Assembly (NCBI GenBank): GCA_021234155.1
Contig: JAJEKV010000063.1
Location: 6,695,710-6,759,709 of the forward strand
Direction of reading: 5' to 3'
From: Isoetes taiwanensis
Lineage: Eukaryota; Streptophyta; Lycopodiopsida; Isoetales; Isoetaceae
Length of the DNA stretch: 64,000 bases
In this document: piece by piece, positions 1 to 64,000 of the stretch
Layout: every line of letters starts with the position of its first letter
Numbering within the stretch: position 1 is the first letter of the stretch
The notes under the pieces: model-generated
Database searches by the model: none
What the model saw: the letters and a program-made list of their open reading frames with translations, nothing else
What the model was told of the DNA's origin: nothing
Made by a program: the position numbers and the translations under genes

Positions 1-960
1 GAAAATACAAATACTGTTGTCACAAATATAATTAATCCAACTTGAAAACTATGCGACCAAGTGTGGATGCTACCTATATGATCATTTCAGATATAAATTC
101 TTATGAACTTATGAAATACATCTCATAGATTGTAATTATTGGTGATTTTGTCAATCTCATAAGCGTCGCGCTCCGAACCCAAACAATATGGATAGTAACA
201 TGGTACTTTCGTAGGGGAGTCTTTGGTCGACCGGTGGCTATACCATGCGGCCGGGGTATCAAGGGTGATCCCTTTGATAATGCATGCATGAAGGTCGCCG
301 AAAGTCATGAGGCAAGTGAGGGTGTCCAAATGCTCGGAGGTGGAGGCAATTGGGACCTCTCAAGAACTCTAGCGGTGGCGAGACATTGCAAAGGGTCTGT
401 GCTATGCAATCGAATCGCGGCAATACTTATAGCCAAGTAATTATTGATGAAGCCTTTGTAGTAACATTATTGGGCGTACATACGGTAAGTATATCCAATA
501 ATTATTGTGTATAATACCAACAATAATTTTGGTTGGTATAAATATATATCAAACCAATGTTGGCCAACAAATTTGGCCTTAGTCTAACCATGTGGTCTCC
601 TGTTGGTCCTGAGCGTGATTCCATTACGTGCAAGATGAATCACGAAAACTTCAAAAGCGGTCTGCCGGCGAAAATAGCCATGGAAGATTGGATGACCACC
701 GTGAGTCTCAATCCTCGCCATTATCCCGATCCCTTGATGTTATCATCCATCCGATATGGAATAGAGAGCATCAAATGTACATGATAGAAAAGATCTCTGG
801 GGTGGCTGCTGAAAATGACTCAGAAGAGTCCCCCTAGATCAGATTGTTGTAATGTGATAGTCATGTTGTTGTAATCGGATTGTCGTAATACTCTTGCTTT
901 TGTAATTTGTAAGGCAGTTCCACTTGACTTCATGTTCAACTGCTCGCACTGATAGCCTTA
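1..960. other. Left flank, probably outer part of element 1
   Basis: No gene can be named here. Between about 560 and 837 on the plus strand there is polar coding-like sequence ending in DSEESP and a stop. TTGTAAT-rich sequence like a plant 3' untranslated region follows at about 845-910. The stretch DESRKLQKRS faintly recalls the last HAD motif of FCP1-like phosphatases, and the same kind of 3' end follows the HAD gene of element 2. However, the strand is opposite to what synteny with element 2 would predict, so this remains a guess. The element-1 palindrome at 967-988 shows that this flank still belongs to, or borders, element 1. Confidence 0.25.
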
Positions 961-2187
961 AGGTTCAAATTGGGCGCCCGCCCAATTTCTATGAGGGAAC
1001 TCTTCTAGTGCAGGGAAATTTTCGACATGTATTTATTTTCTTGGTCAATGTACATAAGTTTTTTTCACTCAATTTCATTATAAAAACCTATATAGTGAGT
1101 AACAGTGGTGCGAAATTGGGCGCCCGCCCAATTTGCACCCCCGTGCTCACTCTAAACACACTAGTAATGGTACCCAGCGTTGCTGGGCATAAGTTGGAAG
1201 TCTGTAAATGTGTTGACTGCAATGAGAAAAGTGTGCCAAGAATATGTTGTAGGATTCATTCGTTCCGGCGTTGACGAAGTATAATTTAACATGCATTCAA
1301 TTGTGGGAGGGTGATGTCTAGATGTTCATCCAATTTCACATCGAATGATGTCATTGAGCCATGTAAATCATTGATTGATTGCTCCAACTGAGCAATGTGT
1401 TAGAGCACATCGCCTGTATAATTTTCTGTAGGTGCCGTAAAACAAAAGCATGATGCTAGTTGATATATATTTTTGGATGCAAAAGCAAATATGTCTTATT
1501 CTAGAGTACCTAAGTTCGTATGTCTTCAATACCTAAGTTGTGTTCGTTGTCGTCTTCCATCTTTTTGGCCTAAAACATAGCTTGGCGCTCTCCGAATGCA
1601 AGGCTTGGAGTGACAAAAGTAAGGGCTCGAAAGGGCTAAAAAAAAATACTGTAGGTGAAAAGGTTAAGAAGGCAATGGCCTTAGAGAGAAAGTTCTTTAA
1701 AAAAAGGCCTTTATCCATGTAATTACACCCTCCTTTCATACGATCCTTGTAGTTGTAGTTAGAGGAAAAGGACATGGCATATGTTGAAATCTAGAAGCAA
1801 CATTTATATGCATATGTTGGAATCTAGAACCAGCATTTCTAAAAATTGTTCCGCTTTAGGATCTTTTAATAATAACCATTATTGACGTTTTGTTAGAACC
1901 AACATTTCTATTCTTAAATGTGTGTCTCTTTGAGCTATTTTATAATTCAACTCTAGCAAATTCTATTGGATATTGTTTAATTGAGGAATTTTAGATTACG
2001 TTGGGCAATGTTTTTCTTTAGTCCAATGATAAGTATAATCTAATGGGTTATTTACATCAAGATAAAAAACGTTTTGAAAAGATAGAAGCGAACTTTCCTT
2101 ATCAAATAGTATTTTTTTCAATGTACAAATGTTCTTTTACTTTTTAAGAACCAGCTACCAGCTTGGAGAACTGAGCCAAAATGTTAC

Positions 2188-2745
2188 CAGAATGGAGAAT
2201 GCACAAAACGCATTTAAGGTGATGCCAAGCATGGGAATGAAGATGCCTGTCTCAGTTGCAACCAACTGCCATGATTGACACATAATCGAAACATTTGGAA
2301 CTCTGAAATATATCTCCGCCCTATATATCATGTACTGACAATGCTTTTTTTATCTAGAGCATGGGATGTACAATGAAGCTGAAGGTGTCCCGGTCCAGAT
2401 GAAGAAGTGTGGAAGCCAGCCAAATGTTCTGACTTACACCTCCTTAATCCATGCATGCAAGATCGCAGGTATTATGGTCATTTAGTGCATATAATTTGTG
2501 ATCGTTTTTAGATAATCATGCCCGTGTTCAAGATCACATGATCAAGCCAAGTCAGTATTTGAAGAAATGAAGTCAAATGATATTCCAGCAGATACGTTGG
2601 CCTATTGTGCTCGTTTTGAAACCTTTGATGAAGGTAACCAAGCACATTCAACACTTGTGCTTGGCAGGAGGATGAAGGAAGGAGAAGTCAAGTTAAATGA
2701 GACAGCATATGTGGAGCTCTTTCTTGCTTGCAGTGCGTATTGTGT
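2188..2745 (+). pseudogene. Captured P-type pentatricopeptide repeat gene fragment
   Basis: Three exon-like pieces read as PPR helices. Piece 1, about 2188-2276, gives MENAQNAFKVMPSMGMKM. Piece 2, about 2360-2467, gives YNEAEGV..QMKKCG..PNVLTYTSLIHACKIAG and is bordered by TCTAG and GGTATT splice-like sites. Piece 3, from about 2538, gives HDQAKSVFEEMKSNDIPADTLAY. The phrase PNVLTYTSLIHAC is characteristic of P-class PPR proteins, which bind organellar RNA. The pieces lack start, targeting peptide and most of the repeats, so this is a transduplicated fragment and not a gene. It lies inside Helitron A, on the strand opposite to the Helitron. Confidence 0.7.
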
Positions 2746-3647
2746 TTCCTTTCTAGTCACCAAGGGAGATAGATACTTTGAGCTATTTCAAGATAAATAA
2801 AAATGTTAACTGAATATCAGTAGTGCATACAGCCAGGCAACAATGGTTTACGTGCAATGATCATCGATCGCTGCATCGCTGCATCAGGCTTGTTATAATG
2901 TGCTGCAAGGTGTCCCTCTGTAGCTGCAGCTGCTAATCCAATAGCATTTGCAATACCTTAGCAAGAAGACATGCAATAAAATTAAAGAGAGAGGAGATAC
3001 TGCACATTGAACAACAAAAAAGAGGACCATCAGTTACTTACCTATTGTGTGTCTCAAAGTTTCCAGGATGTGCTGGCGTGGTGCTTCCCCATTGTCTAAA
3101 TTGTTTTAATTTCTCCATCTAAAATAAACCAGCCAGTGGAAATATAATTAACAAATAGTTCTGCATGTGATGGTGATGAAAAATCAAATGGAAAAAATTT
3201 CTAAGTGAGAACATGCTAAAACATGCAAGACATTTCAACATTAAAACCACAGCAATCCAATATCACCATCGGATATAAGAATTTTTCCTAATTGATCAAC
3301 CAAGAAATAGATACTTACAGAGACACTGTTGTAGTCTGCAAGATGTAATAATGCATACTTGAGCATGCAACCATTACCAAATGACAGGCGGCTCATGTTC
3401 CATCAGCGTCTTCAGATTTAACATAGCCAGACATCATTGTAGTCCAGGTATAAACACACGCTTAATCATTGTGAAATATCAGATATGTATTTACCATTGC
3501 AGTACATATTGATAATGGAATTCACATAAAGGATGCCTGGAATGTTGCAGGCAACTCTGTATAGTAACACTTATATCAGAAAAACACTCTAAAGGCATGT
3601 CCTGCTGTCTCACAGCAAGGGACTGTAGAGTTACGAACCTAGAACAA

Positions 3648-4428
3648 CGCACCCGATCCAGACCCGCTGCTTCTGCTACTATAAATCTACACCAAAGAGG
3701 CCAATTACTGCCTTGTCATAAAAGAACGCCGGACTTCATGCACCGAACCCTAACCATCCCTCAAAAAAATCTACAATGATGATTATCAACATGCTTCTAT
3801 CTAGAAAGCCTATGAATCTTTGGATCTGTGATAAGCCACGTTCAACAAAAAGGGTCAGCCAGAATTCTTACCTATGGTGTCGTTTCTATCTGCTGGAATG
3901 CTAGAGGCAGATTTGGTGCAGACAAAGCCATGGAGTGTGAAGGGAAGGCAGCATTGGATCTTAAAATGAACATGCATATACTCGAGATCATAGTCGTAGC
4001 TATAGCCATAGCCATAAGAATTCCGCCATAGCCAGCAAGCAACCATTGCTCTCCTGAAAACGTCCATGGAAGAGTGCAATTTTGAGATAACCTGCCAACT
4101 TGCTACAATCCAAGTATAATGGATGTTGCTCCAGTCCAATTGCCCCAGAGTTTCCACATGTTCTCCCAGATTTTGCACTGCCCTGTATTTTTGTTGAACG
4201 CAGTAGAACCCAGCTTCATGCTGAACCTAGCTTAATAGAACGCAGGTTCAAATTTTTTTCCACGCACCCGATCCAGACCCACTGCTTCTGCTACTATAAA
4301 TCTACACCAAAGAGGCCAATTACTGCCTTGTCATAAAAGAACGCCAGACTCCATGCACCGAACCCTAACCATCCCTCAAAAAAAATCTACAATGATGATT
4401 ATCAACATGCTTATATCTAGAAAGCCTA
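3648..4428 (+). repeat. 165-bp direct repeat pair inside Helitron A
   Basis: About 165 bp starting CGCACCCGATCCAGACCC at 3648 and running to about 3812 recur at 4263-4428 with few mismatches (for example CGCTGC versus CACTGC, GCCGGACTT versus GCCAGACTC). The copies are 615 bp apart. The repeat contains CTATAAAT and a pyrimidine-poor stretch but no recognisable gene. The sequence between the copies, 3813-4262, shows nothing I can name. Confidence 0.8.
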
Positions 4429-5156
4429 CGCCATGCCTCTCAAAATCAATGGGACTGACAGGATCCCAGTTCCAAAATCCATAAATCAAAAGCCAAACAA
4501 AGATCTCGAACTGTTGTTTACTGCGGCAGGCACTTCAGTAGAGGTCCAGATGGTTGAGGTCCAGATGGTTGCAGAAATACGTCCACTTCCTATACCCCTT
4601 GCCAGACCAATGCCATAAGCGCCCTAGAGAAAACAACCGGTTTCCACAGTTTGGCATTCCACTGCAAACCCTGTTGCATGCACTTGGCTACTGTGGCTGG
4701 AGGAATCATGGGCAACAGAAATCACGAACAAAAACATGGCAAATTCTCCCTCAAGGGCTTTCCTGTTTTGTAACTCGCTGGCCGATTGTTGCTATACATA
4801 GAAGTGGGTCGAGCAAACAATTTTTATCACCTCTTTCGCGCCTCTCAAGCACCTCCACACAGTAAAAAACCAATTCCGTCCCTGCCATCAAGCTTGGCGA
4901 TGTCGTAAAGGACAATAGAAGCTCCATCGGCCTCTCGTAAGCAAAAAACAGAGTGAGAATTTTTCCTTTAGCTTTTTTTTTTTCAACCGTGAGATGGGCC
5001 AAACAAATAGCAGCCATTGGATCTAGGGCGTGGTCCATTACACAACATTATAATATAAGATATACACAGAGTGTCAGAGATGCGAAATTGGGCGCCCGCC
5101 CAATTTGCACCCCTGTGCTAGCAAAACATACTCCTTGTGCTCAAGGGTCCACCCCT

Positions 5157-6044
5157 TCAGCTGACGTTGTTGTGTGAGCAGCTTAAACTTTCTTCCCCCC
5201 CCTGTGCCGCTTGCTTAAGGAGTTCCATCTGAGCGTGGAATTCTTCAGTGGTTAGCGTAGCGTCAGGAGCATCCTTCTCAATTTCCATTTCAACATCATC
5301 CTCCTTCTCATTTTCCTCGTCCTCCTTCTCAACTTCCTCGTCCTCCTTCTCAACTTCCTCGTCCTCCTTCTCGACATCCTTTTCTTGCTCTGATGGTAGC
5401 GGGTCCACAGGTTGAGCTTCTTGTGTCTCCAAGACAACAGAAGGTTCTCCATCCTTGAGGAGTAGCTGCGTAAACGTCGAGCTACCCTCGATCACATCTT
5501 GGGTGCACACTAATGTAGTGCCCGCCAAAGCATTAATGTTATCCTTCTTCTTTCTAAAGAAAGACATGTCCTTTGCTCCAAAACCTGCAACCTTTCTCAA
5601 ATGGTCTGTGAGAGAATCTTTAGACAACCGGAGAGTGGATTGCAACTCTTGCACCGTTTGTGCGGGGAATGGACAAGGAGGTGGAGGAGTGGACACTACA
5701 GCACTTGCCTTGGAGCCGCTTGCTTTCTTTTTACCCTCTGCTATTTTTTGCAATGCACGGGCTCTCGATTTCTTCTCATCCAGCATTACTTCGAGTTGAT
5801 CAAAAATCTGAGTAAGTTTAAGCTGCATATTCTCATCACTCTCAAAGGCAGTGGCTTTATACCCTTCGCACATAGCTGCACGGCTAAAGGATCCTCCAGA
5901 GAAGAAATCAAGGACACTGCATCCCTCAAGCATAAATTTCCGGACAAGGTATGTGCATGTCCTAGAATCTAATTGATGTGGCAAAAGGGCACCCGCGCCT
6001 CCTGCCACACTCTTGTCACCCCAAGGCCGATACAACCAGTATGC
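5157..6044 (-). pseudogene. Element 1 methyltransferase-like domain, C-terminal exon with acidic tail
   Basis: This open frame begins after a TTTGCTTCAG acceptor (exon start 6044) and ends at the stop at 5157. Near its start it reads YWLYRPWGDKS, then LLPHQLDSRTCTYLVRKF, then VLDFFSGGSFSRAAMCEGY and FESDENM. That last pattern matches the S-adenosylmethionine motif I of N6/N4 amino-methyltransferases, as in VLDPFAGSGTT followed by an acidic residue about 20 positions on. The domain is followed by a lysine-rich helix (DEKKSRARALQKIAEGKKK) and a tail of Glu-rich repeats (VEKEDEE, three copies, from 24-bp repeats at about 5300-5390). The product is inferred to be the catalytic end of a ParB-methyltransferase protein. 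The glycine triad is altered (FSGGS), so activity is doubtful. Its counterpart in element 2 is at 54483-54772. Confidence 0.6.
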
Positions 6045-6117
6045 TGAAGCAAAGTACAACCGTTATAAGTGGCATTGAAAAGAAATAGACGCAGACCCTG
6101 GGTTTAAATCATGTTAC

Positions 6118-7194
6118 CTGCTGCGCACTCATGATCGAGGAGGTTCTTCTCTATGTCCTCCACTTCTTTCAAGTGCTGCGGGAACTTCGAATACTCTTGA
6201 GGATGGTCTGCATCGTTGAAGCATAGATTCAGGTCATTCATTGCAGGGGCAGCTGCTTGGTCTCTGGCCACATACATTACAAGAACGAGAGTCTGCAGCT
6301 CGCGAACACGAGAGGAAGGGTTTCTCTTTTTAGGATCATTGTACGCTCCCACCCATACACGACTACCCCCGTCTATAGTCTTCATGAATGGCGGACAAGC
6401 ATTCACTCAAACGATCTGGACTGATAAAGATCGTGATCCAATATAATTGCTGGTCCGTAAGCACACTGATCTGGTCCAAGAACTTCTGGTAATCCTCCAT
6501 GCTCCATTTCTTGATATTTCTGAAATCACATCCAACAAACCGAAAGCGAGGTATTGACCACATCAACTCCACATTCCCGGAGGACCGACACGGTAGCATT
6601 TGAATGATTTTGATCCCTCTTCCACCGGGTCCACGCAGATACTCATTAACCTTCGGGGATAAGAGCCTTTGGAAGGTTAAGCTTTTCCCTCCTTGCGGCT
6701 ATCAACCCAATCACCTACAAGTTGGCGAACATCAACATCAAATTCTCCGTGAATATAGGATGAATTTTTTCTCAAATCGGTCATGTTGTCAACATGAAGC
6801 TTTTTCACATCTTTGAGATATTTAAGGAGTGCACGCCGACATTGCCAATCTTCTTCACTTCGCTTCGCTGCCGGATTTTCATGACACGCCTTCGAAGATA
6901 ATTTTTTGGTGGTCTTTATGTACGTGGTGGCTGTCATAATCTCTGTCAAAAGTCTTTGCAGATCCATTGGATGCATGGACTTTAAAGGTCGGCACTTGTT
7001 ATTCGTGAACATTCTCAGGCGGTCCTTTACCACTATCGTCTCACCCAATTCATCTTTTAGCTGGTCTTCATAGAATAACTGAGCCACTTGTAGGCACATA
7101 TTCCAAGTTTAAATCTCATCCGGTACCACGAAGTAATCGTAGTCTCGCATGCTAAGCTTCTTCAATGTGCCTTTCGCTATATAGCGAGCCAATC
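6118..7194 (-). pseudogene. Element 1 methyltransferase-like domain, N-terminal part and linker
   Basis: A GTGCAG acceptor puts the exon start at 7194; the GTAAC donor puts its end at 6118. The first part reads LARYIAKGTLKKLSMRDYDYF, then a nonsense codon (EI-stop-TWNM), then CLQVAQLFYEDQLKDELGE and a charged helical linker to about 6677. A frameshift near 6690 moves into LTFQRLLSPKVNEYLRG and FVGCDFRNIKKWSMEDYQKF, and another shift near 6400 leads into WVGAYNDPKKRNPSSRVREL. The segment aligns by eye with element 2, where the same place has MIEDPTLFYDKADIEQWYK, a DPP(Y/W)-like catalytic motif IV. In element 1 the equivalent, CDFRN, has lost it. Motif IV before motif I is the beta-class order (as in CcrM). 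Decayed and non-functional as it stands. Confidence 0.5.
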
Positions 7195-7288
7195 CTGCAC
7201 AGCATAGTAAACTTAGCACATTTGAAATATACAGTCTCAAAATTTAGCAATGCACAAGCTAACATGCAATGCACATGAGGGCCAGCGC

Positions 7289-7808
7289 AAATTGGGCGCC
7301 CGCCCAATTTCATAGACAAGGAGATGCAATTTAACATGCTATATTCACATGGGGCCAACCCAAATTGGGCGCCCGCCCAATTTCATAGACAAGGAGATGC
7401 AATTTGACATGCTATATTCACATGGGGCCAACCCAAATTGGGCGCCCGCCCAATTTCATAGACAAGGAGATGCAATTTGACATGCTATATTCACATGGGG
7501 CCAACCCAAATTGGGCGCCCGCCCAATTTCATAGCCAAGGAGATGCAATTTAACATGCTATATTCACATGGGGCCAACCCAAATTGAAACCCGCCCAATT
7601 TCATACCCAAGCGGATGCAATTTAACATGCTATATTCACATGGGGCCAACCCAAATTGGGCGCCCGCCCAATTTCATACCCAAGCGGATGCAATTTAACA
7701 TGTGTCATGTAGTATCCTGGCATCTGAAATTGGGCGCCCGCCCAATTTCATAGCCAAGACGCTGCAAGAAACATGGGAGGCCTCCCAAATTGGGCGCCCG
7801 CCCAATTT
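7289..7808. repeat. Array of element-1 palindromes, 73-bp period, inside an intron
   Basis: The palindrome has 10-bp arms AAATTGGGCG and their complement around a CC centre. It starts at 7289, 7362, 7435, 7508, 7581 (degenerate), 7653, 7727 and 7787. Spacing is 73 bp, then 72, 74 and 60. The intervening sequence is also repeated (CATAGACAAGGAGATGCAAT and CATGGGGCCAACCC). The array fills the intron (7195-7868) between the ParB-like exon and the next exon. Donor GTAAGT reads from 7868 and acceptor GTGCAG ends at 7195 on the minus strand. The palindromes in element 2 at 52813-53085 sit at the same place in the gene. Confidence 0.9.
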
Positions 7809-7868
7809 GATGGCCAAGGGATTTATGAAAAAAAAAACAGACTGCATCCACAATTAGAAATGACTTAC

Positions 7869-9482
7869 TGAATATGCGCTATCTTGGGATAGTCCACGCT
7901 TTCCTTTCTTCGGCTTTCCATAGAATGCCCATTGATTCCTAAGCTGCTGTATTTGTTCGAAGTAGACATCCTGATGGATAGTATTCTTGGTGATATCGTT
8001 GCTCTCCTGGCTGACCTTCACATATTCAGTAGGAGTGAGGTTCCCTGCCAGCACACGACATTTTCTTTTGGCGTAGAAGAAAAAGATAAGATCTTTCAGA
8101 TGAGCCCTTTCTGCTGGCCATTCCAACGCCTGGTTGACAAGAATTTGGGCAACTGCAGTAGTGTGATTGCCATTTACAATCCAGAATTCTGCATTGTCCA
8201 AATCAGTGGCCTTCTTCCACTTCAGTGCACGTCCAGTGACTGGATCAAAGGGTACAACATCCGCACAAGGTGGATGCATCTGCACATTAATAAATGATTC
8301 ATAGAGTGTATCAACATGTTGCGGGTGATGACCTGCGGGTCATATTTGCGGTGCTTGATGCATTTTGAAGATATCCACCTCTATTTCGAATTCAACACCA
8401 AGAGGATAGATCCTTTCCCCATGCTTAATGTTGATCAATGCGGTTTGGGACAGCTCACGTTTGCTTTCTTGAGTCAACGCCCGCCCGGATGTCGAGCACT
8501 TCACAATTTGCCCCATCGTCTTCACGTGAGCACGTAACCGGTCCACTCCCCCATCGGATGCACCTGATGTTGATGGTGGAGTAGGGTCTCTTCTTTTCTT
8601 AGGCGAGGAAGCTATTGCCTCGTGCCGACTTAACTTTATTCCTTGCTTTTACGGTGGGGGACCGCTTTCGGATACCTCCTGCGATCTAATGCTAACGTCC
8701 AGGGCTCGTGATGTTCTTCCCATACCACCAAGAATCAGTTTTGGGAGTTGATGTTTCGATCTTTTCTTCTTAGGAACCTTTTTCGATGACACGGCTGCGG
8801 GTTTCTCTGTCCCCTTCGGTCCGTCACCCTTCTTAGGAACTCCATAGCGTGATCTCAACCACGCGTCGTGTCATAGACCTTTGGTTGGCTCTTCCCATGA
8901 TACTCGTGTAAAGGGCCTTTGATCGATTTTGTTTGTGATCGGTATGCCTTTGTCTAAGCGTATTAAATCCATCTATAATATCTCCCGTTTGGTGAGTCCG
9001 GATCTCTCAAGGCTTTTCGTGAAGAAGGCGGGACCCGACCCTTGGCCCTCGACACGAATGTGAAGCCTCGGGTGATGCTTGCATGCATTAGGCGAGGATT
9101 GTAAGTCCCAAAGGGTAACTGTATCCTTGAAATGACTTATCAAGCCGTCCTCTCGACAACCTCTAACTTCGTTGGCAAACTTCGATTGCTCCACCGGGAC
9201 ATGTCGATTGCTATACACGCATTCTCATTGTCCTCCGGAGTCCGGGCTTAGCAAAGTGCGGCCGCGGATCCTTGAGGTGATTCGTGCTGGACCCGGGTGG
9301 ATATTGCCTACCTCTATGCACCAAGTAAATTTATCTCGCTACGGCGATCCATTAGTTCGGGGCGACTTCAATACCATTGAACCCGAATTCCCGCCTCTTC
9401 CTTCCTTTGCTTGCGGCAAATGCAATGTACCAGGGAGGGCGGATCCCGGTGCACGCGTCGCGGTTTGTTTAGTTCTTGCCAT
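7869..9482 (-). pseudogene. Element 1 ParB-like domain exon with nuclear-localisation-like segment
   Basis: One reading frame runs through the whole segment with about six nonsense codons (2 TAG, 3 TGA, 1 TAA) and no indel. It begins MARTKQTATRAPGS (start 9482; in-frame ATGs also lie upstream), then KDTVTLWDLQSSP, then a basic stretch KKVPKKKRSK typical of a nuclear signal, then SPKKRRDPTPPS. The ParB-like core follows: PPCADVVPFDP and, about 30 residues on, FWIVNGNHTTAVAQILV. This matches the ParB/sulfiredoxin-fold pattern (Y/F)xIVDGxHRxxAA. KRKCRVLAGNLTPTEY then recurs in element 2 as KRECRVLSAETRPN. In phages and bacteria such domains are often joined to DNA methyltransferases, as here. 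The exon ends at a GTAAGT donor. Upstream lies the 65-bp palindrome array. Confidence 0.6.
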
Positions 9483-9600
9483 GGGTCTTTGCATAACATC
9501 ATTCATGAATCCCATTAGTGGTGTGTCAAAAGAATTAAAAAGAGCAATTTGCGAGAAAGGAGGAGATTACAAGACTAACCAAAAGATTGCAAGAGGTCCC

Positions 9601-10089
9601 AAATTGGGCGCCCAATTTTTGAGAAAGCGAAGGAGATTACAAGAAGAGAGAAGCCCGAGGGTCCCAAATTGGGCGCCCGCCCAATTTGCTGTGAGCAAAG
9701 GAGGTTACAAGAAGAGAGAGGCGGAAGGGTCCCAAATTGGGCGCCCAATTTGCTGAGCTTGAGAGGAGGTTACAAGAAGAGAGAGGCCGAGGGGTCCCAA
9801 ATTGGGCGCCAGCCCAATTTGCAGAAAGGAGGAGATTACAAGAAGAGAGAAGCTCGAGGGTCCAAAATTGGGCCCGCCCAATTTGCCAGAGCAGAGGAGG
9901 TTACAAGAAGAGAGAGGCCAGAGGGTCCCAAATTGGGCGCCCGCCCAATTTGCAGAGCAGAGGAGATTACAAGAAGAGAGAAGCAAGAGCAGAGAAATGG
10001 GCGCCCGCCCAATTTGCCCCAGCTTTGGGAGGTTAGAAAGCAGTAAGAAGGTTTAGAGCTTTGATAGATTTGGGCGCCCGCCCGATTTG
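9601..10089. repeat. Array of element-1 palindromes, about 65-bp period
   Basis: Eight palindrome copies start near 9601, 9666, 9734, 9799, 9865, 9930, 9995 and 10068. They are separated by a repeated purine-rich spacer (GGAGATTACAAGAAGAGAGA). Several copies have lost the centre (9601, 9734, 9865), leaving shortened palindromes. The array lies just upstream of the ParB-like exon, probably in a 5' intron or leader of that gene. Short frames read through it in both directions because the unit lacks stops in some phases; they are not genes. Confidence 0.9.
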
Positions 10090-10365
10090 CTGATCCAAGG
10101 GACTTATGAAGCCAAGAGGAGACAAATGAGGCGGGCCTTCAAGGTAATTAGAATGATCCAACGGGCCAAAGGGTTATTGGGTGCAGAGGAGACAACTTCT
10201 GAGGTACAAAGTGACAACCAAGCAGAGAGAGGTGCGCGCCATATGATTGGGTGGACTCCTTAAGGCCAGTGGCTTATCTCCTGCACTAATGTAAAGAACT
10301 GAAGTTGAAGAAAAGAGCAGTACCTTTTCCTCCCTTCACGGGTCGACTTTCCATGAAAGCAGTGG

Positions 10366-10570
10366 CACCTGGAAGCTAGCAGTCAGCGCTTGGAAGAAAT
10401 CACTTTGAACACGACAGGCGCCTGGTAGCTCGAAGTTAGCGCTTGGAAGAAATCAATTTGAAAACGATAGGCGCCTGGATGCTTGGAGTAAGCGCTTGGA
10501 AGAAATCAGTGTGAACACGATAGGCGCCTGGATGCTCTGTGTCAGCGCTTCGAAGAAATCGATATGAACA
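10366..10570. repeat. 53-bp tandem repeat with AGCGCT and GGCGCC sites
   Basis: Four copies of a unit containing AGCGCTTGGAAGAAATC, GAACACGATAGGCGCCTGG and a GATGCT-like spacer follow each other. The AGCGCT hexamers are at 10385, 10438, 10491 and 10543, a spacing of 53, 53 and 52 bp. Both AGCGCT and GGCGCC are self-complementary. The block lies in the region between the divergent genes of element 1, so it may be part of a control region. The rest of 10090-10868 shows no gene. Confidence 0.8.
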
Positions 10571-10868
10571 GGCTCAAAGAATGCGGAATCACGAAAAGGA
10601 ATGGGCGGTTAGGTTTAACTGATGAGTGACAAGTGGCGGCCATGCAAAAGAAGACCCTAAAAAATAGACGTTTTTAAGTAAATATGGACCAAAGGACAGA
10701 ACAATAAAAATAGACAGCTTTGCAATAAATGTGCCCGAAAAAGTAAATGCGCTTTTTTTAAATTGACATACACGTATTGAAATTTAAATTTTAAATTTTG
10801 AATTCTCACGACGCCCGCCCAATTTCAAATTTATAGTACGGTCCGCCTGGTACATTTTCAATTTCAAA

Positions 10869-12829
10869 CTAGTAATGGTACCCAGCCTTGCTGGGCATAA
10901 ATTAGGAACCTTTAATTTCTTTCTTTTTTTATTCTCCCTTTTTTTTTTCTAACCCCGTTCTCCCTCCCTTTGCCTTCCCTTTCCCCTTTCCCTTTTTTTT
11001 CTTTCTCTTTTTCTTATAAGCTTTTTCCCGCTCTTCCCATTTTTCCACTACTCTCTTTCCCTTTCCTTTTCCCCTTCCTCTTCCTTTTCCTTTTCCTTTT
11101 CTCTTTCCCGTTTCTCATGCATTTTTTTCGTTCTCTTTTGCTTACCTTTTCATGTGCCCTTTTCTTCCTTTCCCCACCCTCTTCCTCTTGATCACGTGCC
11201 ATTTTCCCCATCTCTTTTCCCATTTCTCTCTCTTCTTTTCCTCATGCTCTTTTTGCTTTCCCTTCTCCTTTTTCCGCTTCCCTTTTCCTTTCAACTTTCC
11301 ATTCCCTTTTCATACTTTCCCCACCCTTTTGCTTTGCGATGTTCCCTTTTTCCCTTTCCTTTCTCTTTCCCCTTCCTTTACATTTTCCCTTTCCCGTTCC
11401 CTTTCGCTTTTCATATGCCTCTTTCCATTCCCTTTTCTCAACCTTTTTTATGTACCCTTTTTCCTTCTTTCCCCATCTTCATCCCCTTTTTCCCCTTTCC
11501 ACTTTCTCCTTTCTTGTTTCTTTTTTCTTTTCCCTTTCCCATACTCTTTTTCCCTTTCTTTCTTCTATTTCCTCACCCTTTCCCTCTCCCCTTTTTTCTC
11601 GTGCCCTTTTCTCCTTCCTCTTTTCCTATTCCTTGCTCCCTACCCTTTGTCTATTCTAATTTCCCCCCACCTTTTTCCTCATTTTTCCATCCTTTCCCTC
11701 TTCCTTTTTCTCGATGCTCTTTTTGCTTTCCTTTTTCTCTTTCTTCACCCTTTCTCTTTTCCCCTTTTTTCACGCCCTTTCATTTTTTCTCTTTTTCTCG
11801 TTCCCTTTTCCCAAGTTCTCTTTTTCCCTTTTCCCCTCTCTTTTCCTTTTTACTTTTCTTTTTCCCATAGACTTTGCAACCTTTTCTTATTTTCCCTTAC
11901 CTTTTTCTCCTTTTCTCACCTTTACTTCTTACCCTTTTCCGTTCCCTTTCCCCCTCGCCTATTCTATTCCTTTTTCTATTTTCTTTTATCTTTCCATTTT
12001 CCTTTTCTCCTTCTCTTTCCTTTTTCCTCTTACCTTTCCTTTATTCCTTTTCCTTTTTCCCTTTTCCCTTTTCCCTTTTCCCTTTCATCGTTTTTCCTTT
12101 TCCCTTCCCCTCTTCCTTTTCCCTTTTCCCTTTTCCCTTTCATCGTTTTTCCTTTTCCCTTCCCCTCTTCCTTTTCCCTTTCATCGTTTTTCCTTTTCCC
12201 TTCCCTCTTCCTTTTTTCCCTTTTCCCTTTTCCCCCGCTTCCCTTTCATCGTTTTTTTCCTTTTCCTTTTCCCTTTTCCCTTTTCCCTTTTCCCTTTTCC
12301 CTTTTCCTTTTCATCGTTTTCCTTTTCCCTTCCCTTTTCCTTTTCCCTTTTCCCTTTTTCCTTTTCCCTTTCATCATTTTTTCTTTTCCCTTCCCTTTTC
12401 CGTTTCCCTTTTCCCTTTTCCCTTTCATCATTTTTCCTTTTCCCTTTCCCTTTTCCGTTTTCCGTTTTCCCTTTTCCGTTTTCCCTTTTCCCTTTCATCT
12501 TTTTTTCCTTTTCCCTTACCCTTTTCCTTTTCCCTTTTCTCTTTCATAGTTTTCCCTTTTCCCTTTCATCGTTTTTCCTTTTCCCTTCCCCTTTTCCTTT
12601 TCCCTTTTCCCTTTTCCCTTTCATCGTTTTCCTTTTCCCTTCCCCTTCCCCTTCCCCTTTTCCCTTTTCCCTTTTCCTTTTCCTTTTTCCTTTTCCCTTT
12701 CATATTGAAGCCATAGTCAAGATGAAATTTTAGTTGAAGACACGCACACATCATCTCCACCATTGGTCAATCAAATCCTCGACCGTCCGATTTAGGGTGC
12801 GGTCCATTACACAACATTATAATATAAGA
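10869..12829 (-). mobile_element. Helitron B, carrying a polypyrimidine tract
   Basis: On the minus strand the 5' end is TCTTATATTATAATG starting at 12829. The 3' end at 10869 is the hairpin GCCCAGC/GCTGGG (one mismatch), then ACCATTA and CTAG. The flanks are A and T as expected. At 1,961 bp it is the shortest complete copy here. The interior is almost entirely the TTTTCCC tract. It split the region upstream of the element-1 transposase. Confidence 0.75.
10915..12704. repeat. 1.8-kb polypyrimidine (TTTTCCC-type) tract
   Basis: The plus strand is almost pure C and T for about 1.8 kb. It is irregular at the left, with interspersed CTTTTTC and CCCTTTC. From about 12050 to the right it becomes a regular array of CCTTTTCCCTTTT blocks broken every 60-80 bp by TTTCATCGTTTTT-like spacers. 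All three forward frames are open for long distances and read as Phe/Ser/Pro/Leu polymers; these are compositional artefacts. The tract is confined to Helitron B. Confidence 0.95.
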
Positions 12830-12885
12830 TTAGGGCCCCACCAATATTTGATTTACGTCCCGCCTGCATTTGAATTTGAATTTGA

Positions 12886-12897
12886 ATATATATTGAA
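12886..12897 (+). promoter_or_regulatory. Possible TATA region of the element 1 transposase
   Basis: GAATATATATTGAAC lies about 105 bp before the first suitable ATG (12996), directly downstream of the Helitron B insertion. It is preceded by TTACGTCCCGCC. Position and composition fit a plant TATA box. There is no further support. Confidence 0.3.
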
Positions 12898-12995
12898 CTA
12901 TGGTGGGAGAATTGATTTTTGAAATACTCTCGAGGAAGCGGAGCGGCTAAGCCATTTCGTTCTCTCACATTCTTGGGCAAAGAACTTCTTGACGG

Positions 12996-15900
12996 ATGGC
13001 GTGCGATTCACCAAAGGTAGGTTTCTTTCGGTATATACGTTCATTCTTTGCCTGGATTGGTATAGAACATTATTGATGATAAGATTCGACAGATAAAAAG
13101 ATAATTTTGAGAGATGTATGTTCGGTCCCCTCTATATTCTATCTCGGGTAGCATGGAAGCAGGGCCAAATGGGTGCCAAATGGGCGGATAGACCTCCTGA
13201 ATATGTATCATTCACAGGTGCACATGTAGAAAGAGTGGCTATGTTTCATTTATGTATAGCACCTCAAGATTACTAGACCGAGGAGCCAATTTTAGCGACT
13301 AAAAGCAGCAGGGGGGAGGAAATTGGGCGGGTGTTCAATTTCAACTCCTCAAAGTTACTAGACCAGGGAGCAAATTGGGCGCTCGCCCAATTTCAGCAGC
13401 TAAGAAACACTGCAACAGGGAGGAAATTGGGCGGCTGCCCAATTTCAACTCCTCAAAGTTACTATACCAGGGAGCAAATTGGGCGCTCGCCCAATTTCAG
13501 CAGCTAAGAAACACTGCAACAGGGTGGAAATAGGGCGGGTGCCCAATTTCAACTCCTCAAAGTTACTATACCAGGGAGCAAATTGGGCGCTCGCCCAATT
13601 TCAGCAGCTAAGAAACACTGCAACAGGGTGGAAATTGGGCGGCTGCCCAATTTCAACTTCTCAAAGTTACTAGACCAGGGAGCAAATTGGGCCAGCCCAA
13701 TTTGACCAGACTAAAACATCAACAGCGGGGGGAAATTGGGCGGCTGCCCAATTTCAACTCCTCGAAGTTACTAGACCAGGGAGCAAATTGGGCGCTCGCC
13801 CAATTTGAGCAGCTAAGAAACACTGCAACAGGGAGGAAATAGGGCGGGTGCCCAATTTCACCTTTCCAATTTACGTAACAACAGGGAGAAAATTGGGCGC
13901 CCGCCCAATTTCACCATCTAAGGAGCATGTGCTGTAACTTTGCTCTTGAACTGATTCATTTTTTTTGGTGCAGGAGGTGTACCTATTCAAAGATGGTCGG
14001 GCAGTTGGCAAAGGGACCATGGGAGCTAGGGAGAGATGCCACTTTAAAGACATCCCAGATGGACTTGTGAGTGTGGGTGTTCTAGCTGTGTTTGAGGGGC
14101 ATCATGTTCTCTCTTGGCCTACTCCAGAAGCAAGTACCTTAGGTGAGGCATTGGGTTCCTTCATTCTCTGGAGGGAAAGTGATGTTCATGACTCGATGTC
14201 GGGGCGTGCGTCGGCGACAAGAAGACGGCCCGAGGGGAAGCAACGAGAGACACCATGTCGCTAACTAGGTACACACTACTGGAGACTGACTGCGAAATTT
14301 ATCACTCTTGTGCTGCCATCCCTGTAGCGAAGGGATTTATATCCTTCACTGGTCCAGACGATGCAGTATGTGACCAGTTCTTGGGTATGAAGACCGTAGG
14401 GGTGTCTGTTACTGGAAGGCTTTCCCCTCCGACAGAGGTGAACTTCCGGTGTCCGGCATGTTTGACAATACCTAAAGCGGGCATGCTTTTGAGGTGGAAT
14501 AATGATCTAGTTAGGGTTTGTGGGGTGAAGGTGTCGGAAATTTTAAGTCTTGGCCCAGATGGAACAAAGATGATCTGACGTCGAGCGGAGGGCAGCTTCG
14601 GAGATTGAAGCATCCGCGATCTGAGAAGCGTAAATACACCTTCCATTCTCGTCGGCCAAAGAAAGCATCAAAGCCTCCAAAGATAGATCGGCTAACAACC
14701 AATGAAGCCATCTTGAGGTATAGGAAGACCATGTGTTGCAAACAGAGATGTTGTGAGAAATTCAGTAGGGATCAAGCTATAAACATCTTGAAAGGATTTC
14801 TTTGCCATGAAATCGAAAGTGATAGCGGGACCACTTTTGTGTATGACATGTTAGGCAACAATATGAAGGGTAGAAGGGTTCATCGACTAGTCTTGCAAGG
14901 CATCGATTAATACGTGAGAGGGCTTGGTACCTTGGTCTTGGGATTTCAAAGTCGGGTATCTGAAGTGGAAGGTAGAATTCGCTCCCCTGCTTTCGAAAGG
15001 CCGAGCATGGCAATTCAGGCACTATGAAAGCACGTGCGGCCACCTTGGCCTCAGAGGCTGTTTTTTCCATGTTTGTGAAGGAAAATTGTGAGTCTTTACC
15101 TCACCATAGCAGGAGGAATGATGATGGGATTCGAGAAAACGTGAGGAAGTTGCCTGCTATGTTTACGAAGACATGCATTCTCGAAGAGGTCAACGCTGAA
15201 GTGATGGCTCTCACAGGCAAGAAGGTATCTGCGACAGGATTTCATAGGACGTGGAGACGTAGCTTCAAGGACGTCAGTATTGCTAAGAAGAATGCATTCT
15301 CCAAGTGTGACACTTGCGAGGTTATCCGCACGAAGCTGCTGAAGACCAAGGATGAGGCTGAGAGGAGAATATTGCATGATCAGAGAAGGGCACATAGACT
15401 AGAGCAGCAATCATGTCGCACCCCATCTTGGTCATGGAGACTGTTATCCCACGGCATCCTCGAGACTTTGTATGTATCATTCACGACAAAATGGATCAGG
15501 CAAAGACTATGATTCCAAAGTTGTTCGATTCCGTGAAGTCCCTTTGGAGACTAGATAAGCTAAAGACTTCATTGGCAGTGCACTTACCCACGCCATGGGA
15601 GAGGGTGCTATGGAAATTTTGCTTTGGATCTGTGGGTCGAGGCGACTCCAACTTCCATGTAGGTTCTTTGAATAGTATTTTGAAAAGGTTGGAGCTGCCT
15701 AATGAGTTTGCGAGGAGGCCATCTTGCCTTTGTCGATCCATCAGTCCCCAGTTGGGCGAGGGCCTTTACGTGACACCACTGCGCTAAGCGTCAAGTTGTC
15801 GGCTTTGTCATGCGGGAAGAGCATCCCGTTGCCATCCCTCAACCTGAGGGACCCTCATTGAAGCGTCTCCCTCGCAAATTCTTTGTTGCAACTAGACAAT

Positions 15901-17086
15901 GCATCCGGACAAAACAAAAATAGGTATGTATTCTCGTATCTTTCATACCTTGTATATCCGGGTGTTTTCGAGGAGATTGAGTTAGGGTTTATGATGCCTG
16001 GCCATACACATGGCGATATAGATGCTATGTTTGGAAATTTTCATCTACCTTGAAGAAAGCCGAAGTGCTAACCATGCCCGAGTTGTTGTATGAATTTCAT
16101 ACGTGCAATCTCAACACGCCAGTGCCATATGTTGTTCATAAGGTTCCAGATTGGAAAGGTTTCATAGAAGGGTATATCCCTGATGGGGAAGATAGATTGA
16201 CAGGTCACACTGAGCCTCTGACCTTTTTGTTTGCTATGAATGGTGGCCCGGCTGTCATGTACCATAAGGCTCGTCCTACGTTCGTGGATTGGCTACCTGC
16301 TGGTGGAATAAGAATGTGGAAAGAAGGAGAGGATGGAAAACCCCTAATGCCATCTGGAAATCCGAAGATGCTAGCACCTAAGAGCTCGGTGAAAGACATT
16401 GGTCAGCTCCGAAACAGTATCCATAAGCATATCCTCCATTGGGTCGCATGCTCGACGAACAAGAAGGGCACACCAGAGACGGCCAAATATACAGCACAAT
16501 TTACGGCGACAATTGAATATTGGATGGGACTCTTGGAGCATCTGAGTAACATCACCAACGTGGAAGGTCCTTACGAGGACTTTTGGCCGCGCACTAGGCA
16601 AGATAGACTTGACGTACCTGATGTGGTGGCTGTGGTGGAGCCAATTGCAACCATCACTCCTGCTTATGTTGGTCCATTGAAGGATAAGCCCGTACCAGAA
16701 TTCAATCCTTTCAAGGATTTGAAGAAGGGCATGTTTGTATTGGCGCCCTCTGATGATGTCTTGTGCCCAACATGGCTAGGGTATGCTACAGAAGAACCCC
16801 AAATGGATGATAAGAAAGACAACTTGAGACTATCCGAGGTCACTTGGTGGGAGCTGTCCACAGTAGGGAACCGGTGTTCCCGACCAACTATATCAATTGT
16901 TGGAAGAAGAGATGGAGGCCGACCAACGCTAGTGACCGCATTGAGATAGAGAGTATCGACTACGGCTTGGAGTCCTTGAATAAGAAGAAGCTACCAAACA
17001 CCGTCAAGATTCCCACACTTGTTGCGAGAAGCATATCGGCACTTGCGGGGATGTATGTTAGTGTTATCGAAGCGTCTCTTTTATAA
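12996..17086 (+). pseudogene. Element 1 transposase-like gene (DUF7869 type) with DUF8039-like N-terminal region
   Basis: A possible short first exon (ATGGCGTGCGATTCACC, donor at 13017) is followed by an intron full of palindromes and a TTTGGTGCAG acceptor at 13972. The next exon, VYLFKDGRAVGKGTMG..TPEASTLGEALGSFILW, resembles the DUF8039-like region of plant transposon proteins. Then come CCKQRCCEKFSRDQ (about 14730) and FHRTWRRSF..AFSKCDTCEVI (about 15240-15320). The core motifs are IIHDKMDQAKTMIPK (about 15480), LDNASGQNKNRYVFSYL (about 15895) and MMPGHTHGDIDAMFGNF (about 15990). The C-terminal part from 16050 reads VPDWKGFIEGYIPDGEDRLTGHT and ends near 17086. The order and spacing match DUF7869 proteins; the conserved Asp residues suggest an RNase-H-like transposase core (inference). 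Several frameshifts and stops break it. Element 2 carries a clear homologue. Confidence 0.7.
13320..13911. repeat. Array of element-1 palindromes, 52-bp period, upstream of transposase exon
   Basis: Twelve palindrome-like sites start at 13320, 13372, 13424, 13475, 13528, 13580, 13632, 13684, 13733, 13785, 13837 and 13890, so the period is 52 bp. Two variants alternate: one with centre GCTCGC and one with GGCTGC or GGGTGC. The higher-order unit is therefore about 104 bp (AGCAGCTAAGAAACACTGCAA and CTCCTCAAAGTTACTA spacers). The array sits in the presumed intron just before the 13973 exon of the transposase gene. Confidence 0.9.
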
Positions 17087-17141
17087 AAAGTCCACAATTC
17101 AAGGTATTGTCCATATTTAATGAAACTGTGCTTAACCCACA

Positions 17142-17884
17142 GTATTTTGGACTAAGACTACACACGATTTTGTTTGAAAACGTCATTCATGCTCATCACA
17201 TTTATTTTCGATTTTATTTTGTTGCATTGCGGCAAAAAACATCATGCATGCTCTGTCCTATTATTATTATTTTACATTTTTTGTCGGTTAGAACAGCACG
17301 CCTCATAATCCGTTAATAAAAGCACGACAATGAAATAAAGGACAGCCGAACAGAACAGTTTCATCTGCCGGAAAATGTCTGTCATCCCATCAAAATTTAG
17401 TATGTTATTTTTGCAGTTGTTTGGCTATTCATAAAACAGGTGGCATCAATTGGCAATGCCAGAATGAAAGGAGAGTTTGACATGAAAATTGGCTCTTTAT
17501 GGTTGCCGCATAAATGGAACAGACGATTAGAATTTCGCTGGAAACATCTGATTTGGCGGCAACGAGTCTCCATCTCATACCTCCTCTTGATTTCTTAAAA
17601 TAGACACCATGTGAAATCAACACGCTCCATGTGATTCAGTTATTTTTCCTTCCATTCCAACATAGAAAGTCAAGTACTCCTCCTCAAAGAAAGGATGAAT
17701 AAGTCTAACGATTAGATATACAACATTCCAAGAACTATCTTTAATTGTTGTAACTTATCCATCTATAAAAGCAGTACATGGGCTTCAGAGATCACTAACA
17801 GAGATCACTCTATCTATAAAAAGCGTGCCTTAGGCTCCATCTATAAAAGCAGTACTTGGGCTTCAGAGATCACTACAATTGAAG
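17142..17884 (+). promoter_or_regulatory. Promoter region of dirigent pseudogene A, duplicated TATA segment
   Basis: From 17142 the sequence matches 27572-28246, the upstream region of the intact dirigent gene, interrupted by small indels. The proximal part is duplicated: CTATAAAAGCAGTAC followed by GGGCTTCAGAGATCACT occurs near 17763 and again near 17841. The second TATAAAA lies 37-43 bp before the ATG at 17885. The point where the homology begins marks the edge of element 1. Confidence 0.6.
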
Positions 17885-18428
17885 ATGAAGGCTTTACTCG
17901 CATCCGCATTGGTTTTGATTCTCTTGCACTTTGCAAACGCATATACTCATCATGGCCAACTCCAAAGCAAGACATCTAACATGGTGTTCTACATCCATAC
18001 CAAACTTTCAAAACCAAATGAGACCGCCCGAGTCGTGGCTAGCACAGATGGAGACTATGTTACTACTACAAAGTGGGGAACAATTGGAGTAGGTGATATT
18101 CTCTTCTTCTTTACGAGCGATCCTAACACTTCCAAAAGCCATAGGAAGGCTCAAGTCCATGGTTATAATTGCGGGCGTTGTGTACAATCGACTTTCCACA
18201 TGCTCAAGAAATTTTGATCACTGTCATAGAAACCGATCAATACAATGGCACATTTTGTATCAATGGTCGAGGCGTCGCCTATGGTTCCGAGCTACTCGCA
18301 ATCGTCGGCTGAACTGGGACTTTAGAGGCGTGAAAGGTTGGGCCAACTTCACTCATGTGGAAATTAATTCACCAGATTCTGTAACATTTGTTAACGCTAC
18401 TCTTGTATACCCTTTATATTCTTTCTAG
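17885..18428 (+). pseudogene. Dirigent-like pseudogene A
   Basis: This is a close copy of the intact gene at 28247-28783. It starts MKALLASALVLILLHFANA (signal peptide) and keeps the N-terminal half in frame. Then it suffers several indels relative to the intact copy: an extra A in CCAAAAGCC near 18137, an extra base in CAATCGACTT near 18190, and a 3-base gain plus a 1-base loss around 18295-18320. The C-terminal GVKGWANFTHVEINSPDS..VYPLYSF is recovered in another frame, ending at 18428. It cannot make a full dirigent protein. Its 3' flank switches into Helitron sequence at about 18539, which suggests it is cargo of Helitron C. Confidence 0.85.
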
Positions 18429-18733
18429 TACATGTAAGAAGCATCATCTCATCATACACATTGAAGATTATGCTCTACATTTTGAAGATTATGTTCTCAG
18501 AATAAAATTTACTTTGTACTAATATAATATATTGGAGCATGAGATAGGGTTTTTCTAAGTGCAAACACATGGTGTTCATCAATTCGGGAAGGGTCATAAA
18601 CCTTTCAAAGGAGGCAACATGATGCCCATCAAAAAATAGTCCAACAGTCCAACATAACACATTACCACCCCACACATTAATACCCCTCTTTGTGAAGAAT
18701 CGCACGGAAAGCCCGTCGATCGTGGTCTATTTA

Positions 18734-19183
18734 TAACCAACACATAACTACCATTGACATTAATAAATATAACCATTGGAACCAACACATTTAAATTAAA
18801 ATCCCCCTTAAACCCCCTTTGGTTTGGGTGCATATTCACACGGGGGGTAACTCCGGGCATCGAGAGCTGTCGGATTGGCATATTCGCCCCATATTCCTTA
18901 ATCTACACCGTACGTAAAGTTCCTCATTTGTGGGGTATGCAAGTACAAGATTTGCTATACTGTATAACAAGATTCGCAAAATACTATAAGATTTCAACCG
19001 GAATACTATATGGTGTTGATTTAAATGCGTGCAAAATACAATTATGAGGGCTCTCGCTGCCCTACGTCACCCCCCGTGTGAATATGCACCCAAACCAAAG
19101 GGGGTTTAAGGGGGATTTTAATTTAAATGTGTTGGTTCTAATGGTTATATTTATTAATGTCAATGGTAGTTATGTGTTGGTTA
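18734..19183. mobile_element. 450-bp foldback or MITE-like element with long inverted repeats
   Basis: About 120 bp at the left (TAACCAACACATAACTACC onward, to the CACGGGGGGTAAC stretch near 18851) recur inverted at 19068-19183. Only a couple of mismatches separate the arms. TTA stands on both outer sides (18731-18733 and 19184-19186), which would fit a 3-bp target duplication such as PIF/Harbinger elements make. The 200-bp centre has no reading frame of note. Confidence 0.7.
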
Positions 19184-20318
19184 TTATACTAAAAAAAATT
19201 TTTGGCCCTTCGGGCCATAAAAAAAAACAGACGTGAGAATATAACAGACATGTAGCAATATGTGTAGCAAAGATTATCTACAATTGGGCACCTTGTTTAT
19301 GGAAAACTATTCAAATCTCCGAATCAAATATACAATCTTAATTTATGAAAAAAAAGTAGAGAACATAGTTAATATAATAGGTTCTGTGCATGCAATGTTT
19401 TGCTGTTAAGCATGGCCAACCGGATTAGTATGGTCTTTGATGAAAATCATTACAAAAGCTGGCAGGAGTTGCACAATATGCATCGCTTCAACAGTGGCGA
19501 GCTCTGCCAAACTTCTTCCAAACTTCTTCCATCGCCTCTTCATCCTCTCCTTGCTGCATAAGAAGCTTCTCTTCTTCAAGGATCTATGAATTTCTCTGCT
19601 GGTCAACCAAGATGTTCTATCTACGCACCGTGTACCTTGAAGAAGACTCAGCAACTTCATTCGACCTACAACAAATTATGTAAGTGTTTAGCATGATATC
19701 TAGGCCATGGATTCCTGCCTTCTTGGCTACATAAATTTATAAGCGTCCTCTTCAAGGACCTCCTAATCTGTTCATGATCATGAAAACATTTTAAGCTAAC
19801 TCTATGTGCTCATGGAAAGCAATCCAGCAAGAGGACACAGCTGCTCTTGCTGCTGCCATGAACTTGAAGACAACACTTCCACATGCTATTATCCGAGGTG
19901 CAGTTGGAGAGCTTTGCTGATTTCACAAAGTATTCAGATTATTCAGCTCATAGAGCCTTGCTTCCATTATCCCTAAATCAATTATTGGAAAAATGGCCAA
20001 AAGCATAACTTTGAACTCTATTCTTTGACAACATCCATCGTGAAAGAGTTAAGAGAATCTGTAGAAAACATGCTTCAACCATTGCTGTATATTTAGGAAG
20101 GTATGAATAATGTGAAGAGGGTAAAACAACAGAGGCCTACAGCGTCTACAGCAGATCCAATCAGATCCAATGCATGACTGCAGGTCTGTTACTACGTTTT
20201 TAAAAGATAGGCCATTCTTGGAGGATGAATGATTGCTCTGAGAAGAAACCATGTACCTTCTTACACTGCCGAATTGGAAGCTTCAGGCCACTGCATAAGA
20301 GCATTACTACAACCATGG

Positions 20319-20449
20319 AAAATCGCTTCGCCGTCCAATCCCTCCATGGTTCTGCCATTGCGAAATTGCCACAGAGCAGCCAGGAAAAATCGCTTCGCCA
20401 TCCAATCCCTCCATGGTTCTGCCATTGCGAAATTGCCACAGAGCAGACG
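20319..20449. repeat. 67-bp tandem duplication
   Basis: AATCGCTTCGCC(G/A)TCCAATC and the following bases through CCACAGAGCAG occur twice in a row, at about 20319-20382 and 20386-20449, with one base difference. The block lies inside the insertion in Helitron C. A possible small frame across it encodes the duplicated stretch but shows no known domain. Confidence 0.85.
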
Positions 20450-21617
20450 AAGAACAGCAGACGATTTGGGAGGGCACGATTTACCCTAATCATTTTAGGA
20501 GAACCCTAAAGTAAAAGCTCTCGAGCCTTGCATGCCATGTTAGAAATTTTTTATTTTTGAAGGGGATAAACCATTGTCTAAGTGCCATAAAAAATAATGA
20601 AAGCGTATGCGCACTCTAGATGTACGCATTAGTACATCAATTGAAATACACCACAAAATCATAGCAAAACCTTAGTGAAAAGCGTACAAAAATACAAAGG
20701 AAACCCCCTGTTATTATGCTACATATTCTATGATATTCTAGCGGTCGAAGATGCAGTGCACTTTAATATTATACTCCAAGACAACATTTATATTTAGCAA
20801 TCCATGCACATTATACCATTGCTACGCACATTATACCATTGCTACGCACAAGAGTAAAGTAAGATTAAAGTAAGATTAACTGCCTTTGTTGTGAAGGTTT
20901 TTGTTAATGGTTTTGCATGGAATTTTGTTAAGTGGTAGCCTTGGTTTTGTTTTTATTTACCCCTTCCCACCTTGATAAGAGGATTAATTACTATTCATTG
21001 TGCAAATGCTAAGGCTAATTCCAACTACAATCCATATTACAATCCACATTAGATCTAACCAAGTTTATGTGGTTAGTCATTAGGACATAATACCTTTTGA
21101 TATAGCAATGAATGGGTCAATGTAAAGTAGGTTGTGCACTATTGCAATACATGATATAGTCACTATCTCTTACAACAAAAGTCATACTTCTAATCCAAAT
21201 GCATCCGATATTGTAGACACTCTTTTGCGCATTACCAAGCATCAATTGCTAACATAAAGCCCACATGACCCATAGAAATATGTCTATCAAGTATAGTCAA
21301 CATAATATTCAAAAGTAGTATCTTCGAGACATTATCCTCATACCCTTCAGGCATTTAAAATTTCGCATAGACATACGATCCCATAATACAAATTTTTATG
21401 AAGGTGGTATTTTTGAGTGACCATTATCATACCCCTCTAATGTTGAAAATCCTTTACAAGTCCTCACTATGTTTCTACTGCGTTTGTTGGTCTTTGATAG
21501 GGATCAAATGTAGCAAAGCAACATGGGGCTTGGTTATTCTCATTTCAGCCAAAACCTTTACAGGCTCCCAATCTATGCTCTCAACTTATGCCCAGCAACG
21601 CTGGGCACCGTTACTAG

Positions 21618-22800
21618 TATTATAATGTTTTAGTGCAAGTAATGGACCACGCCATAAAAACTTCAACGGCCTAGATTTAACAATAAGAGTTGGACGATTC
21701 AGATATTTGTGGAATTCTCACGACCCTAGGGCCAAAGCGCAGAAACAGCCTCGGATTCGGCGAAATCTGACTGTAGAAGCTATGTCATCCAAGTTTATGA
21801 AGATAATTATGATGTTTGCATGCTTTTGATGAAGCTATGGCCAGAGTTGTTTGCAGGATCCAACCAAATAAAAACCGCAGGGCAGGGCTTGGGTATGATC
21901 CAAAGGCACAAGTTAGGTCATCAAATGAGATTACGGTTCAAAGCAATCCTTTGTTGTGCACGATTGAGAAATAGAAATTGGCATGAGGTATACATCATTC
22001 AATGTTAATATTCTTTTGCTTTCTTTCAGTTTACTTTGGTTTCTACAGAGCAATATCCAGATACTTAAAGCTCAAGCACATATGCTTAATTGAATCATTT
22101 TTTCTATAATGACGGTTGTTGGAAGCACAATTGTTGTTGGAAGCACTTAAATCTATACTTCCTGAGACAAAAATAGAGTCACAAGATTGGATGCCATTTC
22201 TATAAAGATCCACATGTACTTGAGATTAGATCAGGCTTGGAAGCATGAACTGTTCATCACATTGAAAGAGAAAACCACATTACTCTTCTCCTCTGTAGGT
22301 TCTGATTGCAAGCAAGCATTTCCTTGTCTACTAACTTAGTTCATCTCTAGAATCTTAGTAGAAAGATATTTTCGACAACCAGCAAGAAACCCACCATAAC
22401 TTCTCTACTTCTTTGCAGGTTAGATCTTTGCTTGCCCACTGTGGAACTATTTAATCTTTTTTAAGTGGCTTCAATCTTCAATGAATGTAGGAGCAGCACA
22501 TATAAGGGCATAGATCTATTCTTCTGCATCATGATTCCAGTAAAGCTATAGAGGCGGTATGATTTTATGTTTCTTTTAGTTGCATTAGTTGTCTCCATAT
22601 ATCTTTCACATTCATGTCTGAAACCAATCTTTTCTTTTTTAAATTTGTGAAAATGATTTAAAGAATATGAGTGGTCTTGGAAAACATTCAACATTCTTGA
22701 AGCCCAGTTATTGTTACAGAGACTTACATTGTTGTTTGCAGTGGGCAGCCCTTGGAGCTTGCTGTGATGCCGCTTTGTAGCCCCTGGCACTCGATGGCCC
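21618..22800 (+). mobile_element. Helitron D, 5' part, directly joined to Helitron C
   Basis: Immediately after the CTAG of Helitron C comes TATTATAATGTTTTAGTGCAAGTAATGG, split here as TATTATAATG and TTTTAGTGCAAG. This is the common Helitron 5' end lacking its first five bases TCTTA. It suggests that Helitron C inserted between the A and T inside this 5' end. The following 1.2 kb match 61690-62810 in inverted orientation (the 5' part of Helitron E). No 3' end was identified, so the right limit given is only where this homology stops. Confidence 0.6.
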
Positions 22801-24180
22801 CTGCCCTATTTCGCAGTACGAGTAGGATTTGCTTTAGATTTTTCAAGTTTTTCTTCCAAGCTTAGGATCTTTGCAAGTTTTTTCTCATGATTTGCTTAGG
22901 AATGTGTTCATTTAATTTTCTCGACTCTTTGGTGGAATTTATGGGTCTTTCCAGCCAATGCCGGGCATTTGCAAAAGCTTGACGAAGTCAGCTGAAAGGT
23001 TCTGGTAGATCTCATGGATTATGTTGCCATGCATTACGCCATCGATGGATCTTCCAAGTTTTTCTTCCAAGCTTAGAATCTCTTAAATTTTTCGTTGTTT
23101 TTAGCTCTGTTTCAACGCATCTATTTCTAAAAATTGAATGCGCCTTTGATATTCTTCTATAAATCTTTTGGTGCAAAGCATAAGCTATTTATGTTCAAAG
23201 GACAAAAGATGATTGTCATACGTCAATGAATATCAATGTTGTCGAATATTTGGCACATCATATATTGACATCCCAATTTGAAACCAAATGTGTTTGAAAC
23301 CAAATGTGTTAGTCATACATTGTGATGTACCACATCTTCAAAAGAAATGCCATGTCATTATAGTGATGCTTCTTCTAAGAAGTTTCAATTTGCCTAGGCA
23401 AATTCTTCATTTTCTATTCCCTCATTTTTCGCCATGTCATCACTCATAGTTGCATCCCACATGCTCATACCATGCCATCATCATTTCTAGTTTCGCATCT
23501 CCTTATTGCTTGCCACTATTGCCTACTTATCTCACTCAAAAAAATTCTCCTTTTCTTTTAATTGGCCTAGTCATTTTCTATCTAATGTGCATAAAATGCT
23601 TAGTCATCATGTCACATACCACATCATCCAAGGGAATGCCATGTCACCATGGACAAATATGCTTTATTTTTAAGTTGAAAAGTTGTCTAGGCAAATTCTT
23701 TGGTTTTCAAGCCCTTCATCTTTTCACACCTCACCACTCATCTTTGCCACCTCACCATACTCATGCCATGTCATCTCCCGTAATTTTTGCAAAGAATGAA
23801 GTTTGCTTGCTGTTTCGAAGCAACCTCAACATTTTTAGTGCCATATCATTGCCATTTCACCTTATGTGCCACTATTCTACTCTGCTTTGCCACTTTGTCC
23901 CAACGAAGCATATTTCAACCACAACCTGCGAAAACATAAGACAGCAAGGCGCATGATGATGTGGCATGCCATTGGTGATATGTCATGTGCATGATGATGT
24001 TGCATGCCATTGATGACATGCCATGCCAAGTAAGCAAGGCCAACTTTTGACTGGCAAAGTTGACTGGTAAACTTGTGAAAATAGAGACTGGCAAAGGAAT
24101 TGCACATTTTGTTAATATAAGTCCTTAAGATCTCAAGAACAAATATTCAATTTCTTACTACAGTTCTTAATATCTAGTTA
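22800..24180. other. Stretch without recognisable gene, CATGCC-rich
   Basis: AT-rich sequence with repeated short phrases: ACCAAATGTGTTTGAAACC near 23285, CATGCCATGTCA in several places from 23460 to 23780, and GATGATGT(G/T)GCATGCCATTG twice near 23957-24010. A 168-residue frame at 23450-23956 is rich in Ser, His and Cys and follows the repeat phrases, so I do not regard it as a gene. Confidence 0.5.
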
Positions 24181-24189
24181 AACCCCCCA

Positions 24190-24640
24190 GCAGATCCCTA
24201 ACTACATCATGAGTCATGGTTTCAGCCTCTGCTAGTTTTGCATTGAGCAAGAATACCTGAAGTAAATGTATGCGTCAGCAAGATCTTTTTTCTTCAGAGT
24301 TCATAAATAATAGAATATAAAACAAGTATAGTACAGGAAGCGTACTACTTTGTCCGGATGATGTCTCAATGCTAGTTTTTGACATGCCTTTTTAATCTCA
24401 ATAACTGTTGAGGATGGCTCAATTCCACTGCAAAAACAACAATTAATAAGGACCATAAACACATCTAAGTTTTGAGGCAAACAGAATTGACTACAATATG
24501 TGCTCCCACCAAAAATGAATTAAGGAAAAGAGACATCACTGAAGAGTATTAGTGGTCAACTGCATCTTCAACTCTTTTTCTGTCTTGGCCAACCGTTCAT
24601 AAGCCCGACCCCAAGTCTTCTTTGCATATTGTGAGATTTA
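24190..24640 (-). pseudogene. Captured exon fragments: J-domain protein and kinesin-like coiled coil
   Basis: Three exon-like pieces read on the minus strand. The first (about 24542-24635) gives QYAKKTWGRAYERLAKTEKE and a helical continuation. The second (about 24355-24430, after a TTTTGCAG acceptor) gives EIKKACQKLALRHHPDK. This contains the HPD tripeptide and flanking residues that define DnaJ J-domains, which stimulate Hsp70 ATPase. The third (about 24190-24257) gives VFLLNAKLAEAETMTHDVVR and DLLGG, which resembles the tail of plant kinesin-12 (phragmoplast kinesin) proteins. J-domain and kinesin-12 tail do not belong together, so this is probably a mosaic of captured exons. No complete gene is possible. 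Confidence 0.5.
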
Positions 24641-25857
24641 TTTGAAGTTGTTACATTATTTCCTTTGAGCATTCTTGTTGGCCTTCAAGAAGACTAATCA
24701 AATGCAATGTTAACCATGTCGGCACCATGTCTTGGCCATAATCAATTTTTAACCTAAAGGTTTACGCATGCCCTAAATCGATATCTTGAAGTGACAAAAG
24801 TTTTCAAAGGTTAGAAATACACCAGTATTAGTTTTTATATCCTATAAAGGCAATGGAAACTATTAAACTTTTATCAAGGTCATAAGCTTATGACACAAAG
24901 GCAACGTTCCCATGTGGTTGCCTCACTTGACTTCGAAAAAAAAAAGTCGAAGTCCAGGTCACGCAATACCAACACAACTTAACTTTGCGACGTGGCAAAG
25001 TTTTTTTCTCGAAGCAGAGGATTTTAGAATTTTCAGAAAGGGCAGAGGATTTCTGAAAGCTTCAGTCGACACCTTGATTTCTCTCTAGCCGGTGAACCCT
25101 TCCAGTTTACTGGAAATCTTCACAAGCAATACCGGCTATGGGCGCACCATTCGGGTGGATTCTCCCCGTTTGAGAACCACAATTTTGTGCACGGTCAGGT
25201 CCATGCATGGAGACACGAACTAGAAAGTAAAAGTTAACCCCATCCACGTGACATCTCTTTTAAAGTCAGGTTAGAGTCCTGGTAACGTTGCCTAAATAAT
25301 AACCTACACCAACAACTCTAGGGCTATGCGCAAAATGTCCAAGGCATCAAATTTCCACATATTGCATTCTTTACATGCAATATGCCATTTTCAGTGTCCA
25401 CTACCGGGCCAATTTTTCAAGGTAGATAAAGATAGGTCTTACCAACCTTTAAATATGAACTTAAAGCCATAGTATTAAATTAAGACCACGATCTTCAGAC
25501 CATGCAACCAAGCAAATGCGGCTCCTAGCATAGTATCCATCTAGCAAATCTAGAGGGCAATTTGCCCTAACTTATTTCCAGTATGCCCTACAAGTATTTT
25601 ACTAAACCATAAAATACATTGGGTAGATTCTTAAGTGTCCCATAAACGTATAAATATGGGGTCCGGGTTAGCTCAAACCTACAATACTAGCTAGGGATGG
25701 AAAGTAACCCCCATCCCCCCCTCCCGGAACTAAATCAAGCTTAATTAAATAATACATCATTAGACAGATCGAGGAGCTTTGTAAAACATCAAATTTCATC
25801 TAAAATATACTGTTCAATCAAATGTTATAACTAAAATTATAGTAGCGCCTAGAAAAG
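24640..25857. other. Intergenic stretch, no feature recognised
   Basis: There is a small hairpin at about 24930-24958 (GACTTCG, A-run, CGAAGTC). No gene, RNA gene or transposon end was identified. Confidence 0.4.
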
Positions 25858-26202
25858 CACCATCTGACGATTAGTCTGATGCAATATCTGACGAATAGTC
25901 TGACGCAAAATCTGATGATATATCTGACGTTATATCTGACGCATTTTCTGACGATTATTTTGACGCAAATTCTGACGCTTTTTCTGACGATACATATTTG
26001 ACGTATATTCTGACGATTAATGTGACACTTAACCTGACAAAGGCTTCTGACGATTTATGTGACGATATGTCTGACGTAGTATCGTCAGGAAAAGCATCAA
26101 AATAGTAATCGTCAGTACGTTCGTCAGCCTGTACGTCAGGCAAAAATCTCTCTAGACAGTCTGACGATTTTTCTGACAAAAAATGCTCATTCTCTTGTAG
26201 TG
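25857..26202 (-). mobile_element. CACTA-type transposon terminus with TGACG subterminal repeats
   Basis: The right border, read on the minus strand, begins CACTACAAGAGAATGAGC at 26202. This is nearly identical to the plant CACTA consensus CACTACAAGAAAA. Inside it lies a dense array of (T)CTGACG motifs every 12-13 bp, about twenty copies between 25862 and 26185. Copies are mostly in one orientation to the left and in inverted orientation (CGTCAG) between about 26080 and 26140. Arrays of this sort are the subterminal repeats to which TNPA-like proteins bind in En/Spm elements. No second CACTA end was recognised, so the element is truncated or its left end has diverged. Confidence 0.7.
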
Positions 26203-26279
26203 GTTGGATCTAACCGTTGAAGTTATTTTTCACGAATGTAAAATAATACGATACATTCCCAAAGTTGAGCACACAAACA

Positions 26280-26960
26280 ATATTCCAGGTGGTGGTGCTT
26301 TGCTTAAGAAATAGCCTCAAAAAAACCATACTTCCTTAAGAAATAGCTGCGTAAAAACTATGCCACTTTAGAAAACCACACTTCTGTAAAAAAGCAGCCA
26401 CTTAAAAACCACACCTCAAAAAACCATACTTACTTTAAAAAATAGCTATATAAACCACACAAAAAAAAATCATATTTCCTTAAAAATAGCTTCTTAAACA
26501 CACCTAGTTATAAACTACACCACTTCAGAAAACCATACTTCATTTAAAAACAACCACTTAAAAACTACACCCGCTTATAAACCACACTTCAAAAAACCAT
26601 ACTTCTTTAAAAAATAGCTATTTAAAAACTACACCCACTTATAAACGACACCTCAAAAAACAACACCTCGATTAAAAAAAATCATACCACTTCAGAAAAC
26701 CATACTTCCTTAAAAAACAACCACTTAAAAACTATACCTCCTTATAAACCACACTTCAAAAAACTATACTTCCATAAAAAATGACTACTTAAAAACTACA
26801 CCTAGTTATAAACTACACCTCAAAAAACAACACCTTCTTAAAAACAACACCCCCTCAAAAAAATAAGCAACACTTCTTTTAAAAAAACGACACCTCAAAA
26901 AAAGACCACACCTTCAAAAAAAAAAAAACTATAGCTCCATAAAAAAAACACCGCCGCCTC
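26280..26960. repeat. A-rich degenerate repeat
   Basis: Low-complexity sequence made of variants of AAAAACCACAC(T/C)TCAAAAAACCATACTT, split into phrases such as AACCACACCTC, CCATACTTCC and TTAAAAAATAGC, repeated about twenty times with drift. No coding content. Confidence 0.8.
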
Positions 26961-27084
26961 CTTAATAAACCACACCTCCACATAACCACATGTAGATTTT
27001 TTGGAACAACGACATGTGGTCTTTTTGTTACTGTTGTTTTTAGGTGTGGACCCAGAATTGGGGTGGTAGTGCAAGTAGCTGCCC

Positions 27085-27440
27085 CTCTGCGCCTCAGATC
27101 TGATAAGCTCATCTTCCAAGCTTAAGAAGCGGCCGTAGTGAAGAACCGACCAGAGATGCCCTCAATAGCTTGGTCTACCCTGTTCTTGCCCTGTTTTAAA
27201 CCTACTCCAATAAAAAAAACCATGACACCAAGTAGTATGTCCGTCTGCGCCTCTGCGCCTCAGATCCGGTAAGCTCATCTGCAAGGAAAAACTCTACAAG
27301 CTGTCATAGAAAAGTTCTGTGAGCAGTCTCAGGCAATCTCCTCTGCAAAAAAGACTCTATAGGAGAGATGAGCGGCGCCGCTCCGCACAACCCGGACAAA
27401 GTTACAGGCGTAATTTAAAGGTACTGGTCATTACATAGGA
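27085..27440. other. Remnants of small repeats left of the dirigent B promoter
   Basis: A 30-bp phrase CTCTGCGCCTCAGATC followed by (C/T)GRTAAGCTCATCT occurs at about 27087 and again at 27250. At 27367-27436 the order GGCGCCGCTCCG, GGCGTAATTTAAAGG, TACTGGTCATTAC closely resembles the right end of the inverted-repeat element at 37288-37698, so a related element probably ended here. No gene. Confidence 0.4.
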
Positions 27441-27571
27441 TAAATATACGGTTTTTGATCGGCCACACATTAACACACCACGCATCTTTGAACATTTTGG
27501 ATCATTTTGGAACAAATCACGGGTCAATAATAACATGGACTAATTTATAAGGTTGCCGAGTCGTGTTGTGT

Positions 27572-28246
27572 AAATAAGCATTTTGGACTAAAGACTACAC
27601 ACGATTTTGTTTGAAAACGTCATTCATGCTCATCACATTTATTTTCGATTTTATTTTGTTGCATTGCGGCAAAAAACATCATGCATGCTCTGTCCTATTA
27701 TTATTCTATTGTCGGTTAGAACAGCACGCCTCCTAATCCGTTAACAGAAATAAAGGACAGCCGAACAGAACAGTTTCATATGCCGGAAAAATGTCTGTCA
27801 TCCTATCAAAATTCAGTATGTTATTTTGCAGTTTCGTTGGTTATTTTGCCAGAATGAAAGAAGAGTTTGACATGAAAATTGGCTTTATTACTTATGGTTG
27901 GCGTCTGGAACAGATGTTTAGAAATTTCTTGGAAACATCTCTTGGAAGTGTTAAATCGTCAGGTTAAAGGCCGGATTGAATATAATTTATAAGACAGTCA
28001 CGTGATTTGGCGGCAACGAGTCTCCATCTCATACCTCCTTTTTTGATTTCTTAAATATTAGACACCATGTGAAATCAACACGCTCCATGTGATTCAGGTA
28101 TTTCTTCTTCCATTCCAACTACAAAGTCAAGTATCCAACATTCCAAGAACAACATTCCAAGAACTATCTTTAATTGTTGTATCCGTGCACGCAAGCTCCA
28201 TCTATAAAAAGCTGTACTTGGGCTTCAGAGATCACTACAATTGAAG
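27572..28246 (+). promoter_or_regulatory. Promoter region of the intact dirigent-like gene B
   Basis: TATAAAAA at 28202-28209 lies 37 bp before the ATG, with GGGCTTCAGAGATCAC between, giving a very short leader. The same proximal promoter is kept in copies A and C. From 27572 leftward the sequence no longer matches copy A. CCATGTGATTCAG and AACATTCCAAGAAC repeats (twice near 28137-28160) are visible. Confidence 0.55.
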
Positions 28247-28783
28247 ATGAAGGCTTTACTTGCATCCGCATTGGTTTTGATTCTCTTGCATTTTGCAAAG
28301 GCATACAATGCTCATGGCCAACTCCAAAGCAAGACATCTAACATGGTGTTCTACATCCATACCAAACTTTCAAAACCAAATGAGACCGCCCGAGTCGTGG
28401 CTAGCACAGATGGAGACTATGTTACTACTACAAAGTGGGGAACAATTGGAGTAGGTGATATTCTGCTTACTGCGCAGCAGTCTAACACTTCCAAAGCCAT
28501 AGGAAGGCTCAAGTCCATGGTTATAATTGCAGACGTTGTGTACACTGACTTTCCACATGCTCAAGAAATTTTGACTGCTGTCATAGAAACTGATCAATAC
28601 AATGGCACATTTTGTATCAATGGTCGAGACGTCGCCTATGGTTCTGAGCTCGCAATCGTCGGCGGAACTGGGGACTTTAGAGGCGTGAAAGGTTGGGCCA
28701 ACTTCACTCATGTGGAAATTAATTCACCGGATTCTGTAACATTTGTTAACGCTACTCTTGTATACCCTTTATATTCTTTCTAG
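28247..28783 (+). CDS. Dirigent-like protein B (intact)
   Basis: This single-exon frame of 178 residues is the best preserved gene in the window. The ATG at 28247 is chosen because it follows the TATA box at the usual distance and opens a good signal peptide (MKALLASALVLILLHFAKA, cleavage near residue 19), so the protein should enter the secretory pathway. NMVFYIHTKLSKPNETARV and GGTGDFRGVKGWANF match the beginning and the conserved GGTGxFRxxxG region of the dirigent (PF03018) barrel. Family length is usually about 180 residues. Five N-glycosylation sequons are present (Asn 45, 80, 119, 152, 168). Characterised dirigent proteins steer coupling of monolignol radicals in lignan or lignin formation in the cell wall; the substrate here is unknown. 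Three full-length decayed copies and one 3' end lie in the same window. Confidence 0.85.
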   Translation: MKALLASALVLILLHFAKAYNAHGQLQSKTSNMVFYIHTKLSKPNETARVVASTDGDYVTTTKWGTIGVGDILLTAQQSNTSKAIGRLKSMVIIADVVYTDFPHAQEILTAVIETDQYNGTFCINGRDVAYGSELAIVGGTGDFRGVKGWANFTHVEINSPDSVTFVNATLVYPLYSF

Positions 28784-28899
28784 TACATGTAAGAAGCATC
28801 ATCTCATCATACACATTGAAGATTATGCTCTACATTTTGAAGATTATGTTCTCAGAATAAAATTTACTTTGTACTAATATAATATATTGGAGCATATAA

Positions 28900-29590
28900 T
28901 GTTTACACATTCCTCTTAATCTAAACATCTCAAATCAGTCCTTATAATTCAGTGGAGGAGGATGAAGGCAATAAAAGTTCTTGAGAAAGCATGATATCGT
29001 TAAGAAACGGCTTCCAACTTGGAAACGATGATTCATGGAATAAAAATATATATGGCAAGTGCATGTATTCAATGATTAATGGCAAGTGCATGTAGATAGA
29101 TGATCAATGGTAAGTGCATGTATTCAAGGTGTTGACGCATATAGGATAGTAGCTATCTGAATCTTTCAGTTTAGACGACACAAAAGAAATAAAAATTGCA
29201 GGGTTATTTGTTTGAGGGATCATGTGTTAACAGCTGAAATCGTCAAGTGCTTACAGCAGGGGAGATTTTCATTTTCTCGGATTGATGGCATCCTAAAACG
29301 CTCAAAAGATTTGAGCAATTCACAAGATGACAAAAGTAGGATCTGAAGCTTGACAGATTGTGGTAGCAGAAGCTCCAGTTTGTTCAGAAAAGGCCGATTT
29401 GCTAAGTTATTTTCATATTGATCTGTTTGTTGCATCCATGATAAGACGGCCCTTGCCGGAACAGGCTTAATCATATTTTATTTTATTTTTTCTACGCAGT
29501 CACGAGACAACCATGACAAAAATATGAGACATTTGGCGGTATGTCACATGGTATTTCCTCTAATATTTGAGCTTTTTTGAGCTAAGTGTT
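28900..29590. other. Intergenic stretch downstream of dirigent B
   Basis: After the shared 3' region ends near 28895 (TATTGGAGCAT), the sequence is unlike that behind copies A and E. A short phrase AATGGCAAGTGCATGTA recurs around 29050-29120. No gene recognised. Confidence 0.4.
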
Positions 29591-30745
29591 CCTTTGTTAC
29601 CACAGATGTTACAAAATGAATCTAATGGTTGTTTGAATTGCATGATGAAATCTCACAAAGAGTAGATGTGTTTTTATGGAGTTAGAAACATCATACATTT
29701 TCTTCAAGCAAGGGAGAGAACATGGACTTGAAAAAGAAGAAGACAAAAGGCCCAATGGGCTTCACGTGATATGTAGGTCACATCAATAAATGCATTGTGA
29801 TCATGTCCATCCATTTGCGTATTCAAATATATTCCTAAAGCAACATGCAACATGCCGCAAATGGTCATACAATGGTGGGTTCACAGGTCAATATACCACA
29901 AATAATGACTCTTGTAAATGGCGTCGATGGTCAACCTTAAGGCTACGTTCAAGCGCGTTTGGGGATATTTCAAAACTAATCAGACCAAATTTCTTGAGAG
30001 CCTGACTTCAAAGCAATGTACCAAGGCTTCAAAAATCCCAGGGCATTTCTCAAAAATCAAAGTCCAGCCTAGATAACACGCTTTCTCTTGACAAAAAAAA
30101 CAAGACATATCTTAAGGTTGATGAAAATAGATGTTGAACTTTGGACTTTTGTATCGATGATTTTATTTACAAAAAAATTGAATATACGACATTAGTGCCT
30201 TTGTCCTAGAATAAATATTTCTCAATTTTGGGGTCTTCCAGAGTCGCATTCAATGTTAGGTGGTTGGGGGCAGACCTGAACAAAGCAATGTTGGTGTGGT
30301 GTGTTTTAACTGGATGCTACCATTGTGTCGTGACGTACTTTTGGTTAAATTGCCACACCCACGATCTTGGAGTCAGTGCCTCATTGTGAAAGTGGGCATG
30401 TACGATTATAAAGTTGGTAGGGGAAGGGCCCAGTTCAGCCATATATAGTAGTGGGGTCAGGACCCATCTTGATGTGTTGTAAAGTGTCCCATAAGCTATG
30501 GCTATCTGTGGACGCTAAAATTCCATCATTATCATCACCATCACCTATTATGTTTTTGCAGTTAAAACAACGCTTCTCAGGCTCTGATTGCAGAAATTGC
30601 TTAAACATCACAATTAAAGAAAAAGATGAGTTCCTTAAGAAGGAAACCAAACATGACAGTTCCATCTACCTCAATTTCATCTGTCGGGATATGACGAATT
30701 CATATAAATTCAATGGAGCACACTTAATCCACGTCTTCTATATGT
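29590..30745. repeat. Left arm of a 1-kb inverted duplication
   Basis: This segment matches 39195-40140 in inverted orientation over roughly 1 kb with scattered substitutions and indels. Shared blocks include the stretch around GGCAGACCTGAACAAAGC and that around CTTCTCAGGCTCTGATTG. Frames in it are not preserved intact between the two arms, except for a short piece reading KKETKHDSS, so it is probably an old repeat or captured sequence. Its function is unknown. Confidence 0.7.
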
Positions 30746-31329
30746 GATTCTTTCTTTCTAATTGCAAGACTTTGTTAACCTGGCATGCAAAGCATGGGTG
30801 AAAAGATACAACATACTTTGGATTTTTTTTTTTTTTTTTTTTTTATATATATTTATTTATGAAAGTGATCATCCTGTTTATTTTGTTTGTCACCCGCATA
30901 ATCTTATATTATAATGTTATTGTGTAAGTGTTGGACCCAGCCCTAATTTGGGCGGCCCAGATTTTACCTTCGATTTGACGGTCGAGATCAAGCCCTCCAT
31001 CGGGGATTTTGCTTCCTCCCCAATTCATTCCAATCCGGGAGGACCAGCTTCGTCACGAATGGGAAGGAGCGGCCCGGTTGGGAATCCTAGGGGAGCTTCT
31101 GTGTGGGCGCCCAGAAGGAGACAATGCAGTTTGGTCTAAAACAATAAACAAACAAAGGGCTTTGGCGACTGTGGCACAGGCGACTGTGGCACAGATCCGG
31201 TAGGACTCATTCTGCTTGGTGATGGTGGCTCAGGCCCGAAGCTGCTAAGAGAGTAATCAGGTGTGTGGTCGTTTATGCTCAGAGATCAAACAGATTTTTT
31301 TGACTGTAGGGCTTCCAGATGTTAAATTG

Positions 31330-32045
31330 CTACAATTTTTGCAGGTTGCGATGTTGCCTGCATTTGAAAGCTTGCCTTCGAATAGGGAGTCTATGGCATA
31401 TTGGGATTGCTTTTGCTCCCAGACAGGCACATGCATCAAGAACTCCAACGAAAGTTATAGCATCAGACGTTATCCTTTCTGATTGCATATGCTCAAAAAC
31501 TAGCAACGCTTCCTTCCCTTGATTATGGTTAGCATATGCAGTGATCAAAGTGTTCCATGATATTACATCCCTCACTGTCATTCTGTCAAATATTCTATGT
31601 GAGTCATGCGGATAACCGAATTTTCCATACATATTAGAAAGAGCATTGCATAGAACGATGTCTTTCTCCAAACCATAAGTCAAAATCAAGCAGTGAAGTT
31701 GTCGACCTTCATCCGGTCTTTGAGATCTTAACACATGCCTCAAGAACCACTAAGAATGTGACCCTATTAGGGATCAAGCCTTGCAGATGCATTTCTCTAA
31801 ATAAATAGAGGGATTCTCTGTTAAGGCCTTGCTGGGCATAATGTCCTGGAAGAACTGCAGACGCCTTTTTCAAAATGCCCATTTTGTGCATATGCAACAA
31901 AGGATTGTATTCCATGAAATAGTATCTCTTTCAGGCATCACATGAAACATCTGTATTGCCTCCTCTGTATAACCGTACTGAATATATGCTGCCATGATTG
32001 TGTTCCAAGATGCTACATTTGGCAACGGCTTTTGTTAAAACAATT
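31330..32045 (-). pseudogene. Captured PLS-type pentatricopeptide repeat pseudogene
   Basis: Reading leftward: VASWNTIMAAYIQYGYTEEA, then MPERDTISWNTIL, frameshifted repeat remnants, then EGRQLHCLILTYGLEKDIVL, CNALSNMYGKFG, DRMTVRDVISWNTLITAYA and SDAITFVGVLDACACLG. The phrases SWNTLIxAY, xxLSNMYGKxG and ITFVGVLxAC are typical of PLS-class PPR proteins, many of which edit organellar RNA and which are very numerous in lycophytes and ferns. Frameshifts near 31715 and 31900 and the lack of start and C-terminal domain mark it as a fragment. It is cargo of Helitron H. Confidence 0.8.
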
Positions 32046-32089
32046 GAAGGGCTTCCAAAACATACAGTATTATTTTATTATATAGGATG

Positions 32090-35000
32090 AACGTTTCGGT
32101 TCGCAACAACTACTATTCAAGGACGGTCTTTAAATCACAAATATCATCATCACGTGGTTATGGCGGATGTATAAAGCGGGAAAGCCCTCAAAGCCCCGAC
32201 ATGGCTAGGATCACCGTAAAAGCCGCTTTTACATTTGATCATGTTGTCCGTGAAAACTATTACACAGAATCCTACACCCAAGACGCTTTAAACAAAACAA
32301 AAAGGCAAGCATACCGCTTCTACTCTTAACATTGTATTATTTTTCAGAATTTTACACTTGATAAAGCAACTTATTGATGATTTCTTTTTACTGAGAGGAC
32401 ATATGGTTTTGCTTATGTTACCCTTGGACTTTTCTCGCTCCATTTTGGTAAGTCTTGGTTCTCATAAAGTCAAACTATTCTCTTGAAGTAGAATTCCCTT
32501 TATTTGCAACATCCGGCTTTAAGAGGTTGTATCTCATAACTTCCAATACATTTTATTTATTTAGGGCAATGTTGTGATAATTTTTTGAAAGGTTGAAAAG
32601 TCTCGCTTATGAATAAATCCTGAAATTTATTTGCCAAGTTAATCATCATTATATTATGTCATCTTTTGCAGCTAATGGTAGCCATAATATCATTTCTAAG
32701 ATTATACCATTGTTATTAGTAAGCAACATTGGTCTTCTTGAGGCCTTTGAAGTTTGTTGTTACGTATACGGTGGGGAATGCTTTTTAATGTGGCTGATTT
32801 GCAATGGTGGAGAATTGCATGTCAGGATATAATAGTTGCATGTTTGCTTATGGTTCAGGTGAGCATCTATTATTATATTACCAACTACAAAATTACATGT
32901 GTTCAACTGATTGATCCATCCCAAATTGTAAGTGATTGTTAGTGGAAAAAATCCACACCATGCTTGGAAATATGGGTGGCTTAGATAAAATGACAAACGG
33001 GGGATGACACCACAAGTTTTCGAGTATTTATTTTCAAGGATAAAATAGGTGAGAGATGTATCAACAACTGCCAATCATTTTGCTCTCATCAATGAAATAG
33101 AATGAGGCTCACATCATTTACACCATTTATGTGCAAGAAGAAGCGCGGGCACAAGAACATCTGAAATATATTTTTAAATGTTCAGTTTTGGAAATCTACA
33201 ATGAATAAATAACTGACCTTCTAGAACGATATTCCACTAATCCACATGTATGATTAGAAGAATAAGGTCTTAAAGCACCATCTAGGATGCCATGCTTGAT
33301 CCCTTCCGCTGCCTTTCTTCTGCTGGCTACCGCCCAATCCCCCTCATGGAATAAAATAACGGCTAAACTTAGCCAAATGGCTATTTTGTAGCTTTTTTCC
33401 CAAGAAAAATAGCTAAACTAAATGGGAAAAAAAGCCAAAAAAAATAAAATTTTAGCCCAATTTTTTTGCCGCCCAAGTCAAATTCTAGGTTGAATAGCCA
33501 AACCTCCACCTCCAGACAATCCTGCTAGAACATCGATTAGCTAAATCTAAGAAAGATGGGGCTTGAAAAAATGGATGGATTAGCTTACATGCTGACACCA
33601 AGATATGTAGGAACTTTAAGAAACTACCAACTAGGGTTCAATTTTTTTGTTTTTTAATTTCTTATTCTAGATATGAAGTTGAAGCATTCACAGAGTTGAT
33701 CATATCCAGAGGGAATAATGTACCTTTTCTTTTTAGTTTTGAACGTGTTCATATATGTTATGTCTTTGTTGCTTCTTTGTATCAAGGAGGTTATAACAAT
33801 GACTGTAATTCCGCCAATTATGCCACCACATTATGTTGATTGATATTTATTTTGTCCATATTAAATTACATATGAATTCAATGTCTTTGTCTAAAAGCTT
33901 GGACTTTTTAAAATTAGCATAATGTGATGGCTAATATTTGCCTTCCCATATTTTAGAAGTTTAGCCAAAGCCAAGAAACAGTGATGGAGAAAAATCATCT
34001 AGTTTAGCCAAGTGCTAGAAACGTCAAGCTCCAATTTGAGGGTAGTTTAGCCAAACTTATTTTGGCTACACTAAAATATAAGAGTAGTAATTTATTCCAT
34101 GATCCCCCTGAAGCTAGCTATGGCTGGAAGAGCAGCATATGATGTTTGCTGGCATCGCTGCAGTCTGTGCTGCAGCATGACTAGATTGAGAAAGAAGGGC
34201 ACTTTTATCTGTGCCATAACTCTTGCCAAGCATGTATATCTCGGAGTTTTAGGGTGGTTTTGGATGTGTAACTTCTTTGGTAGCATTCTGGATGTGCCGA
34301 AACTGCAAGAAACTGCAAGTAACTCAGAGATCTTTGGCCTAATTTCTGCCTAATCCAGGCTTCCAGGCCAAACAATTGATATTTAAGCAGAGCGACTTGC
34401 CATCACCATCAGGTATTTCAACTCCTCCAACACAAGCACAACAGATGTTCAGCACAGCTTTCTGTGCTTCAGAGCTGCATTGTAGAGACAAGTCTGCATT
34501 GTAGAGACAAGTCTAAGTTCACTATTTAGAAAATAATACAAGCAGATGCAGATGCAGGTCTTAAACTCTTCTGAAAGCAGATATGATGATAAAGCAGGTT
34601 GTGTTTCTCCATTCACTCAAGGTACATACTTGCATTCGGCCATTCTTAATCTCTACATTATTTCATACGTTGTAGGCCTTTTGCAAAATGAATTTTTGTA
34701 GTAGATACTTTATGGACTAAAGAGACGGTTCGTCCCACCAACGAAGCTCTGCTATTCGGAAGGATATTATATAGTGCTTTCCTAAAAGGGTAAGTCTGGT
34801 TTAATATAATGCATCAAGGTTCAATTTCAAGCAAGCACATGATGAGATAGCTTGGTTGCAGGTTCCCAAGTCTCAAAAGGGAATACATCCACTACGTAGA
34901 TCAGTACTGACCCAGGGCATGACAGGAAGGCAAACCAAAAGGGGACCTCCTGTTCAAAAATACGAAAATTCTTATTCTCGATTTTCCATGCCTGTAAGCG

Positions 35001-35100
35001 AAAGACTATAAGCCACAACTACAACTACAAGCCATGTTCTTTTCCAACTACAACTTTATACTTAAATAATTGTATTTCCATATCCTTTTTTAACAACTAC
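32090..35100. other. Interior of Helitron H without recognisable genes
   Basis: AT-rich sequence. Several frames of 60-105 codons exist on both strands but none shows a motif I know. Possible captured exons cannot be excluded, for example around 34130-34290 (MAGRAAYDVCWHRC), but I have no evidence for their identity. Confidence 0.35.
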
Positions 35101-35141
35101 AACGATAGGAAAGGATGTCAAACTACAATGATAGTAAAGGA

Positions 35142-35272
35142 TGTTGTGGATAAAAAGACAACCACATGAACAAGGTCACACTAAATAATGCAATAAAGGA
35201 TGTAACTACGTGTGATGTGGATAAAAAGACAACCACATGAACAAGGTCACACTAAATAATGCAATACGTGCA
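35142..35272. repeat. Tandem duplication, about 76 bp
   Basis: GTGGATAAAAAGACAACCAC, ATGAACAAGGTCACACTAAA and TAATGCAATA occur twice in succession with the second copy about 75 bp downstream, inside Helitron H near its 3' end. Confidence 0.8.
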
Positions 35273-35877
35273 ATAAATGCAATGCCTTCAAAGGCTTACA
35301 TGGGTATTGTGCACATTCATACACAAGCAACAAAAATGGAATATATATAGACGTTTGTAGCCAGAAGACATCCATATTCATATACAAGTAGCAAGAAAGA
35401 ACACAATAGAAGGAAAAGTGACTATACGAGATTAGATACACAACATCAATAACTCATAAACATAGCCACTTGCAATCTACAGCTTCCCCAAATGATCCAA
35501 TGACTGAGAAGTTATCATACGCAAATGCACATTCTCAACATTTATAAGTTCCCATATGCCCAGCAACGCTGGGCACCGTTACTAGTGCAATATTGTTGTT
35601 GATAGGTCTTTATAGCCACATTTACTTCCATCTCTTTTACCTTGTTCTAAACATATGACTTAGCAAATGTAATGGTAGGAATTAAGAAAAGATATATGGC
35701 TGGATTTATCGCCACTAGTGCATTGGCTCCACTATATTTTAACCATGACCAATTCTATAGCTTTTTGCAGGTTTTTGGGGAGAGGGTAATTGCATGAAAG
35801 GGTGGATACGAAAAAGGCCCATATTTTATATTTTCACCATGCATCAGTGATGTCTAACTATGAGATTGTTTCTTCAA

Positions 35878-36180
35878 CTATATGGAAAGACAAGTAATCC
35901 AATGCTCACACACAAACTTCTGCAAAAAATTGTCCTCTTCCTGCCCCTTGAAAGGCATAACAGGAACGATTATGTGTGGAGGGTTTAGAAATCCTTTGTG
36001 TCGACTGTCATCTACCAAGAAAATCATACCATGATATTCAGGAAAGTCATCAAGTACAACCTTTTGTATTGGTTGGATGCTCGCATAACACTGCTCTTGA
36101 CCATATACCTTTAAGAATTTGGTCCGCAATTTTGGGAACAATGCATCCACCATATCCCTAAAGGCATGTCTATTTTGTGG
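35878..36180 (-). pseudogene. Fragment resembling an FCP1-like (HAD) phosphatase
   Basis: The frame reads HAFRDMVDALFPKLRTKFLK, then VVLDDFPEYHGMIFLVDDSR, then HKGFLNPPHIIVPVMPFKGQ and EEDNFL before a stop at 35878. The pattern VDDS..(K/R)F..PP...I.V.PF.G...DNEL is that of the last catalytic motif and C-terminal part of FCP1/SCP-type phosphatases of the haloacid dehalogenase superfamily. The N-terminal DxDx(T/V) catalytic motif is missing. A GTATATGG after KFLK could be an old splice donor. It lies directly downstream of dirigent pseudogene C, outside Helitron H. An FCP1-like gene also occurs in element 2, but the two are not obviously close. Confidence 0.45.
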
Positions 36181-36319
36181 ATTTATATGGATTAGGAGGA
36201 ATGTGCAAACAATATGTTTGTTATTTTTATGAATTAAAAAAAAAATATTATATTTTAAAAGTACAAAATAAAAAACATCATCTTCGATGTGTATGACGAG
36301 ATGATGCTTCTTAAATCGA

Positions 36320-36857
36320 CTAGAAAGTATATAATGGATGTACAAGAGTAGCATTAACAAATGTCATAGAATCTGGTGAATTAATTTCCACATGGGTGAA
36401 GTTAGCCCAACCTTTCACTCCCCTAAAGTCCCCAGTTCCACCGACGATTGCAAGCTCAGAACCATAGGCAACGTCTCGGCCATTGATACAGAATGTACCA
36501 TTGTATTGCTCAGTTTCAATCACTGCCGTGAGAATTTCTTGAGCATGTGGAAAATCAGTGTACACAACATCTGCAATTATAACCATGGACTTGAGCCTTC
36601 CTATGGCTTTGGAAGTATTAGATTGCTCTGCAGTAAGCAGAATGTCACCTACTCCAATTGTTCCCCACTTAGTAGTGGTAACATAGTCTCCATCTGTACT
36701 AGCCACAACTCGCGCAGTCTCATTTGGTTTTGAAAGTTTGGTATGGATATAGAAGACATTAGCCTTTGCCTTTGCAAAGGCTAAAGACATGAGCATTATA
36801 TGCCTTTGCAAAGTGCAAGAGAAACAAAACCAATGCGGATGCGAGTAAAGCCTTCAT
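36320..36857 (-). pseudogene. Dirigent-like pseudogene C (or N-terminally altered gene)
   Basis: From residue 33 of the family onward the protein is complete and in frame: VFYIHTKLSKPNETARVV, ..GGTGDFRGVKGWANF.., ending LVHPLYTF at 36320. It is very close to the intact gene at 28247. The original ATG at 36857 still opens the signal peptide (MKALLASALVLFLLHFAKA), with TATAAAA at 36894-36900. However, the stretch after it has been replaced by an imperfect duplication (GCCTTTGCAAAGGC) that shifts the frame and leads to a stop. An ATG at 36811 would give 163 residues without a normal signal peptide. Probably a recent pseudogene. Confidence 0.8.
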
Positions 36858-37139
36858 CTTTAAATGTACTGATTTGTAAAGCCCGTGTACATCTTTTATA
36901 GAAGGAGCTTGGGTGCAAGGATACAACAATGAAGACAGTTCGTAGAATGTTCCATATAATGTAATCGTTGGACTAATTCATCCTTTCCATAAGTAAGAGT
37001 AGACTTTCGAGATGGAATCGAGATGGATGAATTAAGAATATAAAAAGAAAAACTGGGACTTTCAAAGGTTAGTGAGATTATTATATATCATGACTTTGAG
37101 ATTATGAAAATCATCTCGAACTCAAACACTTTAAGTATA

Positions 37140-37280
37140 AGGGAAAATACCCCCCGAGGGTTTTCCCGGGTAATTTTTGGCGGCGCCGCCCGGTGGCGAC
37201 GATTCGGCCTCCTTCGTCGTCGCCACCGTTGGCGCCAGCGCCAAATTGCCCCCTTAAAACCCGAGGGGGTATTTTCCCCG
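37140..37280. mobile_element. 141-bp inverted-repeat (foldback) element
   Basis: GGGAAAATACCCCC at 37140 and GGGGGTATTTTCCCC ending at 37280 form inverted ends. The complementarity continues inward (GAGGGTTTT / AAAACCCGAGG, GGCGGCGCC / GGCGCCAGCGCC). The centre is GC-rich with GGCGACGATTCGGCC facing CGTCGTCGCC. The whole can fold into a long hairpin. It abuts the next element. Confidence 0.6.
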
Positions 37281-37287
37281 CGCATGC

Positions 37288-37698
37288 AACGGGACCCTCA
37301 AATTTCGCCGTAAAGAAAAAAATTTGGATCCAAGCTCTTTTACAGGAGGCAGCGATGGTGGAGGTAGTGAATGCATGCCTGTACAAACACGGTTCCGGGC
37401 TTGAGAAATGTAGCAGGAGCTTCAAGAAATGGGGTGAAGGAATGATTTGCCTCCAGTTTTGCACGGCCAGAACACCGAGATCCGATAGTGGCAACTTTTG
37501 CCTCCGGTTTTGCACAAAACCGGCAAATGGCCGGAGTCTCCGAATCTCTCAATCTATTGATTGAAAGCGAGCGGTGAATCTCAATCTCTCGTATTCGGTA
37601 TGGAAATAGCTTGGCGGCGGCGCCGCTCCGTAACTTCCGGAAGCTAATTCCATGTGATAAATTAGACGCAATAGAGGCGTAAATTTGAGGGTCCCGTT
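37288..37698. mobile_element. 411-bp MITE-like element
   Basis: The inverted ends are AACGGGACCCTCAAATTT plus CGCC at 37288 and GGCG plus TAAATTTGAGGGTCCCGTT ending at 37698, 22 of 23 positions matching. No clear target duplication was found. The interior contains two copies of a TTTTGC(A)C..GCCTCC(A/G)GTTTTGCAC phrase (about 37448 and 37498) and GGCGGCGGCGCCGCTCCG near the right end. That right-end phrase recurs at 27367, so the family has at least one more member here. No gene inside. Confidence 0.6.
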
Positions 37699-38464
37699 CA
37701 TTACTTTGGTTTTATCCTTGCCGCTGTTTTGGATATGGACACATGCATATGAAAGCTATTTAGAAGGGCTTTTTGGGGATGTAAAAATTTGACATGTTTG
37801 TTTCGTAAATCTCTTTGAAAAGCTCTGAAGAAGAAGATGGAGACCCCCATGCGCGATAAAAGGAGACCCCCTCAGGAAGGGGACCATCAGACCCCTCCTC
37901 TTACGCCTACTCTAGTTTTTGGTAGCTATGTCGGAATTGGACAGTTTGGGTTGTGAAACGCAAACAGGTTAGAAATCCAAAAAATCCATTTCTAAACAAT
38001 TCTGAGTTTCACTGTGTCTCCATTTTTATGATCTGCTCTTAACTGCGTGAAACATAGCAACCCCACCCTATGGATGTATCCTCTAGGACGTGTAAAGAAA
38101 TAACATAGTTAGGTTCTCCGAGGAATCGCAAATAGTGCTAAAAGCACGTCTCATTTTCCAAACCTTCTACTTTGGGCACATCTAATGTATCCAAATCCTC
38201 TACTTCAATTAATTTTTCCTTTTTACCTTCTTGGAAACAGAACTATGTGTCTCAAGAATTAGCTTCCTTCCCATACAATAGAGCATTGGAGGTTTTGAAT
38301 CGTATTATTAAGCTATAGCCCTTGCATTTGCCATTTTCATCTCCCCTCTCAACTTTATCACTGAAGCACCTTTGTTATCTCCAAGTATTTGCTTCATATT
38401 TTACGTCTCTGAGCATCCATATTAGAACTTCCAGGTGCATAGCACATTATAAATATATATGTCA

Positions 38465-38896
38465 ACAAATATCACAGAGTGTGGAGAATTGATTTCAACA
38501 TGCATGAAGTTGACCCAACATTTTACTCCCCTAATATTGGCCATTAATAGAAAATGCTGATTTTTTTCATCCCCCGGGAAAAGATTTCTTTAGCATATGG
38601 AAAATCAGTGTACACATCATCTGCAAATATAATCACGGACTTCAATCTTTCTATTGCTTTGGAATTGTTAATTGCTCTAAAGTAAGTAGTATATCACCTA
38701 CTCCAATTGTTCCCCACTTGGTTGTGGTAACATAATCCATATTTGCATTAGCCACAGCTCGAGCAATCTCATTGAGTTTTGACGAAGGTTTGGTATAGAT
38801 ATAAAATACTATATTAGATGTCTTCGTTTGGGGTTGGCCACGGTCATTAGATGCCTTTGCAGAGTCAAAATCATTGAGGATCTGAGTAGCATTCGT
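38465..38896 (-). pseudogene. Dirigent-like pseudogene D, strongly decayed
   Basis: The sequence is homologous to the intact dirigent gene but older. The start codon position has ACG instead of ATG (38894-38896), and the signal peptide region reads NATQILNDFDSAKA. The middle keeps TSNIVFYIYTKPSSKLNEI and DYVTTTKWGTIGVGDILL. After a frameshift near 38660, only pieces of the C-terminal half remain, down to a degraded VEINSP..C stretch near 38470. A deletion removes the CINGRDVAYGSELAI region. Confidence 0.75.
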
Positions 38897-39194
38897 CTTC
38901 AAGTAATTTGATTTCAAAGACCATGTCCATCGTTTATAGTTGCAAGGATACAACAATTAAGTCAGTTTTGTCTTCTACATAATGTAACCTTAGACTAATT
39001 GATCTATTCTATGCTTAATTCTAGATTTATGGCTTCAAGTGATTACTAAAATTTTCGAGTTCCCTGCTTTTGCTTCTGTTAAAGGGAAATACCAAGTGTG
39101 ATATATACGGCCACATGTCTCAAAGTTATGTCATGGACTGATGCCAAATCTCAAATCTGCGATGGAGACAAATACCTTAGGATGTGGATTAAGT

Positions 39195-40140
39195 GTGCTC
39201 CATTGAATTTTTATGAATTCGTCATATCCCGGCAGATGAAATTGGGGCATATGGAACTGTCATGTTTGGTTTCCTTCTTAAGGAACTCATATTTTTCTTT
39301 AATTGTGATGTTTAAGCAATTTTTGCAATCAGAGTCTGAGAAGCGTTGCTTTAACCATAAAAACATAATAGGTGATGGTGATGATAATGATGGAATTTTA
39401 GTGTCCACAGATAGCCCATAGCTTATGGGATACTTTACAACACATCCAGATGGGTCCTGGCCCCACTTCTATATATGGCTGAAGTGGGCCCTTCCTCCAC
39501 CAACTTTACAATCGTACATGTACACTTTCACAATGAGGCACTGACTCGAAGATCGTGGATGTGGCAATTTAACCAAAAATATGTCACGACACAATGGCAG
39601 CATCCAGTTGGAACACACCACACCAACATTGCTTTGTTCAGGTCTGCCTCCAACCACCTTACATTGAATGCGACTCTGGAAAACCCTGAAATTGAGAAAT
39701 ATTTATTGGACAAAGGCACTAATATAACGTATTCGATTTTTCGTAAATAAAATCATCGATACAAAAGTCCAAAGTTCAACATGTGTATAGGTATTTTTTA
39801 TTAACCTTAAGGTATGTCTTGTATTTTTGTCAAGAGAAAGCATGTTATCTAGGTTGGACTTTATGTTTCATGTTGCTTGAGGAATATATTTGAATAAGCA
39901 AATGGATGGACATGATCACTATAAGGCATTTACTAATGTGACCTACATGTCACGAGAAGCCCAACTGGGCCTTCTATTCTATTCTGTTCTTCCTTTTTTT
40001 CAAGCCCATGTTCTCTCTCTTGCTTGAAGAAAATGTATATGATGTTTCTAACTCCATAAAAGGACATCAACTCTTTGTGAGATTTCATCATGCAATTCAA
40101 ACAATCATTAGATTTATTTTGTAATCCGTGGTAACAAAGG
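39195..40140. repeat. Right arm of a 1-kb inverted duplication
   Basis: Inverted counterpart of 29590-30745. A 91-residue frame on the plus strand (39475-39750) reads MWQFNQKYVTTQWQHPVG, TNIALFRSASNHLTLNATLE and ends TYSIFRK. The other arm has the same protein-level sequence, interrupted by a stop and a frame change. It is therefore possibly an old captured exon, but the family is unknown to me. Confidence 0.6.
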
Positions 40141-42560
40141 AAGCTTGTCCCCTAGCAGGTGTTCTACGTCCAACATCAACTAAAATATAAACAAAATACG
40201 ATCTTAAGATTTGAAGGCTAGTATACACCATAGACTTTGGATACCATCTAATATGGTAGTTAGACATGTACTATTTCAGAATTTGTGGACATCTAAAAGC
40301 AAAAATGTAGTTTGCATACGGCTTGCATCTTTCAAAAGAAACATTGTATATACCTATAATTGCTCATGTATTTTTAGCCCATGCTATAGACCCTTAGGGG
40401 GGGGGGGGTGCCCATTGGCTGCGCACTTAAGCGCAAAATTCTAATAGCTTTCAGGTACGAACCTCAATGGCTGCACATGCCGCATAGCAACATGCCGAAT
40501 GAGATAGCCTATATTACAAGGCTAGTGACATGCAAAATAGACAAAACCAGTTTAAGATATGAGATGTCAAAGTTAAAGGGGTATTGGTACCACCGTGGTC
40601 ATGGATCGCCCCCATGGAAGGTCTGCAATGAGCACACAAAGACTGAATTGAAAAAAAAAAAACACTTCTATTTTTAAATAATCGTGTTCAAATTTCTTCA
40701 AACAATGTTGGGTTTCATAATAATATCTGAAATCATCATTGGATTTACAGACGTATCACAAAATCTATCATATTACTGTATAATCAAACAACAGACTTAA
40801 AAACTTATAATGTGCTCCGCATCTTAGCTTCTAAATTGGCTCAAGCACTCTAAATTGGCAAAGGCACCACAATCACTCTTACTATTGCACCAAGAAATGT
40901 TGAATCGGATGGCCCATGGTCAGCAGATATAGATATTCGTACTTTGGAAGTGTCTCGACAAAGGATGATGATATTGTCATATCATAATTGTTAGGTGCTA
41001 ATGAAAAACACAGGATCAAAGGAACTTAGCAGAGGACAAAAACCCCTGGGAACAATCACTTAACTATAAACAAGGGTTCTAATTGTTCCTGAGAACTGGC
41101 ATGTTTATCCTTGGCAACTAAGAACTGGTCATCAATCTCCAGGGAACATACCACTTCCAAGCCAGATATCATTGTAGAGCGAAGAATCTTATCGGGATGC
41201 CAATCCTTCTTGGTTAAAATAGAAACAGCCCGAGAAAAAAAACTGCCCTAGGATTCTTTGATAGTATAGTAGTACAAATAAGATAATATCATCCGTGGAG
41301 ACAGACAAATGTTACAAAAGAAGTCATTCCTGGCTTCTCATAGACAATTGAAGACTGCCTCTCCGCAACATGGATCTTCTATTGGAGCTGGAGACAAGTA
41401 CTCCATAGCCTTCTGGTGTAATATGTGGTGGCAGGGGTATTAATTCTGAATTCCTGAAAATGCAAAGCGCTCCCGTTTCGTCTTGTTGCCATAACACTTC
41501 TACCATCAAGCCAGAAGGGTATTCTTCATTTTCTGTATTCTTTTCCATAGTAGCAGAAAAATGTTCTTCCTAACATGCTTGATGTTCTTTTTTGCTACTT
41601 TGCACATAAACCCAGTAGCATACCTTTGGCACAGGATGAGGCTTAGCTATGCACATCTTGCTAAGGTACTTACATTGGAAGCTTGAAAAGTGCTGCCCTT
41701 TGTGCATCAGTTTTGTATAAGCTCCACAACATCTGTGTCAAACCTAAAAAATGTGCCACAAGCAATTGTGCACATATAACTGTCAGATAGTGCAGCTCAA
41801 CCAGATGGTTTCACAACAGTCTCTACTTAGCATTGCAAACGCTAGCAACAAAGGCATAAGATTGCTTATATTGATCAAGGACAAATGTATCGTCATCTTA
41901 AAATGCTCCCTTGAATTTTAAGTCATTTGCCAATTCTTCATTGCCTGTCACGCTAATGTATTGGCTCTTCTTGTCTGAACCATGATCACAAAGATGCTTG
42001 AGAGTAGTAGCACCAAAGTGCCTAAATCTGTTGTGCCTAAATCACAAGTCAGAGTATTAATAAATAATGAAGACAAAACAAACGAAATATAAGCAAATTC
42101 GAGTTTACCAAGGAAATACAATTCGACTGGAAACAAAACCACCACAAAAGGAAGGAGAATTTGAGAGTGTCGAGATTGAATAGAAATAAAGCATTAGATG
42201 CAGAAAGCCTGGCTATGATGGTCACTTACGAGCTATGGTGGTCGTTTACAGGCGCCGCTATGGTGATGCAGAAAGCCTTTGTTGTTTTGTGCGCAGCCGT
42301 AAATGGAACCCTAAATAATCTACGTGGCAACTTCGATAATAGCCAATGGCAATTTTACACATGCTCGACTGGCAACGGCACAGCCAATGGCCACCCTCCC
42401 CTAAACAAATCTCAAATACAAATCTTAAACAAATGCTTTTACCTATAGTATCCGGCCCATATGGGCAGATATATGGCCCATATGGGCACAAAAGAACTCT
42501 TGCCAAATTGGCCATTTCTCAATGAATTTGACCCATACAATGCTTGACTTTCTAGGGCCA
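40140..42560. other. Stretch with possible captured exons, otherwise empty
   Basis: On the minus strand 41324-41548 reads YPSGLMVEVLWQQDETGALC, IFRNSELIPLPPHITPEGYG and continues to LSMRSQE. About 41100-41220 reads KKDWHPDKILRSTMISGLEV then CSLEIDDQFLVAKD. These look like protein-coding exons by composition, but I cannot name the source gene. A run of 12 G lies at about 40396-40408. GGCCCATATGGGC-type palindromes occur twice near 42455-42486. Confidence 0.35.
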
Positions 42561-43332
42561 CTAGTAATGGTGCCCAGCGTTGCTGGGCATAAGCTGGGCA
42601 ACTGTTGGTTTGAACATTGTAGTGTACAACTTAAATATAACGGATTAGAAATAGATATTACATACTTGTGATATTGCATAGCTTGTCATTTACATTTCGT
42701 ACGATATTAATTAATTTGCATTTAGTGGATAAAATAATGGAGCATTGGGGTGTTTGTAAACTCAAGATAATGGTAATGGTTTGTTTCCTTGCTTTAGATT
42801 CAAGGTACCATGTAATTTATCATTATATTGTTGAAAGAATTCTTCCGATTGTGGATGTGGATGTGACATCCAAGTTCATACATTTTTTAGACTATGGAAA
42901 ACAACGGTATCCAACTGCATGATCTCATTGAAATAAAAGCCCTCAATCTCAAAATTGCCACGCACTAAGTGGATCCTTCCGAACATCGGGATGTTTACTT
43001 GTTTAAAGCATGTGCTAGATGTTGAATTATCAAGTCCAAATCTAGGTTCTATGACATATTGTTCACGCAAGGATGGCTAGATGCCTGCATGCCCTAGAAC
43101 ATTTATAAAAACTACTTAAGTCCACATCTGGTGCTATGCCATGTTGTTCCTGCAAAAATGGCTATATGCAATAGAAAGCGTAACATTTTTATGCAAAAAA
43201 AAGAGCCAATATTTATCATGTGGCAAAATACCAACATGCAATGAAACATAGTTTTGTGAATTCCTTTATTCATGTAGCTCACATAGTGTTGCAAACCAGG
43301 TCTTAAACAACGGTACTGTTCTACAGATATCC

Positions 43333-43490
43333 AGCAACACACGCTTTAAATTCAATCAACTAAATCTTCACCTAGTCTAAACTACCCCGGTGAAAATAGT
43401 AGGTGTATCTGGCAACACACGCTTTAAATTCAATCAACTAAATCTTCACCTAGTCTAAACTACCCCGGTGAAAATAGTAGGTGTATCTGG
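43333..43490. repeat. 79-bp tandem duplication
   Basis: GGCAACACACGCTTTAAATT, CAATCAACTAAATC and the following bases to GTAGGTGTAT occur twice in direct succession, essentially identical (about 43333-43411 and 43412-43490). Inside Helitron G. Confidence 0.9.
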
Positions 43491-44921
43491 CAACCAGATG
43501 AAGAGATAACATTCAATTTAACATAATTTAGAGAAGAAGAGATTATTAACATAAAGCAACCGGAGAATCTAAGTCAACTTAGAGCCAAAAAGTAGATTTA
43601 GAAATGAAGCTACTGATGTGACATGCCAAAATTGCAAGAAAGTTTGATGCTTGCCAAAAACCCCTTAATCACCTTATCCATCACCTTACACTTGCCCAAA
43701 AACATAAGAAGAAATGCTTAGACATCATATTAAAATCATTTGTTTTTGTAGTGAGAATAATGGAGGTAGCCTTTCTTGAATCTATTTAGCCTTTAGCACT
43801 AAGGAAAGAGTAAGCAACGCAAAAAGAATAGAAGTATAGTTGTCCTTTCAAACTCACAAGCGAGTGACAAAATTCTTTATGTAGGCCAACGGTATCTAGG
43901 ATTTAGATTCAATACTAAAATTCTTATGTCGACCAATAATATCTAGAATTTAGATTCAAAATTAAATGTCAATCCTGATGGCAAGGATCTGCAACAGAAG
44001 AAGACCTACATGGCTGACCAATTGATATTTAGAAAGCTTGCTTTTAATTACTGTATGATCTCCTGAAGATGATATATATATATACCAAAATATAGTAACA
44101 AAAGAACCAATTGCTCCAGTGAAGAAAACAAAATGGACATTTGCATTTGCAGGTTATGTGCAATATACAACTACGATAGTCTCTGCATATCATATCTTGG
44201 TGGTACTATGAAAATTGCTGATTATACTCTTCTCATTCTGTAAATAAAAAAAAGGGTGAAATCCTCCCAGAGAAATATATAGACCTCTTATTGTTCATAT
44301 TGATCTCCTATGCATGTTGTGGTAAATTGCATGAGCAAAAATCCCAGATGCTAATCTGTTCATCAAAACATACTCCACAATCTTCAAAATCATCTGAAAT
44401 CATGTGCATCTAACCTTGTCAAAATCTAGAGGCTTTGTCCAAATGAATGAGCTAATGTGTGTGTCTAAATCCTTAGTAAATTCTGAGGTATATGTGGCAA
44501 ATTCATCCTTCATGACATGCAATATAAAGTACCAATAGCTCCTTTTTCTTCCGAATTGCTTTACCAATCTCTACAATTCACAATCTTGCACACTGCTCTT
44601 GCCATTTGATCGAGTTGAAAATGTATAGGGATCTGGAATGGAAGCTTCTTATTGGATGTAAATGCGCAGATGGGTCTGAGAAAAGATATGCTTCGGCTGA
44701 TCGACAGAAAGGCATGTTCCAGCTTTATAATTAATATAGGTTTGGACAGAACTATCAACATTAAAATGCAGGGGGTGGAATATTTAGGGGTGGAATGTTT
44801 TGGCATTCTTTGGACCTCCTTTACCACGCATTGATCCCTTCTTCCATGGCAGCTGGGCCTCCTGCATTAAGCATACATAATATGAGATCTCTAAATCCAC
44901 TCATGCCTAGCTAGACAACAA

Positions 44922-44950
44922 CAATAAGTCGTATTTAATTAAAGTGGGAC
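44922..44950 (+). repeat. Left terminal inverted repeat of element 2 with CAAT flank
   Basis: CAAT is followed by AAGTCGTATTTAATT and AAAGTGGGAC. The 25 bases after CAAT are the exact reverse complement of 56993-57017. The related phrase TGGGAC recurs just inside the end (near 44965 and 44982). Confidence 0.9.
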
Positions 44951-45149
44951 AAATCTTGAATTTTGGGACTCGGACTGAAAATGGGACTCACACACCATAA
45001 AAGAAATTTCTGAATTGATTGCTTGAATAGAATTACACATGACACACATAGAATTGGGTTACTTGTTTTCCTCATAAATTTTACAAACCACTAGTTGAGA
45101 AAGTTTTCAAACTTCTCAATATTATGCACCCTCATACAATGATATAGCA

Positions 45150-48050
45150 TGGAGGTTGCTCATGGCCTTGTCCATCTCCTTTCTTGGGATCTTGTGTGTG
45201 TTGTCTTTTGCAATGTGAGAACTTGGATATGACCATACCACACACTCCACCAATTCCCTCCTTTGAGGGTCAAGATAATTTGGCCTCCACTTCTTCTCCC
45301 AAAGAGTCAGCAGTATTGCTCCTTCAAGTTGCCCTTCTTGTGCCTCCCAATGGGCTCCCAATATTGAATTTGGAATCCGTGACGCAACTCCTCTTCATCG
45401 GGCATAGTGGTGGTGACATCGAGAGTGCCACCCCTAACCATATTGGACAGTCCTCATCATCGCCTTACTAGCACAAAGTATCCTTCCTTGATGTCCTCAA
45501 AGGGATCCCACTCGTGAAGATCAAACCACTTCGGCTTTGAGGCCTTACTTCCCACAAACCACTTGGGACCCAAGTGAGCATTCTTAGACGTGCTTGCACC
45601 TTGAGAACCCTCCCATCTTGACTCGGCAAGAACCCGCTCTTAGCTCCCTCCCACATGGTCGCTTCGGTTTCTAAGCATGTCACAACTTTCTCCCCAAAGA
45701 CTTGATTAGGGAGTCCATTTGATTTTTCTTAAGAGTGGAGGTGTGCTTTCCATTTCAACATCATCCCAAAGGCGTTATGTAATCCTTGATGCCCTTCACC
45801 AGCCATAGAGTCTTTGACTGCCTTGAAGGGAGAGGTAGTGGTTTTGGCTGCCCTTTAGGAATGAGAACTTCACCAAAGCAAAGCACCCCTTTGCCACAAC
45901 TCGATACCTTGTACAGGCATCCACAACTTGTCACCTGGTCTCCACTTATATTGCATGATTGGTATTCCATCCCTAACCCAAAACTTGAATTGAAGTGGCT
46001 TTGTGTGTCCTGTCAACTGGTCCTTGCCATCTAGCAAGTATCCTTCTACAAATGATTTCCAATCTGCAACCTCATCCATCAAGAAAGCCATTGGGTTGGG
46101 GTCAATGCAGCTCTCAAACACATCCATTAGTTCAGGGAGAGTGGTCACGTTTTCTCTCTTGAGCTTGGTGGAGAAAGTTCCAAAGAATCCATCTATATCA
46201 TCATGCGTATGCCCAACCATCATGAATCCCACTTTCACAACTTTGAATACTCCCACTACTGTCAAGTATGACATTGCCCCAAACATCCATCTATTCTTGT
46301 TTTCTTTCCAACAGTTGTCCAACCGAACACATAGCTCCTCGTAGTGATTTCTCAAGTAAGGGAAATCATCCCAAGTCCTCCTTGATTCACTAGACACCTT
46401 GGATGTGAGCTTTTTATCCGCCTTTGGTAACAAAGCGGTTGATCATCCATCAAAGCCTCAAAAATGGGTCTTTGAAGGGGAATACCTCCTCCCTTCTATC
46501 GATCCTTTCTCTAGTGTTCTCAAGCACTTGAAAATAGAGCTCACATGGAAGTTTGGATCATCTCTCCATAGATCAAGCACAAAATGACCATATGTTCCAG
46601 CCCATGACCATGTGTTAATACACCCGCCCGGACTTACTTTCATCCGAAAAAGCGTTTTGACAACGCTTGGGTAAAGGATCTAGCTTTGGCAAGAAAGTCT
46701 TGTGTTGGTCCATCTTATCATGAATTATACACAAAAATTTGTCCTACAGCATCTCGAAAAATGTTCTCCACCGCCAATACAACCGCTCTACATGATATTT
46801 GGTCCCTTTGGTGATCTCGCAAATTGCTCCCTAATTGCCATTCTTTCTTTCTCTATTGCAGTTGATGCAAGTGTATCCTTGAGTTGAATGCAAGTGTTGC
46901 ACTTTGAGAATGGCATGTGTTGTAGGACACTCACGTCCCAGAAGTGAGTGCTCCATAACTTGCTGAAATGTGATTGAGAAAGAGGCCTACCTCCAAAGTA
47001 GTTTCTAGGATGGAGTTGACCTCCTTAAGGCACTCCTTTTGGATATAGTGTTGTGGCAACACTCTTTGCACCACTACGCACACCGTGCTCGCTCACCTTC
47101 GACTTGTGGGGCATAGATTGAGACATGTATCTCACAAAGCTCTCAAGACCTGCAATGGCCTTTAGAGTATTTGCTCTAGGTTTCAAAGTGAGTGCATTAC
47201 CATGTTGGAACAAAGTGTGCCCTTTTCTAACCTGCTCCCCAAAGATTCAGAAAATGAAGACTTGCTCACCCCAAAGAATCCATCTCAATGCTCTCATACA
47301 TACCTTCATTCCCCTCAATTGATATAGCAACCGGCCCCCGTGTTTTCATCATAGCTGGAATTCCTACACAAGGAGTAAATGAAATTAATCCTATCTTTTT
47401 GAAGCTGTCCAATGTATTGGGACCTTATCCAAGACGAGGTCATCCACATTGTAATGCACTTGTGCAATCTAGGTTGCAACACTCTTGTCCCCTAATTGCC
47501 TCCGTGTTTTTTTGGTTGGTGCCATACTTTCCATCCTTTCTAAATATTTGTCACTTCTAGGCCTCTTGGGCACCTTTGGCTGCCTTTTATGAAAGACATA
47601 GCGTCTCTTCCTTGTGATCAAAGGATGCTCATCGACCACCAAATCTTCCACATGGCCTTGGGTGGGCCTTGGGGTGTGTAGTTCAAGAGGGCATTCTAGA
47701 GTATCACCATTCTTGTGTGTAATAAATCTAATTGGCCATCTCAAACCCGAGCTTGGGACTCCGGCAGCCCCGAGCACACAATGCAATCACTAGAGCTTCC
47801 CGGACATGATAGTATCAACTTCGATAAGAAGCTTCACAATGCCAACTCCAAGATGTTCATCTCCCCTCTCATCATTCACACTATCAAATGGATCAACTGC
47901 AGTTATTATGCCCTCTGCAAATACTGCCTGCAGTTTGCAAGGGTGCAACAAAAGGCAACCCATCCTCCTCCATTGGAGCCTAGGGCAATGGCCTCCTTTG
48001 GACTTCCCCTCGGCTCCATTTTACTCATCTCACATGCTCCCTGAATGAAA
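45150..48050 (-). pseudogene. Element 2 transposase-like gene (DUF7869 type)
   Basis: Reading leftward from about 48050: a frame-broken N-terminal part, RKRRYVFHKRQPKVPKRPRS (about 47600), AIAGLESFVRYMSQSMPHKS (about 47130), and FSKCNTCIQLKDTLAS near 46890. The core follows: FLCIIHDKMDQHKTFLPK near 46710, RLDNCWKENKNRWMF, and FMMVGHTHDDIDGFFGTFS near 46190. Then come VADWKSFVEGYLLDGKDQLT and a C-terminal region ending near 45150. Each motif has its partner in the element 1 transposase in the same order (for example HDKMDQAKT, LDNASGQNKNR, GHTHGDID). This shows common ancestry and marks the residues likely to be catalytic. Numerous frameshifts separate the pieces. Confidence 0.7.
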
Positions 48051-48320
48051 AAGCTCACATTAAAACCATATAGCCCCAAACACCACAAATATGACCATAT
48101 GAACCATATAAAACCATACAAACATATTAAATATAACCATATTAAATCACACAACCATATTAACTAAAATCATATAACCATATTAAAGCATACAACCACA
48201 CGCATTCTAAACCATATGTGAACATTGTAACCATATATACCATTGATACTATTCAACCATTGAAACCTTATTAAATACATAAGACAACATATATAAACAT
48301 ATAACCAACCCTTTCATATC
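48050..48320. repeat. AT-rich ACCATAT-type repeat
   Basis: Short degenerate repeats of (A)ACCATATTAA and ACCATATGAACC fill the start of the spacer between the divergent genes of element 2. No coding content. Confidence 0.7.
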
Positions 48321-48327
48321 TTGGCAT

Positions 48328-48484
48328 GGCCACGTGGCGCCTCTTCAGAGGTCTGAAAACCGCGGGCCACGTCCAAGAATCCGCGACCGCCACGTCATGG
48401 AGGGCATGGCCCACACGTGACAGAAGTATATTATTGCACTTTTACGAGGTTCGAGGGTGCAGCCAGAATTAACTGCACCCTCTT
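48328..48484 (+). promoter_or_regulatory. Probable shared promoter region with clustered ACGT boxes
   Basis: Four ACGT-core motifs lie within about 95 bp: GCCACGTGGC (a perfect palindromic G-box, near 48331), GGCCACGTCC, CGCCACGTCATGG and CACACGTGAC (near 48413). AGTATATTATTG follows near 48426, then a hairpin AGGGTGCAG/CTGCACCCT at 48458-48485. The block lies between the divergent transposase and ParB-methyltransferase genes, about 180 bp before the ATG at 48609. G-boxes are bound by plant bZIP and bHLH factors. Control of both genes from here is inference. Confidence 0.45.
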
Positions 48485-48608
48485 CCTCTCCCCCCGACCA
48501 TTCTTCCTCCCCTGTTTTCTCTGATCACTCTTCGAGCTCCCTGTTTCCTTAGGCGCCCGCTTTTACCGTCAAAGCGATCGATCAAACCGATTCGATTCCA
48601 GCCATCTT

Positions 48609-48890
48609 ATGACAATGCTTGGTCGACTGGGGGCAGACGCCCAAATTGAAGTTCTCGCCAAGTTCATTGTTCGAGCTTCTGCTTTGAAGAAAGTGAGGCC
48701 CTTTTTAGTGCTGCTTTTTAGTTTTCTGTAAGTCTTTTAGTGCATTTTTTCTTATATTCTGTTGTTAGAGGCTCTTATTAATCCCTGATACAATTTACAG
48801 CCCGACAAATCCTTATTCACGCTTTGTCAACGACTATACCCACATGGAATCGAAGTCGGAAGCCTCCTCCTCATCCAGCAAATCTTCCAG
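48609..48890 (+). pseudogene. Probable first two exons of the element 2 ParB-methyltransferase gene
   Basis: Exon 1 (48609-48692) gives MTMLGRLGADAQIEVLAKFI and eight more residues, then a GTGAGG donor. Exon 2 (48801-48890, after TTTACAG) gives PDKSLFTLCQRLYPHGIEVG and SLLLIQQIFQ, then GTATGT. Both exons have lengths divisible by three (84 and 90 nt) and stay in frame when joined, which is why I accept the ATG at 48609. No domain is recognised. How they connect to the 51470 exon over 2.5 kb of repeat-rich sequence is uncertain, and they could be a separate small gene. Confidence 0.4.
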
Positions 48891-49329
48891 GTATGTTTTT
48901 GTAATATCATACCCTTTTTTAATCTCATTTTTCTGTACTGTTCTCCACTTTTCTCTGTACTGTTCTCCACTTTTCTCTGTTTTCTCATTAATCTTAATAA
49001 TCTTTGTATTGTTTTCTGTTTTTTGTTATCTTTTTCTTGCTTGTGGTTGAATTGAATACATTGTACATGCACAAGTGAGAATAGTGGTTATAGTAGCAAG
49101 CAACCGAGAGAGAAATCATCAGAGACTGGTGTTAGGAAGTAAGATATTGCAGAGCATTAACAGAAAATAACTAGGAATGTCTTTCTCCCAAAGAAGAATT
49201 CGAAATAGGAATTGCTTCACAGAATCTCCATTTCTAACTCACAGCAAATCCACTGCAGGAGACATGCAGAAGGGAGTGGCGAGTTGAGAATACTTCAGCT
49301 TGCCAACAGTCAGGAAAGTACAGGCCTTC

Positions 49330-50596
49330 TTCTCGACTCGCGAGTCGAGAACTTCTCGACTTCATGGCGGCAGAAGAGGGAGTGTACACTGGATGCTATG
49401 GCAGGTTGAGGGATTCTCGACTTCATGACCGGGATTGCACAAATACCCAATGTCTTCACATTCTTTAGAACCTGCTTCAGCCTTCTCGACTTCGTGAGTC
49501 GAGAATGTGATACCACTGCCAATGGCTCTTTGTGCGGTCGCGGAGTGCCTCCACCCGGTCGAGCCACTCTCCTTCGAACCATGCTCGCCGAATATTGCGA
49601 AGAGGGGCTCGGGTTCTGGGTGGAGGCCTCGCGGCACAACAACTGAGCTGGCGGCTTTCTCGACTTCGTGAGTCGAGAAAACGCGGAAACTCGATTACTT
49701 TCGAGCTGGCTTTGCAGGCGGTCTCAACCACTCTCCTTCTATCTTCCTCGGACATTCGCGAGGGAAGTGGTTTTGGTAATCTCCGGGCCAACTCTTAGCA
49801 ACCCAATTCTCACGTGTGTGGTGGCGTTGGCCTCTACCCAATCAAAGACCGTCTCCTTTGAACCATCTTAGTAGAATATTGCGAAGGGATGGGCTACGAT
49901 TGGGTGGAGGCCTCGGCGGCTAACCTGAAGTTGCTGGCTGCTTTCTTGACTCCGTGAGTCGAAAGCGCGAGGCTCTAGTGCACTCTAGAGCTGGCTGCGC
50001 GGGCGATCTTAAACACTCTCTTCTATCTTCCTCGGACATTGCGAAGGGAAGTGTTTTTCTTGTCTGGGGCCAACTCTTAGCAACCCAATTCTCCTATGTG
50101 TGGTCGCGAGAATGCATGCATTCCACCGAGCTTCTTTGTATGCATTCTCGGCTCGCATGATGGGGAATGCCTTACCCAACCCGGCACTCCATGTGTACTA
50201 ACGGAGTTACGGATGGTTAAAGGCATTCTCGACTTTTGCGAAAAAGAATGTAGACAGAAACCAAGCATTCTCACTTCGCAAGTCGAGAATCCCGCCCGAC
50301 CAATTCTCACAGTATGCGGTAGCGGTGGCCTCGACCCAGTCAGAGTCACTCTCCTTCGAACCATCTTCGTCCGAATAGTGCGAAGGGGAGGGGCTCGGAC
50401 TGGGTGGAGGCCTCTACAACTAATCACAGGGGAAACCCAGAGGAAGCCAAGGCTTGCATTCTCTACAAGTACTGCACTTTCTATTCTCTTTTTTTTAGTC
50501 CCAAGTGCCTCTAGCCTGTCTGAGCCACTCTCCTTCGAACCATCTTCCTCGAATATTGCGAAGAGGAGTGGTTCGGACAGGGTGGAGGCCCCTCCG
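49330..50596. repeat. Element-2 palindromes alternating with four ~90-nt hairpins
   Basis: A perfect 22-bp palindrome (arm TTCTCGACTCG) is at 49330-49351. Degenerate versions lie near 49366, 49485, 49656, 49945, 50228 and 50268. Between them lie four copies of a longer hairpin at about 49545-49635, 49828-49918, 50327-50412 and 50507-50596. Each has GCCTC(C/T)ACCC..GTC..(C)CACTCTCCTTCG facing CGAAG(A/G)GG..TGGGTGGAGGC around an AACCATCTTCSTCGAATATTG-like loop. The arms keep complementarity although their sequences differ between copies. The block lies between the first exons and the ParB-like exons, presumably in an intron. 50600-51465 shows no feature I can name. Confidence 0.75.
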
Positions 50597-51469
50597 ACTA
50601 ACTACAAGAGGATGCATTTGAACCGCATCTCCTGGGCCTTAGTCCTAGCCTGATCTATGTACAACATTCCAAGTAAACAGTCCATGGAAAAACAGACCTA
50701 TAACGGAACTGTTCTTTACCCCCGATCCAATGTTTCCTTGCCGAGCATCTCTCAACCTAGAGAGTAAATCATCTCGGCTGCGAGAAATGCTGGACAAGGA
50801 AACACTGAATCCGTCGAGCTTATCAGCAGTTCCATTATTTAAACACATACGGCATGTTCTACAAGCGAAATAACATAGGCATCTCTGAAACTCACCTCTT
50901 CACGCAGTAATTCCTTGGGCCACTGTATCACGGATCCCGCAGCCTCACCCAGAGTCTTTGCTTCTTCGTTTGTCTCTTCAAGAGTGTATTCGTGATCTAT
51001 TACTGTATCATCGCTGCGATTCTCGCGTATCCCCTTTCCATGGCGCCGCAGTGTAGAGTTCCGGTGTCTGGCAGCTCCTCTCCGCTTCCTACCTTAGCTC
51101 CGTGCTCATCGATCAATTCAACTGCTTGCAATAGGACGCGCGGTCAGGAAAAACACACATATGCAAGGCGCTATTAGCAGCTTACCGCGTCGCGGCGCCA
51201 TTCCGGAAGTCGCTAACAGTCGATGATCCCCTCCGACCTCGAGTTCCCCAATGCCGCAGGGAAGATAAACTACGCTCCACTCACTTAGTCCCTTGATGTG
51301 ATTCAATTTCGAAATAGTGTTTGGGCGGGCTAAAGCCGACCGTGCTGTACCCTTAGCCCGCTTTTTTTCATAAATGATTGCATGTCCTTAACTTCAAATT
51401 AAAGAACACGCCCGATCTTTTTTACATGCAGTCCTAAAACTCACAACGCGCGGAGGAAACTTAATTTAC

Positions 51470-52795
51470 AGAGTCGTCCGAAGAGGATGAGAGGGCATAT
51501 AGAAATGACTCCGTCCAAGAAGCGAGGCGCCGGAGGGGATGCTTACGCAAAAAGAAGAAGAAGAAGACAAACACCCCAGGTGAGCTCTGAGGTTTTTCTT
51601 TTGTCGGAATACCTTAACTGATCCATCCGTTCTTCTTGCAGCATTCACCTCGGACTCACTGGTGATCACTGGCCGAACTCCATTCTTCGTCATCGAGGGA
51701 CTGGAGACAGAGCTTCTTGAAACAGCGGCAGATTCTTGGTGGTATGTCGAGGTATCGACAAGTGGGAAGGAGAAAGATCTGTTTACACCAAAGGGACAAG
51801 AAGAGCTCCCGAGACAAGTACAAGAAAATCGGTGTTGTGCTCTCCGTCTCTCGCCCGGTCGATTCAAGCATTTAACACTACATGTCGAGGACTGCCAGAA
51901 GAGTAAGTTCTATCGCACCAAAAAATTAGCAGTTTCAAATTATTCTCACTCTTCCATGAGCAAGGCTAAGGGCACCGAAAAAAGGCCGGCGCCTTTAAAT
52001 TGTCAGAACCTTGGGTGGAAGGATCTGGAAGGGATGAAGGAGGCCGGAACCCTAACATCCAGGGAGCTTGGTATGGAGATTTCCAGAGTCAGGGAAAAAC
52101 TGTTCAATACGGGGAGCTTCACTTCTACTGTGCTGAAGACTCTACAACACTCTGCAGTGGGGAATGTTGTGGTTCATACACAAAAAGTCCACCAAAAACA
52201 AAGATGGGGATGATGACACCACACGGGGAGGAGTCGGATGACGAAGGAGACGAAAGATATGGTCGACTCCCCAAACCTCGATCCGGATGATCGATCGATC
52301 AGGATTTCTCAGAGAGGGGCACAGAAAATGGAGCGTCTAGCTCAGTATTATCCGTTGGGAATATCACACAAGCTGCTGCTGGACATTAGACGGCTGAAGG
52401 TTTGCACGGGAGATGCCGTCTTGTTCAACCACAGGGAATTTAATCCAGCACACATGCTGGAGATTCTGAACCTGATGGTGCGACATCCTGTTGCAGATCC
52501 AATGCCTGCGGATGTCATACCTTTTAGCAGTCGACAATGAGTTGTTCACCGAAGTCCGAGGAAGATCTGAAGGGAAAAGACGTCCGGTTCTGGGTTGTAG
52601 ACGGTCAGCATTCAGTTAGGGCGGCTCAAGTATTGCAGACGGAGAAGGAGGTGCCGCAAAGGATCAAGGATAGATATGCCAAGCGAGAGTGCAGAGTTCT
52701 TTCGGCGGAGACGCGCCCGAACCGAACCGCCAGCGGCGGTAGCCACTGCCCGAACACAATAGCGGCGGAAAGTGCCGCCTACGTAAGGTAAATAA
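51470..52795 (+). pseudogene. Element 2 ParB-like domain exons
   Basis: Exon 51470-51579 (TTTACAG before, GGTGAGC after) gives ESSEEDERAYRNDS and a basic run RRRRGCLRKKKKKK, a likely nuclear signal. The next exon starts at 51642 after TTGCAG (FTSDSLVITGRTPFFVIEGL). After a frame change near 52220 it reads ISQRGAQKMERLAQYYPLG, LFNHREFNPAHMLEIL and VADPMPADVIPF. After another shift at 52540 it reads DVRFWVVDGQHSVRAAQVLQ and KRECRVLSAE. FWVVDGQHSVRAA is a textbook ParB/sulfiredoxin-fold motif. ParB-family proteins bind palindromic DNA, act as CTP-dependent clamps or have nuclease activity; which applies here is unknown. The exon ends with GTAAATAAC at about 52793. The homologous exon of element 1 is at 7869-9482. 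Confidence 0.65.
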
Positions 52796-52812
52796 CTCTC
52801 GGAATCTTTCCA

Positions 52813-53085
52813 TTTGGACTTCGCGAAGTCGAGAAAGCCCCCATCCTAACATTTGCCGATTATCATCGGGTTTCGACTTCGCGAGTCGAAAGCCCTGAGT
52901 AACACGTAAAGTCAAAGGATGTGGAGCTTTTTCGACTTCGCGAAGTCGAGAAAACCCTTAGCCAAAGGCGTGGGTAATGCAGAAAATCAAAGGATGCGCG
53001 AGCTTTCGACTTCGCGAGTCGAGAAACCCGAGAAGTAAAAGAAAATTAGACATTCAAGGGACTTTCTCGACTCGCGAGTCGAGAA
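52813..53085. repeat. Element-2 palindromes in the intron after the ParB-like exon
   Basis: Five sites occur at intervals of about 55-75 bp: near 52813 and 52929 with arms GACTTCG/CGAAGTC, near 52870 and 53004 as TTTCGACTTCGCGAGTCGA variants, and a perfect copy at 53064-53085. They fill the intron following the ParB-like exon, the same place as the 73-bp array of element 1. Confidence 0.85.
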
Positions 53086-53129
53086 AACCCGGGGCTACTA
53101 TTTACTGTTTATTCCTGGGTGTTTGTAGA

Positions 53130-54772
53130 TACTTTCATGCTCTGACATTGGTACATTGTCTGAATGCAGCCCTTATCCTGACCAGGATCATACACGCTAG
53201 GCAACAAAGGAAAGCATTGGGTTGTCCTCGGCGTCCCTAAAGGAAAACAGGGGCTCCCTGGATAAGTGGAAGACCTTTGAGAAACTATGCAGATATGTTC
53301 TGCTGGAGGGACAGGAAGATGACGAGGGAGAGGAAGAAGAGGAGAAGAAGAAGAGAACACCAAGGAAAGGCAGGGAGTCTCTCTCAGACCAATACGACCT
53401 CATTCTTAGCACTGAGGCGGTCTGGGAGAAATGGACCACATATGGGCTCAATGGACAAGAGGCAAGTCAAGGACAAGAACGGAGAATTTCCAAGCGAGGC
53501 CCGACCCCAAGTTGTTTGACAAGCAGTTCATGAAGAGGATACGGGGGCCTCACGGACAAAGAAACGCTTGACCTACAAGGCAAAATCTTGGAGGGAACAA
53601 TCCTGCTGAGGAAGACCAGGAGTTCTAAATTGCAGGACGCAAAGGATTATGCCACAGTCCTAAAGCGACAGCGTGCGTTAGAAGAAGGCATCACGGAGTT
53701 CTGCAACGTTGCATCTAATGAATACCATGATTTTGATTATTACAAGGAAAAGGCTGCCCTTGATGAGGAAGACATGAAGGAATTGAACCGTCTATGTCAA
53801 CCCTACATCAACACCAAGCTGAAGCGTAACGTCAAAACCCTTCCTTTCCCTGAACGTGCTATGGCAATTCGAAAGGAAGCTTGGATTCGGGGTGGTCCCA
53901 TTTAAGGCAGACGATAGCTCCCCCCCATTTCTGGTTACTTTGGGACACAAGGGATTTGGTGGTGCAGGCGGCACTGGACCCGTGGCACTATTTGCCATCA
54001 ATATGATCGAAGACCCCACCCTTTTTTATGACAAAGCTGACATAGAGCAGTGGTACAAGACGTGTCTGGACATGACCGACCTGGATACTTTCAGTTTCCT
54101 TGTCTTTTGCATGCCGGGCAATCAAACAACCGGCTTGTCTCCCAATGGGCAAACCGATATTAACTTCACCAACAAGATCATGCACTCCATATACGAACTT
54201 GATCATGAGTGCAGACTTGGCTTGCCGAAGGCACCAAGCTTTGCCAACATAGTTTTGGTTTTGATTTCAAGATCGGCGGTCGACCTGGATAAGTGGTGGT
54301 CTAGCGAGCATCATTATCTCGACAAGTTCATGATCTCTCAAGAGCAGATGGAACCCCTGGAAGGGGGGGCAGGTTTATGGAGGATGTTCCATCGATGGAC
54401 AAGGTCGGCCAAGGATGGTGCGACCGGTCCTATACATAGAATTCCTATCCGCCAAGAGTTATCAAGTACTTCATAACCAAATTTGGTCGAGGAAGATCAA
54501 ATTGTATGCGAGTGGTACATGAATGGCCTGTTCTCTCAGGGGGCTATGCTGTTTGGAATGAAACCTATATCCGTGGTTGGAAATAAGGACATGGTTGAAA
54601 CCATTCAGTCATACCTGGATCTGCTTCATGAGCATTTCAAGGGGAGGAAGACAAATGGAAGCAGTAAAGACGACGAGGACGAGGGAGACAAACCTGACGG
54701 AGACGAGGATGTCGAAGGATTGGACCAGAATGCTGCCGAAAACATTATTGAAAACCTGAGATTGAGGTGAGT
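53130..54772 (+). pseudogene. Element 2 methyltransferase-like domain
   Basis: After linker helices (AALILTRIIHARQQRKALG; WKTFEKLCRYVLLEGQEDDE with an acidic and then basic run; LQDAKDYATVLKRQRALEEG) the frame changes near 53880 to FGVVPFKADDSSPPFLVTLG and GGTGPVALFAINMIEDP, TLFYDKADIEQWYKTCLDMT, FSFLVFCMPGNQ. MIEDPTLFYDK..QW recalls motif IV (DPPY/W) of amino-methyltransferases. After a stop at 54476 the sequence continues EEDQIVCEWYMNGLFSQGAM and FG, the counterpart of VLDFFSGGSFSRAAM in element 1 but with a ruined motif I. An acidic tail (SKDDEDEGDKPDGDEDVEG) and a stop at 54770 end it. A beta-class fold is inferred from motif order; this copy is inactive. The name rests mainly on the element 1 motif I. 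Confidence 0.5.
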
Positions 54773-54792
54773 TTACTTTGCTCTAACGGTGT

Positions 54793-54868
54793 TTCTCGAC
54801 TCGCGAGTCGAGAAAACTCGTTTCCTTTCAATACCTTTTCTTGTCATTCTCGACTCGCGAGTCGAGAA
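54793..54868. repeat. Two perfect element-2 palindromes between methyltransferase and HAD genes
   Basis: Perfect 22-bp palindromes (arm TTCTCGACTCG) at 54793-54814 and 54847-54868, each followed by AACTCGTTTCCTTTC. They stand 54 bp apart in the 160-bp gap between the methyltransferase stop and the HAD ATG. Confidence 0.95.
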
Positions 54869-54938
54869 AACTCGTTTCCTTTCTGACAGATGTCATCATT
54901 TCAGGGAATTCCAGCTCAACGAGTCCGGATCATTGTCA

Positions 54939-55740
54939 ATGGATTCCAACGGTTCACGTCGCGAGGAGAATGAGAATGAAAATCCAGAGCAAGACAGACG
55001 CTCCGCGGCCGGAAAAGAACACGAAAAGTTAATGATCCCATTTGGATCCCGATGAACCGGAAATATGGTCAGAGCCAAACTCCAACTGGGATCCAGCTGG
55101 TCCCACCAAGCTTGTAATATTTGACGTCAATGGAGTATTAGCTGCAGTATACCACGACAAAGACGTCCCCGAGATTAACACCTCGCAGATCCCAGTGAAA
55201 ACAGAGCATAAAATAGTGTATCCGAGGCCCAGAGCTAAGGAAATTATTGATCGTGCCCGCACGGATTCGGTGGGCATATGGTCTTGTATGGCAAAGAAAA
55301 ATATTGTCAATGTTCTTGGTGTTCTCGGCATTTCAGTTTTGAAGTTCAAGTTCGTTTGGGGAAACGAAAGGGTCGAGCATGTGAAGGACCTCGATCCAGC
55401 CATCACAAAGGGAAGCCTATAATGGTGAAAAGGCTGGGCCGGTGTTTATGAGCAATTCCGGGACTTTGGCAAACACAACACGCTGATCATAGACTTACTC
55501 CGCCTACAAGTGCTATCATAACGCAAAAATACAATCATTGCTAAGCCATATCGACGACCAAGAATATGAGACAGATAGGTGGTTGTCCTTCGGACTCTGC
55601 CTCTGTCTTGGCGGAATCCCTCTTTGCCATTCTTGTCGCCCGATGTGCTTACGAACTATCCGAGCCTCACGGCCCGATCCGTAGAGAGCAAGATCATGAA
55701 AGCTATGGACGACAAATACTTTGGTGAACAAGAAGAGTGA
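54939..55740 (+). pseudogene. Element 2 FCP1-like HAD phosphatase
   Basis: The ATG at 54939 opens MDSNGSRREENENENPEQDR. After a frame change near 55035 come LDPDEPEIWSEPNSNWDPAG and TKLVIFDVNGVLAAVYH. KLVIFDVNGVL is the catalytic DxNxV-type motif I that plant FCP1-homology (NLI-interacting factor-like) HAD proteins carry. RPRAKEIIDRARTDSVGIWS and CMAKKNI is the usual motif II region. FVWGNERVEHVKDLDPAITK, KPIMVKRLG, QFRDFGKHNTLIID and then, after frameshifts, SAYKCYHNAKIQSLLSHIDD give the remaining motifs. Family members dephosphorylate protein Ser or Thr, for example the RNA polymerase II tail; many plant ones are uncharacterised. Three or more frameshifts make this copy dead. It ends with KYFGEQEE and a stop at 55740. 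Confidence 0.65.
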
Positions 55741-55843
55741 CCCCTTTTCGGATAGTCAAATTGTGTGAATATTGTAATCGAACGTGAACACATGTATTGA
55801 CCATTTTGTAATGAATATACTTGTATATTGAGTTTTTAAATGC

Positions 55844-56093
55844 CTTTCTCGACTCACGAGTCGAAAGGCATGCTTGTCGTGTTGATGAAATGCTTGTACA
55901 ATCTATTATGATAATGCTTGTACATTGGGTTTCCTGGGACTTTCTCGACTCGCGAGTCGAGAAAGGCATGCTAGTTGTCTCGTTGACAAAAGCATTTGTA
56001 TGCTTCCGTGTGTGATTGGATGCAACCATATTCTAATGAGAATGGTTGTACTTTGACTTTTATGGGCCTTTCTCATTTCGAAGTCGAGAAAGA
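55844..56093. repeat. Element-2 palindromes downstream of the HAD gene
   Basis: A near-perfect copy lies at about 55844-55867 (one arm changed to CTCACGAG), a perfect one at 55942-55963 and a degenerate one at about 56070-56093. They are separated by a related spacer (GGCATGCTTGTCGTGTTGATG and GGCATGCTAGTTGTCTCGTTG, split phrases GGCATGCT and GTTGA). A half site with TTCTCGACTCGCGAA is at about 56848. Confidence 0.85.
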
Positions 56094-56217
56094 CACTACT
56101 TCCCACGCCATTGGATGCAGGTTGTATGGAATGAATGTTCTCCGTTGTAATTTGATTTCAACGTTCTTTTCTACGTTTTGACTAATGACACCGTAATTGT
56201 TAATCATACTCTCCTTG

Positions 56218-56560
56218 CTCCAGGTGGTTCAGGCACAGATCCGACACCAGCACAGATCCCGCTCAGGCATCACAGAGACCGCTCCAGGCGGCACGGATCC
56301 CGCTCAAAGGCGGAAGAAATACCGCTTACAGCACGAGATCCGGTCATGCTACACTCTTGCCCTACTTTGGGACAAGGTTGCTTTCGCGAATTGAGAGGTT
56401 GCTTTCGCTACACCACGGGAATAAAGAACGGCCGAAGAACAAAGAGAAAGTCCAGGAAGCTCAAGGCATATTGCAAGCATTGCATAACATCCACGGAGGT
56501 TGGGGAAGGAGCATATTCGATGAAAGGTCATGGGGGCGAGTGGAGAAGTCGTGACGGACC
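56218..56560 (+). pseudogene. Unidentified basic coding-like region in element 2
   Basis: After a GCTCCAG acceptor-like site the frame reads VVQAQIRHQHRSRSGITETA, RRKKYRLQHEIRSCYTLALL and WDKVAF; in the next frame NKERPKNKEKVQEAQGILQA and LHNIHGGWGRSIF to a stop near 56554. Composition and continuity across one frameshift suggest a decayed exon, perhaps the end of the HAD gene or a fourth gene. I do not recognise a family. Confidence 0.3.
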
Positions 56561-56992
56561 GGCCCGGCGGTAGCTCGAGAGGCACCTCCACGTGAGGCAT
56601 TCCACACTCTTCGGTTGCCCCCAAGGCTTACGAGACGGCATGAAGAAGCGCCACAAGTTAATCCCCCCTAAGGTGGACCACCTACCAAGATGATGTAATC
56701 AGAGGAGTGGCGAAGACCGCCATGGTCTCTGCGTCCGATGTAAAATACATTGTATCTGTTCAATTTATTAATAAAAATTCTTTTTCAACTACATCTTTGG
56801 TTTCAAACTTTAATGAATTTCCTTTGTTTCAGTTGCATTGTTTTTGTTCTCGACTCGCGAACCTGGGAAAACTGCAGCACAGCTCGGATTCAGAGTTTTA
56901 TTCAAAAATTCGAATTAAGGATAGTTTTCGGGTCGGGGTGCTACTTTTTATGTAAATTAACCGGGTTCCGAAAAAAAATGGGAATGGAATGA

Positions 56993-57021
56993 GTCCCACT
57001 TTAATTAAATACGACTTCAAT
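56993..57021 (-). repeat. Right terminal inverted repeat of element 2 with CAAT flank
   Basis: GTCCCACTTT and AATTAAATACGACTT are followed by CAAT. It is identical in reverse complement to the left end. Joining the two flanks at one CAAT would restore a continuous Helitron G sequence. Confidence 0.9.
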
Positions 57022-58103
57022 GCAATTCCTTAATAAATCGTAGAAGAAAAAAGAAATCAAATAGTGCAAATAGACAATGGTACCCATCACAATCTGCACC
57101 TAAGAAGCACGATTTGAGTATTGCATCTCTTAGACATAAAATGACAGATCTGAAAAGCACTCCAACTTAGCTACACAACACCTTATCTAAGCAATTATGC
57201 ATGCCCACTAATCTAAATGCCAGCACCTACTGCACTCTCTTCTGCAATTCCATATGCAAGCTATCAACCTATTGTCACTCTACCCAACACCCAAAACATA
57301 CACACAAATCTATCTGTAGCACCTATTACATGCAGATGCCTTCCTGTTATAGACAAAAAGAGAAGCATTTCAAACCTGGTAGAAATCGCTCATGTAATGA
57401 ATCCAGTTGCCATGCTCCATTGCTCAGTTCTGGATTTTGAAGTTCCATATACTGCATTTAGCTCCACATACCAGCATTTAGCATGAGGCTTAGCCAAGTA
57501 GATACCAGATGCAAAACTATAACTCTGGTAAGGAAAAGAGCGGGTCTACACTATCCAAATAAGGATGGAACAATTCACATAAGCCCAGCATCTGTGGAAA
57601 AATAGATAATATTTTAGGCAGAAGTTACAGATGTCTTTTAATGCAACAGGCAACCATTTTTTTTTCTTGCCTACGGAATCAAGCAGAATCCGTTGCTCCA
57701 CGATACCAATGGCAGGGAATAGGCAATCAGAAACTAACAAAGGTTTGTATCTGTATAAAATCACCAGAATCACAAGCTCTGCACCCTCAATATTCTTGCC
57801 ACAGGGAAATATCATTTCGGCCTAGCTAGAATGCTTGCAGGGTGAGGTTTGGACCATATGTCAGCTGATTAGCACTGCAAAAGCACTCTTGCTTCCTCTC
57901 ATGCCAAGAGTCATACTTCCATATTGCATTTATACCAGATAGAATCTCCAGAATCCAAAAGGTTACCTAGAGGTTCTGGTAAATAAGTCCTTTGCAAATT
58001 TGTACTAGTGTGGATGTTGTTTGTTTGCAAAAATGGTGGAGTCGTTATTGAGCTCCTGTGGGGCATAACGATGGCAAATTCTGCAACCTTGGCATTTTGA
58101 GTA

Positions 58104-58553
58104 ATGCTCCATTCCTACAGAAGCAGATACAGATATTTCCGGGGTTATTATGCCTCACTCCCACTGCTGAGACAATCTGCATTGAAACCATCTTCACCTC
58201 CTAAACTCACATTAATGAATAGAAGCCAAATACGAATTGCTACAAACAAAATTGAATCAAGATCAACGATGAATTTGAAACCCTACACAGCAAAACATAC
58301 AGGAAGCAGTAGCGTTGTAACTTCTGGGCCCATTAGAAATGATGGCTCGTTGCAGAAAAGGGTTTGCCCACCAATGAAGCTTCTCCAGCATGGTATAGGT
58401 GCAATTCCAGATAGCGATTCAATACCTGTCTGTTCTAGGATGAAGAACAAAAAAAGGTTAGAAAGAGAACTCTGGAGAATACAGTGGTCGTACCCTAATG
58501 GAAAAAATCACCATAGAATTCGTAACCTTCCAATGGGTAGCAAACAAATTTAA
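58104..58553 (+). CDS. Unidentified 149-residue frame in Helitron G
   Basis: The longest open frame in this Helitron reads SPPKLTLMNRSQIRIATNKI, SSVVTSGPIRNDGSLQKRVC and KNKKRLERELWRIQWSYPNG. It is polar and basic, without membrane segments or known motifs. It could be one or more captured exons read through an intron. I give it as a possible fragment only. Confidence 0.25.
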   Translation: MLHSYRSRYRYFRGYYASLPLLRQSALKPSSPPKLTLMNRSQIRIATNKIESRSTMNLKPYTAKHTGSSSVVTSGPIRNDGSLQKRVCPPMKLLQHGIGAIPDSDSIPVCSRMKNKKRLERELWRIQWSYPNGKNHHRIRNLPMGSKQI

Positions 58554-58837
58554 CCGGATTTGAGCTATAAAGGCCTGCCAGTCCCCTTGGTGGACTGTGT
58601 TGCAGAATAACCTGCATACTTCTAAGGCCTCATTGAGAGGAAGAACAAACACCTTACAGCTTTGAAAAATAGAAGGCAATAGAGCAATCTGACACAGATC
58701 AAAGATTGGAACGGCAATAGAAAATGCATTTTGGCAAGGTCTAAACTCCTTGTTCATGCCAACGCACTTATCCCTAATCAACAGCCGTTAGATCTAGGGC
58801 TGGGTCCAACACTTACGCAATAACATTATAAATAACA

Positions 58838-61800
58838 CTAGTAACGGTGCCTAGCATTGCTGGGCATAAGTTGAGAGCATAGATTGGGAGCCTATAAAGG
58901 TCCGGAATGAGATTAACCAAGCCCCATGTTGCTTTGCTACATTTGACCCCTTTCAAAGACCAACAAACGCAGTAGAACCATAGTGAGGACTTGTAAAGGA
59001 TTTTCAACATTACAGGGGTATGATTATGGTCACTCAAAAAATACCACCTTCGTAAAAATTTGTATTATGGGATCGTATGTCTATGTGAAACCTTAAATGC
59101 CTGAAGGGTATGAGGATAATGTCTCGAAGATACTATTGACTATACTTGATAGACATATTTTTATGGGTCATGTGGGTTTTATGTTGGCAACTGATGCTTG
59201 ATAATGCACAAAAGAGTGTCTACAATATCGGATGACTGTAGACATTATCATTTGGATTAGAAGCATGACTTTTGTTGTAAGAGATAGTGACTATATCATG
59301 TATTGCAATAGTGCGCAACCTACTTTACATTGACCCATTCATTGCTATATCAAAAGGTATTATGATCTCTATATCCTGATGACTAACCACATACACTTGG
59401 TTAGATCTAATGTGGATTGTATATGGATTGTAGTTGGAATTAGCCTTAGCATTTGCACAATGAATAGTAATTAATCCTCTTATCAAGGTGGGAAGGGGTA
59501 AATAAAAACAAAACCAAGGGTACCACTTAACAAAATTCCATGCAAAACCATTAACAAAAACCTTCACAACAAAGGCAGTTAATCTTACTTTAATCTTACT
59601 TTACTCTTGTGCGTAGCAATGGTATAATGTGCGTAGCAATGGTATAATGTGCATGGATTGCTAAATATAAATGTTGTCTTGGAGTATAATATTAAAGTGC
59701 ACTGCATCTTCGACCGCTTGAATATCATAGAAAATAGACCACCTTCGATGGGCGTTCCGTGCGATTCTTCACAAAGAGGGGTATTAATGTGTGGGGTGGT
59801 AATGTGTTATGTTGGACTGTTGGACCATTTTTTGATGGGCATCATGTTGCCTCCTTTAAAAGGGTTATGAACCTTCCCGAATTAATGAACACCATGTGTT
59901 TGCACTTAGAAAAACCCTATCTCATGCTTGATTTATTTATAAGAAGCAAAGAAGCCGATCAAATGATCACTTATAACTACCTATAACTGCAAAAATAATA
60001 TGGAATCAAAGTATCTCCTTGTATGTTGCATTTCAGTTATAAGCCTATGTATGAGATGTAGAGAAACAGACTCCTGCATCAAGTAACATTAGATAAACTT
60101 CTACTATTTTCATACAATGCATAAATCATCATCCAAGATATAGAAGCATTATTGACATCTAGATCAACCTCTTACCTCACACTACCTGCTAGCATCTAGA
60201 ACTCAAGCTAGATGTCATCACATAGCAAACAGATCTTTTCTGTGCAAAAATTGGAACACGTTACGTCTTCTAACAAAGATGTTCCTGCAAGTTTCTAGAG
60301 CACCAAAGCATGCATGTACTGCTTGTTGCTTCTAATTACAAAGCCACAGAGCCTATCACACAATTAGAATGAATAAATGACTTCTTGTGCGAATAATGAA
60401 ACAAAAGATTTGATATTAGGCTTGCCAAAGAGCTCATATCTATCAGAGAAAAAACCTCGATCATGTTGCATTTGTTGTGGCTGCATTAAAAAATGGTATG
60501 AATGGAACTGATGATTTCAAGAGCCAAGATATTGAGTGTCATTTTGAAAAGTCACGGGAAAACAACTGCAAAGAAACACATCCACTTTTAAGCAACATGA
60601 ACTCCATGAACTTAAATCCTTAGTGGCAAGTACAACTGCAAGTGAGCAAACAGAAAATTATAAACAATGACATAGAGATCAGATGTATGCAACAACCAAA
60701 ACAAAATGAAATAGATCATGTAAAGGAATTTTTAGGAAAAGAACATCAAGCTGTGGCTTACATTTATGATGACTAACCAACAGAAGAATAGTTCTAGCAA
60801 GCATCTTTCTTCTTACCTCCAATAATTGAATGTTTCTCCTCAAGTGCATATGGTTTTTCTGCCATGGAAGTACACATGCATATATGCAAATGTCAAGCAT
60901 GATCACCATTGTTGTATAATTTCAGCTGTAGCTCTATCTCAATCAGAATTCTTATAGATCTTTCATGCTGAAAGGAAGCAGCACACCAACTGTCTATGTT
61001 GTGCAGCTTAAAGGTGATGTTCCGTATCTCTTAACTATAAGAATATCATGATATACCATTGCAAAATCTAATTCCAAATGCATCAGACCCTTAAGTTCAT
61101 GCATTGAATCGTTGAGATCATGATCAATCTTCAAGCCATCATTCAGTGCAGCATTTTTGAAGGGGAGAACTAAGAAACGGAGTAAATAACATTGGAAAAT
61201 GGCAAAGACCCAAGGGGGATTCACTGTAAGTGCCATACAATGTGCCTGAGTGACTTGTAGGGGGGTTTTTTCGACCCAATTCCATACGTATACGTAAGAG
61301 GTAGGGGGGTTTTTTGCCACTACTTGGGGTAAACTTTGTACGGAAGGGGTCGAATTTGCCTTTCAAGAAATCGTATACGGGGGTGTTTTTGATCACCCTA
61401 TGCACGCACATGGCATACCCCCCTTACTATAAGTGAACCCCCCGGGCAAAGACCCTGCCAAAGTTGGATTATGAAATAATGCATCAGTTTGTCAAGAAAA
61501 TTACATATGGAAGATCGCTCTAAAGGCTACGGCATCCAATCCCAAGATTTCTGGCATGTCCAAATACCAAAGGCAGCAATGTGGATCTTATGGATCTGGT
61601 CCCAGCCGAGTCTCGCCATAGCCATATCTGCTTCGAAGGCCTAGTTGATTTTCCCTGATTCAATCCGTTGTAGCTCACCCTGCAAACAACAATGTAAGTC
61701 TCTGTAACAATAACTGGGCTTCAAGAATGTTGAATGTTTTCCAAGACCACTCATATTCTTTAAATCATTTTCACAAATTTAAAAAAGAAAAGATTGGTTT

Positions 61801-62810
61801 CAGACATGAATGTGAAAGATATATGGAGACAACTAATGCAACTAAAAGAAACATAAAATCATACCGCCTCTATAGCTTTACTGGAATCATGATGCAGAAG
61901 AATAGATCTATGCCCTTATATGTGCTGCTCCTACATTCATTGAAGATTGAAGCCACTTAAAAAAGATTAAATAGTTCCACAGTGGGCAAGCAAAGATCTA
62001 ACCTGCAAAGAAGTAGAGAAGTTATGGTGGGTTTCTTGCTGGTTGTCGAAAATATCTTTCTACTAAGATTCTAGAGATGAACTAAGTTAGTAGACAGGGA
62101 AATGCTTGCTTGCAATCAGAACCTACAGAGGAGAAGAGTAATGTGGTTTTCTCTTTCAATGTGATGAACAGTTCATGCTTCCAAGCCTGATCTAATCTCA
62201 AGTACATGTGGATCTTTATAGAAATGGCATCCAATCTTGTGACTTTATTTTTGCCTCCGGAAGCATAGATTTAAACGTTGTGCTTCCAACAACAATTGTG
62301 CTTCCAACAGCAATCATTATAGAAAAATGATTCAAGTAAGCATGTGCTTGAGCTTTAAGTAACCGGATATTGCTCTGTAGAAACCAAAGTAAACTGAAAG
62401 AAAGCAAAAGAATATTAATATTGAATGATGTATACCTCATGCCAATTTTTATTTCTTAATCGTGCATAGCAAAGGATTGCTTTGAACCGTAATCTCATTT
62501 GATGACCTAACTTGTGCCTTTGGATCATACCCAAGCCCTGCCCTGCGGTTTTTATTTGGTTGGATCCTGCAAACAACTCCGGCCATAGCTTCATCAAAGT
62601 ATGCGAACATCATAATCATCTTCAGAAACTTGGATGACAGAGCCCCTGCTTCTACAGTCAGATTTCGCCGAATCCGAGGCTGTTTCTGCGCTTTGGCCCT
62701 AGGGTCGTGAGAATTCCACAAATATCTGAATCGTCCAACTCTTATTGTTAAATCTAGGCCGTTGAAGTTTTTAGGGCGTGGTCCATTACTTGCACTAAAA
62801 CATTATAATA
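58838..62810 (-). mobile_element. Helitron E, joined end to end with Helitrons G and F
   Basis: The 3' end on the minus strand is at 58838 (hairpin with one changed pair, ACCGTTA, CTAG), directly after the 5' end of Helitron G. Its own 5' end reaches 62810 (TATTATAATG, with the first TCTTA missing), directly followed by the 3' CTAG of Helitron F. Size 3,973 bp. Its 3' kilobase matches Helitron C and F but lacks the dirigent segment: after CTCATGC (near 59928) it continues with its own sequence. A possible captured exon on the minus strand near 61020-61150 reads AALNDGLKIDHDLNDSMHEL. 59990-61000 shows nothing recognisable. Confidence 0.7.
61214..61443. mobile_element. Possible small inverted-repeat element
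   Basis: GGGGGATTCACTGTAAGT at 61214 faces AGTGAACCCCCC ending at 61443. Further in, GCCATACAATGTGCCTGAGTG faces CACGCACATGGCATACC in split, imperfect form. Two copies of TAGGGGGGTTTTTT lie inside (61258 and 61302). No target duplication was identified. Confidence 0.4.
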
Positions 62811-64000
62811 CTAGTAACGGTGCCCAGCGTTGCTGGGCATAAGTTGAGAGCATAGATTGGGAGCCTATAAAGGTTTTGGCCGGAATGAGATTAACCAAGC
62901 CCCATGTTGCTTTGCTACATTTGATCCCTTTCAAAGACCAACAAACGCAGTAGAACCATAGTGAGGACTTGTAAAGGATTTTCAACATTACAGGGGTATG
63001 ATTATGGTCACTCAAAAAATACCACCTTCGTAAAAATTTGTATTATGGGATCGTATGTCTATGTGAAACCTTAAATGCCTGAAGGGTATGAGGATAATGT
63101 CTCGAAGATACTATTGACTATACTTGATAGACATATTTTTATGGGTCATGTGGGCTTTATGTTAGCAATTGATGCTTGGTAATGCGCAAAAGAGTGTCTA
63201 CAATATCAGATGCATTTGGATTAGAAGTATGACTTTTGTTGTAAGAGATAGTGACTATATCATGTATTGCAATAGTGCACAACCTACTTATACATTGACC
63301 CATTCATTGCTATATCAAAAGGTATTATAAATATGGATTGTAGTTGGAATTAGCCTTAGCCTTTACACAATGAATAGTAATTCATCCTCTTATCAAGGTG
63401 GGGAGGGGTAAATAAAAACAAAACCAAAGCTACCACTTACAAAATTCCATGCAAAACCATTAACGAAAACCTTCACAACAAAGGCAATTAATCTTACTTT
63501 ATCTTGTGCGTAACAATGGTATAATGTGCATGGATTGCTAAATATAAATGTTGTCTTGGAGTATAATATTAAAGTGCAATGCATCTTCGACCGCTTGAAT
63601 ATCATAGAAAATAGACCACGATCGACGGGCTTTCCGTGCGATTCTTCACAAAGAGGGGTATTAATGTGTGGGGTGGTAATGTGTTATGTTGGACTATTTT
63701 TTGATGGGCATCATGTTGCCTCCTTTGAAAGGTTTATGACCCTTCCCGAATTGATGAACACCATGTGTTTGCACTTAGAAAAACCCTATCTCATGCTCCA
63801 ATATATTATATTAGTACAAAGTAAATTTTATTCTGAGAACATAATCTTCAAAATGTAGAGCATAATCTTCAATGTGTATGATGAGATGATGCTTCTTACA
63901 TGTACTAGAAAGAATATAAAGGGTATACAAGAGTAGCGTTAACAAATGTTACAGAATCTGGTGAATTAATTTCCACATGAGTGAAGTTGGCCCAACCTTT
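62811..64000 (-). mobile_element. Helitron F with dirigent 3' end, runs off the window
   Basis: The 3' end at 62811 has hairpin GCCCAGC/GCTGGGC, ACCGTTA and CTAG, in contact with the 5' end of Helitron E. The interior to about 63800 matches Helitrons C and E. From there it continues into the dirigent 3' untranslated region and coding end, with the same junction (GAGCATGAGATAGGG) as at 18539. It lacks the 2-kb insertion of Helitron C, giving the uninterrupted site near 63620. Confidence 0.7.
63905..64000 (-). pseudogene. Dirigent-like copy E, C-terminal end only (cut by window)
   Basis: The last 31 codons and the TAG stop (63905-63907) of a dirigent copy are visible: KGWANFTHVEINSPDS.., ending VYPLYSF. 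They are identical at protein level to the intact gene. The rest lies beyond the window, so whether this copy is intact cannot be judged; I label it as partial. It is joined to Helitron F sequence at its 3' side. Confidence 0.8.

Follow-up and report, generated by a model that had tools for sequence, protein, structure and literature searches.

Does a pair of perfect inverted ends belong with the very different protein-coding pieces between them, and if so, what would a ParB/DNA-methyltransferase gene do for a transposon? Both questions arise from one locus in the window, by which we mean the whole stretch of 64,000 nucleotides analysed. The window also holds dirigent genes, a family that marks land plants, and by these the host is a land plant.

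The element and its superfamily

The locus, here called E1, contains the following features.

44926..57017, whole element, 12,092 bp, with 25-bp perfect terminal inverted repeats (TIRs) and CAAT outside both
44926..44950, plus strand, left TIR
56993..57017, minus strand, right TIR
45122..51093, minus strand, transposase gene in pieces, the first at 50842-51093 and the rest from 47786 down to 45122
51465..52790, plus strand, ParB/DGQHR-like part of the second gene, with FWVVDGQHSVRAAQ in 52528-52788
53201..54770, plus strand, methyltransferase-like part, assigned from gene position and a weak resemblance to the second copy (E2, below) around motif I
55036..55740, plus strand, FCP1/HAD-like gene in several frames, with a match to Pfam NIF

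The TIRs form an exact inverted match, 12,042 nt apart, and their sequence has just two matches in the window at up to 6 substitutions. CAAT stands immediately outside each TIR, and the perfect ends and flanking CAAT given in a preliminary description of this DNA are thus exact in the sequence. An empty site was not found, and the 4-bp flanking repeat is known from this one copy. The transposase core (45873-46442, minus) matched Pfam DUF7869 (E 1.1e-35; 123.4 bits, cut-off 26), which bears out the DUF7869-type transposase first read from the letters; DUF7869 is named nowhere in the literature searched. Three acid-containing motifs, IIHDKMDQ, LDN and GHTHxDID, are common to the transposases of E1 and E2, and they may have the catalytic role in an enzyme of the DDD type. 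E1 is a real element with ends, a 4-bp flanking repeat and a DUF7869 transposase gene, and it is decayed, as had been described.

The 4-bp repeat, the 25-bp TIRs and the size of E1 fit the Sola superfamily, for which the available text of PMC10741241 gives a 4-bp target site duplication, TIRs of 11-1124 bp and a length mostly of 2-9 kb, with some above 15 kb. For CMCT/EnSpm, termini of 5'-CA..TG-3' in most cases and duplications of 2 to 5 bp are given in the available text of PMC12730594; the 4 bp of E1 fall within this range, and its ends, AAGTC...GACTT, do not have such termini. The same source assigns an 8-bp duplication to KDZ (Zisupton), and this candidate was rejected for E1, where ACAACAAT before and CAATGCAA after the element agree over 4 bp only. 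Ginger elements have an integrase of the Gypsy type (PMC10741241, available text), and DUF7869 was the sole Pfam match of the E1 transposase core.

A diverged second copy

A diverged copy, E2, was found at about 1.0-17.1 kb, in the orientation opposite to E1 and interrupted by two Helitrons. TIRs of E2 were searched for in the window and not found. E2 and the palindromes reported below were absent from the preliminary description.

5157..17083, coding part of E2, mirrored in layout and related to E1
13950..17083, plus strand, transposase gene pieces, with DUF7869 in 15981-16946
7854..8648, minus strand, ParB-like piece, FWIVNGNHTTAVAQ, tblastn E 3.5e-7 against E1
5157..7108, minus strand, methyltransferase-like pieces, with motif I VLDFFSGGSFSRAA in 5160-6062

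The two copies were compared by tblastn, run without low-complexity and composition corrections, and low-complexity and antisense matches were set aside. The transposases are homologous (E 2e-37, 44-54% identity), and the DUF7869 of E2 reached E 4.3e-4 and 20.3 bits in Pfam, under the cut-off of 26. The gene pair recurs in divergent order in E2, as a transposase and a ParB piece homologous to those of E1, in a comparison based on two copies only, both decayed. The earlier claim that ends and genes form one transposon is supported by this mirrored order for the transposase and the ParB piece; of the cargo, the methyltransferase is tied to the element through E2 only, and the FCP1-like gene weakly and in E1 only.

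The second gene and the FCP1-like gene

The E1 piece 52528-52788 matched a ParB-like partition protein in PHROG at E 0.016, under the cut-off and outranked by two PHROGs of unknown function (E 0.0025 and 0.0087). In NCBIfam it matched DGQHR at E 0.07, below the cut-off, and in Pfam DUF6551 at E 0.051 and DUF6371 at E 0.065. The ParB-fold domain proposed before is partly upheld in that two libraries, PHROG and NCBIfam, name the ParB/DGQHR group at identical residues, but all matches are sub-threshold. With a 48-aa ParB core, 6 phage records were matched at E 1-8, two of them annotated DGQHR and both from one phage species, and against plasmids it gave unrelated features only. The E2 piece had no ParB family match by profiles and no phage match, and its AlphaFold model was unusable (mean pLDDT 31.8). 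Profile searches of the two decayed ParB pieces found no HTH family. The ParB-like piece of the divergently oriented second gene is conserved in the mirrored E2.

The methyltransferase signal comes from E2. Profile searches were made with 15 phage methyltransferases, 3 taken from the 15 E2 tblastn matches listed and 12 from 32 further matches listed, and the ORF 5160-6062 (minus) ranked first among 1308 window ORFs, with 20.7 bits and E 2e-5, the next ORF having 6.9 bits and 13,080 shuffled decoys reaching at most 7.8 bits. When the three phages found through E2 were removed from the profile, the same ORF kept 16.0 bits and E 6e-4, ahead of the next ORF at 5.3 bits. A 95-aa piece of this ORF matched 62 phage records by tblastn, and the best 15 of the 62, at E 0.1-8, are all annotated methylase or methyltransferase; because 57 of the 62 are from Gordonia phages, these matches are not independent of one another. 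In E1, no methyltransferase match was obtained for the pieces in Pfam, PHROGs, NCBIfam or PDB or with the phage profile, nor for 53823-54473 by tblastn against phages, and EWYMNGLFSQ was not detected as motif I; the AlphaFold model was unusable here as well (mean pLDDT 35.7). The beta-class methyltransferase of the preliminary description is supported in E2 and detected by no profile in E1. Among 16 pairs of methyltransferase-like pieces from E1 and E2, none scored above all of 300 shuffles, and two (E1 54477 and E1 53201, each with E2 5160-6062) were reached by 1 of 300.

In beta-class DNA methyltransferases, the SAM-binding motif I lies behind the catalytic motif IV, (D/N/S)PP(Y/F), in the chain. 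Only the motif I stretch of E2 was detected by profiles, and its motif IV half (6366-6698) was not. DPPY is absent from both decayed copies, where EDPT (E1) and CDFR (E2) stand by eye at the expected place. No relatives came from viral and GTDB scans in which transposase, ParB-like and methyltransferase-like sequences served as queries, and PDB sequence searches gave nothing relevant. E1 seems to carry the remains of a bacterial-style ParB/DNA-methyltransferase gene besides its transposase, and the second gene is predicted to encode a ParB-methyltransferase protein.

E1 also carries an additional gene, for an FCP1-like protein. The protein had been called an FCP1-like phosphatase, and a weak Pfam NIF match agrees with this (E 0.038, or 0.0042 when read through), but the match is below the cut-off and the DxDx(T/V) motif of FCP1/NIF phosphatases is missing, 55036-55419 having DVNGVL in its place. 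A counterpart of this piece was sought on the E2 side, in 1-1000, and no pair out of 18 frame pairs outscored 100 shuffles.

Palindromes outside the coding pieces

Outside the coding pieces, a 22-bp palindrome recurs in each copy, a different one in E1 and in E2; the arms are 9 bp long and the centre mostly 4 bp. At up to 4 substitutions, there are 15 sites of TTCTCGACT-N-AGTCGAGAA in E1 and 29 of AAATTGGGC-N-GCCCAATTT in the E2 region.

49330..50289, E1 cluster 1, 5 sites flanked by transposase pieces and set in DNA rich in repeats and hairpins
52812..53085, E1 cluster 2, 5 sites between the ParB-like and methyltransferase-like pieces
54793..54868, E1 cluster 3, 2 sites between the methyltransferase-like and FCP1-like pieces
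55846..56869, E1 cluster 4, 2 good sites and a degenerate one at 56847
967..13911, E2-type palindromes, singles at 967, 1113 and 5085, arrays at 7289-7808, 9601-10088 and 13320-13911

An additional cluster 4 site, at 56070, was found by edit distance only. All 15 E1 sites lie inside E1 and 29 of 30 E2 sites inside 1-13911. An unbiased scan of the window for recurring hairpins ranked two arms highest, that of E2 with 25 copies and that of E1 with 7; shuffling each element 60 times never gave a hairpin arm more than once. A looser search, with 6 substitutions, gave 32 sites in E1 and 41 elsewhere; each of 30 E1 shuffles gave 7-17, indicating that matches at that setting are mostly chance. No site touches the coding pieces as drawn (0/15 in E1, 0/29 in E2), and when all sites were slid jointly, zero overlap was seen in 27 of 2419 shifts for E1 and 23 of 2415 for E2. 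Two clusters occupy equivalent intervals in E1 and E2, and the palindrome sequence is wholly different between the copies.

What the palindromes may do

A protein encoded by the element may dock at the palindromes. We infer that these sites act in cis and that the binder is most likely the ParB-methyltransferase. Because their sequence differs while the plan and two positions are kept, site and binder would have diverged together, as ParB and parS do. Our best explanation, to which we give just under half of our confidence and which is read from sequence, is that E1 is a cut-and-paste transposon, decayed and Sola-like, whose predicted ParB-methyltransferase binds its own palindromes and marks the element as own. 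As a dimer, the protein would attach to its own element's palindromes and load or spread along that element, and the mark would be methylation, or occupancy should the degenerate motif IV reflect a dead enzyme. Element DNA would then be recognised as own, and this recognition would govern whether the element is silenced, how its two divergent genes are transcribed or whether the transposase gains access. The wider proposal, a transposon family with partition-like self-recognition in which a predicted ParB-methyltransferase and co-diverging, element-specific palindromes cause own DNA alone to be marked, is less likely than not.

It is unlikely that the transposase, and not the ParB-methyltransferase, binds the palindromes. 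Repeated sites for their own transposase are frequent in transposons, and the transposase has likewise diverged between E1 and E2 and could co-diverge with such sites. However, the sites are internal, since the left 4.4 kb of E1 lacks them and a single degenerate one lies near the right end, and the ends of E1 hold a different short repeat, TGGGAC, three times in the first 62 bp on the left and once, read inward, in the last 100 bp on the right.

We also find it quite unlikely that the palindromes are functionless by-products, hairpin units that slippage or gene conversion has amplified within a large element. Sites inside an array were indeed multiplied by tandem duplication: E2 arrays have periods of 52, 65 and 73 with flank identity of 0.42-0.77, and some neighbouring E1 sites sit in duplications of 75-80%. 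There are also a few alignments, at about 75-76% over 74-92 bp, that connect sites in separate arrays and take in the palindromes themselves. Between E2 clusters, however, mean identity of the 15-bp flanks was 0.19-0.37 against 0.88-1.0 for the arms, and arm identity between E1 clusters was 0.74-1.0. Within E1 cluster 4, which holds the degenerate site, right-arm identity was 0.56. Both copies keep the sites out of the coding pieces, and a common 9-N-9 plan is seen in two unrelated sequences at two equivalent intervals, which argues against this origin.

Action as RNA, by intronic or 3' hairpins affecting splicing, stability or small-RNA production, is improbable. Although a 9-bp stem with a mostly 4-nt loop suits a good hairpin, and several sites are in intervals expected to be transcribed, sites are also found upstream of the E2 transposase pieces, 9-bp stems are short for small-RNA precursors, and no Rfam family reached the gathering threshold in the window. 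That the inverted ends are unrelated to the internal genes, as nested insertions, is very improbable: nesting does occur in the window, as with the two Helitrons inside E2, but the same divergent gene pair recurs in E2 and the last E1 transposase piece stops 172 bp from the left TIR.

Comparison with known systems

The preferred reading, binding by the ParB-methyltransferase, has its closest bacterial counterpart in ParB-parS, in which palindromic sites are clustered on DNA encoding a ParB-like protein, as in E1 and E2. Unlike that system, no ParA was seen and no HTH found in E1 and E2, and their sites, 22 bp with a mostly 4-bp centre, extend across 7-13 kb of a transposon in a chromosome. Phage beta-class DNA methyltransferases, such as yhdJ of Aeromonas phage PhAER-3, share motif I and the following stretch with E2, but the motif IV DPPY is missing in E1 and E2. 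Fungal DNA transposons carrying TET/JBP, as described in the available text of PMC12730594, likewise have cargo acting on DNA modification; the cargo is a dioxygenase, not a methyltransferase, and Zisupton has 8-bp duplications.

The combination of a ParB-methyltransferase with a transposase is already reported from algal transposons (PMC12477816), and the preliminary description, which knew of no described plant transposon of this kind, was too strong. In the available text of that paper, Sola1-1_Ec32, a 21.5-kb transposon of the brown alga Ectocarpus, has a gene for a predicted 1104-aa ParB-methyltransferase opposite the transposase. Like E1, it is a large DNA transposon with a ParB-like and N4/N6 DNA methyltransferase gene in this arrangement; its host is a brown alga, and it was compared with E1 by description, not by sequence. 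Green and red algal cases with the same domain pair are cited there (Iyer 2011; Petroll 2025), the red algal ones named as giant EnSpm elements with accessory genes. The available text names no land-plant case, and its main text, as available, mentions neither palindromes nor FCP1. PMC12477816 suggests that the ParB-methyltransferase binds and modifies its own transposon, and self-methylation, one of the functions raised in the preliminary description, is also proposed there. The role of the protein in algal transposons is so far a suggestion only, and two sister copies with differing palindrome families and two equivalent clusters give it a concrete target in DNA sites. If true, this would be a way for a transposon to tell its own DNA from that of the host and of its relatives, and the ParB-methyltransferase kind of transposon would extend, with E1 and E2, to what looks like a land plant host.

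Two related copies of a transposon

The window holds a transposon with two divergent genes in two copies, each with a single palindrome family of its own; as judged from two decayed copies in one window, the families share a common plan and are unrelated in sequence. The first copy, E1 (44926-57017), has 25-bp inverted ends with zero mismatches, and CAAT lies immediately outside both. The end sequence has only these 2 matches in the 64-kb window at up to 6 substitutions, and the perfect ends and outer CAAT of the preliminary description were borne out. The second copy, E2, is a mirrored relative that was absent from that description's list.

Features of the two copies and their neighbourhood
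51093 down to 45122, minus: E1 transposase in pieces, DUF7869 (E 1.1e-35)
From near 51465, pieces to 54770, plus: E1 second gene
52528-52788, plus: E1 ParB-like piece with FWVVDGQHSVRAAQ, matched by sub-threshold models only
55036-55419: E1 FCP1/NIF-phosphatase-like piece, under cut-off (Pfam E 0.038; 0.0042 read through)
About 13950 to 17083, plus: E2 transposase
8648 to 5157, minus: E2 ParB-like and methyltransferase-like pieces
1161-5060, minus: Helitron-like insertion in E2, with a PPR-like fragment
10869-12829, minus: Helitron-like insertion in E2, with a long polypyrimidine tract
28208-28780, plus: dirigent ORF, Pfam-tested
36323-36853, minus: dirigent ORF, Pfam-tested

The DUF7869-type transposase claimed for E1 was recovered on the minus strand, and frame changes or stops interrupt every E1 gene, confirming a decayed copy. 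The proposed ParB-fold domain stood in part: two of the models matching 52528-52788 name the ParB/DGQHR group, and all matches are sub-threshold (PHROGs ParB-like partition protein, E 0.016, ranked below two PHROGs of unknown function; NCBIfam DGQHR, E 0.07; Pfam DUF6551, E 0.051, and DUF6371, E 0.065). The FCP1-like phosphatase likewise survives as a resemblance that misses the cut-off, with DVNGVL at the position expected for DxDx(T/V). Within 49531-50601, between the transposase pieces, lie copies of a unit of about 285 bp and repeats rich in hairpins, with palindromes intermixed.

E1 ORFs were compared with window positions 1-18000 by tblastn with low-complexity and composition corrections off, which returned a list that included spurious matches. 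The transposases matched at 44-54% identity (E 2e-37). More transposase pieces gave E 9e-10, 7e-9, 3e-8, 1.2e-4 and 1.2e-4; for the ParB-like piece, identity was 38% across 55 residues (E 3.5e-7). The DUF7869 match of E2 fell under the cut-off (E 4.3e-4, 20.3 bits). A search of the window for E2 ends found none, and one of 1-1000 for an FCP1-like gene was likewise negative. At the ORF end 542-784 (+), 20 residues resemble the E2 transposase end (score 42, against a maximum of 40 in 500 shuffles) and five other comparisons were negative; this may be a third element truncated at the edge of the window.

Both insertions in E2 start with an identical 29-base TC end preceded by A and finish with a 3′ hairpin (one base differs) and CTAG followed by T, a combination characteristic of Helitrons. 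The PPR-like fragment (2516-2797) matched Pfam PPR_2 under the cut-off (E 8e-4). Four more Helitron-like 3′ ends, with CCCAGC hairpin, CTAG and T as fixed by the search pattern, lie at 21591-21617 (+), 35559-35585 (+), 42561-42587 (-) and 62811-62837 (-). Two neighbouring ORFs encode dirigent proteins, with Pfam E-values of 6.9e-23 and 4.5e-22, presumably reflecting a land-plant host. Dirigent-related DNA recurs at 17845-18646 and 63687-64000 in near-identical copies, direct and inverted, and large inverted repeats link 18-22 kb with 59-64 kb.

The methyltransferase-like domain

The E2 ORF at 5160-6062 contains VLDFFSGGSFSRAA (METHYLTRANSFERASE evidence), and over this part it matched a PHROGs DNA methyltransferase family (E 0.015). 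When a 95-residue piece of it was searched by tblastn against 50,697 phage records, 62 matched, 57 of them from Gordonia phages; among the 15 of 62 listed, all are annotated as methylase or methyltransferase (E 0.1-8). A profile of 15 phage methyltransferases placed this ORF first among the 1308 ORFs of the window, with 20.7 bits (E 2e-5; runner-up 6.9 bits); the highest of 13,080 shuffled decoys scored with this full profile reached 7.8 bits. After removal of the three seeds to which E2 itself had led, the ORF scored 16.0 bits (E 6e-4; runner-up 5.3 bits). The match spans about 53 residues around motif I, and the motif IV half (6366-6698) was unrecognised in profile searches.

The E1 counterpart was undetected by phage profiles, even one including the E2 piece, and profile and sequence searches of the later pieces of the E1 second gene gave zero methyltransferase matches. 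In shuffle tests of 16 E1-E2 piece pairs, each of the best two was equalled by 1 of 300 shuffles. The motif IV DPPY is absent from both copies. Because motif I is matched in E2, the E1 counterpart is undetected and DPPY is missing, the putative domain is supported in E2 and weakly placed in E1, and methyltransferase activity is not supported; of the beta-class enzyme proposed earlier, the motif I part in E2 is retained. In the Acinetobacter phage MD-2021a record, a DGQHR-domain gene comes immediately after a methyltransferase gene; the E1 ParB-like piece has few phage matches, all weak, and this DGQHR-domain gene is one of them.

Palindromes of the two copies

The 22-bp palindrome of E1 reads TTCTCGACT-CGCG-AGTCGAGAA, at times with a centre of 5 or 6 bases. 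All 15 occurrences in the window at up to 4 substitutions, and all 17 at up to 5 edits, lie inside E1. That of E2, AAATTGGGC-GCCC-GCCCAATTT, occurs in E2 and in the sequence past its left Helitron; 29 of 30 sites fall within 1-13911, the outlier at 30945 being a 4-substitution match, and two extra short-centre forms lie at 9601 and 9734. The E1 sites (49330-56869) include GACTC/GAGTC, with GACTT variants lacking GANTC; GANTC is the site of CcrM-type methyltransferases.

When recurring hairpins with 7-bp arms and a 2-6 bp centre were scanned for without bias, the E2 arm ranked first (25 copies) and the E1 arm second (7), followed by a Helitron-end arm (4); zero arms were seen twice in 60 second-order shuffles per element. 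Hairpins of any sequence numbered 16 in E1, 26 in 5085-17133, 2 in 1-1300 and 21 in the remaining 38.6 kb.

Equivalent clusters occupy the gap between the ParB-like and methyltransferase-like pieces (E1 52812-53085, E2 7289-7808) and the position directly past the methyltransferase-like ORF (E1 54793-54868, E2 5085). Each copy also has a cluster close to the first transposase piece; that of E1 is flanked by transposase pieces, that of E2 is upstream.

What may bind the palindromes

We propose that a dimeric protein of the element binds the palindromes. In bacteria, ParB binds to palindromes that are grouped on its own DNA, and the E1 ends bear a different repeat, TGGGAC (three times within the first 62 bp, once within the last 100), possibly for the transposase; for these reasons the ParB-methyltransferase would be the first candidate. 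The suggestion that such a protein binds and modifies its own transposon (PMC12477816) is a further reason. The transposase itself remains a rival as binder, against which stands the separate end repeat that could serve it. If the ParB-methyltransferase is the binder, the mark on the element might be methylation or mere occupancy, motif IV being degenerate in these decayed copies.

Neutral repeat growth also remains a rival. E2 sites form three tandem arrays (periods 52, 65 and 73) and three single places, and inside the arrays the flanks are alike (agreement 0.42-0.77), indicating that sites there multiplied by tandem duplication. Over 15 bp, flank agreement is 0.19-0.35 from array to array and 0.22-0.37 between arrays and single sites, with arms at 0.88-1.0; between E1 clusters the values are 0.21-0.37 for flanks and 0.74-1.0 for arms. 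Blastn still links sites from separate arrays in alignments of 74-92 bp, at about 75-76%, that take in the palindromes.

No site touches the coding pieces, which we drew ourselves, partly with introns inside (0/15 in E1; 0/29 in E2, counted from 5085 and with the short-centre forms), and sliding all sites jointly gave zero contact in 27 of 2419 shifts for E1 and 23 of 2415 for E2. A role as RNA hairpins is the remaining rival.

Comparison with known systems

The earlier statement that no described plant transposon with this combination was known goes too far, given that Sola1-1_Ec32 carries a ParB-methyltransferase gene opposite its transposase, and green and red algal cases are cited in the same paper (PMC12477816). 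Its main text has zero occurrences of 'palindrom' or 'FCP1', and a limited literature search turned up no description of palindromes in elements of this kind. Passages of PMC10741241 describe Sola elements as having DDD transposases, 4-bp duplications and lengths of mostly 2-9 kb, some >15 kb, and as present in a moss and seemingly uncommon in flowering plants; a passage of PMC6786969 mentions them in Azolla. By description E1 is Sola-like: it fits the published duplication size and length range, and its transposase is a putative DDD enzyme.
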